Source: Pocillopora verrucosa (Eukaryota; Cnidaria; Anthozoa; Scleractinia; Pocilloporidae). From it: 64,000 nt of DNA. Below are positions 1 through 64,000 of this stretch, piece by piece. The notes beneath the pieces were generated by a model, which was given only the letters and a program-made list of their open reading frames with translations, had not been told where the DNA came from and made no database searches. Both the position numbers and the translations under genes were made by a program. Each line of letters starts with the position of its first letter. Position 1 is the first letter of the stretch. The stretch covers positions 16,027,131 to 16,091,130 of the forward strand of contig NC_089324.1 of NCBI RefSeq assembly GCF_036669915.1, given 5' to 3'.

Positions 1-365
1 AAGGGTTGATGTTTGATTCAGGTATGATTCATACTACAAGGAGAGAAAGATTTTTTCCCTTTTTTCAAGTAAGAATAGTGATTGTGTTCACAAGCGTTTC
101 GATCTAGTTGAAGTTATTATGTAAATAAATGTCTACGTTCTCACCATTGGATCTTATTGAAAGTGACATGCGAAGGTGAAATGTCTTATCAGTATCAATT
201 AGCATACCTTTTATATTGATGTTTCTCACTTATAATTATTGTGCAAAATGACCACTAAGAATTGTGCGAACGGTCCAAAACTTGTGCTAACAAACTTGTG
301 CGAAAAGTCTTCTGTGCGAAATGTCCTGTATTCGGAAAATTAGATGCTAGTTACTCTTAGGATTA

Positions 366-573
366 AAGGGTTATTAACTCCCATAAGTAACCAAGACAGA
401 ATTTCTCGTTACAAATTACCAATACAACATCAAGCAGAGTGATTAGAATAAAGATAATAATCAATTAGGGGATCATTAGGTGATTCAATTAAAAAATTAT
501 CTGAAAAGATGTCATCAGAATTGAGTGGCAGACAGTAAGGAGAATGACCAATTAGACCTGAGAGTGAAAAGGT
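366..573 (+). repeat. Dispersed repeat family A, copy 1
   Basis: About 205 bp starting near 'taactcccataagtaacca' and ending near 'gagagtgaaaagg'. The same sequence with substitutions recurs at 7977-8169, 10529-10732, 43811-44012 (reverse) and 45548-45751. Typical landmarks are GACCAAGACAGAATTTCTCC near the left end, CAGACAGTAAGGAGAAT near the right end, and AACCCTTT/AAAGGGTT-like termini. It is non-coding, probably a short non-autonomous element. The rest of 1-743 is intron or upstream sequence without a recognisable gene. Confidence 0.7.
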
Positions 574-743
574 AAAAAGAATTCGAGAGGGGCAGTGAGG
601 AAATTCCATTTTTGTTATGCTTACTGTACAATTTTTTTTTAATCTGTCATAGATACAGGAAGATCATTTGCCAGTTCAATCTTCTCCTCATTTTTCCTTT
701 TCAATTCATGTTGGGCTGATTTGAAATTATTCTTGTCCAACAG

Positions 744-3700
744 AGTTTCATGCAGCCATGAGAGAAGCATTTCAGAGTAAGGTACAGCACCCAAGGAAGG
801 CAATGTCACTGTTTCTAAAAGCAGGAAAAGGTAAGCTTTTAGTATTAAGATGCCTTTAGATTTATAATCCCACTCATCATTAAATTTTGTGAAATGCCAT
901 TAATTAATAAACTCTGTGCGGTATAATTTAGTAAACACAGTAATCTTTTTTACATGCATGTGCAATTTTATAGGTCTTGTTCTTGTTGGCGACGATGAAG
1001 CTGCTTTGGAATGTTTTGAATCCCTAATCAGTCTTGCTAAGGAACAACTCAATCATGTGTTTACTGAAAAATCCAAGTTACCATCTTTATCTCCTCTGGA
1101 AAAGGAAGAAATTTGTAGACAGGTATGTATTTCACTTAAACTACATGTTGTTACCTATGCGCATGTTTAATTACAGTTTGGTTTCAGTGTTCTTTCTTCC
1201 TTTCTGGAAGTCAGATGATTTTCCTTAGCTTTTGTAAGGAGGTCTTCATACAGTGATAAGCACTGCAGGACTTGCATCTCCCTGCCCATTAGAAGATTCT
1301 TGGCAAGTTAAGGAGAGGTGTGCCAGGAGTCTGGTACTCAGTGCCAGTCTCTTTTCAGACCTCATGCTGGCTTGTGTTAGTCAAGACTTCATACTTTCCT
1401 GTGGGTGAAGAAACACTCATGCCAAAGGGCTATTAATAAAGGCATGTCTATAGGCTTAGCAAAAGCAACATAAGCCATCTGATAATTAATTCTTAGGAAA
1501 TTAGCTTTCCTAGATTGGTTAGACTGGAAAGATTTTTTTTTTTTTTTTGAGAATGAAAACAGTGATATTTTTTTCTGGAACCTCACTAATCCCTTGAGCA
1601 TACAATGTACATATGTTTTAAATGATAGAATGTTTGAAGTGAAGCCGTACATGACATTTAAAGGCAAATTAACTTCTTCTCTTGTTTCCATGGGAATACA
1701 AGTACAATTTTCATGGAGAATTACGAACTCCATCAGAAATCACTCAAGCTTCTTCTTCTTCATTTGTTCAAACTTCTACTCTTGGCGAGCCAAACAACAT
1801 GTTGGAATGAATTGATTATTCACAATGTTAACTTTTTTCTTTTTGTTAAATATAGAAGTCTCTAAATAGAGAGGACTCCTTAAAGGATAAAACTAAACAA
1901 GACGAGAAGGAAAGGCAAGGTTTGATTACATCAGATGGAGTGAAGACTGAATTAATGAATGGCTACTGTGAAACAAATTCCTGTCAAATTCAAGAAAATG
2001 GACTTGTGACAACGATTTCTATCGACAGTGATCCAGCCACAAACTCAGAAACAAAGAGTCTTCAAAATGGCCAGTCAGTGAGAACTAATCAAAGAGAGCT
2101 GGAGGCATCAGAAGATGTTCATGTTGCTGATGAATCAAATATTTGTGTAGTGCAAGAAGAATCTATGTCATTTTGTTCTGTTGAAACTGTTGTCGAGGAA
2201 CACTCTATGGCCTCTTCTGAGAGCTCTGTGTCTGATGATGTTAGGTTTGGTTCACCCGTGGAATTTGAAGAAGAAGCAGTTGTACAAGATTGGTCTGAAG
2301 GATCAGTGTCCTGTGCAGCAGAGATTGCACAAGATGATATACAGATGTGTGTAGTAGAATGTGTAGAAGCCATGCAAGAGGATTTTGAAGTTGCTACAGT
2401 GGACAGTGATGATTCTCTGAGTGTTTGTAGTCTAGGGGGTTCAGAAAATGTTGTTCATACTCATAACATAGTTGTTGAATGTGGAAAGCAGGTTATTGAG
2501 GAGGTTCCTCGGAGTCCACAGGAGAAGGCACTAATCAGGAGAGGGTAAGTTTTTAAGACTAAGATTGTTCTAGAGAAGAATTTTCCAGATCTACAGTACT
2601 GTAAACAGCAGAAATGAATCCAGTAGCAAAATGTGAATCTGAAAAACTCTGCTCTAGAGTATGTCTGTTATAAGGAATGGTGTTTTTTATTTAACAAATA
2701 GATTTCATGTTGCTGTGTGTAACTTCAGTGCTAGATCACAGATAACATTAAAATGTAATAAGGACAAAAATGTTGTGCACAAGGTGCAGCTGAGTCTGTC
2801 ACTGACATTCATACCACATTTTTAGTGACGTCTTCTGTGATCTATCACTGTACAGACCCCTGAAAACATAGGATGTATTTATTTTATATGATAAAAAGCA
2901 CTGTTTTGAATGGTGACATCATCTATGCATCAGTCTTCCCATAGATCATAGGTAAGAACCCATCAAAATGCCTGTATAATAGGCCATTTTACAGTTGTGT
3001 ACTTAGTTGCCAAGCCTTTGTTTGGAGTGAGGCTGAAGGTGATTTTGTTGTGATAGAGACCAGTATCTAATTAGCATGATAACAAAATAATTTATCTTTG
3101 GAAAGCAGTAAGGTTTGTGTCATAACAAGGTCAACCATAGCCTCACTTCTGTTCAGAGGCTTGGTAACCAAGCATGCAACTGTAAAACGGAACTATGAAA
3201 GAGTTTAGTTGGAAATCAAGTGATTTTGCGAGAATTGTGTCCATTTCTTTTCATCATTCAACACTTCACTGATTCTAAACTTCAGATATGTTGTGACTGA
3301 ACTGATAGACACAGAGCAAAGTTATGTTCAAGACCTTGGCTATGTTGTCAAGGTGAGAATTTTATTTATCTTTGAATTCTACAGCATGGCAATGGTATTG
3401 CAAAACAACTGTTGTGAGTGAGTTTTAATTTATGTTTATAACTCAGTCAATGGCACATTGGACATGGTGATTATCAGATAAGCGAGGTTCAGCTCTTTGA
3501 AGTCATTTTGCACCCTTGGATCTTCACAATCCGAATGTCAATGCTCCATATTGTCTGTTACTTATTTCTCATACTTACAGCTTTGAGAATTTTGTGTTAA
3601 ATCAAGCAGTAGAGATGCAGTAGCTTAATCAATGATTAATGTATTGGACTCCCAGTGGAGAGGGTGGGGTTTGAGACGTACCTGGGTAAATATATTGTGT

Positions 3701-6700
3701 TTATGGGCAAAACACTTCTCTCTCACAGTACCGCTCTCAACCCAGGAGTATAAATGAATACCATCAAATAATCAAGGAAGCCCGATAAAATGCAAGGGGG
3801 TTACCTCCAATTGACTGGCATCCCATCCAGGGGGGGAGTAGGGATTCTTCTCATTGCTTCATGGAATTATCTGGAATAATCTCCAGCTGGATGGGCCACT
3901 TGATCCAAATGTAGACACTACACATCCAACTTGTTAAATTCGTTCTTTCTCATCAATACGTATTTACCTTCTGCATCAAGATGTTATGTTATTGAGAGGA
4001 GAAATTCCTTTTTGATCACTCATTTGACTGATCAAAGACACATATTTCTTTTTTTCAGGGTTACATACCAGAATTTTCCTCAAGCAATCTACCAGTAGAA
4101 TTAAAAAATAAAGGAAGAGAAATCTTTTCCAATATTCAAGATATTCATGACTGGCACTCAAGGTAAGGATACTTTTTTCCCGTTTAGTTATGATCCCGCA
4201 GATAATCGGAGTAACACATTCTAAGTCTTGTGTAGGAGAGGAAAAAAACTACGTAACGATATTAACTGATGCGACTACAATCCGCACAAAAATTAATTGA
4301 CACATAACGTCCACATACCAACTTTAAAGTTAAAATGTAGCTTGATACATACCATATACACCTCTTCCCACAACCAAGAAAGTGTGAAGGGAAATGTTTT
4401 GCGGTGAGGTTTCTCCCGTAAAATTTCGTACTGAATTCATTTCTATTTCATACATGGATATAAATTACTATTAGAAATATACTTATTTATATTTTCCCAT
4501 AAAATTGCCATCCAGTTATAGTCCGAACTAACTGAGTTTTTTCTTTCATTCTCGCCATCCAGCGAATTGTGCAGTCATTTGAAGTCCTGTGAAGATGAGC
4601 CTGATAAGATTGGTGAAGTTTTTGCAGAATCGGTAATTAATAATATCCATCGAAGAACACTTTTCTTTCATTTTTATTAAGTTATTAAAAACTTCTTATA
4701 GGTAAATGGCGAAATTTCCAATTGAGTGTCGAGAGTGATCCGGAATTTCTTTGGTTGTAATTATCTTTGCCTTGTGATTGGTCCAGACAACTCGCGCAAT
4801 CCTCTCAACCAATCAGATGCTAAACTAAAAAATCACGGTCACCCGCGTTTCCCCGCGCTTCAAGCAGTTTGCCCGTTTTCACTTTGAGTTTTCATTGGCT
4901 AATGATAGTGTAGATTTTGTTTGATTGATCGCTGGGATTGCGTCGGTTTTAGTTTTTCGACACTCAAGTGAAACCTGCCCATATAATCGGTACCAAAGGT
5001 TAGGAACATTTGTTTAAAGTGATTACCTCGTATTTAAACCATTTTATTTTTGAATTCATGACAGGAACACAAACTTGAAGAACTATACTCAGAGTACTGC
5101 AGAAACAAACCTAAATCGGACTTGTTGGTCCAAAAATATGCGGACTCCTTTTTCCAAAGCTGCAAGGAAAGACTCGGCCACAGACTACAGTTGGCTGATT
5201 ATCTTATCAAACCTGTTCAGAGGATAACGAAATATCAACTGCTGCTAAAGGTTAATATCATAATTATTTCTGTCACATGTATGGTTTTTGCAATGAGAGT
5301 AATGAGCCTGTCTGAGGGTAATGTTTGTCCTTGTATAAATGATAGTTTGTTCATTGTGAAAATAATGCAGACATATTTTTTAATGTAAAGTTACTCAAAT
5401 AAGTTACGTGTTACGTGAATTAACTATCTTAGAGCTCAGTTCAATTGGGTGCTGTAAAGCCAAAGTCAACGTAACCACACTAGCCAATAAAAACATAGGA
5501 AAATACAACAAGGAGCCAATCAGAGCTTAAAGTAAAAACAAGAGAACTGCTTAAAGCGCGGGAAAACGCGGGTGACCAAGTCACTATTAGGTTTAGTTTT
5601 GCATCTGATTGGTTGAGAGGGTGACACGAGTTTTTTTTCCGACCAATCACAGAGTAAGATAAAGTAAACCAATGCAATCTTGAATTTCTCCTTACACTCA
5701 GAAGAAAAAACTGTTGTTTTGTTCATTCATGTATCGGTGTTCATTAGGACAAATGTAATCTTACTTCGGTTTTCTTCAGGACATTCTGAAGCATACAGAA
5801 AGAGCTGGAGAGGATTGTAAGCAACTAGAGGTTAGATTTATTATTTTCAACTCGGGTTTCTCGTTCATTTCTCCTTTAAGTCCGCTGGCGTTGAACAATG
5901 CAAGAAAATTCTCAAAGTTATTGTTCTATTCTTTATCTCAGAGAGCTTTAGAAGTTGCCCTTCGAATTCTCAAGCGAACAAATGACATGGTTAATGTGGG
6001 GATGCTTCAAGGATTCGAGGTGAGCGAGTGAAGTGTACGCCAAGCAGCAAGACAAGTCTATCTTTAGAAGACGTCTTTACTTTGCCGTCTTTGTTCCATT
6101 TCTATCATACATGACCCTACACTGAGATTTAACGCCTTAAATGGAAACCATCTAATTGAAGGGTTTAGTTACCTTTGAACTTAACTCTTTCAGGTGAAGT
6201 CCGAGGAAACAGGAGATCTTTTACTTCAGGTGAGAATTGTACTGTTGTTCGCGAAAATGAAATAAAAAATAAAAGGAAAAACAACAAACAATTCTGTCGT
6301 AAAATAGGATGTGGTTATTCTAATAACACGTCAAAAGAGAAATATAATTGTTTGCCTCACGATGTGGTCACTTCGGAAGTGGATCGTGACGTTTCGACAG
6401 CATACTGCTAGTCTTTTTCAGGCGATGAGGTCGATTGAGTACGCATCGCCTATATCCTGTTTTGCTCAGCTGTATTTGGATGGAATTCCACTGCTGTGAT
6501 TGGTATATAATGATAGATTAATAACGTCAGATTGTATAGGAAATTTGTAAAATTAAGATGGAATGCACAGCTTCACTGCAGGTAAAAGGTAAAATGTGGT
6601 TCTGCCCAACCTTTATTCTCATCTGTCAGTGTTTAGGATTTCATTTTCATATTTTTTTTCCTGTCCAGGACGAGTTTATGGTGGTTGATGGAAAAGCAAA

Positions 6701-9700
6701 GACTAAAGGCAGAGAAAGAAGAGTGTTTTTATTTGAAAAAATCATTATATTTAGCGAGCCAATGACAAGAGAAGGTGGTCTTCCGGAATTTAGATATATG
6801 CACAGCATGAAGGTAAATATCTGTAATTCTAAATGGCTTAGTGAGGTAAACAAAAAGTTTTATAGAAAAACTTTTTGTAGAAAAGTTTCTCGACCTCTAA
6901 ATCACGGTCAACATCGGATACGATGAACAGCCGTAGTGTCCATGTACTGTAGCGTTACTGTCGAGGTGGGGGTTGGTCTCGAAAAGGACTGATGCAGACG
7001 ACATTTCAACAGCGTTATCGTAGCGCAGCGGTCACGGGTAAAGCATGCGCAAAAAGGGACAATTATGGTCTGCCGCGTTTTTTTTCCTGCGCAAAATTAT
7101 TAAGGAAAATGTAGAGAAACCCACTACCGTGTAAGATTGAAACGCTCTTAAAAATATCTCGATACAGGTGGGCATATTTGAACATAGCGCCAGAGGTAAC
7201 TGAGATTCTGGGACAAAATTCTCGTTAAACTAAAATACCGAGACTAGAAAATTTTGGCTTAAGTTTGTACATTGGATTGCGCGTGTGCAGTTTTGGTTAC
7301 TTTTTCATGAAGTTAATGGCTTTATATTAATTATTTTGTTTCTTTTTCTTGCCAGACCAAAGGAATTGGCCAAACAGAATCAGTGGACAGCGATCCGTGC
7401 AAGTGGGCTGTGTGGCTGAGAAAGCTGGGAGGTGCTGAAATTTACCTGCTGAAGGCATCTTCACCTGATACAAAGGAACTCTGGATCAAGAGCATAAAGG
7501 AGTGTCATACCAAGAAAAAAACTGGATTGCTCAAAGGTTGGACAATGTTAAATGTATGGATCAATATCAGTATCTGGGCAACTGCCCACCTACCCCTCCC
7601 CTAACTCAACAACAGTTAATTGACAACAAGTTAAGGTTAATGTTGGGTTAGGGGAGGGGTAGATATCCCAGATACTGATATTGATCCAAATGTATGTGGC
7701 GACATTGTAGACTTTTAGTTTGAACCGCCATTGTTCTCGGTGACTTTTTTTTCCCTTTCGCCCCTTTGGGTGATCGCCGATCTCAACTCTTTAACCAAGT
7801 GACCAAGACATAATTTCTCCTCACAATAATATAGAGATTTAGCCAAGCCTAAAAGCGGAGCTCGCATTTTTTTCTCGCACGTCTCAAGGGCACAATGCCT
7901 TGCCCCGGCCAGGATTAGAATTCGGGTCGTCCGACTCGGAGTCCAGTGCACTGTCCACTGGACTACTGGACAAACCAAATGACCAAGACATAGTTTCTCC
8001 TAACAATATCAATACAGTATCGATTAGAAAAGTGATGAGTATAAAGAAAAATATCAATTAGGGGACTCTTAAGTGAACTAATTACAAATTCTCTGAACTG
8101 ACATCATAGGAATTTTATGGCAGACAGTGAGGAAAATTATTCATAAGATATTGAGGGGGAAAGGGTTTGTGGGAAATAACGAATATGAGATAACAGAAAT
8201 CGTCTTCCATGATGGACTGGTACAGTAATGAGAAAGTAGTTTTGTACCCTTTAATGTATTTTCTCAGGCCAAATCGAAGAAGTCATCCAAGTACGTAAGG
8301 CAGAGGGATATTTAAAACTGTTGACTATTCTAGTCAACTTTTGACAACTTGCCATTTTCTTTCGTAAAGAACAACTATTATAAAACGAAAGAAAATTATT
8401 TTATTTTTGTGTAGCGTGGAATAGATACAGAGGCAGAGGCTCAGAATCCGATAAAGACCAAACAGAGTAAGTGACTTAAATTTGCTAAGATTTAAAACTG
8501 GTATTTTAATCCGCGGCGGTAGCCATCCCTCAGGTTTTTTCAAGTGGAAATATCTTGGTCATTTCTACTCAGTCAAAGGCTTGACCTCTACAAAATTTCC
8601 TTCAACTGAATTCTTGAAAAATCTGTCTTAATCTGTCTTACCCATTACCGCTCTTCCTTGATTTGCCTATACATTTTGGTGCGAGCCTTCTCTCTTTGAA
8701 AGCTTATCCGAAATTTCGTAGCGTAGGTAATGTTGCTCTGTCAAATGCCCTTTATAATGAATACATCGCACGACGCCTGTGTGACAAGAACTGTTGAAAA
8801 GTCCATTTCTCAACAGGCCATCTACAAGGCTTCATTTAACCAGTGAAACTTGCTAAGGAAAAGTTGGACGAGACTGTTGCAGTAGGCAACTTCTTCAACT
8901 CGTATCAGCGCGACAGACTCGTGGGATAATTTGCGAGGATAAATCATTTGAAGTGTGTTAAGGCTTTAGCTATATGACCTCTTTATATTTTCATATTTAG
9001 TTCCACTGATGGAGGACTTCTGAGAATTCGTACACAACGGCAGGGTGGCTCCCGCCGGACGACATTCAAACGAAAGCCGGCCTCTAAGAACTGTGGGAAG
9101 AGCGTTAAGAGAGAAAGAGATCCGAGCACTTCGGAGAGATTGAGGGAAAACATTAGAAAATTCCGAACAGAAGAAAGAATGTTAGCGGTGGATCCATCGT
9201 CTATCGAAGACGAGTGTGATGGTCTGATGCAACAAACCTCATTAGATGATTCATCTATGCCCCAGTCGCCCAATGTGGAAGCAAGCGTAGAGCCAAAATT
9301 GGCCGAGTTGACACCTGTGGAGCGTTGGCTCAAGCTAGAAACTGAGGTGTGCAAATCACGTGTTTGAAAAAGTCACGCACGCCATGTTTGCTAATATTTT
9401 TTATTGCTCTGTGTAGGACAATTACCCTTTTTGTATGTTTGATTGTATGTTTGTTTGTTTAATTTGTTTCATTATTCGAAGATCGGAAAAACAGTTCGCA
9501 AGATGAGATTTCTTTTTTCAGATTTTCAACCTAGCCATAGAACGCTCGTTCTCTTTGTTAATCCGCCTTGAATTCCCAAGATCCAATTTGTTATTCTCCC
9601 TTCTGGTTATCTTACGTTACCTTGTAAATTAGAGAAGGGAATATGTTGTAATGTCAAGGTGACATCCTCTGGCTGATCAGCTCTCTGTTCTCATAACCCG

Positions 9701-12700
9701 TTTGTAAGATGACATATCGGAATCTTTAGGAGAAGTTACATGTTAGTATCTCGTGGGAGTCAAAGGGTTAACTGTCCAACTTTACTTTCGCAGGAAAACC
9801 AGCTTAACAAGTTGTTACATTTAACCAGGATGATTGCTGCGAGGCTGTTTCAATTAAGAGACCGTGAAAGGGCGCTTCAACTCTATAGTGACGTCGTAGC
9901 TACAACACTAAGTTTGGAAGAAATAAGAAAACTTGAAGGAGTAAGTGCCTGTAGACAACGCGGTTAGCGTAAAGGTCGTGTGTTAAGTGGGTGTCCCAAT
10001 CATCACTTCCGATGCTTTTTCTGATTTCTGTAGCGAGAAGTAACATGGAGTGTTGCCTCTCCTCTATGATTAGTTGCTGGTGTATCACAGGCAACCTCGA
10101 AGTTATTTCTCAAGTTTCACAGCAGATCTTGAGATCCCATTCACACGCGTTAAGGAAAGTAGGCTTTGCTGGGATAGTGTGTCGCCTAGTAGACTGATTT
10201 GAATGTTTGTCTATTTTGTACGTTTTAGTTGTTTGCTACACGAGACCTCTTACTCAATAAAACTGTGGATGTGTACGAAGCATATCGCAGAGACCAGATA
10301 AGCGCCAGGTAATGATACAAAACAATTTGAACAATTGGTTTCTTCTTCAACATCTTTCGTTACACGACTCTTCTTTTGTTGCAGTTTCGACATAGAAGAT
10401 TCGTACAACTCTCTAACAAGTCTTCTCAACGAAACAGCTGGGTGAGTTAAGTATCTTCTTATAAATTGCGAATGCATTTTTATTACGATTCTTGTCAATT
10501 AACTGAAAGCTACAGAGCAGTACTTTAACCCTTTCACTCCCAAGAGTGACCAAAACATAATTTCTCCTTACAGTATTAATACAATATCAAGCAGCCAAGT
10601 GATGAGAATAGGGAAAACTATCGATTAGGAGATCATCATTTGGTCTAGCACCAAATTCTCTGAAAAAATTCTATAAGAAATGAATGTCAGACAGTAAGGA
10701 GAATTTTATCGAGATATTGCGGGTGAAAGGGTTTCCTTTTTTTTGTTATAGCTGTTCAAGGTGCTTCTAACTTTTAGGTTGGTGTGTGAAACCCCAGTCT
10801 TTGTCTATTCTACAAAGCTACTTAACAGTGCTCATATGCGATGTTTCTAATTATACTGTTCAAGGTGGTTTTAACTTTTCATTCTGTGGATAAAACCCTG
10901 AAGTGTGACCATTCAGATGAAAGCCACTGAGCGGTACTTTCACGTTGTACTGTTTACGATTAGAATTTCTTTCCCTTTCGTGTTTGCAGATTTTCCAGTG
11001 TTAGTAAAGGCACCACATGGTCTGTTGTCTTGTACAGTATCACAGCTGCAGCAGCGTGTAGAGAGCAGCACTGGCGCGAGGCGTCCCAAGCTTTCTATCG
11101 GGCCTCCATGGTGTACAGCAACATGCAGGCAACCGCGTGTGCAGGTATCACGTACCAGTTAACCACTTTTCCTGATCTTTTCCTGCACTTTCCTCGCGCT
11201 TCCCCGCCTCTTCTCCCTCTTTCCCGCAGTTTTACTACACTTTTCCCACAGCTTCATCACACTTCTCCCTAGTTTACCGCAATTCTCCCGCAGTTTTATC
11301 GCACCTTTATCGCATATCTCCCTAGTTTACCGCAATTCTCCCGAAGTTTTATCGCACCTTTATCGCATTTCTCCCTAGTTTACCGCAATTCTCCCGCCGT
11401 TTTACCGCACTTTTATCGCATTTTCATCACATTTTATCGCACTTTTACACCATTTCAGCGCACTTTCCTCGTGCATCCCTCACACTTTCCTCTTTTCCCT
11501 TATTTCCTCCCTTCCCCGCGCGCCAGTACAGTCTCCTCTTACTCTATTTTCGAGTACAAGTTTCTGAAGTAGTTTCTTTCTCAATCAAAACAAAAGTTGT
11601 CAAGGAAAATAAGGACCAATTCTACCATAACTGATATAGTCCGGAATAACTTTCGAAACTCAATCGAAAATCGCTCAAAATTTGATGCGAGAACCTACCT
11701 CTCCAAGAAAAATCTGTTTCAATACTGAAGCTTTTTTCCCTGATCTCAGTTGACAGTTTGTTAGATGCACACTGGATGTGCTGCCAAGCAGAAGATTACT
11801 TAACCGCCCTACAATTTCTTTACAATGGCTTCATCCGGGCATTAGCAGCAAAGGACTTGATGAGATGTCTCAGGTGAGAAATGCTTTGAAGTCTGTACCT
11901 GAACATTTCTCTTAACACTTTCGAAACTTTTATACCATGCCTGCCAGTGACTCTAGTGCTCCCTAATTCATCCCTTCCCCTCTAAAAATATTCTAACAAA
12001 TGAAAGTATACAGTGGAGAAAGAAGATATTAATTTGTCTGTTTGTCTCGAGTTTGGGACAAAGAGGTAACGTGAGCTTCCTAAGAAGATTGCTATCTAAG
12101 AACTTCCGGTTCCCGTTCTACCGCTGAGCTACATGCAGTGGAAATCCCACGGGTGTGTGAACACAGCGGTAAAAAGTCAAGCATGTGCGATGGAATAAGT
12201 TCTTGTCAGCCGCGCGCCAATTACCCCGTGTATGCTAAAGAAAAACCTCTAGGGGCCTTGGTGAGGGACAGCTTTTTTAGGGCGCAAAACCTTGAAATAG
12301 AAATATTTATCTGCTACTTCTATGGTTGTCTTTTACTTAGACTAGAACAGCAAACGTTGCACTTGGTGGACACAATTAAGTCATTGGGCTCCAAAGTCCA
12401 TCAAATGGTGAATGACGAGGACGAACTAGACACTAGGCAACAGGTCAGCACTCATCATGTGGAGTTCTTGGTCAATATGAGCCGAGCTACGCGACGAAGG
12501 GACTGGGCCTGGTTTGAAATCGCTGAAACTGAACTGCAAAAATTGTATGTATTAAAAGCAGTGTCTTGATTTTTGCTGCAACTGATTAATCCTTTCATAG
12601 AAGCTTGATTTAGGATTATCAAAGGAACTTCATCGGTCGCGGCTTGTAAATGGAAGTGGAAGTGGAGAATTGGAAAATGAGATATGGGAAACAGATTGGG

Positions 12701-13361
12701 AAATGGATACTGGAAAATCAGGAATGGGGACTAGAGAATGAGGAACGGAAATAAAAAGGGAAAAAAATTAGGAACTTAATGCATGCATTGCAAACCTACT
12801 TTTGTTTGTTCTTTCCTCTATGGTTCCCGTCCATTCTTGCTGGCTATGAACCTTAAGATTCCAAGCCGAGTGGGAATAACAGCTAATGATTTTCAATAAT
12901 AGAATAGCGCGAATACCAGTTCGAAATTTACCAACACAACATCAGTGAACAAGTTTTTGCTAATATGGAGTAGGTGCAAGAAAAATGAAAGCCATCAATG
13001 AGTTAGCACTTCGTTAGTTTGCAATCCGAAAAGGACCCAAATTTGATCAATAACTGCGTAAAAGTTTTAGGTCCTGAAGAGCGTAAGAAAGCTACGCGGA
13101 GAATATATTTACTTACTATTTCGTTGAACGGGTGAATATAAATCTAGTGGTGCAGCTACAAAAGCATTTAAGAAGTACGAAGAGATAATTTTATACCAAG
13201 ACCGCTACCACCCCACCAAAATTTGCTTATTGAATTCATCCTCGTATCTGTGTCATTCGTTTTCTTACAGCTGCTCCGGAGATGGTCACCAGGCAGACGC
13301 GGTCCTCCAGGCTGTGTTTCTCAAGATAAAAAAGTCATTACCAGGCCCATCAGAGAGTTAA
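744..13361 (+). CDS. Trio/kalirin-type RhoGEF (DH-PH) with helical C-terminal tail, 5' partial
   Basis: Exons read as 744-830, 974-1122, 1856-2544, 3286-3352, 4059-4162, 4563-4632, 5065-5250, 5780-5830, 5942-6019, 6194-6229, 6669-6812, 7356-7536, 8415-8466, 9001-9346, 9794-9940, 10229-10308, 10385-10441, 10990-11144, 11750-11873, 12341-12544 and 13271-13361 (stop TAA). All phases agree, giving about 1030 codons; the start lies outside the window. The 1856-2544 exon is acidic, Ser-rich and probably disordered. Exons 3286-6019 form the DH domain, with family motifs [20 protein letters not shown] and KYQLLLK. Exons 6194-7536 form the PH domain ([25 protein letters not shown] at the final helix). 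This order and wording match Trio, kalirin and MCF2-type exchange factors, which load GTP on Rho-family GTPases at membranes. A basic, Ser-rich linker (9001-9346) follows. Exons from 9794 to the stop encode Ala/Leu-rich helical-repeat sequence resembling TPR or SNAP proteins; I do not recognise it as a standard Trio-family module. The DH-PH call is firm; orthology to one vertebrate gene is not. Confidence 0.85.
1240..1500 (+). repeat. Dispersed repeat family E, copy 1
   Basis: Lies in the intron between exons 974-1122 and 1856-2544. The segment around 'gtgaagaaacactcatgc' and 'ctattaataaaggcatg' is similar to 19080-19260 ('gcgaagaaacacttgtgc', 'gtaataaaaagggcttg'). The copies are diverged and have no coding content. 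The boundaries are approximate. Confidence 0.4.
2700..2890 (+). repeat. Dispersed repeat family F, copy 1
   Basis: Intronic sequence with landmarks TAGATCACAGATAACAT and GACGTCTTCTGTGATCTAT, which are partly inverted relative to each other. A clear relative lies at 61135-61320 (CAGCTGAGTGTATCACTGA, GACGTCTTCTGTGGTCTAT), and a shorter one at 19607-19690. Probably an old MITE-like element. Confidence 0.5.
2987..3188. repeat. Foldback (inverted-repeat) element
   Basis: The left end, TTTTACAGTTG followed by 'ttagttgccaagcct', is mirrored at the right end by 'aggcttggtaaccaagc' and CAACTGTAAAA. Inner arms (gtgattttgttgtgatagag versus gtgtcataacaaggtcaac) also pair. The whole 200 bp could fold into one imperfect hairpin, as expected for a MITE. 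Intronic, no coding content. Confidence 0.55.
3603..3935 (+). mobile_element. tRNA-derived SINE
   Basis: A tRNA-like head has an A-box-like stretch (GTAGCTTAATCAATG) and a B-box-like stretch (GGGGTTTGAGACG). It is followed by a body with 'gggcaaaacacttctctc', 'caacccaggagtataaatg', 'ggcatcccatccagg' and 'gatgggccacttgatcc'. I recognise this body as that of a SINE common in cnidarian genomes (from memory; not searched). It sits in the intron between exons 3286-3352 and 4059-4162 in the same orientation as the gene. Confidence 0.65.
4700..4983 (-). repeat. CCAAT-rich dispersed repeat family D, copy 1
   Basis: Contains several GATTGG/CCAATC motifs, 'cgcgtttccccgcgcttcaa' and 'caaccaatcagatgc'. 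It is the reverse complement of the elements at 5440-5702 and 28545-28790, which carry 'gcatctgattggttgag' and 'agcgcggg'. Two inverted copies thus flank exon 5065-5250. Confidence 0.55.
5440..5702 (+). repeat. CCAAT-rich dispersed repeat family D, copy 2
   Basis: Inverted relative to 4700-4983. Shares 'gcgggaaaacgcgggtgacc', 'gcatctgattggttgagag' and 'gaccaatcacaga'. Non-coding, intronic. Confidence 0.55.
7558..7687. mobile_element. MITE with perfect 8-bp target site duplication
   Basis: Terminal inverted repeats start GGATCAATATCAGTATCTGG and end in its mirror image; subterminal 'acccctcccctaac' pairs with 'gttaggggaggggt'. The element is flanked on both sides by the identical octamer AAATGTAT (7550-7557 and 7688-7695). 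An 8-bp duplication is characteristic of hAT-superfamily insertions. The insertion begins about 20 bp downstream of the exon ending at 7536. A diverged relative lies at 22911-23039. Confidence 0.75.
7836..7976 (-). mobile_element. tRNA-derived SINE nested in family A repeat
   Basis: On the minus strand it reads TAGTCCAGTGGACAGTGCAC (A-box region), then 'gaattctaatcctgg' (B-box-like), then 'gccggggcaaggc'. The flanking plus-strand sequence 'gaccaagacataatttctcc' (about 7801) is repeated after it (about 7981, 'gaccaagacatagtttctcc'). The SINE therefore appears inserted in a family A element, with a duplicated flank of about 35 bp. Confidence 0.5.
7977..8169 (+). repeat. Dispersed repeat family A, copy 2
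   Basis: Continues the family A consensus after the SINE: 'gaccaagacatagtttctcc', 'gcagacagtgaggaaaatt' and 'gggggaaagggttt'. Intronic; the left end is duplicated at about 7790-7835. Confidence 0.6.
9560..9770 (+). repeat. Dispersed repeat family C, copy 1
   Basis: Starts 'gaattcccaagatccaattt' and ends 'gtgggagtcaaagggttaa'. It is related to 18056-18266 and, in reverse, to 40560-40750. Shared landmarks are 'ccttgtaaatta' and 'agttacatgttagtatc'. It sits in the intron between exons 9001-9346 and 9794-9940. Confidence 0.55.
10529..10732 (+). repeat. Dispersed repeat family A, copy 3
   Basis: A well preserved copy with mirrored ends: it begins 'aaccctttcactcccaag' and ends 'gcgggtgaaagggttt'. 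Interior landmarks are 'cataatttctccttacag' and 'cagacagtaaggagaat'. Confidence 0.7.
11264..11422 (+). repeat. Pyrimidine-rich 53-bp tandem repeat
   Basis: Three copies of a unit beginning TCTCCCTAGTTTACCGCAAT start at 11264, 11317 and 11370, exactly 53 bp apart. They lie in a pyrimidine-rich intron stretch (about 11160-11520) between exons 10990-11144 and 11750-11873. Confidence 0.75.
12085..12140 (-). repeat. tRNA-like A-box fragment
   Basis: On the minus strand it reads GTAGCTCAGCGGTAGAAC, a textbook internal A-box. I could not assemble a full cloverleaf around it. It is more likely the head of an eroded SINE than a functional tRNA gene. Confidence 0.35.
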
Positions 13362-14078
13362 AGTTGGAACCGACGAAATCTCTCGATTTTGTTGCAAACC
13401 GTGTCATGTGACAGCGATGAAAAATGACGACGTCATTTAAGAACAAGCCCGCTATATTTTGGTGTGCTCCTATTACATTAAGTAAAATAATACTATCGAC
13501 ATGCTTTGCTGTACTTGCTTGCCTGAAGTACTTTGCATTCATACCGTATGTAGCGTTTAAGCCACTTACAGATGTCGCCTCCGAGAAATATGAAAAATGA
13601 AATGAAACGTTGTTGCGTATTGTTGAGTAACTGTGCTGCTACGTGCCCTCTGACTGGTCAAAGATCTATTGCTTACTTTACTAAACAACAACAAAATTAC
13701 ATTTGACAGATGACAGGGAATTAACAATTTGAATTATTTTGTTAAGAAATCCGCTTTGTGAAGAAAACAATATTTTGATCCCTTTTGAGTAGAAAGTAAT
13801 TTCACTTCCTCCAATATATTTCGTACCTCTCGCGCTGTGATTTCATGGCTAAGCCATGAATGATATTAAAGGTTGGACTTATATAAGAAAACCAGTTGTT
13901 GAGGTATTCAAAGAAAAACGAACCAGACAAGAAGAAGGTTAAGAATGACTGCCATAGTTAAAATATTTTACAGATTGACGTTGCAAAGATTTTTCTATAT
14001 TCCTAGGTCATTATTGTAAATAATTAATGCTTGAACTCTATGTGTCTCTGGAAATATAGTATACAAATTGAATTGACA

Positions 14079-14084
14079 AATAAA
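14079..14084 (+). terminator. Poly(A) signal of the RhoGEF gene
   Basis: AATAAA lies 718 bp after the stop codon at 13361, in AT-rich sequence with no intervening gene. It is the first well placed canonical hexamer for the RhoGEF transcript. The cleavage site itself is not visible. Confidence 0.45.
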
Positions 14085-14669
14085 ATATACCTCTTTATGC
14101 CTAACGATGTATTTTTGTCTACGCTTGTTTCCCCGGAAACATAGTCGTATGCCAACTAATAGGGACCTCGCGTTGGGACGACGTCGCGCGCCTTAAAATG
14201 ATGCAATGCGCTTGCTTACTTAAAAAACCTGAATCTAAATCACGCGTTACGTATAAATCCTTTTGCGCCCTCTCTCTAGAGTAATGTTATTACGAGGGTC
14301 ACATTTTTTATCTTTCTTGTATAACAATGAGGATCAGAAAGAGGCGGAGGTCTGGTAATGACTGCACCCAATGTCCTTTTGTCATTCCAGGAGCCCATTA
14401 CGAATAATAGGCTACTGGTCATGCTCACTCCGACGTTCCGTCTAGAAAACGCAATCGCCGTGCCGTTCATTGCATTTTTTCCAACTTTGAAGCAGCGCTC
14501 TATTAGGAGAGGATTTCTTCATGGAGTGGCGCTCAACTAACATGGTATCTCTCAGGTTTGATTGAAAGAAGAGCTAACAGTAAAACACTGAAAACAGGAG
14601 CATTTTGAAAATGTCACCTACTTCATTTTTGTCGGAAAAATACGTCGACGGATTTCTAGGAAAATCATA

Positions 14670-14935
14670 GCCGGGAATCAGTAGCGTCCGGAATCGGACA
14701 GGAGCGCTCGCCCAGCGAGACGATTGCGTGCGAACTTACACAATAGTGTCCAAAATCGGACAGATGCGTCTGATTCGGAAAATTGCCTCCGGAATCCGAC
14801 GATGACCTCCGACAGAAGCGTTCGGAATCAGACGATAGCGTTCAAAATCGGATGGCATGGAACAGCCTGAGATCAGACGGCAGTGTTCGAAATCGAACAG
14901 AAGCATCCGAATTAGCGTCCGGAACAAAACCGGCA
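14670..14935 (+). repeat. Degenerate minisatellite, CGGAATCGGACA core, array 1
   Basis: Irregular repetition of a short unit: 'gcgtccggaatcggacag', 'gtgtccaaaatcggacag', 'gcctccggaatccgac', 'gcgttcggaatcagacg', 'gcgttcaaaatcggatgg'. It lies between the RhoGEF and ACSF3 genes. Related arrays are at 21942-22097 and, inverted, 26530-26815. Apart from this array and the 3' UTR, I see nothing in 13362-15250. Confidence 0.65.
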
Positions 14936-15250
14936 TTGGATGTAGGTATGAACCCACACGCTTCCCAAGGATCACAAAGACAGGTAACTGGATTCATATC
15001 AAACCAATAGTCGGTTTTTTGATTCTTTTTTACAGAATCAGATTACTCCATGGTCAAGTTTACGAAAGCTCAAACTACTTCTTAGAGAAGCTGCTTTGTT
15101 AAAAAACTCGCAGTAACTGTAGCACACTGGAGTGTAAATTCAGTACGCCCGCCAAAGGTAAACTTCCGTTTCCGGTCAAGTTCTATCATTTAACAGCCAA
15201 TGAGAACTCTTGCTCGTGGTTAGCACATCGATTTGAAAGAACTCATCATA

Positions 15251-18200
15251 ATGTTTACGTCCATTTCTAACTTTGTGGGTAAATTTCGTCGTTTTTCTCG
15301 CCGATGTTGTCTTGTTAATCTCACTGGGAGATACATAGCTTCGTCAAGTGTAAACAACAACCGTTCTGAGAGGAATTCTGTGGTATTTTTGAGAGCAAGA
15401 GAATATAAAGACCGAGTTGCGATCGTTGATTCGAATGGAAGCCACTCTTACGAGCGTATTCTATTCTTGAGTCAAACAATTGGGAATAGCATCTTACAGA
15501 GGATCAGAGGAAGAGACCTTTCTGGCCGCTGTGTTGCTTTTCTCTGTCCAAACGACGTTTCGTACGTAGCTACGCAATGGGCGATCTGGAGAAATGGCGG
15601 CATTGCAGTTCCTCTCTGCAATTCTCATCCTACAAGCATGTACGATTACATGATACAAGACTGTAATGCCGATTTAGTCATATCGTCCAGTGATTATGCG
15701 CCTAAACTGGAACCACTAGCTAGGGGACAAGAAGTCACTATTATGTTTTTGACAGATGTCGATCAAGTCTTAACGTCTGCTAATCAGATGTTGTCCAGTG
15801 AAGAGCTCACTGCAGTGGAAATGACGGAGCAATGCTGGGATGAGCGTGATGCAATGATTGTGTATACAAGTGGAACCACAGGGCAGCCAAAAGGTGTTTT
15901 GTCCACTCATGGAAATTTGAGGTTAGTTAGTGTTTGGACCAGTGGGCAGACTTAACTCATATAGAGAATATTGTTGAGCTAATCTAAAGGAAAGCTGTTA
16001 CTTATCTTGTCACAAGCAAAGGAGAACAAAAACACTCCAGACCTTTGGATTCTGCACTTCAATGTTGTACCACACAATAAGTATAACGTAGAAAGTAACC
16101 AGGCCCTCATTGTTAGTGCTACATGAGGAGTGCTTCACCCATAAGACAATTTTAGAACAATGGGAGAGGGGAAGGGGTCTGCTAATCAGTACCAGACCAT
16201 GCACAGACTTCTCGTGCAAGAGAAAAAATGCTCGCACCTACAGGCTACCCATAAGGGCCTGCTTGCAGCTTAGAATAACGATCATTACAAGCCTATTACT
16301 ACTCTCTTTGTCTCATACTTGTTACTAGTCTGATGAATAACATTTCTTTTCATATTCCACAAGCAAGCTCAAAATTTACTGTCATTTTAGTTCTATACAC
16401 TTACTAAACAAGTTAGTATTGGTAACAACATGATTTCAAGTGCTTTTTGATGGTGATAAGCACAAGTAATTTTTTCAAAAATGACAAAATTGCAAAAGCC
16501 CACAGGGTGAGTGCATTTTGTAGTCTTTGAAGATGAGAAATCATGTTGTTACTTGTTAATAATTTACATGAAAAACGCATCATAGAAAGCCAAGAAAGAC
16601 AAAATTCTGGTAGGATGCACACGCTATTTGCTAATTGCACTTGTGTTACAACTTAACACTCACTTTCAAAATGCATTCATTTTCAGATAATCAGACACGC
16701 GTAATTTTTTCATGTATATTATTAGGTTTGAAATTACCATTTTTCCTTCTAAATAGGTCAGTGTGATTGTATTTAATTAACTGATCATCAGTACCACTTA
16801 AATTTGTATTATTTTGTTGCATCAGATCACAGATTACTGCTTTAGTCAAAGCATGGGAATGGAAGGCAGCTGACTATATTATCCACTGTCTTCCACTTCA
16901 TCATGTCCATGGCATAGTAAACGTCCTTCTTTGCCCTTTGTGGGTTGGAGCCACATGTCACATGTTACCAAAATTTATGCCTGACAAGGTAAATAATTAA
17001 AAAAGAGTTAGTGCTTATTCTCCTTGCTGACTGCATAAATTTGTTGTCTCTTTATATTAGAAAGCTGGTAGTTAACTGCAACATATTGTGGTAGGAGTTT
17101 CATAAATTTTGCTGTTATTGTGCTGAGGAATTACACTCACTATAAATTGACCAGTGTTAGCTTGAATCTTACACAACTTTCATCAGTTTTAGGTAGCAAA
17201 CTGAAAAAGATTTTATTTTAAGGAAACTGTCCAAAAGTTAAAATATTTTATTGTATGACCCAAACAACTTGATGAGCACTTAACATAAAAAAAAACTTAA
17301 AAAGTGTCTGCCACATGATCATATAGTTTTAATTCACTTTAGGACAAGACATGAGGCACATCCACAAAGAGGAGGAGTTTAAATTCAGGGGGAGCACCTA
17401 TCTAATTGGGGGGAAGGGGGAAGGGAGTCCAAATTCATGGGGGAAAACAGCTATCTCATTGTTCTGAAAAAACTTGCAATAGGGTGAACGGGGCTGCATA
17501 AAGCCACATGGCACAGTGTAAGGTCTACAAGGTAAAAGAACTTGGAAGAAGGAGATAGATGGAAATTATAGATAAAGCAGCAGTTTTGTAATTAAAGCTG
17601 GTCAACTGAGTTCAGTCACACTTGTAAGAGGAAGGAAATATTTGAGCTGAACTGGGTCCTAACATCATGAGCTCTTGCTGAGTTAAAAAGTAAATATGAA
17701 TCAAGAGATTTTAAACATGCATGATGAACATAGCATAGAGTTATCTCTCCATATTCATACACAGGTGTGGGATATCCTAACTGGAGATGAGCCACGCCCA
17801 TCTTTATTCATGGCTGTTCCAACAATTTACAGCAAACTGATAGAGCACTATGGAAAAGAGAACCTGACGAAAGAAGAGAAGGAGAAAATAAGATTTAGAT
17901 GTGAACAACTCAGGTAGATTTAATTTGTGTTCTTGTTCTTTTTTCTGGAATTCCATTTTTTTTTCTGTATAAGCTGCTCTTCAGAGGCAAAACAATTATC
18001 ATGATCTAGTATTTAAGTTTTAAGATGGTTATTGTATTCTTGTAAATGTTCAATGTTAACCCTTCAACTCCCAAGATCTAATTCTTAATTCTCCCCAATA
18101 CTTGCGACACATTTCCTTGTAAATTAGTGACAAGTGTTTGGTTTTAGATTAAGATAAAAACTTGTACCTGATAAGTATAGGTATTTTCATTACCTGCTTG

Positions 18201-21200
18201 GTGGATTAATGTATGGATATTATAGAGAGAGGTTACATGTTAATCACTCTGGGAGTTAAAGGGTTAATGAGTTTGTGTGTTTGTTTGTCTATGATTTCAA
18301 ACTGTGGATAACAGATTAATGGTGTCTGGTTCAGCTGCTCTCCCTGAGCCTGTCATGAAAAGATGGAAGGAAATAACAGGTAAATATGACCCTTTAGAAT
18401 ATCACTACTTTAAAATCACATTGAAAATCCAACATTCCTTTATCTGACAAAATATATCATTCCCCTTGTCTTGTGGGTGGAACAAGGAAAAATTAATAGC
18501 TTCCCATGAAGAATCAAACCCTAAACCTTTAGATTCCACACCCTCATTCACCACTATTGTGCGACAGACACGTCTATAATAAGCTGGACCATTTATCCTT
18601 TACGTCCAAACATCAATATGCATATTCTCTATACTGTTCACTACACATTTTCCAAGGTGCTGACAAGGAGAATTTGTATAACAATCAGTATTTTTTTAGT
18701 TGGTGATCATTTCCTTTATTCTCGTGACCTTAATGTGTGATTCTATGGAGATATTGTAAGGAGAAATTAGATGCTGGTCACTCTAAGTTGTCAAAGGATT
18801 AAGTTTTAATCAAAGAAATCATTCTTGCAGTAAATCTTACCAATCATGAAATACTGAGTTCACACATCCAAAGCCGATTCCAACAATCCCTGAAAATCCT
18901 TTTGGAACCTTGAAAAAATACGGTTAAAAACCTTAAGGCCGACAAAATCCCCTCTTCCCCCCCCCCCCCCCTTACGTTGGTAAGAATATAGGAAACGTCC
19001 AACTTTGGTAATGAAGAAATGGGGGAAGACGGCCAGAATAGATAGTGAGCAGGTCCTCTTAGCGCTGCAGGACGCGCGTTTCTCCGCCCGTGTGAAGATT
19101 TGAGACGAGTCAAGAAGAGGTTTTATCAGTGCTATACCTCTTGCAGTCCTCTCGCAGGTTCGTGTCACTTAAGGCCTCATTCTTGCCCGCAGGCGAAGAA
19201 ACACTTGTGCTGAAGTGGTAATAAAAAGGGCTTGTTCGAAGGCTAAAACAATTGTCTCATTTACGTTTGGATTTTGGATTCAAATGTGACCAGCATTCCG
19301 TATATTGTTATAATTGGCATTGTTAAAAATTCGTATGAATAAAAAGAATACGGAACATATTAAAGATGCTTATCTATGTTTACTAAAGGACATACACTGT
19401 TAGAAAGATACGGAATGACAGAGATAGGCATGGCTCTATCGAACCCTCTGCGTGGACCAAGATTAGCGGTAAGATGTAGCAATCATCTAGCCAATCATAT
19501 AGTGAGTATAATAATACACGCATTTTGATTGGTTCCTCTCCCTGTTCTATTGAAAGGCAGACTTAGAAATAACGTCACCATTAAAACTTTCTGCCTACTG
19601 ATTGTAGAAAACAAATAGATTCCATGTTGTTCCATGTGTTTAATAATAGATTAGAGATGACTTCGAAATGTGGCTGTAGCGTATAGCGTCGGAATAAGTC
19701 TTGTGTAAGGCGTGAAGAAAAACTCAACAGAGGTTTATTTTCAGATAATATATCGACTCCAACGTGAAACATGAAAACGAGGCTGACAAGTGACAGCGTG
19801 AAGACTTACCGCATTCATCTGGGAGCTATCACTGAAAAGTCGCACGGCGACATGGAATTCATTGGCCAAATAGGGTTGAATACTGTATATTAATCCCACA
19901 CATAACTTTATCATGTGACTACTTATTTAACCGATAAAATGTTGTGTCAGCGCAGGGCTCTGTGGGAACCCCTTTACCTGGAACAGAAGTTCGGGTTGTC
20001 ACAGAGAACATGGATGGTGAAAAAGAGGTACGTGAATTTTTCATCATCATATTTGTATAAACCAACAGTTATTGGGTTGCAAATTTTAAAATTTTTTCTA
20101 ATTCCTGTCAATCAGGTTATAGCTGAAGGGAACGATTATGGATCTCATGTTTCGTCTTTCAACGAAGGCCGAGAAGGAGAGCTTCAAGTTCGTGGACCAT
20201 CAGTGTTTAAATGGTTGGTCTCTATCTCAGCATAAACTGCGTGTTGGTTTTCCACAGCAGTCAACGAAGTATAATTAGTAGAAGGAAATAGATTGCTGGT
20301 TGTTGGCTTATACGGATACATTTGTTCATCTAATTATTTTAACCCTTTACAACCTAACATTTGTATTCGTATTATCAAAGCTGTTCTCTCTACATTTCCT
20401 ATGGTACTGACAACGAGACTGTTTGAGTAACAATCAAAGTTTTTCAGGTTGGCTATCATTTCCTTTATTCTCGTGATCGTAATGAATGATTCAGCAGTAT
20501 TTCTGTAGGGAGAAATTCGATGCTGGTCTCTCCTAGGTTTAAAGGGCTAAGACACGGGGATGTACACTTTAGGCTGTTGGGTATTGTCAAGTAACATCTG
20601 CGTACCAGACTGCCTTTCTTATCTGCTGAAGCTAATCTCGGTTTCTGTGGTATGAATTTGCTAGGGATATTTCCATCTCCCAGTCCACGATATGGATGTT
20701 ACTCCAAGGCAGAGTGCAGCCCTGCATAATGCCAACATCCTCGGCATTTTAGGAGGTTGTTCAGACATGCTCTTCTCTGGTTTTGAGATAAACCGCACTA
20801 ACTAGGGTTAAAACTTTGTACAATCTCGTGAAGCTTCTATTTACCACACGAGAGTGTACACTTTTCAATTTACATCATTGTATCATTTTCCGCCAGTTAC
20901 TGGAATAAACCCGATGCTACAAGAGAAACCTTTACAGAGGACGGCTGGTTTAAAACAGGCGACACTGCTGGTAAATAAATAGCTCCTGCTTTAAGTCTCA
21001 GAGCGAAGTTTTTTCTCCTCCGAGTTATGCTTGCAGATATTTTTCCGTCTAAAATAAACGTCAGAATTTTTGTTGCGCTCACTTTCCAGCTTATGCAAAT
21101 GGAGTGTACAGCATTCTGGGAAGGACATCGGTAGATATCATTAAAAGTGGAGGATACAAGATCAGGTCAGAATCAAAATGCATGCTTGGAAGCAGAGTTT

Positions 21201-22452
21201 TGGTCGGCCTAGTGCCAGTTACCCGCGCAAGTTTAACGCTGTGGCCTGGGTTTGATTCCTGCCTTGTTCCGAGGATTTTTTCTAGTTCCTTCCTCGCTCT
21301 GCATAATCCCATACTTCAGGTTTCAACTCTGCTTGGAAATATAGAACGAAGGGCCACTTTTTTATGTAGCGAAGAAGCTTGTGCTAAAATACAATTTGGT
21401 TCGATGGATTTTAGTCTGTAGCCAACATTTGTAGCCAAATTGGGCTGTTAAGCAACGCGAAAATTCTTGGCGGTTTCTAATGTAACGGTGTTGACTTATT
21501 TTGGTGAAGGTTTGGTAGAGATGAGAGACGTTCTATCGCTTCGATTTGTGTTGAATTACTTCTTATTGTTCTCCTGGCGCCGAGTGATTTTTATCTGCGG
21601 CACTAATACATCCCAGGACTACTTTCCTATAAATGAGAATTTTTCTTAGACTGTTGTTGAATTAAAATGAGCAATTTTTCTTGTGAACGTTTTTCCCTGC
21701 AGTGCTCTTGAAGTTGAGCGACATCTCTTATCACACAATGACATTGTAGACTGTGCTGTGTTGGGCAAACCTGATCCCGTGTGGGGAGAGCGTGTGGCTG
21801 CAATTGTCACGCTGAGTCCTGGCAAGGTGTGCATCTGTCACTTGTATTGAAAAGTAGGCAGTCCAAGACTGCATGTGGCTACTGATGCAACACAATGTAT
21901 ATAGCAATGAAAAGAACAGAGGTTGAGTTATGAGGCTAGAAGGTACAAATCAAAAATTGGACTCTAGTATCCAAAATCAAAAATTGGACTTTAGTATCCA
22001 AAATCAAAAATTGAAGAGCGGTGTCTAAAATCAAAAATCGGACACTTATATCCAAAGTAAAAAATCGGGCGCTATTGTTCTAAATCAAAAATTGTTAAGG
22101 AGACAGAAGCCACCACTACTGAAATGCTTGCTGAGAAAGTCATCTACTTTAGCCAATTTCATCTGCTACAAAATCACCTTTTTCAAATCCTGGCTTGTCA
22201 ACTTTTACTGGCTGAACAAGGCGTTGCATTTTCATTCTTTTTGTTTGTCTTTTTTTTTTAGCTTATGATGTTTTTCCTCTGCTTGTTCGCACATAGAAAT
22301 TGAGTCTTGAAGACTTGAAACGATGGGCCAGCGGTTTCATGGTTCCGTACCAGATTCCCTCGGTCTTGTTGGAGGTCGAGGAGTTGCCACGGAACACTAT
22401 GGGAAAAGTGAATAAAAAAGAATTAAGAACAGTATACTTTGGTAAGGAATGA
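15251..22452 (+). CDS. ACSF3: Malonyl-CoA synthetase, mitochondrial (acyl-CoA synthetase family member 3)
   Basis: Exons 15251-15921, 16826-16988, 17765-17913, 18315-18379, 19389-19468, 19956-20027, 20116-20213, 20897-20970, 21090-21165, 21703-21826 and 22297-22452 join in frame to 575 codons; human ACSF3 has 576. The start is the first ATG. It opens an Arg/Ser-rich, acid-poor stretch ([20 protein letters not shown]) typical of a mitochondrial presequence. Adenylate-forming motifs are intact: [11 protein letters not shown] (P-loop, end of exon 1), [52 protein letters not shown] (hinge region) and [12 protein letters not shown] with the catalytic lysine near the C-terminus. The family converts malonate and CoA to malonyl-CoA with ATP, feeding mitochondrial fatty acid synthesis and clearing malonate. 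Nothing in the sequence suggests loss of function. Confidence 0.95.
18056..18266 (+). repeat. Dispersed repeat family C, copy 2
   Basis: Begins TTAACCCTTCAACTCCCAAG and ends 'tgggagttaaagggttaa', so the ends are near-perfect inverted repeats closing on TTAA. Intronic in ACSF3. A TTAA target is typical of piggyBac-type elements, but there is no transposase here. Confidence 0.6.
18480..18565 (-). repeat. tRNA-like B-box fragment
   Basis: On the minus strand 'ggtttagggtttgattcttc' resembles a B-box with its flanks. It is directly upstream of a family B repeat within an ACSF3 intron. Probably a SINE remnant; no tRNA could be folded. Confidence 0.3.
18593..18800 (+). repeat. Dispersed repeat family B, copy 1
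   Basis: Landmarks 'catcaatatgcatattctct', 'tactgttcactacacatttt', 'atttcctttattctcgtgac' and 'agatgctggtcactct'. Other copies are at 20341-20552, 29832-30042, 40237-40449, 49499-49710 and 58574-58763. Confidence 0.7.
19080..19260 (+). repeat. Dispersed repeat family E, copy 2
   Basis: A diverged relative of 1240-1500, sharing 'gcgaagaaacacttgtgc' and the following 'taataaaaagggcttg'. It lies in the ACSF3 intron before exon 19389-19468. A 13-base run of C sits just upstream, at about 18958-18970. Confidence 0.4.
20341..20552 (+). repeat. Dispersed repeat family B, copy 2
   Basis: Begins 'aaccctttacaacctaac' and ends 'ctcctaggtttaaagggc'. It carries 'tcatttcctttattctcgtg' and 'gatgctggtctctc'. 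Intronic in ACSF3. Confidence 0.7.
21186..21330 (+). mobile_element. tRNA-derived SINE remnant
   Basis: 'ttggtcggcctagtgccagt' (A-box region) followed about 40 bp later by GGGTTTGATTCCTGCC (good B-box match), then a pyrimidine-rich tail. It sits directly after ACSF3 exon 21090-21165. Confidence 0.5.
21942..22097 (+). repeat. Degenerate minisatellite, array 2
   Basis: Repeats of roughly 30 bp of the form 'atccaaaatcaaaaattgg' and 'gtctaaaatcaaaaatcgga', five units in an ACSF3 intron. The 'aaaatcggac' core is shared with the array at 14670-14935. Confidence 0.6.
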
Positions 22453-22910
22453 TAGGAAACATGAATGAAACTCGATTTAGTTGAGCTTTAAGAACAAGAA
22501 TATTTGAGACGATTAGAAACTGAAGCTCTGAATATACAGTAAACGGTTTGGTCATGAACTTGTGTTGGTTGGTCATCCAAGTGAGAGTAGTCCTGGGCAG
22601 GACTGTTGCCGGCGATGCTTACTGCTGACCTTTTGACAACCTAAGTGGAAGTTGACATCACGTTAAAGTCAAGGAGAATAATAAAGGAGGTGTTTCTTAC
22701 GCGAAAAGATACATAAAACGTTTGGAATTCAGGGTGAGAGATTCTTTATCAGTGGAAAAACTTTTAGATGCGACGATCTATCTTAACATAAGAGTGTAAT
22801 AGTGTATTTAGCGTCATCAATGTGACTTCTCCAAAGAAACCAGTGGTCTCTCAATCTGCGTCACACTGACTGATGTTTTTAAAACCCTCAGCGGAAGTCA
22901 TTTTCAGAGT

Positions 22911-23039
22911 GGATCAATGTCATTATCTGAGCACCTGCACGTCTACTCCCCAACTACATTCAACTGATAACAAGTTAGGGTTAATATTTTTTAGGGGAGG
23001 GGTAGGTGCGCAGTTGATTACTAGATACTGCCATTGACC
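22911..23039. mobile_element. Diverged MITE related to the 7558-7687 element
   Basis: Begins GGATCAATGTCATTATCTGA and ends 'tagatactgccattgacc'. It retains 'ctactccccaac' and 'taggggaggggtaggtg'. No target duplication was found. The rest of 22453-24413 is gene-free; it holds a T-run near 23768-23782 and otherwise shows nothing. Confidence 0.5.
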
Positions 23040-24413
23040 GTGAAAGTCAAGGATAAGACTTGTTTGTCAGTCTAAGGTGTTTCAGGTTAAATTTGGCGTA
23101 CTTGTGGATAAAGACTCGATAACAAAAATTGTTAAAGGTTTTGAGGAAGTAATAATCCAGCAAACTCTTTGTGGAAATTGTCTTTGCCAAGCTTTTATAC
23201 CAAGGTAAATAGCACATAATTTCTTGATCATTTTTGTCTATTGAAGAAACAAATTTTTACGATATTGAAAGTCACACCACAATACACTACTACAATAGAA
23301 ATTGAAGAAAGTAAAAGCGACTTGAAAAACTGAAAACAGGAGGCTAGGAACAGGTGGCACTACTTAAATGGAAACACTTTGAACGGCTAAGGCGCGTTAT
23401 GTTATCCAGTTTGATAGGAATTTCGAAAGGATAATGTATGTGAAAGCTTTTCTTCTCACAAGGGATCCTCTCAAAGAACAAGATGAAATTTCAAAGCTGG
23501 GATTGTCGTTTGCAGTTTTCAACGTTTTTCATTATTAAGATTGTTCATCGTTGATCCACTAACAACTGCTTCAAAGAAAAAAAAAATCGTGTTATAACAA
23601 ATGACAGTTGAATAAGGCCGGGTACCGAATGGCTAATGAAGGACTAACATACAACAGGTCTTGATTGTTAAGTGAACGCATATCGATTACGTTTCGTAAA
23701 ACCAAATCTAAAGAATTCACATATATGTGGGGGGTCGAATGAAAATTTAATTAATTACAGGCCTAAATTTTTTTTTTTTTTTCAGGCCTTATTTTCACTA
23801 CTGCGCAAGTAGTGTTCATTACTGCGAAGATCGCTTTCATATTCACGTCTTTATCCGCATATTTCACACACATGATTTTCATATATTCACAGTCATTTGA
23901 AAATTCAATTAGTAGTCAACTTCTATCGCATTGCCCGAGGGCTCCTTTCGTCATTAGAAACCATCAGGTGCTTAAATTTCCTTGAAAATAATTCGTTTTC
24001 TTTTACCGACAAACCATAACCCATTCCTTTTCTTTGACCAATCTTACCTAAAACTGTAAAGTTGCAAATTTTCCGAATGGAACATAATTTAGGCACCTGT
24101 AAAGACACGTTAGTAAGAAAACTCGAAATTAGGAACACTGATCCATAAAAATGTTTCACGACATAAATACTTAAACAAGAGCAGAAGTGAAACCTAAACA
24201 CTGTGCTCGTTATTGCAATGAGTGATTTAGTGACAGTTAACAAATTATTAAATGGATTTTCATGACGGAGAAAATTGGATTGAGTGAAAATTGTGTCGAT
24301 ATTGGTACCTTGCGCACAGGCAACTTTAACAACAAGTTAACATAATTTACGCTGTTCTAAGAAATTTTTTTCAAGAGTTTAAGGGGATAGAAGCTGATTT
24401 TTCGTCCATAGAG

Positions 24414-27400
24414 ATGTTCTTAACAGTCGTTTTAGCGACCAGCATCCTATCTTCTGAAATGGTTGCCAGTGGAAATATTCGCTCTAACACGATGTACAAG
24501 AAGACCCTTAGCAACAAAGATGCTTTGTGTAATGACGGAACAACAGCAATTTATTATATGGATGTTCAGGAGCCATCACAGTGGATTATATTTTTGGAGA
24601 GCGGAGCGTATTGTCTCACAAAGGCTCAATGTCATGCACGATTTGGGAGCGAGTTAACGAACGCTCTAATGACATCCAAGTACATGCCAAGCACAATCAG
24701 TGGGAAGGACTTGCTCTCAACAACTCGAAACGAGAATAAGTTATTCTACAATTATTCACGTGTTTTGATACCGTATTGCAGCAGCGATGCATGGCTGGGA
24801 ACACAAAACAGAGCATCAAGCAGTGTGGAACAGTTTGTTTTCAGCGGTAAAATCATTTTTCAAAGCGCTATTTATGAGCTGCTCGACCAAGGTTTGAGCC
24901 GAGCGCGTGAGGTTGTTTTAGTTGGGAGCAGCGCGGGAGGGGTGGGTGCGATCAACCACGTACAATGGTTACAAGACCTTATGTCATCCAGGAATTTAAA
25001 TGTTAGCATTTCAGTGATCATAGACGGTGGATGGTTTTTGAATTTCCGAGAGAGCATCACATCAAAGGTTGCTAAGGAATTCTACATCATCGGTAAGCCG
25101 TTATCAAGCGCATGTGCAGATACTACTCATGGGTATCCGTGCTGTTTGTCAGCTTCATGTATGCTTAAACGGGGATACTACCCATCAAACGTGCCAACGC
25201 TATTTGTGTTCAGCATGTATGATATTTATATCATTGGAGACATTGTCGCCCGTTTGTCGAAAAGAGTTTCCGTCGCAGATAACGGTGTGACAGATCTGAT
25301 AACTCTGATCGAGTCATATGGGGGTGCCATGAACCAATCTTTGTTTGCAATTGAACCCAGATCTTCAAATCTTAGTTACTTTGTGCCCGCGTGTTTTCAG
25401 CACACTTTCTTTGGCATGTCAAGTTTAAGAGATGAAGGAGAAGCGCTTCACTACAGTAGAATGTTCAACCAGGGAAATGCTTTTTTCCGGTGAGTTGTCA
25501 GAATTCTTTCATTCTCTCGTTCATTAAGTTTTTTTTTTTTTTCTATTTCTTTTGGTCGTGCAATCACTATACTTCGTGCTTTCGTTTGTGTCTCTGTTTA
25601 TTCGGTTTTTGTTGTTCCCTCGTTCCTTCGTTGGTTGATCATTTTTTTGTTCATGTCTTCGTTATTTGTTTGTTCTTTTGTTACTTAATGCTTTCGTTCC
25701 TTGTTCGTTCGTTCGTTTATTCGTTCGCCTTTTCGTTTGTTCGTTCGTTCGTTCGTTAGTTCATTCGCTCGTCAACTCATTCATTCGTTCCTTCATTCGT
25801 TCCTTCATTCGTTTGTCTACGCGTTCGTTCCTTCGTTAGTTCGTTTGTTCGTTCGTTTGTTCGTGCGTTCGCTCCTTCGTCCGGTAGTTTATTCGTTCGT
25901 TCGTTCATTCGTTTGTTCGTGCGTTCGTTCACTCGTTAGTTCGTTCCTTTTTTTCGTTGAAATAGTTGGTAGAATTAATTTTTTGATTACAATAATTTAC
26001 TTCTTCCTGAAAAATTTCTCCAGCTTGTCCAAAGTAACCGGAAGTTGGTTGCGTACAACAATAGGACGTGGAAACGAAATCATTAGTTTGCAGTCTACTC
26101 TTCAAAAATGGTTTGAGAAACGTCATCAATCTGTGAGAGTGACTGACACCTGTCTTGGACCAATGTGCAATCCCACGTGCTCGGAGTCACTTAAATTTGT
26201 GGACACCGCTGTGGACTGGGGAGAGGTGCTCAATTGGGTTATTCTATTCTTGTCCCTGGTACCCACTGGTGTTTGTGTAGCGGTTAAGATCTGTTTTATG
26301 GTCCAGTTACTTCTCTTGGCACGAAATAAAAAGCGATATCTTGGAGACCATAAGGAGTCACAGCAGGTAAAATTGTACTAGCAATAAGTTTATATTGCAA
26401 GTAGGGATCTACTCCCATTGACGAGGATAGAATATTCTGGTCGAGCGATGCGGATGCAACTCGGCTTTTTCTTGATGATTTGCTTGAGAGCGCTAAATAG
26501 CTCAAGTATTATGCTAACTTCCACTTTTGTACAATTCCGTCAGAATCGCTCTGTGTCGTCCGCTTTCAAACGCATTCGTTTGAAATCAGACGCTTTCGTC
26601 AGATTTCGGACAGTTTTATCCTATATTGGTCCGGTTGCACCCGATTTCAAACATTTTCGGACGGCTCTGTTTGATTTCAGACACGTGTGTCCGAATAAGG
26701 GCGGTTTCATTCGATTTTGGCCTGTTCTGTCAGATTGCGGACACGTCCGCCCCGTATCGGGTGGTTTCGTTTTCGGACAGATCCGCCTGATTTCGGATGT
26801 TTCCGTTTATAGGTGACTTGTACCCATACATGCCATACATTTCGAGCCATAGCCCTTGGTCAGAGAGAATGGCTATGACGAAGGACTAAGGCTCGAAACG
26901 TCAGCTTTGGAACTCTTTACGGTGGCCAGTTTACATCATCAACTCAGTTGATAAAATCAAATTATCATACTATATGATATTTGTCGTCATTTTTATTGGG
27001 ATTAAACATGTTGACTATTTTTATCTTTTTCATTTGTTTAAGGTGTCCGGTTATGGCGAGGCAATAACACTCTTACTGTACTCGTCCTCACAAGTTTCTA
27101 ATCATTCCCCAAGTTTCGAAAATCTGGAACCAGAAGATTTCAAAGAACGATCAATGAAGGAGGAGGACACTTTCTCTAATAATACAATATTTTACCGAAC
27201 AGCGCAATATCTACGTTTATTATTTCTCCAAAATCACGGGAACGAACAGTTTAAAAGCAATGCGATTTGCAAAGACGTTAAATGCTCGGAAAATAAAGAA
27301 AATAGCGGTTTTTCTCGTTCAACTATCAGGAATGATCCAGAAAGAAGGACAGACGGAAAGAAAGATTCCTGTATGTTGAGGATCAAGAACGCCACATTGA

Positions 27401-30400
27401 GCTTCAAACAAGGTGAATTTATTGCAATAGTGGGAAAGCATGGAGCTGGTAAAACAAAACTACTGAGTCTTTTGAGTGGAAAATTAAAGTGTGGATGTAA
27501 GCAGGTAAAACACAACTTTCTTCTTAAAATACCAGGAGTATTATCCCGTTTTGAAGATAATTCGAAAAAAGTCAACAAGTATCGGTTAAGTCCGCGGACA
27601 ACAATTAGATTTTCGCTGCTTCGCTGCTAACCGAAAAAGAAGCCAAAATAATCAGTTGCCTTTAAGCTTTTTTCTATCTTAGCATCCTTACCTTCGATTA
27701 GTCAGGTTTTCTGACACTCGCCTCTTCGAAGGCTCGAAATCTATCACACCTGCAATTTATTTAAAACTAAATTTTTGAAATAAGAGTTCAAGTCAGATAC
27801 CCTTAACACAATCTTTAGTTATCGTCCATGACAATTGCTCTGACGACTAAGTTCGAAGAGCACTTGCGCCAAAACTGGTGCTCAGACCCTTTTTCCATGT
27901 CTTCATCCGCCATTTGTAATTTTTACGCGGATTACCGCTGTACTCTTGGTCCCAGACTCTGGCTCTCCGTAGCTGGTATTGGTAACATCCCGTCAAAAGT
28001 CACTAATCGCCATTCCTTCATTTTACAGAAACATCTCAATATGCAAGGTAGCGCACAAAAGGAAGCTCGAAATAGTTATATTTTTCTCAATCAATTTAAG
28101 ATGCCTTATTATGGAGAGGTTACGGTTAGACAGTATTTAATTCTAACCGCTTTGATGCGAATGTCCAGAAAAACGAAAACTGTGGTCAAGTTGGAAAGAG
28201 TGGACCAGGTGATGTCCGAGGTATGTGTGATTAAAAAAAAGAGATGGCCGAAAAAAATGTTTAAACAAATATTGACTAAAGCATGAGTAAAGAAATTAGG
28301 AGACTTTTCAAACAAAAACGAAACGAGGAGGGTCGAAAGATTGTGCTTGTGGATAAATTTTGTCTGCAACCCGTGACCTTTATTAGGATGAAACGGTGTT
28401 TAGGAAGAGAGCGAGATATTAACGGCGTATTTTTATTATTCTCGCAGATGAGACTAAATTCTTTAGCAGAGGAAACGTTTGATGGGTCGAGTAAAGAGAA
28501 CCTTACCGATTTACAGGTTTGTTTGTATTTTAAAGCACATATCTACCGAGCGTCGTTAAAAAACCTCAAGCAATCAAAACAGCCGATCAGAGTGCTGGAA
28601 AATACCACAGAAAGCCAATGATAACTTAAAGAAACAAAAAAAAGATGACAGCCTGAAGCGCGGGTTAAGGAAAGTTACAATAAGTTATAGTGTTGCATCT
28701 GATTGGTTGAGAAAGCAGTTCATGTATCAGGCGTTGACCAATCACAATGCAAAGCAGAGTAAAACCAATGACTCCTCCCTTCCCCCCTCTAAAAGAGGAT
28801 GGCTCTATCCGTCTAAGATAATTTTTTCCCTTTGCTTTGGTGCTTTTTTTCTGTTTGTTTGTTTGTTTTTTTTTCTCGTTAATCTAATCTCTTCCTCGAT
28901 TTTTTCCAGAAGCGCTGTATGTGCCTGGCAAATCAGCTCATTACCAGACCTCGAGTCATATTCTTAGATGAACCTATTACAGGTAGAGTAAAGACTGGGT
29001 ATGACATAGGATATAAGTTAGCTCTAGAGCTCACCAAGGATGAGATATATCTCGAGCAGCACTGTTATAAATCAGTATCATTCATTGCTGAAATTTTCAC
29101 ATTTTTAGGTCTGGACTCTGCCTCTTCCATAGAAATGCTGAACATTCTAAAACACCTTTGTAACAATGGACACCTAGTAATAATGACCATGCAGACTCTA
29201 CCTGGTAAAACAGCCCTGATGTTCAATCAACTGGTTTTAGTTGCTGATGAACAGGTAAGCAAGGACCCCAATCCCCTCCCCCACGGAATTTTTCGAAACA
29301 ACGTCATCACTATGAAGTTTCTCGTTTATCCAACCATGACAGTATTTTAAATGGCATGGGACCTCCCATTAAGCTTCTATGACAGTCAGACGTTAACTGT
29401 GTTCTTAATTTTGACCCGCCAGGTTATATATTGTGGTGACCCTGCAGGACTCTCAGATTGCTACGATCGCGTGTCACAAGATAAAAGAGGATTAGAGGGT
29501 AATACAATCTTCGATATGTCTTAGGATTCGCGCGTTTTGTATTCTAGTGTAACTTAATCTTCAAACGATTTTCTTTACCTGCAATCACGTAATATTTTGG
29601 ATGCCTTTTTGCTGAGGAATTCCGTTGACGTATTTATTTTCCCTTTTGATCTATTTCCGCCATTTGGAAGACATTATTTCAGATATTCTGCGAAATGAGA
29701 AGATGATAGAGGCTACTTTGTTACAAAATCAGCCTGAAAAGTGGAGAGAGGACGACTTCCGCTCAAAAAACGCAAATAAGAATCTCTTGTCATCTTCGTC
29801 TGAAAGGTATGTCTGGAACAAACATTAATCATTAACCCTTTCACCCTAACATCAGTATGCGCATTCTCTATGCTGTTCTCTATACATTTCATGAGGTGCT
29901 GATGGGAAGAAATTGTTTAACAATCAAGAGTTTCTTGAGTCGGTGATATTTTCTTTCATCCTTGTGACCATAACGTTTGATTTAGGGGTGATATTGTACT
30001 GAAAATTAGATGCTAATCATTCTTAGAGGTCAAAGGCTTTAAACAACATTGTATTTGACTCTGGTCAATAAATTAGTGAAGGCTGATTCTTTGTTTCGCT
30101 TCATATACTATTAACAAATTGTCCTTGTTTTTAGTCCAGAAGATGGTGGATTCCTTACCAGGCTTTTTGTGATAGACTACAGAGCCTCGTTATCGAATAC
30201 TTTTGGACAGACAGTGTACCTGCCAATCATGTTCCTCGTATTTGGAGTGACAGCTGGAATAGTTTATTGGCAAGCAGAGACGCCGTTACAAATAATGACC
30301 GCCTACTGCGGTTCGTCTATTCCCAGTCTCTTATTCATGGGCTCGGTTCTTCACAAGCGAATCAACAAGAATTTGGAAGTGAGTGGAAAAAGAATTTTTT

Positions 30401-32506
30401 TTATTGCAGTATCCAGCTTTATTTCAAAACTATGGCGTTTTTTAATTGAGTATCACCAGACAGAACCAAAGTAATATCCAGAGCGAAAATATACGTCATA
30501 GAATTTCCTCGTAAGGCGATGTCAAGCGCGGGAAAACACAGCTGAGCGACCGAGCCTTGATTGCTCGTAGATATACACCCTTCGCTCTGATGAAGGGCTA
30601 AAGCTGGAAACGTCAGCTCTGGAACTCTTTACGGTGGCCAATTTACGTTAAGAGTTTAAAGCGCAAAGCGCCACGCAGAAAAACCAGTATATTCCCATAT
30701 GTCCTTCCACGCTTTTAAAAAACGAAAACTGTTTCCCTTACAGCATGAAAGATGTCCTTTTTACCTCAGAATGGTCTGCAGAACTAAAGGAATGTATTTG
30801 TTGATGAAATATTTTGGCTGTTTAAGAGAAGCATATATAGTTTTTAGGAAACTATAATCGGCACAGAGCTACTAGCAAGTTTGAATTTGCTCTAAAGAGC
30901 AACTTTTTATTTTCCCTTTTCTCAGATTCGACAAATAGAATCTTCAGAAAACGTCGGTTTCTCATACGAACACGTGATGCAGACATTTCTTAGCACATCC
31001 GCTGCCTATGTCATACCAGTGATCGCATGCTCAGTTTTGACTTACTTCATGGTGTTCACGTCATACAACTGGTGGCGATTCGTCCTAGTGACAATCACGT
31101 CACTGGTGTTGAACCAAACGTGGATTGCAGTTTACATGTTGGCAACTTACATTACACCGAGTAACGCGTGTCACGCAAGCGGCGTCATAGCTGCATTAGG
31201 AGGATTCTCCGGCGGATTCATTGTCACATGGAGTCAGATGCCCATAGGGTGGGTATCGCCGGTTTTATTTATCTGGTGAAGCATTGTTGTTTGACTACCT
31301 TTAAATCGGATTGGTTAGGTTAGCCCCAAGAAGAGGACTTCTTAGGGCTTAAATAGCGAGAAAGAGGTTTTATAAGAAAGGGACATTATGTAAATTCAAG
31401 GTTTTTGACGGGGCCTATTTGAGAGGAATGGATTATTAAAGAACTGAAATTTCGGACGGAGGGCACGTTATCGAGGGGTGCTTATTAATAATCTGTGGTT
31501 GAAAAAAGGGGCATTTAAGATGGGGGGGATTTTAAAGGAGTGAACTTATCAGAGCGTAAAGGTATTCTTGATAAATAATAACTATGTCTCATTCGGTGCT
31601 TTTGTCATTTCAGGTACAACTTATTATTTTACGTCAATCCTCAGTTCTATGGCTACTCTGCGATCACCAAGATCTTGTTAAAGAACGTTCGAATGAAATG
31701 TGAATACGAATCCACACTGAACTGTATCAGTATGGATGGTAATGCTGTGTTGGCCAGATTTGAGTTTGACTCGGTCAATCCCTATGGTTATTTAGTGGTA
31801 AGTCCAGAGTTTTCTTAGACTTACTTGAGTTTTACTTGTTAAGTGGGGGTGTTGTATAACACCAGAATCTGTTCACAGAACACTTTAGTTATAACCATTC
31901 ACCAAAGTGAAGCGGAGGTGGCCAGTGTTGGAAATTTACAAGCTGCGAAGCCGCGTGGTAAATATCCACTGCTAGCTATTGACACCGAGGTGAATAGTTG
32001 TTTTATTATAAACTAAAACAGTGAGATAATATAGCAAAAAACAGATGATTTTAACTCGTTTACTCTTGCAACGATTACAATATTTTTTTTGTTTTTTGGC
32101 ATTTTACAAAATTTTTACACTCTACTTATAATACACTACAGGACTCAGTTACAATAACGATTACAATATTTTCGGGCGCAAATCCTGCGCGAGTAGCTCG
32201 GATGTGAATAGCAAAAGATATTCCGAGTTTGAGTGGCCAATGAGAGCGCACCTTCAACGTTATCCGCTGATCTTGTATTTGACGATTATTCGCCGAAGGC
32301 AAAGTGAATATTGTTGAACAGCCGCAAGTGCTGGCAGGTGTGGACCAAAAGTGCTGGCTAGTCTGCCATTTTACCATTGGTGTTTGTATGGTCAAGAGGA
32401 GTGCAGCTGCTAAATGTAACCTTTTTTCTTTTAGATAATGCTCTGTATCACAGTGTTATCGCTGCTTTTTTCCTGGTTATTGTGTGACTTGAGAACATCT
32501 CGATGA
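24414..32506 (+). CDS. Notum-type carboxylesterase fused to an ABCG-type half transporter
   Basis: Exons 24414-25489, 26024-26366, 27043-27504, 28029-28220, 28448-28516, 28910-28982, 29109-29254, 29423-29498, 29671-29806, 30135-30378, 30926-31248, 31614-31797 and 32435-32506 join with matching phases to 1131 codons. Residues 1-20 look like a signal peptide. Residues about 30-415 match Notum/pectin acetylesterase: nucleophile motif GSSAGG (Ser173), YCSSDAWLG, acid Asp270 in FSMYDIY, His330 in PACFQH, and a Cys-rich end (CLGPMCNPTC). One hydrophobic helix follows (NWVILFLSLVPTGVCVAVKI). Then comes an ABCG nucleotide-binding domain: Walker A GKHGAGKT at 604-611, Q-loop Gln649, Walker B VIFLDEP with Asp734/Glu735, D-loop GLDS. 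The signature is LTDLQ instead of LSGGQ, and the H-loop His is Gln767. The last ~300 residues give about six membrane segments. Predicted layout: esterase outside, NBD inside, then the permease. Notum removes palmitoleate from Wnt; ABCG proteins export lipids and sterols. The substrate here is unknown. Misprediction of two genes as one cannot be excluded without a transcript, but no stop codon and no new start separates them. Confidence 0.8.
25600..25960 (+). repeat. TTCG-type tetranucleotide microsatellite
   Basis: Long imperfect runs of 'ttcgttcgttcg' with TTCA, TTTG and TTAG variants fill the first intron of the esterase-transporter gene. The open frames across it (rich in Ser, Phe, Val and Arg) are by-products of the repeat. 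Confidence 0.85.
26530..26815 (-). repeat. Degenerate minisatellite, array 3
   Basis: Repeated 'gatttcggacagt', 'gatttcagacacgtgtgtcc', 'gattttggcctgttctgtc', 'gatttcggatg': the reverse orientation of the core seen at 14670-14935. It fills much of the second intron of the esterase-transporter gene. Confidence 0.6.
26862..26960 (+). mobile_element. Retroelement tail with degenerate hammerhead-like motif
   Basis: Contains ATGACGAAGGACTAAGGCTC, then GAAACGTCAGCTTTGG, then 'actctttacggtggcca' and 'caactcagttgataaa'. It is nearly the same as 30582-30650, where the CTGATGA box is intact; here the first C of that box is A. I take it as the 3' end of a dead retroelement. Confidence 0.45.
28545..28790 (+). 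repeat. CCAAT-rich dispersed repeat family D, copy 3
   Basis: Shares 'gcatctgattggttgaga', 'gaccaatcacaatgca' and 'aagcgcggg' with the copies at 4700-4983 and 5440-5702. It lies immediately after exon 28448-28516 of the esterase-transporter gene. Confidence 0.5.
29832..30042 (+). repeat. Dispersed repeat family B, copy 3
   Basis: 'aaccctttcaccctaacatc' at the left, 'tgttctctatacatttc' within, 'gatgctaatcattctta' near the right end. Intronic. Confidence 0.7.
30582..30650 (+). ncRNA. Hammerhead-ribozyme-like retroelement tail
   Basis: Order of elements: GCT, CTGATGA (30587-30593), a short imperfect stem (about GGGC/GCTG), GAAA, CGTC, AGC. The bases GCT and AGC can pair as helix I. The ACGT between GAAA and the cleavage triplet GTC is self-complementary, as in minimal-stem-III hammerheads that act as dimers. 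Against it, an extra A follows CTGATGA and helix II is weak. The trailing 'ggaactctttacggtggcca' is shared with 26862-26960. Probably a Penelope-like retroelement remnant; self-cleavage is unproven. Confidence 0.4.
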
Positions 32507-34983
32507 CGTCATCACGAAGTTAACTACGCGTCGAAAAAAAACTGGTGAGAGATGTTTTCTGTTAAGAATGAAAAAATTTCAAGGAAAGAAGTTTTTATTT
32601 CCATTATCATATGGCCCTTAAAACACCGCGCGCGGTTTTATTGGAAAATGTGGTGTAATAGAAAATTCCCTCATGAGGGCCCCACGAGATGGCAGTAGCA
32701 GGTCCTGGGATCGGGAAAAAGACCCATGGCTCCGCATGATGCGAGCTGAAGGAAGAGAGAAAGGAAGACAAGGGGTGGTGATCATAACATTCAATGACAG
32801 AGTTAGGGCAGATCAGCCAGACGGGAAAATACTTGGCTCTCGATCATGACCACAAGCCAAACATTTTTGGCGTTCGGCCCTTCCACCCTTCCACTAACCC
32901 AGCAATAAGTAGTCTTCTTTTTTTTTTTTTTTTTTTTTTTTTTTTAGGTTATTTAAGGCCACTTGAAACCTGTCACGTTATTTTTGTATTAGGCAAAGTT
33001 TCCCATACCATTTTGTGAGCATGAGTTAATCTCATTTTTTAAGTTTTTCTGCATGCCATTGTGCTATCGATATACGCAAAGACTTCATAGTTTGCTGAAC
33101 AATAAAATTTTCTGACCGATCGTACTATCAATTTTTTTACCTCAAACGCAAATGAATTTCATGATTTTTGCATGCTTGCAGTTTGCTGTCTGAACCTTTT
33201 CGGCGATAGATAATGAGGTTTTTTTGTCTCTCGACACAGTCGTCTTTATTACAAAGGACGGTGGTACGAGTTTGCTAAAGCAAACTCTATCTCGATGAGT
33301 TCGTCAAGAAGGCGTTAATTTACTTCCTGAAAACCGACAGTTTTTTCGATTTTGCTCGTGATTAAGTGAAAACATTTGTCACAATTAGGATAAGGCAATT
33401 TTTAAAGTTGATAACAAAGACAAAGAGGTGACGGATTTAAGATAGTGTAGTTTCATTGATGTCGTGCATTATACCTAAGAGAAATAATTTGTAGAGGATC
33501 GAAATGAACTTTTGAAAATGCGTGGATCAGATCGTGTGAGTTTTATCGGCCCAAGTAGATTTCTCAAGGTCATGCCAATCAAGCTCAATATCTAAATGTG
33601 AGACAGTTCAACAATCTCGTTAACCTCAGGGATAACTGAATTAGTATGGTAACCGCAAAGGTCGTTTGAGCAAAAGAGTTTAAAGTCCGCTAATTCACGC
33701 GCAAACGGTTAAGGTAATCTAATTTGAGGACGCGTTTGTTATGTAGTTTGTCACGGTGTCGATTCATGTGAATCGGTTGTAGTGAGTCTATCGATATTTC
33801 TTCAGATAAGAAACAAACGAACAGAGAAGGTTACCGAACTTTTTTTTATTCTACAAACATTTTTTATTCGTGTGTTAATTAGATTTTTAAATTGCTTTTT
33901 GTTATTAATACATGGAGGAAGGATTAGCCAACCAAACGTAGTTTTAACAAAAAGATATCAATTTCCATTGTTATTAATAAACGTATTGTGGATTAACTTA
34001 AAATAGTTATAAAAAAAGATTAATTAACTTTTTCATTTGGTTAGAGAATTTGTACTTTCAGTTTCCGGGTCAGCCGTGCGCACGCATGATAAACAGCATA
34101 GAATCTGATCGAACCAGGGACCATTCGTATTTTTGTAAGAATGCGCTTCAGACTTCCGGTTGGCTCTACACAAAATTCATAAAAGACAGGCCATAGAGAT
34201 GTTATCTTATTTAACCCACGATCTTAAAACTGCTAAGATCAGCGATGTCTAGAACTTCATTCAATAATAATATTATTCATTCAATAAATCAATAAAAGGA
34301 CAAATTTAACGTTAAGTGGATCAGTACTGGGCAGACAGTTAGACGAGTTTTCTCAAGCTCGTAATTGCAATCTGCTCTAATCTTCTCTATTTTTGACCAA
34401 CTTTTTTTTGTGTGCATTTATTGGCGTTTGTCTACTGAAGCTTAAGGTTATTTTAAGCGTTGTCTTAATCAAGGACACGTGATTCTCCGTAACGCAAGTT
34501 ATGATAAATGACTCCTTTCAGCTTTGTCGTTGAATAAAGAAAAGCGGTTGAATTTATTTCGCAAGAACACGGGACAAAAAGAATTCGTGATTTGTCAGGA
34601 AATATCACTGTTAATTACTTCTCAGGAAGTGAATATCACGTGCCCCGACAAGAAAAAGCTACCGCGCATTTTTCATTTATCCCTGCGGTGGGCATGAGAT
34701 CACTGACCTCTTTGTTTAAAAAAACTTAAGTATCCGAATAAGTGTTTGTTGTGAAAGACGATGAGGTTAGCGGTCAATCGAGACTTGTTTATGGTCATTA
34801 GGCAAGGCCATAATTGTGGTAACTAAAAACGTCAACAAGTCCATTTTCTCAAAGCTCGCGTGTTATACGATCCTCTATCGGTGTCAGATGTCCCACACTA
34901 AGGTCAGTGAGTTGTGGTTTGGTACCGCAGACATCATTAACGAATAAAGGCACCCTACGATTTCATGCGGAACAGTTTTCAAA
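32507..34983. other. Gene-free interval between transporter fusion and orphan gene
   Basis: Holds the 3' UTR of the fusion gene, a possible AATAAA at 33101-33106, and a 27-base T-run around 32919-32945. No open frame longer than about 75 codons and no splice-supported exon was found. Any 5' UTR or promoter of the gene at 34984 should lie at its right end, but I see no diagnostic element. Confidence 0.5.
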
Positions 34984-36966
34984 ATGAAACCATTTAGCCC
35001 ATTGTTTATTCTTGGGGCCTTGTTCGCTTGTCTATCTTCTACCATCGTCTTAAAACCCACAGCAGCCACCTTAAGCAAACCGCAACGTGCACAAGGTTAG
35101 TATGGTTTCAGATCAGTTACGCTATTCGACTCAATGTGCAAATTTTGGAGTGGGAACCTTTTGCATATGGAGCGCTAACTTCTTGCAAGATTTTGATGAA
35201 AGCTTTATAAGATCTCAGCCTTCTTAAGAACTCGTTTAGGCAAGAACTACAATTTTGTAGCTTCAGAATTTGCGCGCCAGCTAAAGAGGAGAAGAGTTTC
35301 TTCAAATTCCGATACCCTTGAGATTACACTTCTCGCGGCCAACTTACTTAATCAAAAAGGAATTCAAATTTCTTAGAACTTTAGGAGAATGGTGATGGAC
35401 AGCGTAAGATACATTTCATTTAGCAGCATGCCTCGTTACTGTAATCGAAGAAGTTAAGAATGTTTACAATTTAATGTTAGAAGCCGCCACATCGAAAAAG
35501 GGCGTTGAATACTCGACAAGAAAAAAAGCGTGTGTTTCTAACTTTACTTTTGATCTCCATGTACCAAATACTTTTTGGCTGTCTTCTAGTTTCGCTGTAA
35601 CTCGTAGAAAAAGTACACTAAACTTAGGAAAACATGTTTTTTAAGGCGGTCGTTTGTAGATGGGTGAATTATGTAATCAAAGATTACCTACGTAATGAGA
35701 TTTTAAATAGGAAATGCGCAGCTTATATTGTATCGTTTCCTTCTGGCATTACTTGTATTGAAACTGTCGCAAAATAGACAGTAAATAGAACATGAAAGAA
35801 GGTAAATTTTGAGCTCTATCATGGCACAAATAAAATTTTATACCGTTAGTCATAAGCATGGGGCAAAGATATTTCCTGGGTCCTTCACGAAGACTTGAAG
35901 TACTGTATTAAATTCTTTGTTCAATAACCGAGGTCAAAACCTTGGAGCTACTTCGACGGACGTGCCCCAACAACTTTGATCTCATCGCTTTCTATCGATC
36001 AGATGCCTAAATTTTCTAAACATGTACTCATCATCTTACACAACTTTAATGAGGGTAGCAAAGGAAGGTGGGAGAGGGGGGGGATGGTTAGGGGGAGGTC
36101 CTGATTCCATTTCACGTACGCACGAAATTTAAGGGAATTCATGCGACACGTACTCTTAAAACAGTATTTCACGCGTCATGAATTTAACAGTAAAACTTCA
36201 AATCTCACCTGACCTTGGCTTTCTGTAAAATTAATCCGTCGCGTCCTTTATTTGATCTCAATAACGCGTTACGAATGAAGCCAACTTTTTTAAACTCAAC
36301 GCATTCCACACTGGCCAAAAATGCTAAAAATTTACTCTCTTTCTCTTAGCTTCTTGGTTTGTGGAACGAAAGCAACGTGTCCAGCGCGATTTGGGCAGCA
36401 CTCAAACCCCAAGTAGTATCACCAACATATATAACTCCACTGCTAAGCCAGCGACGATTGAACGGACCACGAACTTCAATCGCGGCAACCAGAGCGCAAG
36501 TGATATCACTTCGAAACCAACCAAACCAGGTGGAGAAAATATTGACGAAGTTGCAAGTGGTAGTCACAACGAGAAAAACAGTAGTCCAGAATCAACATCT
36601 GCTCCGAATTTCGCCTATTCCGGCAGTCCCAAGTCCACCGATTCCGGAAACTTAAGTAACAAGGTTCCATACTCTAAATCGGTTGGTAACGAGGATGACA
36701 ACCGTAAAAGAGGCGACATCCCTTCAGTTGTCAAACAGCACAGTACGTGGATAGCTCTCCTGGCGAGCATTTTGTTGTGTGCGTTTATTCTATTGCTGGT
36801 GCACATAATTGGAAAGAGAAGACGTAGAAAGCTGACGATTGTACCTGAGGATTGTAAATGTGGATCAACTTGCAGCTGTACTGGTATTCAAGGCACAGAG
36901 TTAATGAGCAGCAGACTTGAAAGTCATTGCCACCCAGATGTTACGCCATCCGGTGCTACTGGCTAG
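34984..36966 (+). CDS. Orphan single-pass type I membrane protein
   Basis: Exon 34984-35095 joins exon 36350-36966 in frame, through a 1254-bp GT-AG intron. Total length is 242 residues. The first ~24 residues are a convincing signal peptide (MKPFSPLFILGALFACLSST). The second exon has a basic stretch with possible proprotein-convertase sites (ERKQRVQR, later NRKR). A long, low-complexity, Ser/Thr/Asn-rich ectodomain follows, with several N-glycosylation sequons. Then comes one transmembrane helix (TWIALLASILLCAFILLLVH) and a stop-transfer run GKRRRRK. The cytoplasmic tail is short and has a Cys cluster (CKCGSTCSC) that could bind metal or be acylated. I recognise no domain. It looks like a mucin-like or lineage-specific surface protein. 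A poly(A) signal AATAAA is at 37382-37387. Confidence 0.7.
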
Positions 36967-37479
36967 TCAAATAGATACCGAGCTGAAAACATTTTAAGGG
37001 AAAATGGTCATTTTCCCACCTTCTGAATCCACTTTCGAGTCATCGTGATCCTCGAGTATAGTGGTTCTTATCTTTGTGATTTATTTGCAGCTCGCGCTAT
37101 TGTTCTAAATCGCATCTTTTATTACCTAGTGAGAAAAAAAAACCTATTTTTGTAGCGATCGAGGTCTAGTCTTGAATTTAGGCACTTGAATTGTGCGATT
37201 TTAAAATGGATGAAAAAAACAGGCAATTGCAATTCGCGACAAGCAATGATGCAAGCATGATGGTGTGATACCTCTTTTGTTCGAGTTGTTTGTTGTAAAA
37301 AGAAAAAACGACAACAATTTTCCATTGCAATTTCTCTTAAATTGGAACATTTTTGTCTCATTCTGGGAGTGGGTATTTGGAAATAAAGCCAAATCGTTTA
37401 AAGAAGTCTGTTTGCATTTTCTTTTTTCATTCACTACCAACTTTTAAGGTCAGAGTTAAGATGTGCCCCAAAAGCTCAA

Positions 37480-39700
37480 TAGCAAATTTTAATTTTTTCA
37501 ATATTCATGCGTTTACATCTCAGTGAAAAAAGGAATTCTGAGACAATTTATTACATGTTACAAAGGGCTTTAGTACCTTTTCCAAATCCCCTCTGAATAT
37601 ATAAACGATGTAATTTCGTGGTGCAAACTAGCTCGTGGTTAACCAAACGTCAGAAAAGCTCTTGAACCAATTTGAATTGTTTCAATATTCGCAGAAGTAT
37701 TTCTCCGTGAAAAGGAGTAATTCTGGGACAATTTATATTGCGTAAGAAAGAAAGTGATGAGATTTGTGTTGGATGCAAGCGTCAAAGTTACAGCTCTTTT
37801 CTGGGCCGAGAAAATCCCCTCTAAATATTGTAAAAATAGAATTTTGCTAATGAGTTTGAGGACTCGGTTTAGCTCGTGGTTCTTCCAAGTTGCAAAAAGC
37901 TCATTAACCAATTTCTATTGTTTTAGTATTCATGCGTTTATATCTTTACGAAAAGAAGGAATTCCTAGAAAATTTTTAACTCGTTGTAAAGAGCGCGAGT
38001 AGCTGTATATTGTGTGCGAGTGTCAAAGTTACAGCTCTTTTCTGGACCGAGAAAACCACCCCTAACTATTGAAACAATAGAATTTTGTTAATGAGTTTGA
38101 GAACTCGGTTTAGCTCGCGGTTCTTCCAAGTTACCAAAAGCTCATTAACCAATTTCTGTTGTTTCAATACTCATGGATATATATCTCCGGGAAAGAAAAA
38201 AAATTCCAGAACAATTTATAATAAGTTGAAAAGAGCGTAATCAGCTGTGTATTGTATGCAAGTATTAAAAAGACAGCTCTCTTGTGGGCCGAGAAAATCC
38301 CATCTGAATATTGAAACAATGAAATTTGTTAATGAGTTTGAGAACTCGGTTTAGCCCGCAGTTCTTCCAAGTTACGAAAAGCTCGTTAACCATTTTTTTC
38401 TTGTTTGTTTCAATACTCATGGGTATATATCTCCGTGATAGGGAGGAATTCCTGAAAAAATTATGGTGAGTTAAAAAAAAGCGTGATAGCTGTGTATATT
38501 GTGCGAATGTTAAGGTAACAGCTCTTTTGTGGGCTGAGTTTGAAAGCTCGGTGTGGCTCGTTGTTCTCCCAAGTTGCCAAAAGCTCATTAACTGATTCCT
38601 ATTATTTCAATATTCACAGGTTTATATCTCTGCGAAAAGGAGGAATTCCTGGAATTTTTATAACTTGTTAGAAAGAGCGTATGTAGCTGTATCTTGTGTG
38701 CGAGTGTCAAAGTTACAGATTTTTTGTGGGCCGAGAAAATCCTCTCTGAATATTTAAAAAATAGAATTTTTTTTATGAGTTTCAGAACCCGGTTTAGCTC
38801 GTGGTTCTTCCAAGTTGCCAAAAGCTCATTAAACAATTTCTATTGTTTCAATATTCATGGGTACATAACTCCGTGGGAAGGAGGAATTCCGGAATAATTT
38901 ACAATGAGTTGGAAATAGCGAGATTACAACTTTTGTTGTTTCAATATTCATGGTTGGATTTCTCTTGAAAAAAAAAAAAAGAATTCCGGAGTAATTTTTA
39001 ATGAGTTGAAAAGGGCGTGATGACCTGTGTTTGGTGTACAAGTGTCAAAGTGACAGTTCTCTTCTGGATCGAGAAATCCTTTCTGAATATTGAAGCAATA
39101 GAATTTTGTTGATTAGTTTGAAAACTTGGTTTGGCTCGAGGTTCTTCCAAGTTGCCAAATGCTTATTAACCAATTCTATGGTTTCATTATTCGTGGGTAC
39201 ATATCTCCGGGAAGAATTCCGAAACAATATAGAATGGGTTGGAAAGAGCGTGATTAGCTGTGTATTCAATGCTAGAGGCAAAGTTACAGCTCTCTTGTGA
39301 GCCGAGAAAATCCCACCTGAATATTGAAGCAATATAATTCTGTTGATGAGTTTTAGAACTCGGTTTAATTCGTTGTTCCTACAAGTTGCCCAGAGCTCAT
39401 CAACGAATTTTTAGTGTTTCAATATTCATGGGTTTACATCTCCGGGAAAAGGAGAGATTCCGGAACAATTCATAGTGAGTTAAAAAGAGCGTGATTAGCT
39501 GCGTATTGTGTTCAAGTTTCAGAGTTACAGCTCTTTTCTGGACGAAGGAAATCCCCTCTGAATATTGAAACAATAGAATTTTTTTAAAGAAAAAAATGGA
39601 TGAGTTTTTGCAAGGTATTGACTCCATAAGCTTTGTAACACATTTCTACTGTTTTAATATCCATACCTTAATATCTCTGCCAAAGTTGTTACAAGGAAAT
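37480..39700 (+). repeat. Tandem satellite array, about 240-bp unit
   Basis: About ten head-to-tail units, each starting near 'tttcaatattcatgggt', at about 37498, 37679, 37919, 38162, 38409, 38605, 38847, 38939, 39181 and 39417, with a broken end at 39651. Within a unit come 'atatctccgtgaaaaggagg', 'gaattcc', 'gtcaaagttacagctctttt', 'gccgagaaaatcccctctga', 'ctcggtttagctcgtggttc' and 'caaaagctcattaacc'. Most units are 234-247 bp; three are shortened by internal deletions. Many copies are open on the minus strand for 65-107 codons with recurring words such as LFATWKNHELNRVLKLI. Frame is not kept from copy to copy, so I annotate it as satellite, not gene. Confidence 0.9.
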
Positions 39701-40236
39701 TCTACTTTTTTGAAGGTTCAACTATGATTAAAGAGAAAAAGAACAGGCAATTAACTGATCCAAAAACAAGATGAAGTCCTTATTTCAACCATATTTTATC
39801 CAACTTATTTCCTTATAAATTTAACATATATCTAAACAGTGAGACTGAAATATCTCAATCAGCTAGAGAAAGAAATGCAGGTATTAGGGTCCAAAGTCAA
39901 GAGTATGTTACAGACTCAAGTATTTGTATTTCCCATGTTTAGAAATTGAAATAAAAGTAAGAATCTCAAACTACTTTTACAAACAAAGGATCAGTATGAT
40001 TAACAAGTGATATTTGGTGTAGTATTTAAATCAATTCAGTTAACTGACGCAAAACAATGTGTCACGTAAAGTTCAACTAGGTGTACCACAAAACCAATGC
40101 AAAACAAAGGTTAGTATTAATTAGAGATGGCAATCAGGCTAAACAGGTATAACATGCCGACATTTACAATGTATGAGTAAGCAGCACGCCCAGAGACATA
40201 GAAATATTCTTTATCATTTGGACTGACTCTTTCCCC

Positions 40237-40449
40237 TTGACCATTACACCCTAACATCAGCATGCATATTCTCCATACTGTTCTCTATACATTTCCAATG
40301 GTGCTAACAAGGAGAACCTCAATTTGTTTAACAATCAAGAGCCTCTTTACTTGTTGATCATTTCCTTTATTCCCATGACCCTAATGCGTGATTCAGGGGA
40401 GATAAAGTAGGAAGAAATTGGATGCTAGTCACTCTATGTTAAAGGGTTA
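40237..40449 (+). repeat. Dispersed repeat family B, copy 4
   Basis: 'accctaacatcagcatgcat', 'tactgttctctatacatttc', 'atttcctttattcccatgac', 'gatgctagtcactctatg'. The closest of the copies to an apparent consensus. Confidence 0.75.
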
Positions 40450-40559
40450 CTTGTAACATTTTTACTGTCCCTTGTTGAAAGGATATCTCACATATAAACA
40501 AAACACTGATATTTAGCAAGCCCCCAACTTGCTTTAGACTAACCTGTAACTTACTCAAG

Positions 40560-40750
40560 TGATTAACATATAGCCACTCTTTACAATATTCAAACATTAT
40601 TCAATAAACAGGTAATGAGAATGCTCAAAACTTATCAGGTTAAAGTTGTTATCTTGATTTAATATCAAATTCTTGTCATTGATTTACAAGGAAATGTGTA
40701 TCAGCTAGAGAGGAGAATTAACAATCAGATCTTGGAAGTTAAGGGTTAAA
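40560..40750 (-). repeat. Dispersed repeat family C, copy 3
   Basis: Reverse orientation: ends 'caatcagatcttggaagtta' and 'agggttaaatt'. It contains 'atttacaaggaaatgtgt', the complement of the 'cctTGTAAAT' landmark in copies 1 and 2. Confidence 0.45.
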
Positions 40751-41399
40751 TTAGAAATATACAAATTTTGATTATAAGATTATTTCAAGTCCATGAAGTT
40801 GTATAGAGCAAAAGGCTTCCTCCATCTTCATTTGTGTTATGTCCCACGTTTTGAAAAGTCTTAAAGAATAACAGAAATGACGACAACTAAAGGGGTTTGT
40901 GATTGTTGTTGGAAGTTACACAGTTGGGATTCTTTAGTAATACCAGGTCTGATTACTACCATCACTTTGATGCCTGTAAGACTTCAGATGTCGTGATTAA
41001 CAAGATGGCCTAAATGCCTTGGATGAGTCCCTTGGCAGGAATGAAACATACCCTTACAGTAGTTTAAAAATGATACAAAAAGTTAAATGTAAACCCTTCA
41101 TATTCCAATAAATCTCTACCTTGATCAAGGAGGCTCTCACAAAGGCCAAAAACCATTTCACTCATCAAATGAGCCCACAATTTCTAGTTAATGTCATTCT
41201 GTATGCATGGCCCCTAAATTCTGTGACATCATTACAAGAAAACAATACCCAATTGCTGTGATTTGTGCAAGATATTCCAGTGCTGTAAAATGATTGGTGC
41301 AAGATACATTCCCTGATCTGATTAGTGTGAGCAACATACCACAAATCATACTAAAATGGAGAAACTGTTTTTTTTTCTATAACAGAAAATAAGTCAAAA

Positions 41400-41450
41400 A
41401 CAAAGGGCTAATGCTGGAAATGTCAGCACCAGAATCTCTCAATTTACATA
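41400..41450 (+). mobile_element. Degenerate hammerhead-like retroelement tail
   Basis: AAAGGGCTAATGCTGGAAAT followed by GTCAGCACCAGAATCTC and 'caatttacat' aligns with 30591-30650, with the catalytic CTGATGA box lost. Sequence to about 41720 may be part of the same dead element but has no recognisable coding remnant. Confidence 0.35.
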
Positions 41451-42836
41451 GGAAGCAATTCATGTAAGACTCGACCCTAACAGCATCACTAGAGACAATG
41501 GAATTGAAATCCTAGTGGCCTGGATGTCGATGATAGAAAAAAAAAACAACAGTAAGAGAGCCATACAGCAGCAGACTACAAAAAGAAACTGATCTGAAAG
41601 ATGCACCAATCACAGCTGTGGAATTCCATTCAATCACAGCTGAGCACAACAGTATATAGGAGATGGGTACACAATCGACCTCATCACCCAAGAAGACTAG
41701 CAGTATGCACATCCAAAGTGACCACATCATGAGACAAACGATTATATTTGTATTTTGAAATCAAGAGCTTTTTAAGGTAGCTATTTTTTTTTTGGTTTTT
41801 TGTGTAACCTGTTATTTGTGGTTAAAGGGTTATGCCTCTGCATCTCCCACTAAAAGAAAGGTAAGTTCCAAGCATAAGAGACTGACTCCCACAGCTTTCG
41901 GAGCTTGTCCCCATGTTCTGAAGCACGATGTATCCCAACTCCCCTCAGTTGGGATGTAAGTCCATGTCACCCTAACCCCCCCCCCCCCTCTGAGTATCTG
42001 ACTGGTTTCCCACATACGTACCCGTACCCCTACATAGAGGGACACACTGTGAGGGTACAGTCCCTCATAATTTCTCTCAAGTGGCAGGGGAGGGTCTGTA
42101 GGGGTTTGGACGCCACTTCTACTCAGTACTATGGGTTTTTTTATTTCTCGTCTGGTACCAAAATTCTTAAAACATCATGACTGCATGTTATCACTCAGTA
42201 TGAAGTAATCAACACCTACCTGTGTTCCTGAGGCTTCAGTGTAAAACAAAATTGTGTTTCTCAGCAACCCCCCCACCCCTCCCCCCCCACAGCCCCCCAC
42301 CCCCGCTTCAATGAGAAATGTCTGGATCCGTTACTTCTTTCCCAATAATGATATGCTGTATTCAGTTGTCTGATAGATCCAAAAATAGCTTGAAAAGCCT
42401 AAGGCTGATTTATCACTAAACTTTACTGAACAAAAGAGATAAAAAAAATCTCATGCTTACCAGTTCAGAAGCGCCATGTAGCGCAATTTCTTTCTTTTTG
42501 TGTACAATTCGGCTTTGCAACCTGCTGATAAAAACATAGGTGGGATCGCATCTAAACTTGACATAATATTAGTGGTTGAGCGTGACCAAAACTAAAAAAA
42601 AAATGGTATGAAAATGGAGATTTTCTTAAAAAAAAGAGTTTTTGAACATGGCCGTGGCGCCGCCATCTTGAAATCTGTGTATGTAAACAAAACACCTCCC
42701 TCCCCACCCCCGTTAAAATATTTTCCCTCTCGCTGGTGCTGCTGGGAGATTTACCGGGAAGTCCACGTCAACATTTTTGGCGGCCATCTTGAATGAGTGG
42801 ACAAACTCAGCAGAGACCATCTAAAGAAATTGTAAC

Positions 42837-45800
42837 ATGGGGGCAGGCCAATCTGCAGAAATCCCAGGCGGTGGATCTGAAGGATATCATGTATTAAGGG
42901 TAATATACGACTAATGCAATCGATCCTATTAACGTATGCTTTGAGCTATCCTGTAACAGCGCGCAATTTGTTGATCACAAATTGTTCGATCCAGTTCTGA
43001 CCCTCTTCATTTAACGCGGCTTATTTTACGTGGTGTTTTGCAGGTTCAAGAAAATTCTCCCGGATATAAAGCAGGATTGGAGCCTTTCTTTGATTTTATA
43101 ATCTCGATAGAAAATACACGACTGGTAGGTTGAATCAAAGATAAGCTTGCCCTTCGCAAAGTGGTTTTGCAAAGTTCGACGTTACCGAAATTAGAAAATG
43201 ACATATTTTTTGGTATTACATTTTTTCGTGCACAATGTTTCTCTCCCTCTCTCTCTTCATGAAATCGGAGACGATTGTGACTAAAGAATTTCATAAAAAG
43301 GCTGATCAACATAAAAGCTCTTTTGTCTTTTTTGTAAGCAGCTGTTTTTTATTAAGTGGAGGTAAAACATGACTTTAGAATTATTCTTTAAAAGCAAATA
43401 GCATTACAACTTACGAGCAATTGTGCGTTAGTCATTTAGGATGAGAAATTGTGTATATTAGAAAGACGTTAAATGTTAAAATGTACATTTTAATTTTTCA
43501 CCCCATCTCCCCTTTAATTTATTTAGGATCAAGATAATGAAACATTGAAGGAAATCCTCAAGTCTAATGCAGAAAAACCTGTAAAGATGCTTGTTTTTAG
43601 TAGCAAAACATGCAAAGTTAGAGGTAAGTTTCTGCAATATGAAAATTGTAACAGTACTCTCCCAAGATTTGAAACCCTTTCCTTAGTTCTCTTATTAATA
43701 GAAATAACTTCTCAATAGACAGAGAATTGATCAGAAAAGGATCATAATATGGCAAAAAAAAAATGAAATTTTTTTCATTTAACTGTAGCTCGAGCAAGGG
43801 ATTATAATTAACCTTTTAACTCCCTGATCAAATTTGTAATTCTCCTTGCTGCCGACCATACAATTCCTACAATGTTAGTTCAGAGAATTTAGTATTGGAT
43901 CAACTAATAATCCCCAAATTGATATTTTTGTTTTTCCCATCACTTATCTGGTTGATATTGTATTGATATTTTAAGGAGAATTTCTGTCTTGGTTTCTCAT
44001 GGGAGTTAAAGGGGAGTTAAACATTTATTTCAACTCTGTTGAAAGCTTTCTTCCTTATCTGATTGAACTCCAAGATGTCTGAAAGACTCTTCTATTGCCC
44101 TTCCAATGAAACACTGAATACTTTGATTTGATTCTGACAGGTTAGTTGAGTATTGACCAAAAATAATTCAGTTCAGCACAATCACTTAAACCTCAAAACT
44201 AAAAATTGCCATTGTGGTTTTCAGTTTGGTTTCTGACACTTGATTTGCCCATCTCTGTATCACACAGACATCACATCACATAAATATTTCAGGTGTTTAC
44301 ATATGGCTGAATTGAACTGTCACATTTAAATTGTTGAAAAAGTGGTAGTCTGCTCACGTTTTTAAATTCATGTCATCCTTCACATTTCAGAGGTTAGCAT
44401 CACTCCAAGCAGTATGTGGGGTGGACAAGGTCTCCTAGGTATGTTAATATCAGAAGTATGTTTGGATTGGGTAAGAAACCAGACATGTAAATAAAGTGGG
44501 TAAGTTTGTTGAAAAATATAGAGGATTACGTGAATTTGCTTCCTATTTTCCTCTTGTGAGGAAAATTGAAAACAAAAAAGTTAGATCTCTTTTTTAGGGG
44601 AGAATTTAGTGAATTTTGGAAATGGAATTTGAATTCCCCTATACAGCAGAGAAGGGAAGAGATTATCAAAAATGAAAATATAATGTCATTTCCTATGCAA
44701 TTGGAAGACGGTTGGCTCTATAGTGCCCAGGTGATGAATGTAATTTATGTATAAACTGTGTAACAAATTGTCTCTTACCTTTTACAGGTGTTAGTATTCG
44801 TTTTTGTTCCTTTGAAGGAGCTAATGAAAATGTATGGCATGTTTTGGTGAGTAAAGCTTAGAAAGATGTCACCTTTTGCAACTTTTCATACAAGGGTCAC
44901 ACAAACCAATTAATTTAATTTTGCCTTTGTCTGAAGGAAGTTCAACCAAACTCGCCTGCTGATATCGCTGGATTGCGTTCAAATACAGACTACATCATTG
45001 GAGCTGATTCAGTTCTACATGAGGTAATGAATAAATAAAACAGTGGAGGCTTTTTAATGAACAATTCTATTAGAAAGCAACATATTTGTCGCCTCAGGAC
45101 AACTCCAATCAGCTACATAGTGTTAAAATCCAGAGGTGTATATCTCTGATGCCATTCTGTTTTTTTTTCTTCTTCAGTCTGAAGACCTGTTCCAACTTAT
45201 AGAATCTCATGAAGGGAAACTACTTAAGTTGTACGTCTACAATTCTGAAACAGATGGTTGTAGAGAGGTATGTCCCTTATATTTGCAAGTTGTAATGTAA
45301 ATGAACAGTGCTTGAAAAAAAGCTCCTGCTGTAGTTCTAATTCTGAATTACTACCTGTCTTTCTAGATAACCATCACACCAAACCAAAATTGGGGTGGTG
45401 AGGGAAGGTGAGTAACATCTTGTAACTGCTTTTGTGTCTTGTAGTGCACTTTGTTCTAGTTCTGGTGTGTTCTTGAGGAAGACAAAAAAAATTCAGAGTG
45501 CCTTTCTCCACCCAGTTGTATATGGGCACAGTCAAACTATTCACCTTTTAACTCATACGACTGACCAAGACAAAATTTTCCCTCTTGTTATCAACACAAT
45601 ATCAAGTAGACATGTGATGAGAATTAACAAAATATCAATGACAGGATTATGAGTTGATCCAATACCAAATTCTTGGAACTAACATCATGAGAAGTGAATG
45701 GCAGCCAGTAAGGAAAATTGTTAATGAGATATTGAGAGTGAGAGGGTCAAAGAAGCCTGACAAAATACTGAGGTGGAGGGTGGGGAGAGAAGAGTATTTT

Positions 45801-47561
45801 TTAATGACCCAACATCATCTTAAGGAGTAGTAGACAAGCTTTTAGTCACTTCTTGGTACAGAAACCAAAGAAAAACAACAGTAAGTATAGATCACTCAAC
45901 CATTTAATTCCCATGAGTGACCAAGACAGAATTTCTCCTTACAAAGGGTTAACCTTTTGGCTCTGATATATCTTACAGTATGGGTTGTGGCATAGGATAC
46001 GGCTATCTTCACAGAATACCTATCAAAGATCCTCCTGATATGCCCCTACAAGCTAAATCATCATCTCCTGCTCCTGATGGCTTCTCTGATGTAAGTAAAT
46101 TGCAGAGTTGTAACTAGTTAATCACGACAAAAAGAAAAAAAAATAGATGCAACCTCCCAAGCAGCAAACATTTTAGTCATCATGGCAAATAATTAAAAAA
46201 ATTTTGGTAACCAAGATTTCAGCACAATTTGCTAAACCGGGAGCCTGTGTCTAGGGGTCAAGTTGCAAACTGAAGTGTTTGCATTCCTCAACATTTGTGA
46301 TCTGAAGTTAATATGAGATGAGAATTTGCACAAGGTATCATTATCACTGTTCTTTGCCTCATTCTCCCTAGTTATGTGAGTGTTGGGTCTTTAGTTTTTG
46401 TGTGGGCATCTAAAAATGATTGGTGACCTCTGTCAACTAAAATTTAAATTTTAGGGAACTGTTTCTGATCTTCCATTGGAAAATGGTGACCTTGTAAAAC
46501 CTTGCACTTGGAGCACTGAGATGTTCTGATCATTTCTCCACATTACCAGCATGTTTGCTGCTTTATATCACAAAGCACTTGGCACAGTTTTCAAATTTGA
46601 AGCACAACAAGCCTTAGTGAGAGACCTAACAGCTTGGCCATGAGTGTTAGAAAGCTTGTTTTCAGCATAGCATTAAACCAATTACTACAATACTCTGTTG
46701 CCTTGCATAAGCTCTTTCACTTAAAATTATTAATTTTTTAAATTGTTTTTATGTTTGTTGTTCCTAAAGGTTCCTCTCAGTGGGCCCACTTCTGTGCCTC
46801 TTGTTGCAGCTTCAACATCAACAGTTTCACCAATACAAACAGCAGGTAGATTACTTATAGTTTGCTTTACAAGCTTGGGCACTATTATATACATTCTTTT
46901 CCTTGTTAGGCACCGCTGTAATACCATCCCTCCAGTTAATCACTGTAACTCTTACATACAATTTTCTTACAATATTTGGAAGTACAAGAAGCAAAATGTA
47001 AAATGTATGTATGTGTAGAAAGATGACATTACTGAAGTGGCATTTTTCAGAGGAAAATTGCTTTTTGGGGAGATCTTTGGAAGTGGTATTTAAGTTCTCA
47101 GCTTTCTATTTCTAACAGGTTTGGAGTCAGGAATGACTTCCTTGAATCTCAACACAACTGCAGCATCGCCAGCCATAAACCCATTCAGCCCAAGTTTTCC
47201 AACCACATCCCCTGTTCCAGCTGCTACATATCCAGTAGCTACTCCTTTGGTAGCACCTGGAGGTGCCCCACCGACAGTTCCCTCATTCTCGCCCCAAGTT
47301 CAGGGTACACCAGTGATAGGGGGCATGACCCCACCTCTCCTCTCAGTGGCCCCAATGAATACGCCGGCTGCCTCAGCAACACCAGCTGGAAGTTCTGCAG
47401 TCACTGTGACGGCCACAGCAACGCCACTTATGACCGACATCACTGCAGGAGCAATGCCTGCCCCCTTAATACCCACGACAAGTCCATCATTGCCAAGTGA
47501 TGATGTCTCCGCAGCTTTTCAACCGACACCACCACCGTCCCAACCAATTGCTACATCATAA
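42837..47561 (+). CDS. GORASP2: Golgi reassembly-stacking protein (GRASP55/65)
   Basis: Exons 42837-42899, 43044-43124, 43527-43623, 44391-44438, 44788-44846, 44937-45023, 45178-45267, 45367-45407, 45979-46090, 46770-46845 and 47119-47561 give 398 codons with consistent phases. The start is fixed by the N-myristoylation signal [13 protein letters not shown], nearly the human GRASP55 N-terminus. Two tandem PDZ-like GRASP domains follow: [20 protein letters not shown], then [20 protein letters not shown] with NVWHVLEV, SDYIIGAD-like NTDYIIGAD and [20 protein letters not shown]. Residues after about 225 are Pro/Ser/Thr/Ala-rich and disordered, as in the regulatory tail of the family, which is phosphorylated in mitosis. 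The protein tethers Golgi cisternae and helps unconventional secretion. A possible alternative 39-bp in-frame exon lies at 46455-46493. Poly(A) signal AATAAA at 48064-48069. Confidence 0.95.
43811..44012 (-). repeat. Dispersed repeat family A, copy 4
   Basis: Reverse orientation: 'taaccttttaactccctgat' at one end, 'aaggagaatttctgtcttgg' and 'tcatgggagttaaagggg' at the other. In a GORASP2 intron. Confidence 0.65.
45548..45751 (+). repeat. Dispersed repeat family A, copy 5
   Basis: 'taactcatacgactgacc', 'caagacaaaattttccctc', 'gcagccagtaaggaaaatt', 'gagagtgagagggtc'. A truncated 55-bp sixth copy lies at 45899-45953 in the same GORASP2 intron. Confidence 0.65.
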
Positions 47562-48063
47562 AGCATAATACCTCAGGAGTAATAACAGACAATAGATACA
47601 CTAGAAATAAGATTATATTATCATACAACAGTGTATGTGCAAACCAAGAGGGACACAAGTTAAGAAACAAAGTTCAAAAAATTCTTGTGGATATTGCATG
47701 GCTTTGCAGTGTTATTGCAGTCTAACCTTCTAAGATAAAACTTGTGTCTAAATCTTACTTATTTAGCTTTAAATGTTGAAGGCCTGTTTCCAGGTAATGA
47801 CTTACTGTCATTTAACAGCTCAATGACAAATTTGTTATCTCAAAACTGGTTTTTTTTTTCAGTCTCATCTTATTTGTGAAGGTGGTGGATAGGGTAACCA
47901 AGACAAAAATGTGTTGCCCATTGATCAGGCGAAGATATTATAATTCTTTCATTTGGGGAAGGCAATACTTCTGACTGTTTTTCCTGGTATGCAACATTTT
48001 CTTTTTTGCAGTTTTGCCTTTAATTTTTTGGGGTCTGTCTCGTTTTCTCAATAGAACAGCCTG

Positions 48064-48069
48064 AATAAA
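48064..48069 (+). terminator. Poly(A) signal of GORASP2
   Basis: AATAAA 503 bp after the stop codon, followed by mixed GT-containing sequence. It is the first canonical hexamer downstream of the gene on the plus strand. Confidence 0.45.
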
Positions 48070-48214
48070 ACCACTGTGAACACTTTGGACAGCTTTAGAC
48101 TTTGGTGACTTTGGTCACCCAAAAATTTTGCCTTTTTTGTCTTGAGGTGCACAAGGAAGTGTGTTTTGACTGCAGACAAACTACTTCCTGGTGCACCTCT
48201 GAGACACCAAAAAA

Positions 48215-48370
48215 TGCTCTCATGATCTCTATAATAATAACTTGCCAAGAAGTACAGAGGAAAAACAATTCAGTGCTGTGGAAGTTTTCTGTAAATCTTA
48301 CCGTGCAAAGCACCTACTCTGCGCGAATGTTAGTGATACGCTAGCGACAGAGCAAATGAGAGAAAGAGTA
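48215..48370. repeat. Right-hand boundary sequence of the glycosyltransferase duplication (unit 1)
   Basis: 'aacttgccaagaagtacaga', 'aagttttctgtaaatcttac', 'gcgcgaatgttagtgatac' and 'agcaaatgagagaaagag' match 56215-56380 ('aacttaccaagaaatacaga', 'tagtttcctataaatcttaa', 'aagaatgttcgtaatac', 'agcaaataacggaaagag'). The two copies are about 8.0 kb apart, close to the spacing of the paralogous genes. They therefore mark the downstream end of the duplicated unit. Confidence 0.7.
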
Positions 48371-49111
48371 AACGTCTTAATCCCTGGCGCCAAGGATAAA
48401 TCAAGCGCGTAACACCCCTCTTAAAGGAATCTGTCAATCACAGTTACACACTGAAACTTTGTTCCCCGTTTAGTGTGTAGTTAACTTTATTCTCTGCTTT
48501 TTCACTTGTGTCTCATCTGTCTTGTTTATGTAATGTTCATTTAAATTCTGTTCGTAAGAATACAATATTTCCTAAGAATTTAAAAGTCAGTTTTTTTTGT
48601 CTAAAAGAGTGACCCAACTAAATTTATCGAAATTGCACGTTCAAGAGGTAGAAGGTTGACGAAGACTTATCTCAGGGAAAGTGTAATAAATGGCGAGGAG
48701 TTACCACAAGAGAGCGCAAACACAAATAAAGCTGAAAAATTCCCTTTACTATATAGACTTTTATTGTAATCTGATAAATACCCATCTGTTTCTTTTGAGT
48801 TACCAAATCTTTCCTGGAATTTTCGTACATATAAGTGTGCCGTTTTCTGCTCTTCCAGAAAATGGACATAATCCATGAAGTATTTGTTATTTGCTCACCG
48901 CGGTTGGACGAAGAAATAAAGGTTCACCATGGGCAGCCAGCGATGAGGCGGATATTTTCGAGGTGTACTGCCTAGCTCGACGGTTAGCCGCCATTAGTAC
49001 TCTGTCAAGATACATATGCACCCCTAGTTCAATTAAAATACAGTTGATCCGAACATTCGACCTAGCGCGTTATCAGCAACCATAATGAAAATGGTAAAAC
49101 GAGATGTTGAA

Positions 49112-51624
49112 TCACCACATTCCCTTCTTCGTGTGGTAATAGTGATGAATATACGGAGTGCGCATGCGTTCAAACTCCAGTCCTACGCTGACAAGCTGGT
49201 CCATTAGTGCATAGTCTTCTCCTCCCCAGGTCGTTTTATTGATCCCAAATCCCCCGGCTCGGTCCCAGTCCGACTTGTAGAGTCCAATTATCCCGTAACC
49301 AAACACTTGCCATAGTCCAACTAAGTTTGCCGGATTAGCACCACAGCGCATTTTAACGATGATTGGCGTGAAAACCATTCGACCTTCGATACAATGCTGA
49401 AAAAATACAATATTAAATGGGGAAATACTTCAAGATAAAGCTAAAGATTTTTCCGCTTGCTTTGTTCGTAGTTTTCGCTATATAGCAAAATCTCACTTAA
49501 CCCTTTTCATCCTAATATTAACATTCATATACTCCACACTGTTCTCTTTACATTTCCTATGATACTGACGGGGAGATTTTATTTTGACAATCAGGAGTTT
49601 CTCCAATTGATAATTATTTCCTCTTTTCCCATGACCTTTTCATTTGATTCAAGGCTGATTCTTTTAGGAGAAATAAGAGGCCAGACTCCTCTTACGGCTG
49701 AAAGAGTTAAATCCAGAAACCCTCAATTTCATCTCCTCTGTCAAACAAAATACGTGAGAAAAGACAATGACCGCGCAATGTTATTCCCAACCTCTTGGTA
49801 TTCAGGCCAGGTTACTACTTTTTTCTTATCATTTCCCGAAATAATGTACATGAAAAATTACGTGCTTTTGATTGGCTGAAAACGAGTGCATTCTTATATA
49901 ACACGAGTGCAAAGTTGTAACACGAGTGCAAATTACAAATAGCGCGAGCACGCTTTCAAAATTTCGTCTGTCTTTGCTTTTTCCTATGTTTATTCATGTA
50001 CATTATTAACAAGTAATGACATGATTTCTCTTGCAAATTGGTGTAATAGGCACTTGTAAATTTTTTAAAGACTACAAAGTACACCTGTCATTTAACCAGG
50101 TGATTTAAAATATATTGTTTCATTCCTTCTCGGAGCACAGGCTTCAGAATCTGGTATATAAGTTCATGGTAAAAATTCAAATTAAATGAGCTGCTGTCAT
50201 CCGCGTTTGGGAATAAAAATGTTGAATTTATGAAGCCAGGACTACTTAGAGTTTTCCACGTTCATCCGTTGAATCTTTAGCTCATTTAAGACAACTATCA
50301 AGTGGTTATCTTACTCTTTGAATCTCGAGTCGAGGTAAGAAGTAAATTTTTAAATCGAATTTTAATGGCCGAGAAAAAATAAGAAGCGTCTCTGGTGCGT
50401 ATTTGTTCTTTCAAGCTAGCAGCAACTAAATCAATTTCAAATTATTTGTTTTAACTAAACTTACTTTTCGGACGCTGTTGATAAATGGCGCTGCAATATC
50501 AAGATGAAGATCAACCATGATAATAATACTGTGCGGGTTTGATATAAGGTTTATTGCCTCAGTAAAGGAATGAGTCCGCGAATATTTCCCACTCTCTCTT
50601 CTGAACATGTATTTTGTCAACGAACTTTCCTTAAAAACCTTTTCCAAGTTGATGTCAGAGCTGTTGTAATCATAAATCACAACATGAAGATTTTGATCGT
50701 TCGTTTCATGTATAATCTTCTCGACGTTTTTAATGAAATGATGAAGCCATCTTCCAAGATTTTTAGCAGTTACCATCAGATATACGTCGACCGTTCTGTT
50801 CCATTGAAATCTCGTTGGATAACAGAGTTTCTTTTCTCCGTTGAACATGAACACATATTCAGATAACATCACATTGTTGCCACTTGTCACGTCCAGTAAT
50901 TCAACTTCGATCAGATATCGGTCGCCTCTTTTTGGATCTGTCTTTCTTTCCACATTTCTTATTTCGTTCAATTCAAACCTCCTATCAAAGAAACAATTAA
51001 CCAGTTTCATAGTTTCATATATAAAGATATAAGAAAAGGCCGCAAACTGCCATATGTAGTTTAGAATGATTGGGGAGATTAAAGTGTTTAGCGACTGGTT
51101 TGGATGCGTCCTTGTCATTTCTTTCTACGTCGCAAAGGTGTTCTCGGAATCGGTCACCTACTCGTCTTCCTGCTTCACCAATGTATAACTTATTGCAATA
51201 AATGCAAGTTATGCAGTAAATGACATTGGCGGAGGTACAGGTAAAGTGATCAGTGATCTTAATGGATCTCTTGGGTCCCGATATTTTCTCTACGTTATGA
51301 ATGAAGGACAAGTTTTGTATCGTGAGCGAGCGCACGTTCCAGATTGGCCATTGGTTTGAAATGAACTTCTGTAAAAAAAGTTGCCTATGTTTTTGTCACG
51401 TTTCAATTAGTGGGGGTTGTTAAAAGATAGTGCCAATCTCTGAATCGTTTTGGAGCAGTTTAGTTTTTTAAGAATGATAGATTTAACTGCGTGGTTGTAG
51501 GGGTGAGATGCATATGGCGGTGAGAGTGAATGGGATGCAGTCAGTGTTTTCCTTCTCAGCCGTTTGTAATGCTGACTGTCGATCAATTTGTTAAGAAAAG
51601 CAAGTTTTACCTGCTATACTCTCT

Positions 51625-51657
<33 letters not shown>

Positions 51658-53027
51658 TGCCCCCTTTATTCATGATATACGAACCCTATCAATATCGTCA
51701 GTTGCTATTATTATATTGTCATTATTACAATTATTGTTGTTATTATCACTGTTACATTAGCATTAATAATATTAAAATCATTCTCGTCATTACCGTTTTT
51801 AACTGGGGCTCACACCAAAAATTGTATTCAACATCTTAGACAACCTTTGGTTTAGTTTTATTTTCTTCTATTTGCTTATGTCAGGTTCTAATTTATGATA
51901 AGTACGTGACTTCATATTTAGACAAAGTGTATACATTTTGTTATATTCATTTTGCAATTTTCCTACCTTGGTGATTTATTACGGAGAGCCTCCATTAAGA
52001 TGTTAACAACTTCCCTGGCCTCGCTTTCTCCAAGTGGATAAATCCGGTTGGAAAAATTGCTGACTTGGTGATGTTCAGGAAACGGGAAGATGAATGAGTG
52101 AACCACATGACGAAATACTGCTTCATATTTGCTTACTCTGCGATTCAAAATGTAACTTGGTTTATACTCACAATTTGGTAATACGTTTTTCACTTCCTCG
52201 TGTGATAAGTAGCTTATTTCACGGCGTGATTTAAAATAAGTGGTGTCATTCTTTCTCAGGGCACAGGCTTGAGAATCTGGTATATCTTTGTCGTAGAAAC
52301 TGAGATTACTTAAGCTGTTGTCATCCATTTTTGTTGATAAAAACGTTGAGTTTAGGATTTCAAAACCAGAGCTACTTGGAGTTTTCCACAAAAGTTGTAA
52401 CTTGTTAATTCTGTAAACACAAATGGCGACTATGTCGATGAAATATTTCTCTCCAGCTACCAGATCAATTGCTGAAGAAACTTGAGAGTCTGATTTGTTT
52501 TCAGGAAATTTTCCAACGTCTAAGGATAAGATCTGTCTTGCTTCTTTCCAGTTCTTGTTGTAGCTAAGATAAACTTCGGCAATGCAAAATTTAACCATGA
52601 AAAAAAACACGCCAGATTCGATCGGTTCTATAAATCCAAACAATCTTATCGCCTTCGCTTGTTTCAAATTTCTCGCAATAACAGTTTTACTCAGAGCAAG
52701 TCTGTTATCTGGCGCTCTTGGAAACATAGGAAAATTACACAAAATGTCTAAGTTTTTAGCACAAGTGTCTGACCACAAATGCAAGTTTAAGAAACCTGAC
52801 ATTTTGAGTGCTTTGGAAGATTCTTCTATCAGTGTGAGGTTATACGAATCAGTCAGATTTTTGCTTGTGGCTGCCGTTTTTTTGCTGTTGGTGATTATAC
52901 TGGTAAACTTGTCGAATCTAACAAAGGTTAGAAATTCAAAGACCAGGAACAGAACGACTCCAACTTTCACGATTCTTCGTTTCCATACACGGTTAAGTGC
53001 AGTTTGCACATGAAAAATTGCTCCCAT
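49112..53027 (-). CDS. B4GALNT3/4-like beta-1,4-N-acetylgalactosaminyltransferase, paralogue 1
   Basis: Exons (minus strand) 53027-51967, 50981-50465 and 49396-49112 give 620 residues. I chose the ATG at 53027 because it aligns with the start of paralogue 2; an upstream in-frame ATG at 53072 would add 15 residues. Type II topology: short cytoplasmic basic stretch (NRVWKRRIVK), then one helix (VGVVLFLVFEFLTFV). The stem region beginning LNLHLWSDTCAKNLDILCNF resembles the PA14-like domain of B4GALNT3/4. The catalytic part has a DxD-like VDLHLD, GIIGLYKSDWDRAGGFG, WGGEDYALMDQ and a C-terminus HHYYHTKKGMW typical of this family. Such Golgi enzymes add GalNAc to GlcNAc to make LacdiNAc on glycoproteins. 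The acceptor is inferred only from family. Intron 1 holds a retroelement fragment; intron 2 holds a piece of a third gene copy. Confidence 0.85.
49499..49710 (+). repeat. Dispersed repeat family B, copy 5
   Basis: 'aacccttttcatcctaat', 'cactgttctctttacatttc', 'gagttaaatcc' at the right end. In intron 2 of glycosyltransferase paralogue 1, opposite strand to the gene. Confidence 0.6.
50104..50259 (-). pseudogene. Fragment of a third B4GALNT3/4-like gene (exon 1 piece)
   Basis: This 156-bp stretch in intron 2 of paralogue 1 matches exon 1 of paralogue 2 (about 59570-59729) almost base for base: 'tgtttcattccttctc', 'agaatctggtat', 'aaaaattcaaattaaatgag', 'ctgctgtcatcc', 'ttgggaataaaaatgttga', 'ctacttagagttttccac'. 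It is closer to paralogue 2 than to exon 1 of its host gene (52225-52390). It carries a 6-bp deletion near 'tatgaagccagg', and nothing around it continues the gene. No splice sites frame it, so it is a relic. Confidence 0.8.
51015..51590 (-). mobile_element. Penelope-like retroelement fragment (RT end plus GIY-YIG)
   Basis: On the minus strand, frame-shifted pieces read HPYNHAVKSIILKKLNCSKT and SFNNPH, then LKRDKNIGNFF. These look like the C-terminal end of a reverse transcriptase. They are followed by FTCTSANVIYCITCIYCNKL, YIGEAGRRVGDRFREHLCDV and KPVAKHFNLPNHSKLHMAV, a GIY-YIG nuclease with its Arg and His. Penelope-like elements carry this pair. Frameshifts and stops show it is dead. It lies in intron 1 of glycosyltransferase paralogue 1, in the same orientation. 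Confidence 0.7.
51700..51790. repeat. ATT/ATC-rich microsatellite in intron 1 of paralogue 1
   Basis: Imperfect 'tattattata', 'cattattacaattattgtt' and 'attaataatatta' repetition. A longer version occupies the corresponding intron of paralogue 2 (58776-58995). Confidence 0.6.
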
Positions 53028-54554
53028 TTTGTGTGAGTTCTTCAAACCAGATTTTAACAGAAAACTACACACTACGCATCAATGTGACCTCCGATTAAAG
53101 CATCCACCTCCTGGGGGGCAAAATTACTTAATGTTGATTGGCTGTGACAGAGAGTATTTTTCATTAACTTGGAAAATGCGTCGGGTCAAATTACTTGATA
53201 TTGAAAACAATGAAACAGCTTAACTTTGCCTAAAAGTATTATGATTTCATTGATAGCGTGCGCGATTTTTAGCGAGGCTAGTTTCATCACTGAGGCGTTG
53301 CTGTTCAAAAATAAAATATCATTTAGCTGATTTGTGCGTTTTACAGTTTATTAACACTAAACCGAGAGAATTAAGTCCGTGTTAAGTTCAACGTTTGAAT
53401 CAGTTAAGTAAGTTTGCCAAACTTAACTAGGATCGACCAAAATATTGTATCGGTTTGCTTCAAACGGATAGATCGTGTGAAAATCGACTATGGGACAAAC
53501 GTCGATCTTTTCAGTTTATGAAACGAACTAAAATAATCAGTTATAAATGGCTTCATTTGAAATCATGCTGCTCTGAATTCGGTTTGACGAATTATGTTTG
53601 ACATTTGACCAACCGGTCGAACTTTATCCGTTTGGGTCACTCAAAATTGCAGTTTGGAATTCATGTGGAATTCATGCAGTTTGGAATTATGTGGAATTCA
53701 ACGCTTGAAGTAGGCCTTAAATGGCTTCCTACGAAATTGCACAACAGCGTGTCGTAACAACATAATTTTTTTATCCTTTATATCACAAAAAAGTAATGGC
53801 ATGGGCGCGAGTAAAATTAAGGATCAATGCGCGACTCGGGCAATTTCTTCAGCTTTTGAAACACGTAACATTATCTCTTATAGAGAATCGTCTTGTCACG
53901 AACGTTGGATGAAGAAAAAATTCTGAGTCCCCATTGTCTTTTATTTCACTCCAACAAATTAAAATGACCAAAACTTAATCTATAGTTGCTCTTTTTCAAA
54001 GTAATTTAATTAGATGCGAATTTTATGACAGAACGAAATGGTTACCAAGGGGATGAATGGGGAGATTTCATAATAAGATTTCCGTTTTACCCCAAGCTTC
54101 ATTATGCATACAGCTCTTAGATACAGATAAAAACGTCGAAAACAATAGTTTTCCTTAAGGGCTATAGCTTTGTTTTAAAATACTTCGGTGCTGTGCAGAA
54201 ATCTCACCGATTTCACGGTCAATCGTTTCGTGTGTAACGTTTGTACTACGTTCTGCCACTGACGGAACCAAAAACTAATTTTCTTTTATTACATTCAGTC
54301 TGAACTGGGCCTTATAAGTGGCTTACTACGAAATTGCACAACAGCGTGCGGTAACAACATATTAAAATAACCAAAATTTAAACTATAGCCGCTCTTTTCC
54401 TAAGTGGTTTAGTAAATGCGAATTCTATGACAGAACGAACTGATTACCATGGGGATGAATGGGGGGATTTCACTGTGAGACTTCCGTATGACCCCAAGCT
54501 TCATTATGCATACAATTCTTGGATAAAGATAGAAATGTAGAAAACAATACATAT
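53028..54554. repeat. Upstream region of paralogue 1 with an internal duplication
   Basis: No gene. 53990-54160 ('gacagaacgaaatggttacc', 'ggggatgaatgggga', 'ccccaagcttcattatgcat') recurs at 54388-54560 ('gacagaacgaactgattacc', 'ggggatgaatgggg', 'ccccaagcttcattatgcat'). The sentence 'acgaaattgcacaacagcgt' occurs at about 53730 and again at about 54328. 54160-54300 recurs a third time at 55925-56070. Confidence 0.7.
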
Positions 54555-54706
54555 ATGTTATTTGCCGGCTGGGAGGTCCGTATGGTGAAAAACTGTGACC
54601 GAGGTCTTGAAAATACTGCCCGAGGCCGTAGGCCGAGGGCAGCATTTTCAAGACCGAGGTCACAGTTTTTCACCATACGGACCGACCCTTAGCCGGTAAA
54701 TAACAT
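54555..54706. mobile_element. Foldback element with long inverted arms
   Basis: Left arm 'atgttatttgccggctggg', 'ggtccgtatggtgaaaaact', 'gtgaccgaggtcttgaaaat'. Right arm 'attttcaagaccgaggtcac', 'agtttttcaccatacggacc', 'agccggtaaataacat'. The arms of about 70 bp are nearly complementary around 'gaggccgtaggccgag'. No coding capacity. Pieces related to it occur near 55730-55760 ('aaatactgcccagccgg'). Confidence 0.8.
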
Positions 54707-56214
54707 ATTTATTGTTTTTAAACTTGACGAAATTCTTTCCGAAAGAACCCCAATGATTTATGGCCGTAAATACGGCAAGATCTTCCATAAACTGAACAAT
54801 TTTTGAGTGAGTAAATGGTAGTTAAAATAGAGGTGATGCAAATTTAAGAGAGATGCCTCAGCGAAACGTTTTCATTTCCGTAACGATAAAGGTGATTTAA
54901 AAGGCTTCCAAACAAACTTTGAAACATTTTTACAAGTATCTGTCACAATCTGACACCTGTCAATTAGAGAGCGCGCAAGAAAAAAAAGAAGCGTAGGAAC
55001 ATGTGAAAACCAACAGAACTAGTTTGGCAAGGACTGTCACGACAATGTTTTCTTCAAAATCAGTTAATGATCTAACGGAAAGTATTATTCACTCTCATCG
55101 ACCATTCATTCATGTACAAAGATTTACCTCTGTTCATTAAGTAAACGGCGAGGGAAGTAATTGTGAGTAAATTCAATTTTTTTATTTTGAAGTTGTGAGA
55201 GTTTGCTCGTTTGTTTGCTGTAGTGGCGTGTTTAACTCTGATCTTTCCTTCACAAAAACTAAATTCGAACGGCACACTCCAACGAGACACAAGGGAATGT
55301 GATGCGGCCTTTTCTCAAAAAATTCCTTCAATTTCTGTTGTGCAATTTAAGGTACAAATGTCCAAATTGAACGGAATTGGAAAGACTCACCAGGAGCGTA
55401 TATTTGTTGTAGAACTTAAATTAAAACTTCGCTCGCTCTTTCACTACGAACAAATTGCTCGAGAAAATTCAGATATTAAATGAATGAAAGTTCCATCGTT
55501 CAGTTTAACTGTGACCAAATACCTCACGTTTCAACTTTCTGGGTACTTTTTGTGAACGATTAAAATTAATTGCAGACGGTTTTTTAGGCCGCTTGTCAAC
55601 CAACGTAATGACGCAATTGTTTATACAAATTCATTCTGAAACCAATATTTTTCTGTCAACCAAAGTGATTTGATAGAGAGAAAAGAGAGGATTCATAAGT
55701 TATTTATCGGCTTGAGGTAGTGACCGACGTGTTTGCTTAAAAATACTGCCCAGCCGGAAAACGAGGTATATTTATGAAAAATGACAACGAAAGTTAGGAT
55801 GTACTCGGCGACTCACGAAAGCGTTACCGTGGCCCGTGGGCAGAGATAGGAAAATACTGACCGGGTAAAGAACCAATCAGATTGCAAGATTCGTTACCGT
55901 GCCCTCTAAAAAAACAACAAATTGCCTTTGGGGCTATGACTTTGTTTAAAATACTTCGGTGCTGTGCGGAAATCTTGACGATTTCACGGCCGATCGTTTC
56001 ATGGATAACATTTGTACTTCTGTAACTGATGGAACCGAGAAATCATCTTCTTTTAATACATTCAGTCTTACCGATCAAAATTTGGTTAATATGAGCCTTC
56101 TTCCGCGGTACTTCACGTCCAAATATGCTTCTCTTCATTTATGACGTCGTTGTTGTTTTGAATCTCTTGTCCGCCGCCACCTTGGATCATTCCCGTGGTG
56201 CATTATAGGGTACT
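54707..56214. other. Gene-free interval, distal end of duplication unit 1
   Basis: 55925-56214 ('aaatacttcggtgctgtgcg', 'atttcacggccgatcgtttc', 'ccgatcaaaatttggttaat', 'cttggatcattcccgtggtg') resembles both 54160-54300 and the sequence upstream of paralogue 2 (60540-60780: 'ccgatcaaaattcggttaat', 'tttgaatcattcccagagtg'). No supported exon. Confidence 0.55.
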
Positions 56215-57396
56215 GATAGCTCATGAGAAATCGATAATGATAACTTACCAAGAAATACAGAGGAAAAAAATAATTCAATGCTTCGGTAGTTTCCTATAAA
56301 TCTTAACCTGCAAAGCAACGGATCTGCAAGAATGTTCGTAATACATGCGCGAAAGAGAGCAAATAACGGAAAGAGCGCAATACGCGCGTGATTTTTTTTG
56401 ATAGCAGCGGAAGGCTGGGGAGGGAAAGAAATTTGTACCAAGGGGGTAGTCGTCGGTCAAAAAGAGGGAGAGGGGTAGGGTTGGGAGGTGAAGATTACTT
56501 ATCGCCCTCCCCCCGCCCCCTACCCCCACCGTCCACTCTAATTCCAACTCAAACACGGCCGGTTGTATAAACGATCGCTAGCTTATAGCGTTAGCTCGTA
56601 CTAATAAGACGCCTGCACTGCTGGTTTTCTTTGAGGGAAATTTTAATAACCGGTGAGGAATTTCCATAAATACCCACAAATAACCTCGAAAAATCCCCCC
56701 CCCCCCTTATATCAAGACTAAGGTTGGTTATTCAAAAAGAGTTTAGCTGTTGTTTAACAAAACTGCTTCCAAACTACCTTGAATTTGGCTGAATCTTTTA
56801 TCTGAACATTCATTTTCGTGAACAGTGTCAACAGGGCCGAAAGCTAGCCGTAGAAGGACATTTATTTTATTAAAAAGAGAAACCATCTTATAGAGAATAA
56901 GTAAGGCCCACTGCTTGCGTAAAACCGCGGTTTGGGTTAGACCTCGGACCTGAATGTTTTCCAGAGCGCTTGCTCTTGATCCCCTTGTTTCATCTCCGTA
57001 TCATACCCGTGGTACTTTTCTTCCAAGTTCCTTTTGCGTTCCCGTAGCTTTCCTGCACTGAATTTCTTACAACTACGTCTACCGTTTTCTGTTGCACCCT
57101 TTCGAAATGCGTTCGCAATATCTAAAGTAAGTTTTAGTCGTTCACGGTAGTTGTATTAATAAATAAAGGTAAGCCGTGATAGCCAGTGGATGGTGCGAAT
57201 AGTTTCGCGTCGAAATCTTTAGAAGATAGATCCGTAGTTACTGTTTTATTCTTATAATCGTCGTATAATCGTCGTACCAACGACCGGAAAAATTAATTGC
57301 ACAGCACAGCTTTATTCCCTGACCACAGGACTCCAGCGATTATCATTCTCTTAAACAACTTATAATTGCTCTAAAAAGTTTGAACAAGACCTTGAA
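56215..57396. other. Start of duplication unit 2; no gene
   Basis: 56215-56380 matches 48215-48370. The rest is gene-free, with a G/A-rich then C-rich stretch (56400-56530) and a run of 13 C at 56694-56706. I see no other feature. Confidence 0.5.
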
Positions 57397-60361
57397 TCAC
57401 CACAGTCCCTTCTTTGAATGGTAATAATGGTATACATAAGGAGTGCGCATGCGTTCAAACTCCAGTCCTACACTGACAAGCCGGTCCATTAGTATCCAGT
57501 CCTCTCCTCCCCAGCTGTTTTTATTCATCCCGAATCCCCCGGCTCGGTCCCAGTCCGACTTGTATAATCCTATTATCCCATAACCATACACTTGCCACAG
57601 TCCGACCAAGTTTGCCGGATTAGAACCGCAGGCCATTTGAACAATGATCGGCGTGTAAACCATACGACCTTCGATACAATGCTGAAAAAGGAAACACAGC
57701 ATGAAATGAGCCATCAAACCACAATCACCTCCGAAATCATCCTTTCCAAGACCCTGTTGTTCAGAGGATGGAAAACAATATCCGCTGGATAAATCTCTAT
57801 GGTTATCTAGTCATTGTTTTTTTATCAACGGACACAATTTTATTTTTCTTTACATATATATTTCAACTTACTTTTCGAACGCTGTTGATAAATGGCGCAG
57901 CGATATGGAGATGAAGATCCACCATGACAATAATACTGTGCGGGTTTGATACGAGTTTTATTGCCTCAGTAAAGGAATGCGTCCGCGAATATTTCCCACT
58001 CTCTCTTCTGAACATGTAATTTGTCAGAGAACTGTCCTTTAAAACCTTTTCCAAGTTGATGTCAGAGCTGTTGTAATCGTAAATCACAACATGAAGATTT
58101 TGATCGTTCGTTTCATGTATAATCTTCTCGACGTTTTTAATAAAATGATGCAGCCATCTTCCAAGATTTTTTGCTGTTGCCACCAGATAAACATCGACCG
58201 TTCTGTTCCACTGAAATCCCGTTGGGTAACAAAGTTTCTTTTCTCCTTTGGCCAAGAACACATATTCAGATAACATCACTTTGCTGCTGCTTGTTAGATC
58301 AAGCAGCTCAACTTCGATCAGATATCGGTCGCCTCTTTTTGGATCTGTCTTTCTTTCCACATTTCTTATTTTCATCAGTTCAAACCTCCTATTAAGGAAA
58401 CAAGTAACCAGTCAGATATTGAGGCAGTAATCATGAGTAACCAACGACAGCACTGATTACTGACAATTTTCCGTTCCAATTAAGATATTCTCATGCATTT
58501 CACTAAAGGAAGCCTTATGGATCAAAATGGACCAAAGTGCATCCGAGGTACACTTTGCATTTCAGTATACCTTACCCCTTTCCACCCTAACATCAGTATC
58601 AATATTCTCCATACTGTTCTCTATACATATCCTAAGGTGCTGACAAGGAGAATTTGTTTAACAATCAAGTGCTTCTTCAAGATGGCAATTAATTCCATTA
58701 ATCACTTGACCTAAATGTTTGATTCTGGGTTGAAATTGTAGGGAGACATTTTAGGAGTTGAAAGCAAAAAAATATCTATTATTATTAATACTATTATTAT
58801 CACTGTGGCTACTATTTACATTATCATTAGTATTCTTACCACCAAATTGTTATTACTATTATAATTATCATAATTATTATTATCACAATTACTATCATCC
58901 TAATTATCATTATTATTATTATTATTATTATCATAGTCCTATTACCATTACTTATTACCTTCATTATTATCATTCTCATTACACTCATTACTTCACCAAT
59001 TTACAAACCTTTAGTTCATGGTTATATCTATAGATACCAGGCAACAACAGCATGCCTCAAGTTAGCCACAGTTCAAACTATCCTTCAACAAGTCAACCAG
59101 CCCTTAAACACATTTCTTAAGATTCTGCAAGGTTCTCTTCTTCATTTGCATTTGGTTGTCCATGCAGTGGCAGGATAATAACAATGCTATGCCTAACCTG
59201 ACACACAAACCCTTCCCTGAGTCAAAATTTTCCTAAAATAAGTGAATAAATTTCCTGACAAACTACTCTTATTTTGACCATAACTGCTAAATTGTGATTT
59301 CATTACCTCGGTTCTTTACTGCCAAGTGCCTCCATGAAGGTGTAAACAACATCTTTTGTCTCATTTTCTCCAAGTGCATAAATCCAGTTTTTTTGGTCTC
59401 TAAGTTGTTCATGTTCAGGAAATGGGTATATAAATGAATGAACAACACGATATGTCACAGCTTCATATCCCGATACTCTGCGATTCAAATTGTAACTTGG
59501 TTTATACTCACAATATGGTAAGATATTTTTCACTTGCTCATGTGATAAGTGACTCATTTGACTTGGCAATTTAAAATAAATTGTTTCATTCCTTCTCAGA
59601 GCACAGGCTTGAGAATCTGGTATGTGTTCATCGTAAAAATTCAAATTAAATGAGCTGCTGTCATCCATGTTTGGGAATAAAAATGTTGAGTTTATGATTT
59701 CAAAACCAGAGCTACTTGGAGTTTTCCACAAAAGTTGTAACTTGTTAATGCTGTGAACACAAATGGCAACTATGTCTATGAAATATTTCTCTCCAGCTAC
59801 CAGATCAATTGCTGAGGAAACTTGAGAGTCTGACTTGTTTTCAGGAAATTTTCCAGCATCTAAGGATATGATCTTCATTGCTTCTTTCCAGTTCTTGTGG
59901 TAGCCAAGATGGACTTCAGCAGTGCAAAATTTAACCATGAAAAGAAACAAGCCAGATTCGTTCGGGTTTATATACCCAAACAACCTCATTTCCTTCGCCT
60001 GTGTCAAGTTGCCCGTAATTACCGTTTTTTTCAGCACAAGTCTTTGAGCTGGAGCTCTTGGAAACATAGGAAAATTACACAAAATGTCTAAGTTTTTCGC
60101 ACAAGTATCTGACCACAAATGCAAATTTAAGAAACCTGACATGTTGAGCGCTTTGGGAGATTCTTTAATCGTCATCTGCAAACCGGTCGAATTTTCTTGT
60201 GCAACTGCCGTTTTGTTTCTTTCGTTGAATAATCTGGTTAATTTATCAAATCTAACAAATACTACGAATTCAAATACTAGGAACAAAACGACTCCAACTT
60301 TCACCATTTTTCGTTTCCACAAACGTTCCAGTGCAGTTCGTACGTGATAAATTGCTTTCAT
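57397..60361 (-). CDS. B4GALNT3/4-like beta-1,4-N-acetylgalactosaminyltransferase, paralogue 2
   Basis: Exons (minus strand) 60361-59307, 58388-57872 and 57681-57397 give 618 residues. Exons 2 and 3 have exactly the lengths of paralogue 1 (517 and 285 bp), and the splice phases are identical. The start is the first ATG (MKAIYHVRTALERLWKRKMV). It has the same type II anchor, PA14-like stem (NLHLWSDTCAKNLDILCNFP) and catalytic motifs: VDLHLH in place of VDLHLD, so the second acidic residue of the DxD-like motif is His; GIIGLYKSDWDRAGGFG; WGGEDWILMDR; C-terminus YHYYHSKKGLW. The family makes LacdiNAc in the Golgi. The DLHLD-to-DLHLH change could affect metal binding if this is the true DxD. Paralogue 2 keeps Trp in WGGEDW, as in vertebrate B4GALNT3/4, where paralogue 1 has Tyr. 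Confidence 0.85.
58574..58763 (+). repeat. Dispersed repeat family B, copy 6
   Basis: 'cccctttccaccctaacatc', 'tactgttctctatacatat', 'gctgacaaggagaatttg', 'gatggcaattaattcc'. In intron 1 of paralogue 2. Confidence 0.65.
58776..58995. repeat. ATT/ATC microsatellite in intron 1 of paralogue 2
   Basis: Long runs of 'attattattattattatca' and 'tattactattataattatca'. The ~90-residue Tyr/His-rich open frame across it is a by-product of the repeat. Confidence 0.85.
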
Positions 60362-61820
60362 TTTGCGTGAGTCAAACCAGACTTGTCACTCCAAATTACA
60401 CATCAACATGATTTCCATTTACAACACTTGTTCGTAAGCTGCTCTTTTTCTACGCGGAATGGTTGAAAAAGCATTCTATGAAAGGTTGAACTAGTTACCA
60501 AGGGAACTACAGCAGCCCTGAGATTCACGGTTACAATCGTTTCGCGGCAACGATTGTCTTTTACCACGTTCTGCCAATTATAATATTGAACATAATGTCC
60601 TTTTGAAATAAAGAGCCATACCGATCAAAATTCGGTTAATGAGAGCTTCATTCCGTGATAATTCACCACCAAGGAAGCTTCGCCTCAGTTGTTATACTGT
60701 TAATACTGTTGTAAGAGTATCTCGTCCACCATTTTGAATCATTCCCAGAGTGCATTGTAGGATGCTAATGGCTCCGATGTTCCCGCGGTCAGTTTTAGAT
60801 AGAGAGGCCTTGACTGTGCTCTGTTCTGTTGTAAAGCACGCAGGAAGCGGCTAGAGCGCGAAAGAAGTGTAGAGAGAAACGCGAGACGTTGTCGTAAAAA
60901 AAAATCACGATAAAAAAAGGGAAGGGGAAGGTATAAAAAAATCACTTCACTCACATCCAGTTACGGGATTACAGGAGGAAATAATTCGAAAAAGGTGAGT
61001 TACGGGTCTGTGCACTCCAACAACAGATAGGTCCAATATTGCCGTGCTTCTGTAAGGTATTAGTATATATCTACTAGCAATCTATCAAAAATGCTGCTAG
61101 CTGATTGGCTACGCTACTCGCCATCTATTTCGACACACAGATCCCATGTTGTCGCACGTTTATTCAGCAATAGATCACAGATGACGTCAAATGTGGTACG
61201 AACAAAAAACTGTCACAAAGGCGCAGCTGAGTGTATCACTGATGTTCTTACCATATTTTGACGTCTTCTGTGGTCTATTACTCTTCAGACACAGAGCAAC
61301 ATGGAATTTATTATTTTGTTTTACACAAAAAAGAAGCAAAAATGCGTCTTCCTTCAAATCCATGTATAATTCCGCATATTATATGACAAATATTATTGCA
61401 TTTGAAGACTACATGCACTTAAGTTACAAGCCCCTAAGCTATCAATTCACAAAAAAATCTCGCTTTTGAGAGCTCCATTGAAACAGCCAAGATCAAAATT
61501 TACCAGTCCATGATTGCAAAAAGCATTCAGCGCAATTTTAGTTTGGACAGCTCAAACACGCCCGTGATGACCTCCCCCTACACAGACACATTTTTCTCCA
61601 GCTTAAAGGCTTTACTTCACTTGAGATCCGTGACTCTTTCCAATCCTTTCACCCTCACGAGCTGAATACGTATAACAAGTATTATTACAACTCTATTTTT
61701 TTCTATTGAAAAACATCATGAATAAATTAATGTAGCGGTGGATGAAATTTAAAAAAATGCTAAATTTCCGATAAATGTATCTACAATCTACATTGATTTC
61801 CCACACAAGCTGTGGAAAGG
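60362..61820. other. Gene-free interval between paralogue 2 and the terminal gene
   Basis: Contains the presumed promoter of paralogue 2, the distal end of duplication unit 2 (to about 60785), and a family F repeat (61135-61320). No exon with family similarity was found. Confidence 0.5.
61135..61320 (+). repeat. Dispersed repeat family F, copy 2
   Basis: 'cccatgttgtcgcacgttta', 'tagatcacagatgacgtc', 'gcgcagctgagtgtatcact', 'gacgtcttctgtggtctatt', 'gagcaacatggaatttatta'. Ends are partly inverted copies of each other. Related to 2700-2890. Confidence 0.55.
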
Positions 61821-63473
61821 TTATGACGACGTAGCAGGTTTGATTGTGCTCAGAAGTTGATCAGCGGCATCCACCACTCTGCTCAGATATCGTGGACCAG
61901 CGCTGACAGCATTCAAGGTTTCTTCAATTTCTGTTTGACTGTAACGATAATAAAAAGCAAGTATTCTTTGGTTAGGAGAACGCCATACAATGGAGGTGTT
62001 CAGTCCATCCTTAAACAAATTAGCCGACGTTACAAGAGCGTAACGGTAAATTTTGTGTGCCGCAGATATGCGAGAGGAAACAAATCCCAGTTTACAAAGC
62101 CGTTAACATGTAACCAGTGACAAGGCAGCAAAGGTATTCGCTGCAAAGCGCAGGAAAACACGTACCTGGCGTGCACGGGTAGAATAAAAATGGTAGAGTA
62201 TGGGCGGGACAAACAAGAAGCACGTTTACAAACAAACGCGCGAAATACAGATGCGAAGCGAGCAAACACCTCGTCGAGCAAGCAACGTAACGACAAGGAG
62301 GTTTTACACAGAACTGAACACTCTTGAAGCAAATTTTGCAACACAGTGCTTTCAAACTGAAAATAAATTGATCACGAATTCGTTAAGTTTAGGTTTAGTT
62401 ATAAAATATGATAAATTGTCCACGTGTAGCACAAACCTCAGGTGTCCAATTTTTGGTAATGCAGTAAGTGATACACAGTTTGGATAAGAAGATAGCCCAA
62501 CTTGTATATGCAACACAAACTTCACAAACGCCTTCAAACTTGAGAACTCCACAATAAGTCTGTAAAGACAGCACCAAATCATTCTTAATGCATGCAACAA
62601 CAACTATAATATGGGTTGAAGTATTTCACAATTTCCCTTTCATAACAGGACACTTAGTCACCAAGTTCACCATGATTGGACAGTTTGAAAAAAAAAAACT
62701 GGCACGTTGATTGGTGGACATGATAAACATCGTTTACGCTTAAGATACAGGCCGATGCTTTTTAAAATGGTATTCAAATTGATTCGCAGCTGTAAAGCAA
62801 GGTTACATCTTTTGGCTTGTTCATCCAACCTAAAGTTAGATGACAATTTTCGATAGTTCAGACGAGGTCTCAGACGAAAGGACGAATTGTTTTGACAAAG
62901 AATTGCATTACCTATCTTCTTCAAATGACATAAGATGTGACAGACCAATTCTGAAAAGCTCATCTCCTATCTCGTTCGACTTATGAATTATCCCTGACAC
63001 GTGCTCCAAGACCTATAGGAAGCAAATCAAAATATGAAAGATATATGGATATCAGAAATAGATTTTCTCCTAAATTTGTCCTTATCACCACAGTTAATCC
63101 CCTTAATAACTGTCACACTATAACTTAACACAACCTTCTTAATAAAAGCTACCAAACAGAGTTTCGTTCATTAACTGCATGAGCAGGTTCAAACTTTTCA
63201 GGCTGCAGATGAACTGACTCTCGTGTGTAACCATTCAAACAAAAATTGGTAAAGCAAAGTTTGCATTGGAGCCGACTGGCCAGAAGTTTTCCCGGTTTCC
63301 CTCACATGAGGCGGCTAGGAGTATCACTACTCTCCTCCCCTCGATGAAATTCTAGTCCATCGCGAGTACCTTGGCTAAATCCTTCCTTGAAGAGTACATC
63401 TGGTTGAGAATGTCCTCATTTACCAATTTTTTCACAATTGTTTGGACTTTTCCCATTCTTCCAGTAAAAGTAT
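61821..63473 (-). CDS. 3' end of an unidentified gene (last three exons)
   Basis: Minus-strand exons 63473-63370, 63012-62912 and 61938-61821 (stop TAA) join in frame with clean acceptor and donor sites. They give 107 visible codons; the gene continues beyond the window or in exons I could not find. The visible protein is helical and acidic: GRMGKVQTIVKKLVNEDILN, then VLEHVSGIIHKSNEIGDELF, then SQTEIEETLNAVSAGPRYLS and a C-terminus STIKPATSS. I recognise no domain and assign no function. Real coding status is supported by three consecutive exons in which only the splice-consistent frame is open. Confidence 0.55.
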
Positions 63474-64000
63474 CTGCATGACAAGAATAAGTAAGTAACA
63501 ACTTTATTTAGAGGGGGTAACACATGACAGTATGACTGATAAACTAGATTTAAAAATAAATACTGCCTAAAAAGTAATATCTCATCCTAGAGCAAATTTT
63601 TGGTGTCGTGTTGAATAAATACAAAATGTAGCATAAAAAATAATTTTAAAAAAAAATATTCACCTTTACCCTTCCCAAGTGCGCAGATACTGACATATAT
63701 CCGTGGCTGTCATGCACGCATAACCAGATGCCTTTGGGTCTCATCATTCTTGGTATCAACATTTTTTTGCTTTCAGGTGTATCTTAATACCTCCATTGAG
63801 GAACAAATTAACTTAGTAATCAAAGTCCTTTTCAAGTACCTGCTGTAGTGAAATTCAGTTTAACACTCCTAACATCCTGATGATGAAATACACCTTCTGT
63901 ATTGGTAAGGGAAAAGTGGTAACACATACATTAAAATCAAGAAACCTTTGAAAGTCATAATTACTAAATTGCACCTCCTCAAACCTTCCTAGACACCATC
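63474..64000. other. Right end of window, probable intron
   Basis: AT-rich sequence with no convincing exon on either strand. It is presumably intronic sequence of the minus-strand gene ending at 61821. Confidence 0.4.

What the first reader, a model, noticed from the sequence alone, without database searches (positions are those of the whole stretch)
24414..32506. Notum-type esterase fused in frame to an ABCG transporter
Thirteen exons with matching phases join a signal peptide and a complete Notum-like carboxylesterase (Ser173, Asp270 and His330 all present) to a transmembrane helix, an ABCG-type nucleotide-binding domain and an ABCG permease. Notum (Wnt deacylase) and ABCG lipid exporters are separate proteins in the animals I know. 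One polypeptide with an extracellular lipid esterase tethered to a lipid-type transporter suggests coupled hydrolysis and transport of a lipidated ligand, or presentation of the esterase at the membrane. This is the best candidate for an undescribed system in the window.
Basis: partly seen in the sequence, partly recalled or inferred. Interest (0 to 1): 0.88.

Follow-up and report, generated by a model that had tools for sequence, protein, structure and literature searches.

The report
Notum-like esterase fused to ABCG transporter
This coral gene encodes one membrane protein that carries a Notum-like lipid-cutting enzyme outside the cell and an ABCG-type transporter inside it; it belongs to an old, apparently undescribed animal protein family, and in this coral branch the transporter's ATP-burning motifs have decayed while the enzyme stayed intact.

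Summary
Thirteen GT-AG exons (24414-32506) join in phase into 1127 aa: signal peptide, Notum-fold esterase with Ser173/Asp270/His330, one TM helix, ABCG nucleotide-binding domain (NBD), ABCG permease. It is one gene: orthologous fusions were predicted by others in Stylophora, Oculina and Montipora, and relatives occur in other corals and at least three named sponge genera; one sits on an assembled transcript, and 12 unnamed ORFs read esterase, TM and Walker A in one frame. Seven literature searches aimed at it listed no description.

It belongs to a coral subclade (12 of 12 rows, quick tree) whose four full-length NBDs lack the LSGGQ signature; three of four also lack the H-loop His. Seven of seven typical proteins compared keep both. 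The NBD is the best-kept domain in typical members (NBD/esterase distance ratio 0.29-0.56) but faster than the esterase here (1.30, 1.11-1.53). I read it as a membrane-tethered ecto-esterase on an ABCG scaffold with a failing ATPase, or a heterodimer subunit, not a self-sufficient hydrolase-exporter. The substrate is unknown.

The parts
24414..25489 (+). Exon 1: start codon, signal peptide (residues 1-19), most of the Notum-fold esterase; Ser173 at 24930-24932, Asp270 at 25221-25223, His330 at 25401-25403
   Evidence: model of this exon matches Notum best in PDB, E 4.1e-20, TM 0.70; 99% identical unnamed ORF P0088
26024..26366 (+). Exon 2: end of the esterase with Notum-like CNPxC tail, then transmembrane helix 1 (about 26232-26303)
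   Evidence: helix 429-470 in the P0003 model
27043..27504 (+). Exon 3: cytoplasmic linker and start of the NBD with Walker A GKHGAGKT (27433-27456)
28029..28220 (+). Exon 4: NBD, Q-loop region
28448..28516 (+). Exon 5: NBD; degenerate signature LTDLQ at 28502-28516 in place of LSGGQ
28910..28982 (+). Exon 6: NBD; Walker B VIFLDEP (about 28955-28975), intact
29109..29254 (+). Exon 7: NBD; D-loop GLD intact, H-loop position Gln767 (29192-29194) in place of His
29423..29498 (+). Exon 8: end of NBD
29683..29806 (+). Exon 9: linker between NBD and permease
30135..30378 (+). Exon 10: start of the ABCG permease
30926..31248 (+). Exon 11: permease helices
31614..31797 (+). Exon 12: permease, loop region before the last helix
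32435..32506 (+). Exon 13: last permease helix and stop codon TGA (32504-32506)

Best explanation
The gene encodes a divergent coral member of an old animal protein family, here called Notum-ABCG: a Notum-type serine esterase on the outer face of the membrane, one TM helix, then an ABCG half-transporter. Shown here: one gene, complete catalytic triad, Notum and ABCG folds, loss of the NBD signature in all four full-length members of the branch (and of the H-loop His in three), and NBD evolution faster than the esterase in this branch only. Inferred: the esterase is active on an acyl ester of an extracellular or membrane-bound ligand; the ABCG part no longer drives transport by itself, but, since Walker A and B are intact, may still bind ATP and now mainly holds, delivers or regulates the esterase at the cell surface. 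Typical members with intact LSGGQ and H-loop are the better candidates for coupled ester cleavage and lipid export.
For: Intact 13-exon ORF. Notum fold and triad. ABCG by sequence (ABCG5 best, 2.8e-21) and by the model of the Montipora orthologue (ABCG16, ABCG25, ABCG5, ABCG1 among the best). Fusions in corals and sponges; one on an assembled transcript (name line of P0018); 12 unnamed ORFs read esterase through Walker A in one frame. Signature lost in 4 of 4 window-type and kept in 7 of 7 typical proteins compared; H-loop His lost in 3 of 4, kept in 7 of 7. NBD/esterase distance ratio 1.30 [1.11-1.53] against 0.29, 0.51 and 0.56 in three typical sets. Permease 60.8-78.8% identical among window, P0002 and P0003, so the ABC half is still constrained. 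TagC of Dictyostelium is a precedent for an ABC-fused hydrolase shown at the cell surface to process a signal (PMC3743828, passages).
Against: Walker A, the Walker B Glu and the D-loop are intact in 4 of 4, which a fully abandoned ATPase would not need. Stylophora P0001 keeps the H-loop His. ABCG5 also has a degenerate signature (ISTGE) and works in a heterodimer (PMC7756502, passages). In TagC, transporter activity is needed to present the protease. With all four rows the NBD/permease ratio is not clearly above 1 (1.16, 0.96-1.36). No expression, localisation or activity data; only four full-length window-type proteins, three of them gene predictions by others.
Confidence: 0.55

Rival explanations
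1. Obligate heterodimer subunit, as in ABCG5/ABCG8: the window protein pairs with a typical Notum-ABCG paralogue; one composite ATP site (its own Walker motifs plus the partner's LSGGQ) stays active, and the dimer moves a lipid that the esterases release.
For: Walker A and B intact. ABCG5 has a degenerate signature, ISTGE (PMC7756502, passages). Typical paralogues occur in the same species, with equal longest-contig lengths: Stylophora P0001 and P0023, Oculina P0002 and P0014-16, and five unnamed contig lengths (read by eye).
Against: The lost H-loop His (3 of 4) and the lost signature fall in different composite sites, so both sites of such a dimer would be damaged. The NBD is less constrained than the esterase. 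No partner in the 64 kb window; the rest of the genome could not be searched.
Confidence: 0.28
2. Self-sufficient coupled enzyme-exporter: a homodimer in which the esterase cuts a lipid ester and its own ABC engine moves the product.
For: Fusion conserved for long; Walker A and B intact; permease conserved.
Against: A homodimer would have two sites without LSGGQ and, in three of four species, without H-loop His; NBD under relaxed constraint.
Confidence: 0.08
3. A decaying gene on its way to loss: the NBD is degenerating and neither half matters any more.
For: NBD relaxed; Montipora isoform X2 lacks the Walker A stretch.
Against: Open reading frame with good splice sites in the window and long open models in three other corals; triad invariant; esterase 59.5-84.1% and permease 60.8-78.8% identical to the window protein.
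Confidence: 0.06
4. Artefact: two neighbouring genes joined by exon picking.
For: No transcript of this species was available to me.
Against: Same fusion in proteins predicted by others, on an assembled transcript (P0018), in 12 single-frame ORFs; exon 2 itself encodes esterase end and TM1.
Confidence: 0.03

Closest known systems
Notum (palmitoleoyl-protein carboxylesterase, PF03283)
   Same: Fold (TM 0.70), Ser-Asp-His triad, oxyanion Gly, CNPxC tail
   Different: Notum is a separate protein; here the esterase is membrane-bound and fused. The position of Notum Trp128 is Ala65 here; Trp occurs in only 4 of 151 readable rows, presumably the four arthropod Notums. Clytia has NotumA and NotumO listed with a signal peptide (PMC4169000, passages), so the fusions look like additional genes.
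ABCG half-transporters (ABCG1, ABCG5/G8, plant ABCG16/25)
   Same: NBD before permease, closest by sequence and fold; ABCG5 also has a degenerate signature
   Different: Extra signal peptide, ecto-esterase and TM1 in front; signature and H-loop both changed in one chain
Dictyostelium TagA/B/C (serine protease fused to an ABC transporter of the abcB group)
   Same: Hydrolase and ABC transporter in one protein; TagC protease is shown at the cell surface and processes a diffusible precursor (PMC3743828, passages)
   Different: Other hydrolase family and other ABC subfamily (abcB, not ABCG); works-like precedent only, no homology of the fusion claimed
Plant ABCG24/28 and fungal Adp1 (recalled, not tested here)
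   Same: Ectodomain, TM helix, NBD, permease in that order (recalled)
   Different: Ectodomain is cysteine-rich, not an esterase (recalled); relation of the ABC halves not tested

Membership tests
Notum / PF03283 esterase fold family | Profile match and Notum fold | tested here: met
   PF03283 163.6 bits against a cutoff of 26.6; Notum best by sequence and fold
Notum / PF03283 esterase fold family | Ser-Asp-His catalytic triad | tested here: met
   Invariant in 4 window-type and 25 exon-1 rows
Notum proper (Wnt deacylase) | Trp next to the oxyanion Gly (Trp128) | tested here: not met
   Ala65 in the window protein (Notum numbering from PMC8172013, passages)
Notum proper (Wnt deacylase) | Orthology to Notum rather than sister family | tested here: inconclusive
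   Arthropod Notums sit on long branches, tool warning
Notum proper (Wnt deacylase) | Removes palmitoleate from Wnt | not testable with these tools
   Needs an enzyme assay
ABCG half-transporter | NBD followed by ABC2-type permease of six helices | tested here: met
   PF00005; PF01061 only in the orthologue P0003; ABCG folds best for the P0003 model; helices
Active ABC ATPase | Walker A, Walker B Glu, D-loop | tested here: met
   Intact in 4 of 4 window-type proteins
Active ABC ATPase | LSGGQ signature | tested here: not met
   LTDLQ in the window; lost in 4 of 4
Active ABC ATPase | H-loop His | tested here: not met
   Gln767 in the window; lost in 3 of 4, kept in Stylophora P0001
Notum-ABCG fusion family (named here) | Esterase, TM1, NBD and permease in one chain | tested here: met

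The most novel reading that the evidence does not exclude
An old animal family of surface esterase-ABCG fusions once coupled extracellular ester cleavage to lipid transport; in stony corals one branch has turned the ABC transporter into a pseudo-transporter, a nucleotide-sensing membrane mount that controls a Notum-like ecto-esterase acting on Wnt or another acylated ligand.
Probability: 0.3. Interest if true: 0.88.

Novelty: new variant of a known kind. Interest (0 to 1): 0.7.

Why it matters
It would be an animal enzyme-transporter fusion built from a Wnt-pathway-type esterase and kept from sponges to corals. It gives a testable link between lipid transport and extracellular delipidation, and a natural comparison between branches with intact and decayed ATPase that can show which half is still needed. 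It also shows that automatic names ('ABC transporter G family member 2', 'notum-like') each hide one half of the protein.

Tried and rejected
Two-gene reading: rejected for the family. Second copy inside the window: none; the tblastn hits are the gene's own exons and their read-through. The window's own genome could not be searched. A first esterase profile gave no hits, cause not diagnosed; it worked after the alignment rows were renamed. Placement of arthropod Notums in the tree is unreliable, so I do not say whether the fused esterase descends from Notum or is its sister. P0048 was not used to claim an origin before animals: source organism unknown, PAE match only 26.9 bits against a cutoff of 26.6. 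No NBD tree with animal ABCGs was made, for lack of searches. Oculina typical paralogues may be homogenised by gene conversion, which would lower their NBD distance; the sponge and cross-phylum sets point the same way. Linkage of paralogues was read by eye from equal longest-contig lengths and is not proof of one contig.

Full report
Gene model. I rebuilt the gene from the raw sequence. Thirteen exons, all with GT-AG introns and matching phases, give a 3384 nt CDS and 1127 aa; start at 24414, stop at 32504-32506. Exon 2 carries both the end of the esterase and TM helix 1, so the esterase is membrane-bound whatever happens downstream of it.

Domains. Pfam finds PF03283 (9.3e-48, residues 30-335) and PF00005 (1.8e-16, 588-737) in the window protein; PF01061 is not among its six hits but is reached in the Montipora orthologue P0003 and in P0014, P0018, P0019 and P0022. 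The window's own exon 1, folded with 24 relatives (mean pLDDT 78.7), matches Notum best in the PDB, E 4.1e-20 and TM 0.70. By sequence the esterase also matches Notum best (3e-34), and a four-row profile extends to the CNPxC tail. The ABC part matches ABCG5 best (2.8e-21). The model of P0003 (mean pLDDT 70.3, pTM 0.57) has ABCG16, ABCG25, ABCG5 and ABCG1 among its best PDB hits; its low pTM means that the relative placement of domains is not reliable.

Catalytic residues. Ser173, Asp270 and His330 are invariant in the four window-type proteins, in four esterases from different branches and in 25 of 25 exon-1 rows. Across 158 database proteins with an esterase-profile match below 1e-20, plus the window protein: Ser 159 of 159; Asp 156 of 156 readable (3 gaps); His 153 of 154 readable (5 gaps; the exception is P0050, an arthropod Notum, where the alignment may be at fault). 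The oxyanion Gly is 151 of 151 readable (8 gaps). The neighbouring Trp128 of Notum (PMC8172013, passages) is Ala65 here; Trp stands in 4 rows, presumably the four arthropod Notums. This is a reason not to assume Wnt palmitoleate as the substrate.

One gene, not two. The first homology search gave 13 proteins with E <= 0.001; four were fusions: Stylophora P0001, Oculina P0002, Montipora P0003 and P0004. P0002 and P0003 align across both contested junctions; P0001's model omits the start of exon 2 and has an unrelated C-end. The alignment search gave 78 proteins with E <= 1e-5, of 7994 candidates scored (a capped set). Among them are more fusions in Oculina and Porites evermanni, in the sponges Oscarella, Corticium and Geodia, and in EukProt entries P0018, P0022, P0026 and P0031; I take P0026 for Sycon and P0031 for Ephydatia from the format of their names (recalled). 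The name line of P0018 describes an ORF on an assembled transcript (comp27452_c0_seq1). Of the 158 proteins with a strong esterase match, 26 also carry a canonical Walker A after it. Twelve of these are short unnamed ORFs (P0027-30, P0033-35, P0111, P0132, P0140, P0154, P0175) that run from esterase through TM1 to Walker A and then leave the family soon after a Val, as a read-through of a GT donor would give (tails judged by eye). The window's exon 3 ends at about the matching place. So the fusion does not rest on splice prediction alone.

A divergent branch. In a quick tree of 58 esterase rows (SH-aLRT only), the 12 window-type rows form one clade (100) with a stem of 0.59, sister to nine typical anthozoan rows (union 99). 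In the four full-length window-type proteins the signature reads LTDLQ, FTELQ, LTELQ or LTKLQ; seven of seven typical proteins compared have LSGGQ. The H-loop His is lost in three of four (kept in Stylophora) and kept in seven of seven. The Q-loop Gln is replaced by Lys in P0002. Walker A, Walker B and the D-loop are intact in all four. Montipora isoform X2 (P0004) lacks the Walker A stretch. Damaged gene models among typical members also lack motifs: P0017 and P0023 lack the signature and Walker B, P0023 also Walker A, P0031 lacks Walker A; they were left out of the seven.

Rates. Mean amino-acid distances with 300 column bootstraps give an NBD/esterase ratio of 1.30 [1.11-1.53] for window-type (4 rows), 1.31 [1.11-1.53] without P0001, 0.29 [0.20-0.39] for Oculina typical paralogues (3), 0.51 [0.37-0.65] for sponges (3) and 0.56 [0.47-0.67] across groups (3). 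NBD/permease is 1.16 [0.96-1.36] for window-type with four rows, so not clearly above 1; without P0001, whose C-end is misannotated, it is 1.42 [1.18-1.70]; typical sets give 0.69, 0.54 and 0.56. The NBD is thus the best-kept domain in typical members and not in the window branch. The permease remains conserved (60.8-78.8% among the window protein, P0002 and P0003), which argues against plain loss of the ABC half.

Topology and mechanism. Hydropathy shows an N-terminal signal segment, TM1 at 425-460 with basic residues after it, and permease helices. This puts the esterase outside and the NBD inside (inference). The most likely reading is a surface-tethered esterase on an ABCG scaffold that can bind ATP but is poorly able to hydrolyse it. 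The main rival is a heterodimer with a typical paralogue, for which ABCG5's ISTGE signature is a precedent (PMC7756502, passages). Against it, signature and H-loop losses hit different composite sites. TagC of Dictyostelium shows that an ABC-fused hydrolase can be presented at the surface to process a signal, and that there the transporter activity is needed for it (PMC3743828, passages); this is analogy only.

Relation to Notum in cnidarians. Clytia has two Notum genes, listed with a signal peptide and responding to Wnt3 knock-down (PMC4169000, passages); 'ABC transporter' does not occur in that paper's main text. The fusions therefore look like additional genes and not the cnidarian form of Notum.

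Literature. Seven searches aimed at this fusion or at cnidarian and sponge ABCG or Notum genes listed no paper that describes it by title or opening of the abstract. I saw 20 of 54, 20 of 41, 20 of 708, 15 of 42, 0 of 0, 3 of 3 and 7 of 7 matching papers, and only open-licence PMC papers are held. That it is undescribed is likely, not proved. Three further searches were for background. Five papers were opened for passages only; the one held nothing of use.

Limits. The source organism is not given; the closest named relative is Stylophora (78% overall, 84% in the esterase), so a pocilloporid coral is likely (inference). The window's genome could not be searched. There are no expression or activity data here. 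No bilaterian fusion appeared among the listed hits, which were capped; that is not proof of absence.

Noticed in passing
P0095 and P0114 (Paramuricea clavata records): Octocoral records nest inside the stony-coral window-type clade, near the window and Stylophora: contamination, mislabelling or an unexpected history.
   Followed up: no
window 26896-26928 and 30608-30640: A 33-base element lies in introns 2 and 10 in the same orientation; none expected by chance in shuffles. Probably a dispersed repeat.
   Followed up: partly
window 25700-25950: Intron 1 is filled with a degenerate TTCG-type short repeat (seen by eye).
   Followed up: no
window 49112-60385, minus strand: What look like two tandem copies of a glycosyltransferase gene: the exon at 57400-57810 matches PF02709 and PF05679 (chondroitin N-acetylgalactosaminyltransferase); the first exon at 59303-60382 matches no Pfam family; the other copy was not scanned.
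   Followed up: partly
window 15224-22452, plus strand: Upstream neighbour is an AMP-binding (acyl-CoA synthetase type) gene: PF00501 1.1e-26 on 15254-15955; a C-terminal-looking exon lies near 22297-22452 (by eye).
   Followed up: partly
window 5062-5385, plus strand: RhoGEF domain exon (PF00621 1.9e-14), part of a larger gene upstream.
   Followed up: partly
P0048 (unnamed source, 1592 aa, contig 7265 bases): Esterase, TM, NBD with LSGGQ and permease in one protein from a short contig; looks like an intron-poor protist and could push the fusion's origin before animals. PAE match is borderline.
   Followed up: no
P0004 (Montipora isoform X2): Predicted isoform that lacks the Walker A stretch but keeps esterase and permease.
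   Followed up: no
equal longest-contig lengths: Window-type and typical paralogues seem to be linked on the same contigs in seven cases, as if in a cluster.
   Followed up: partly
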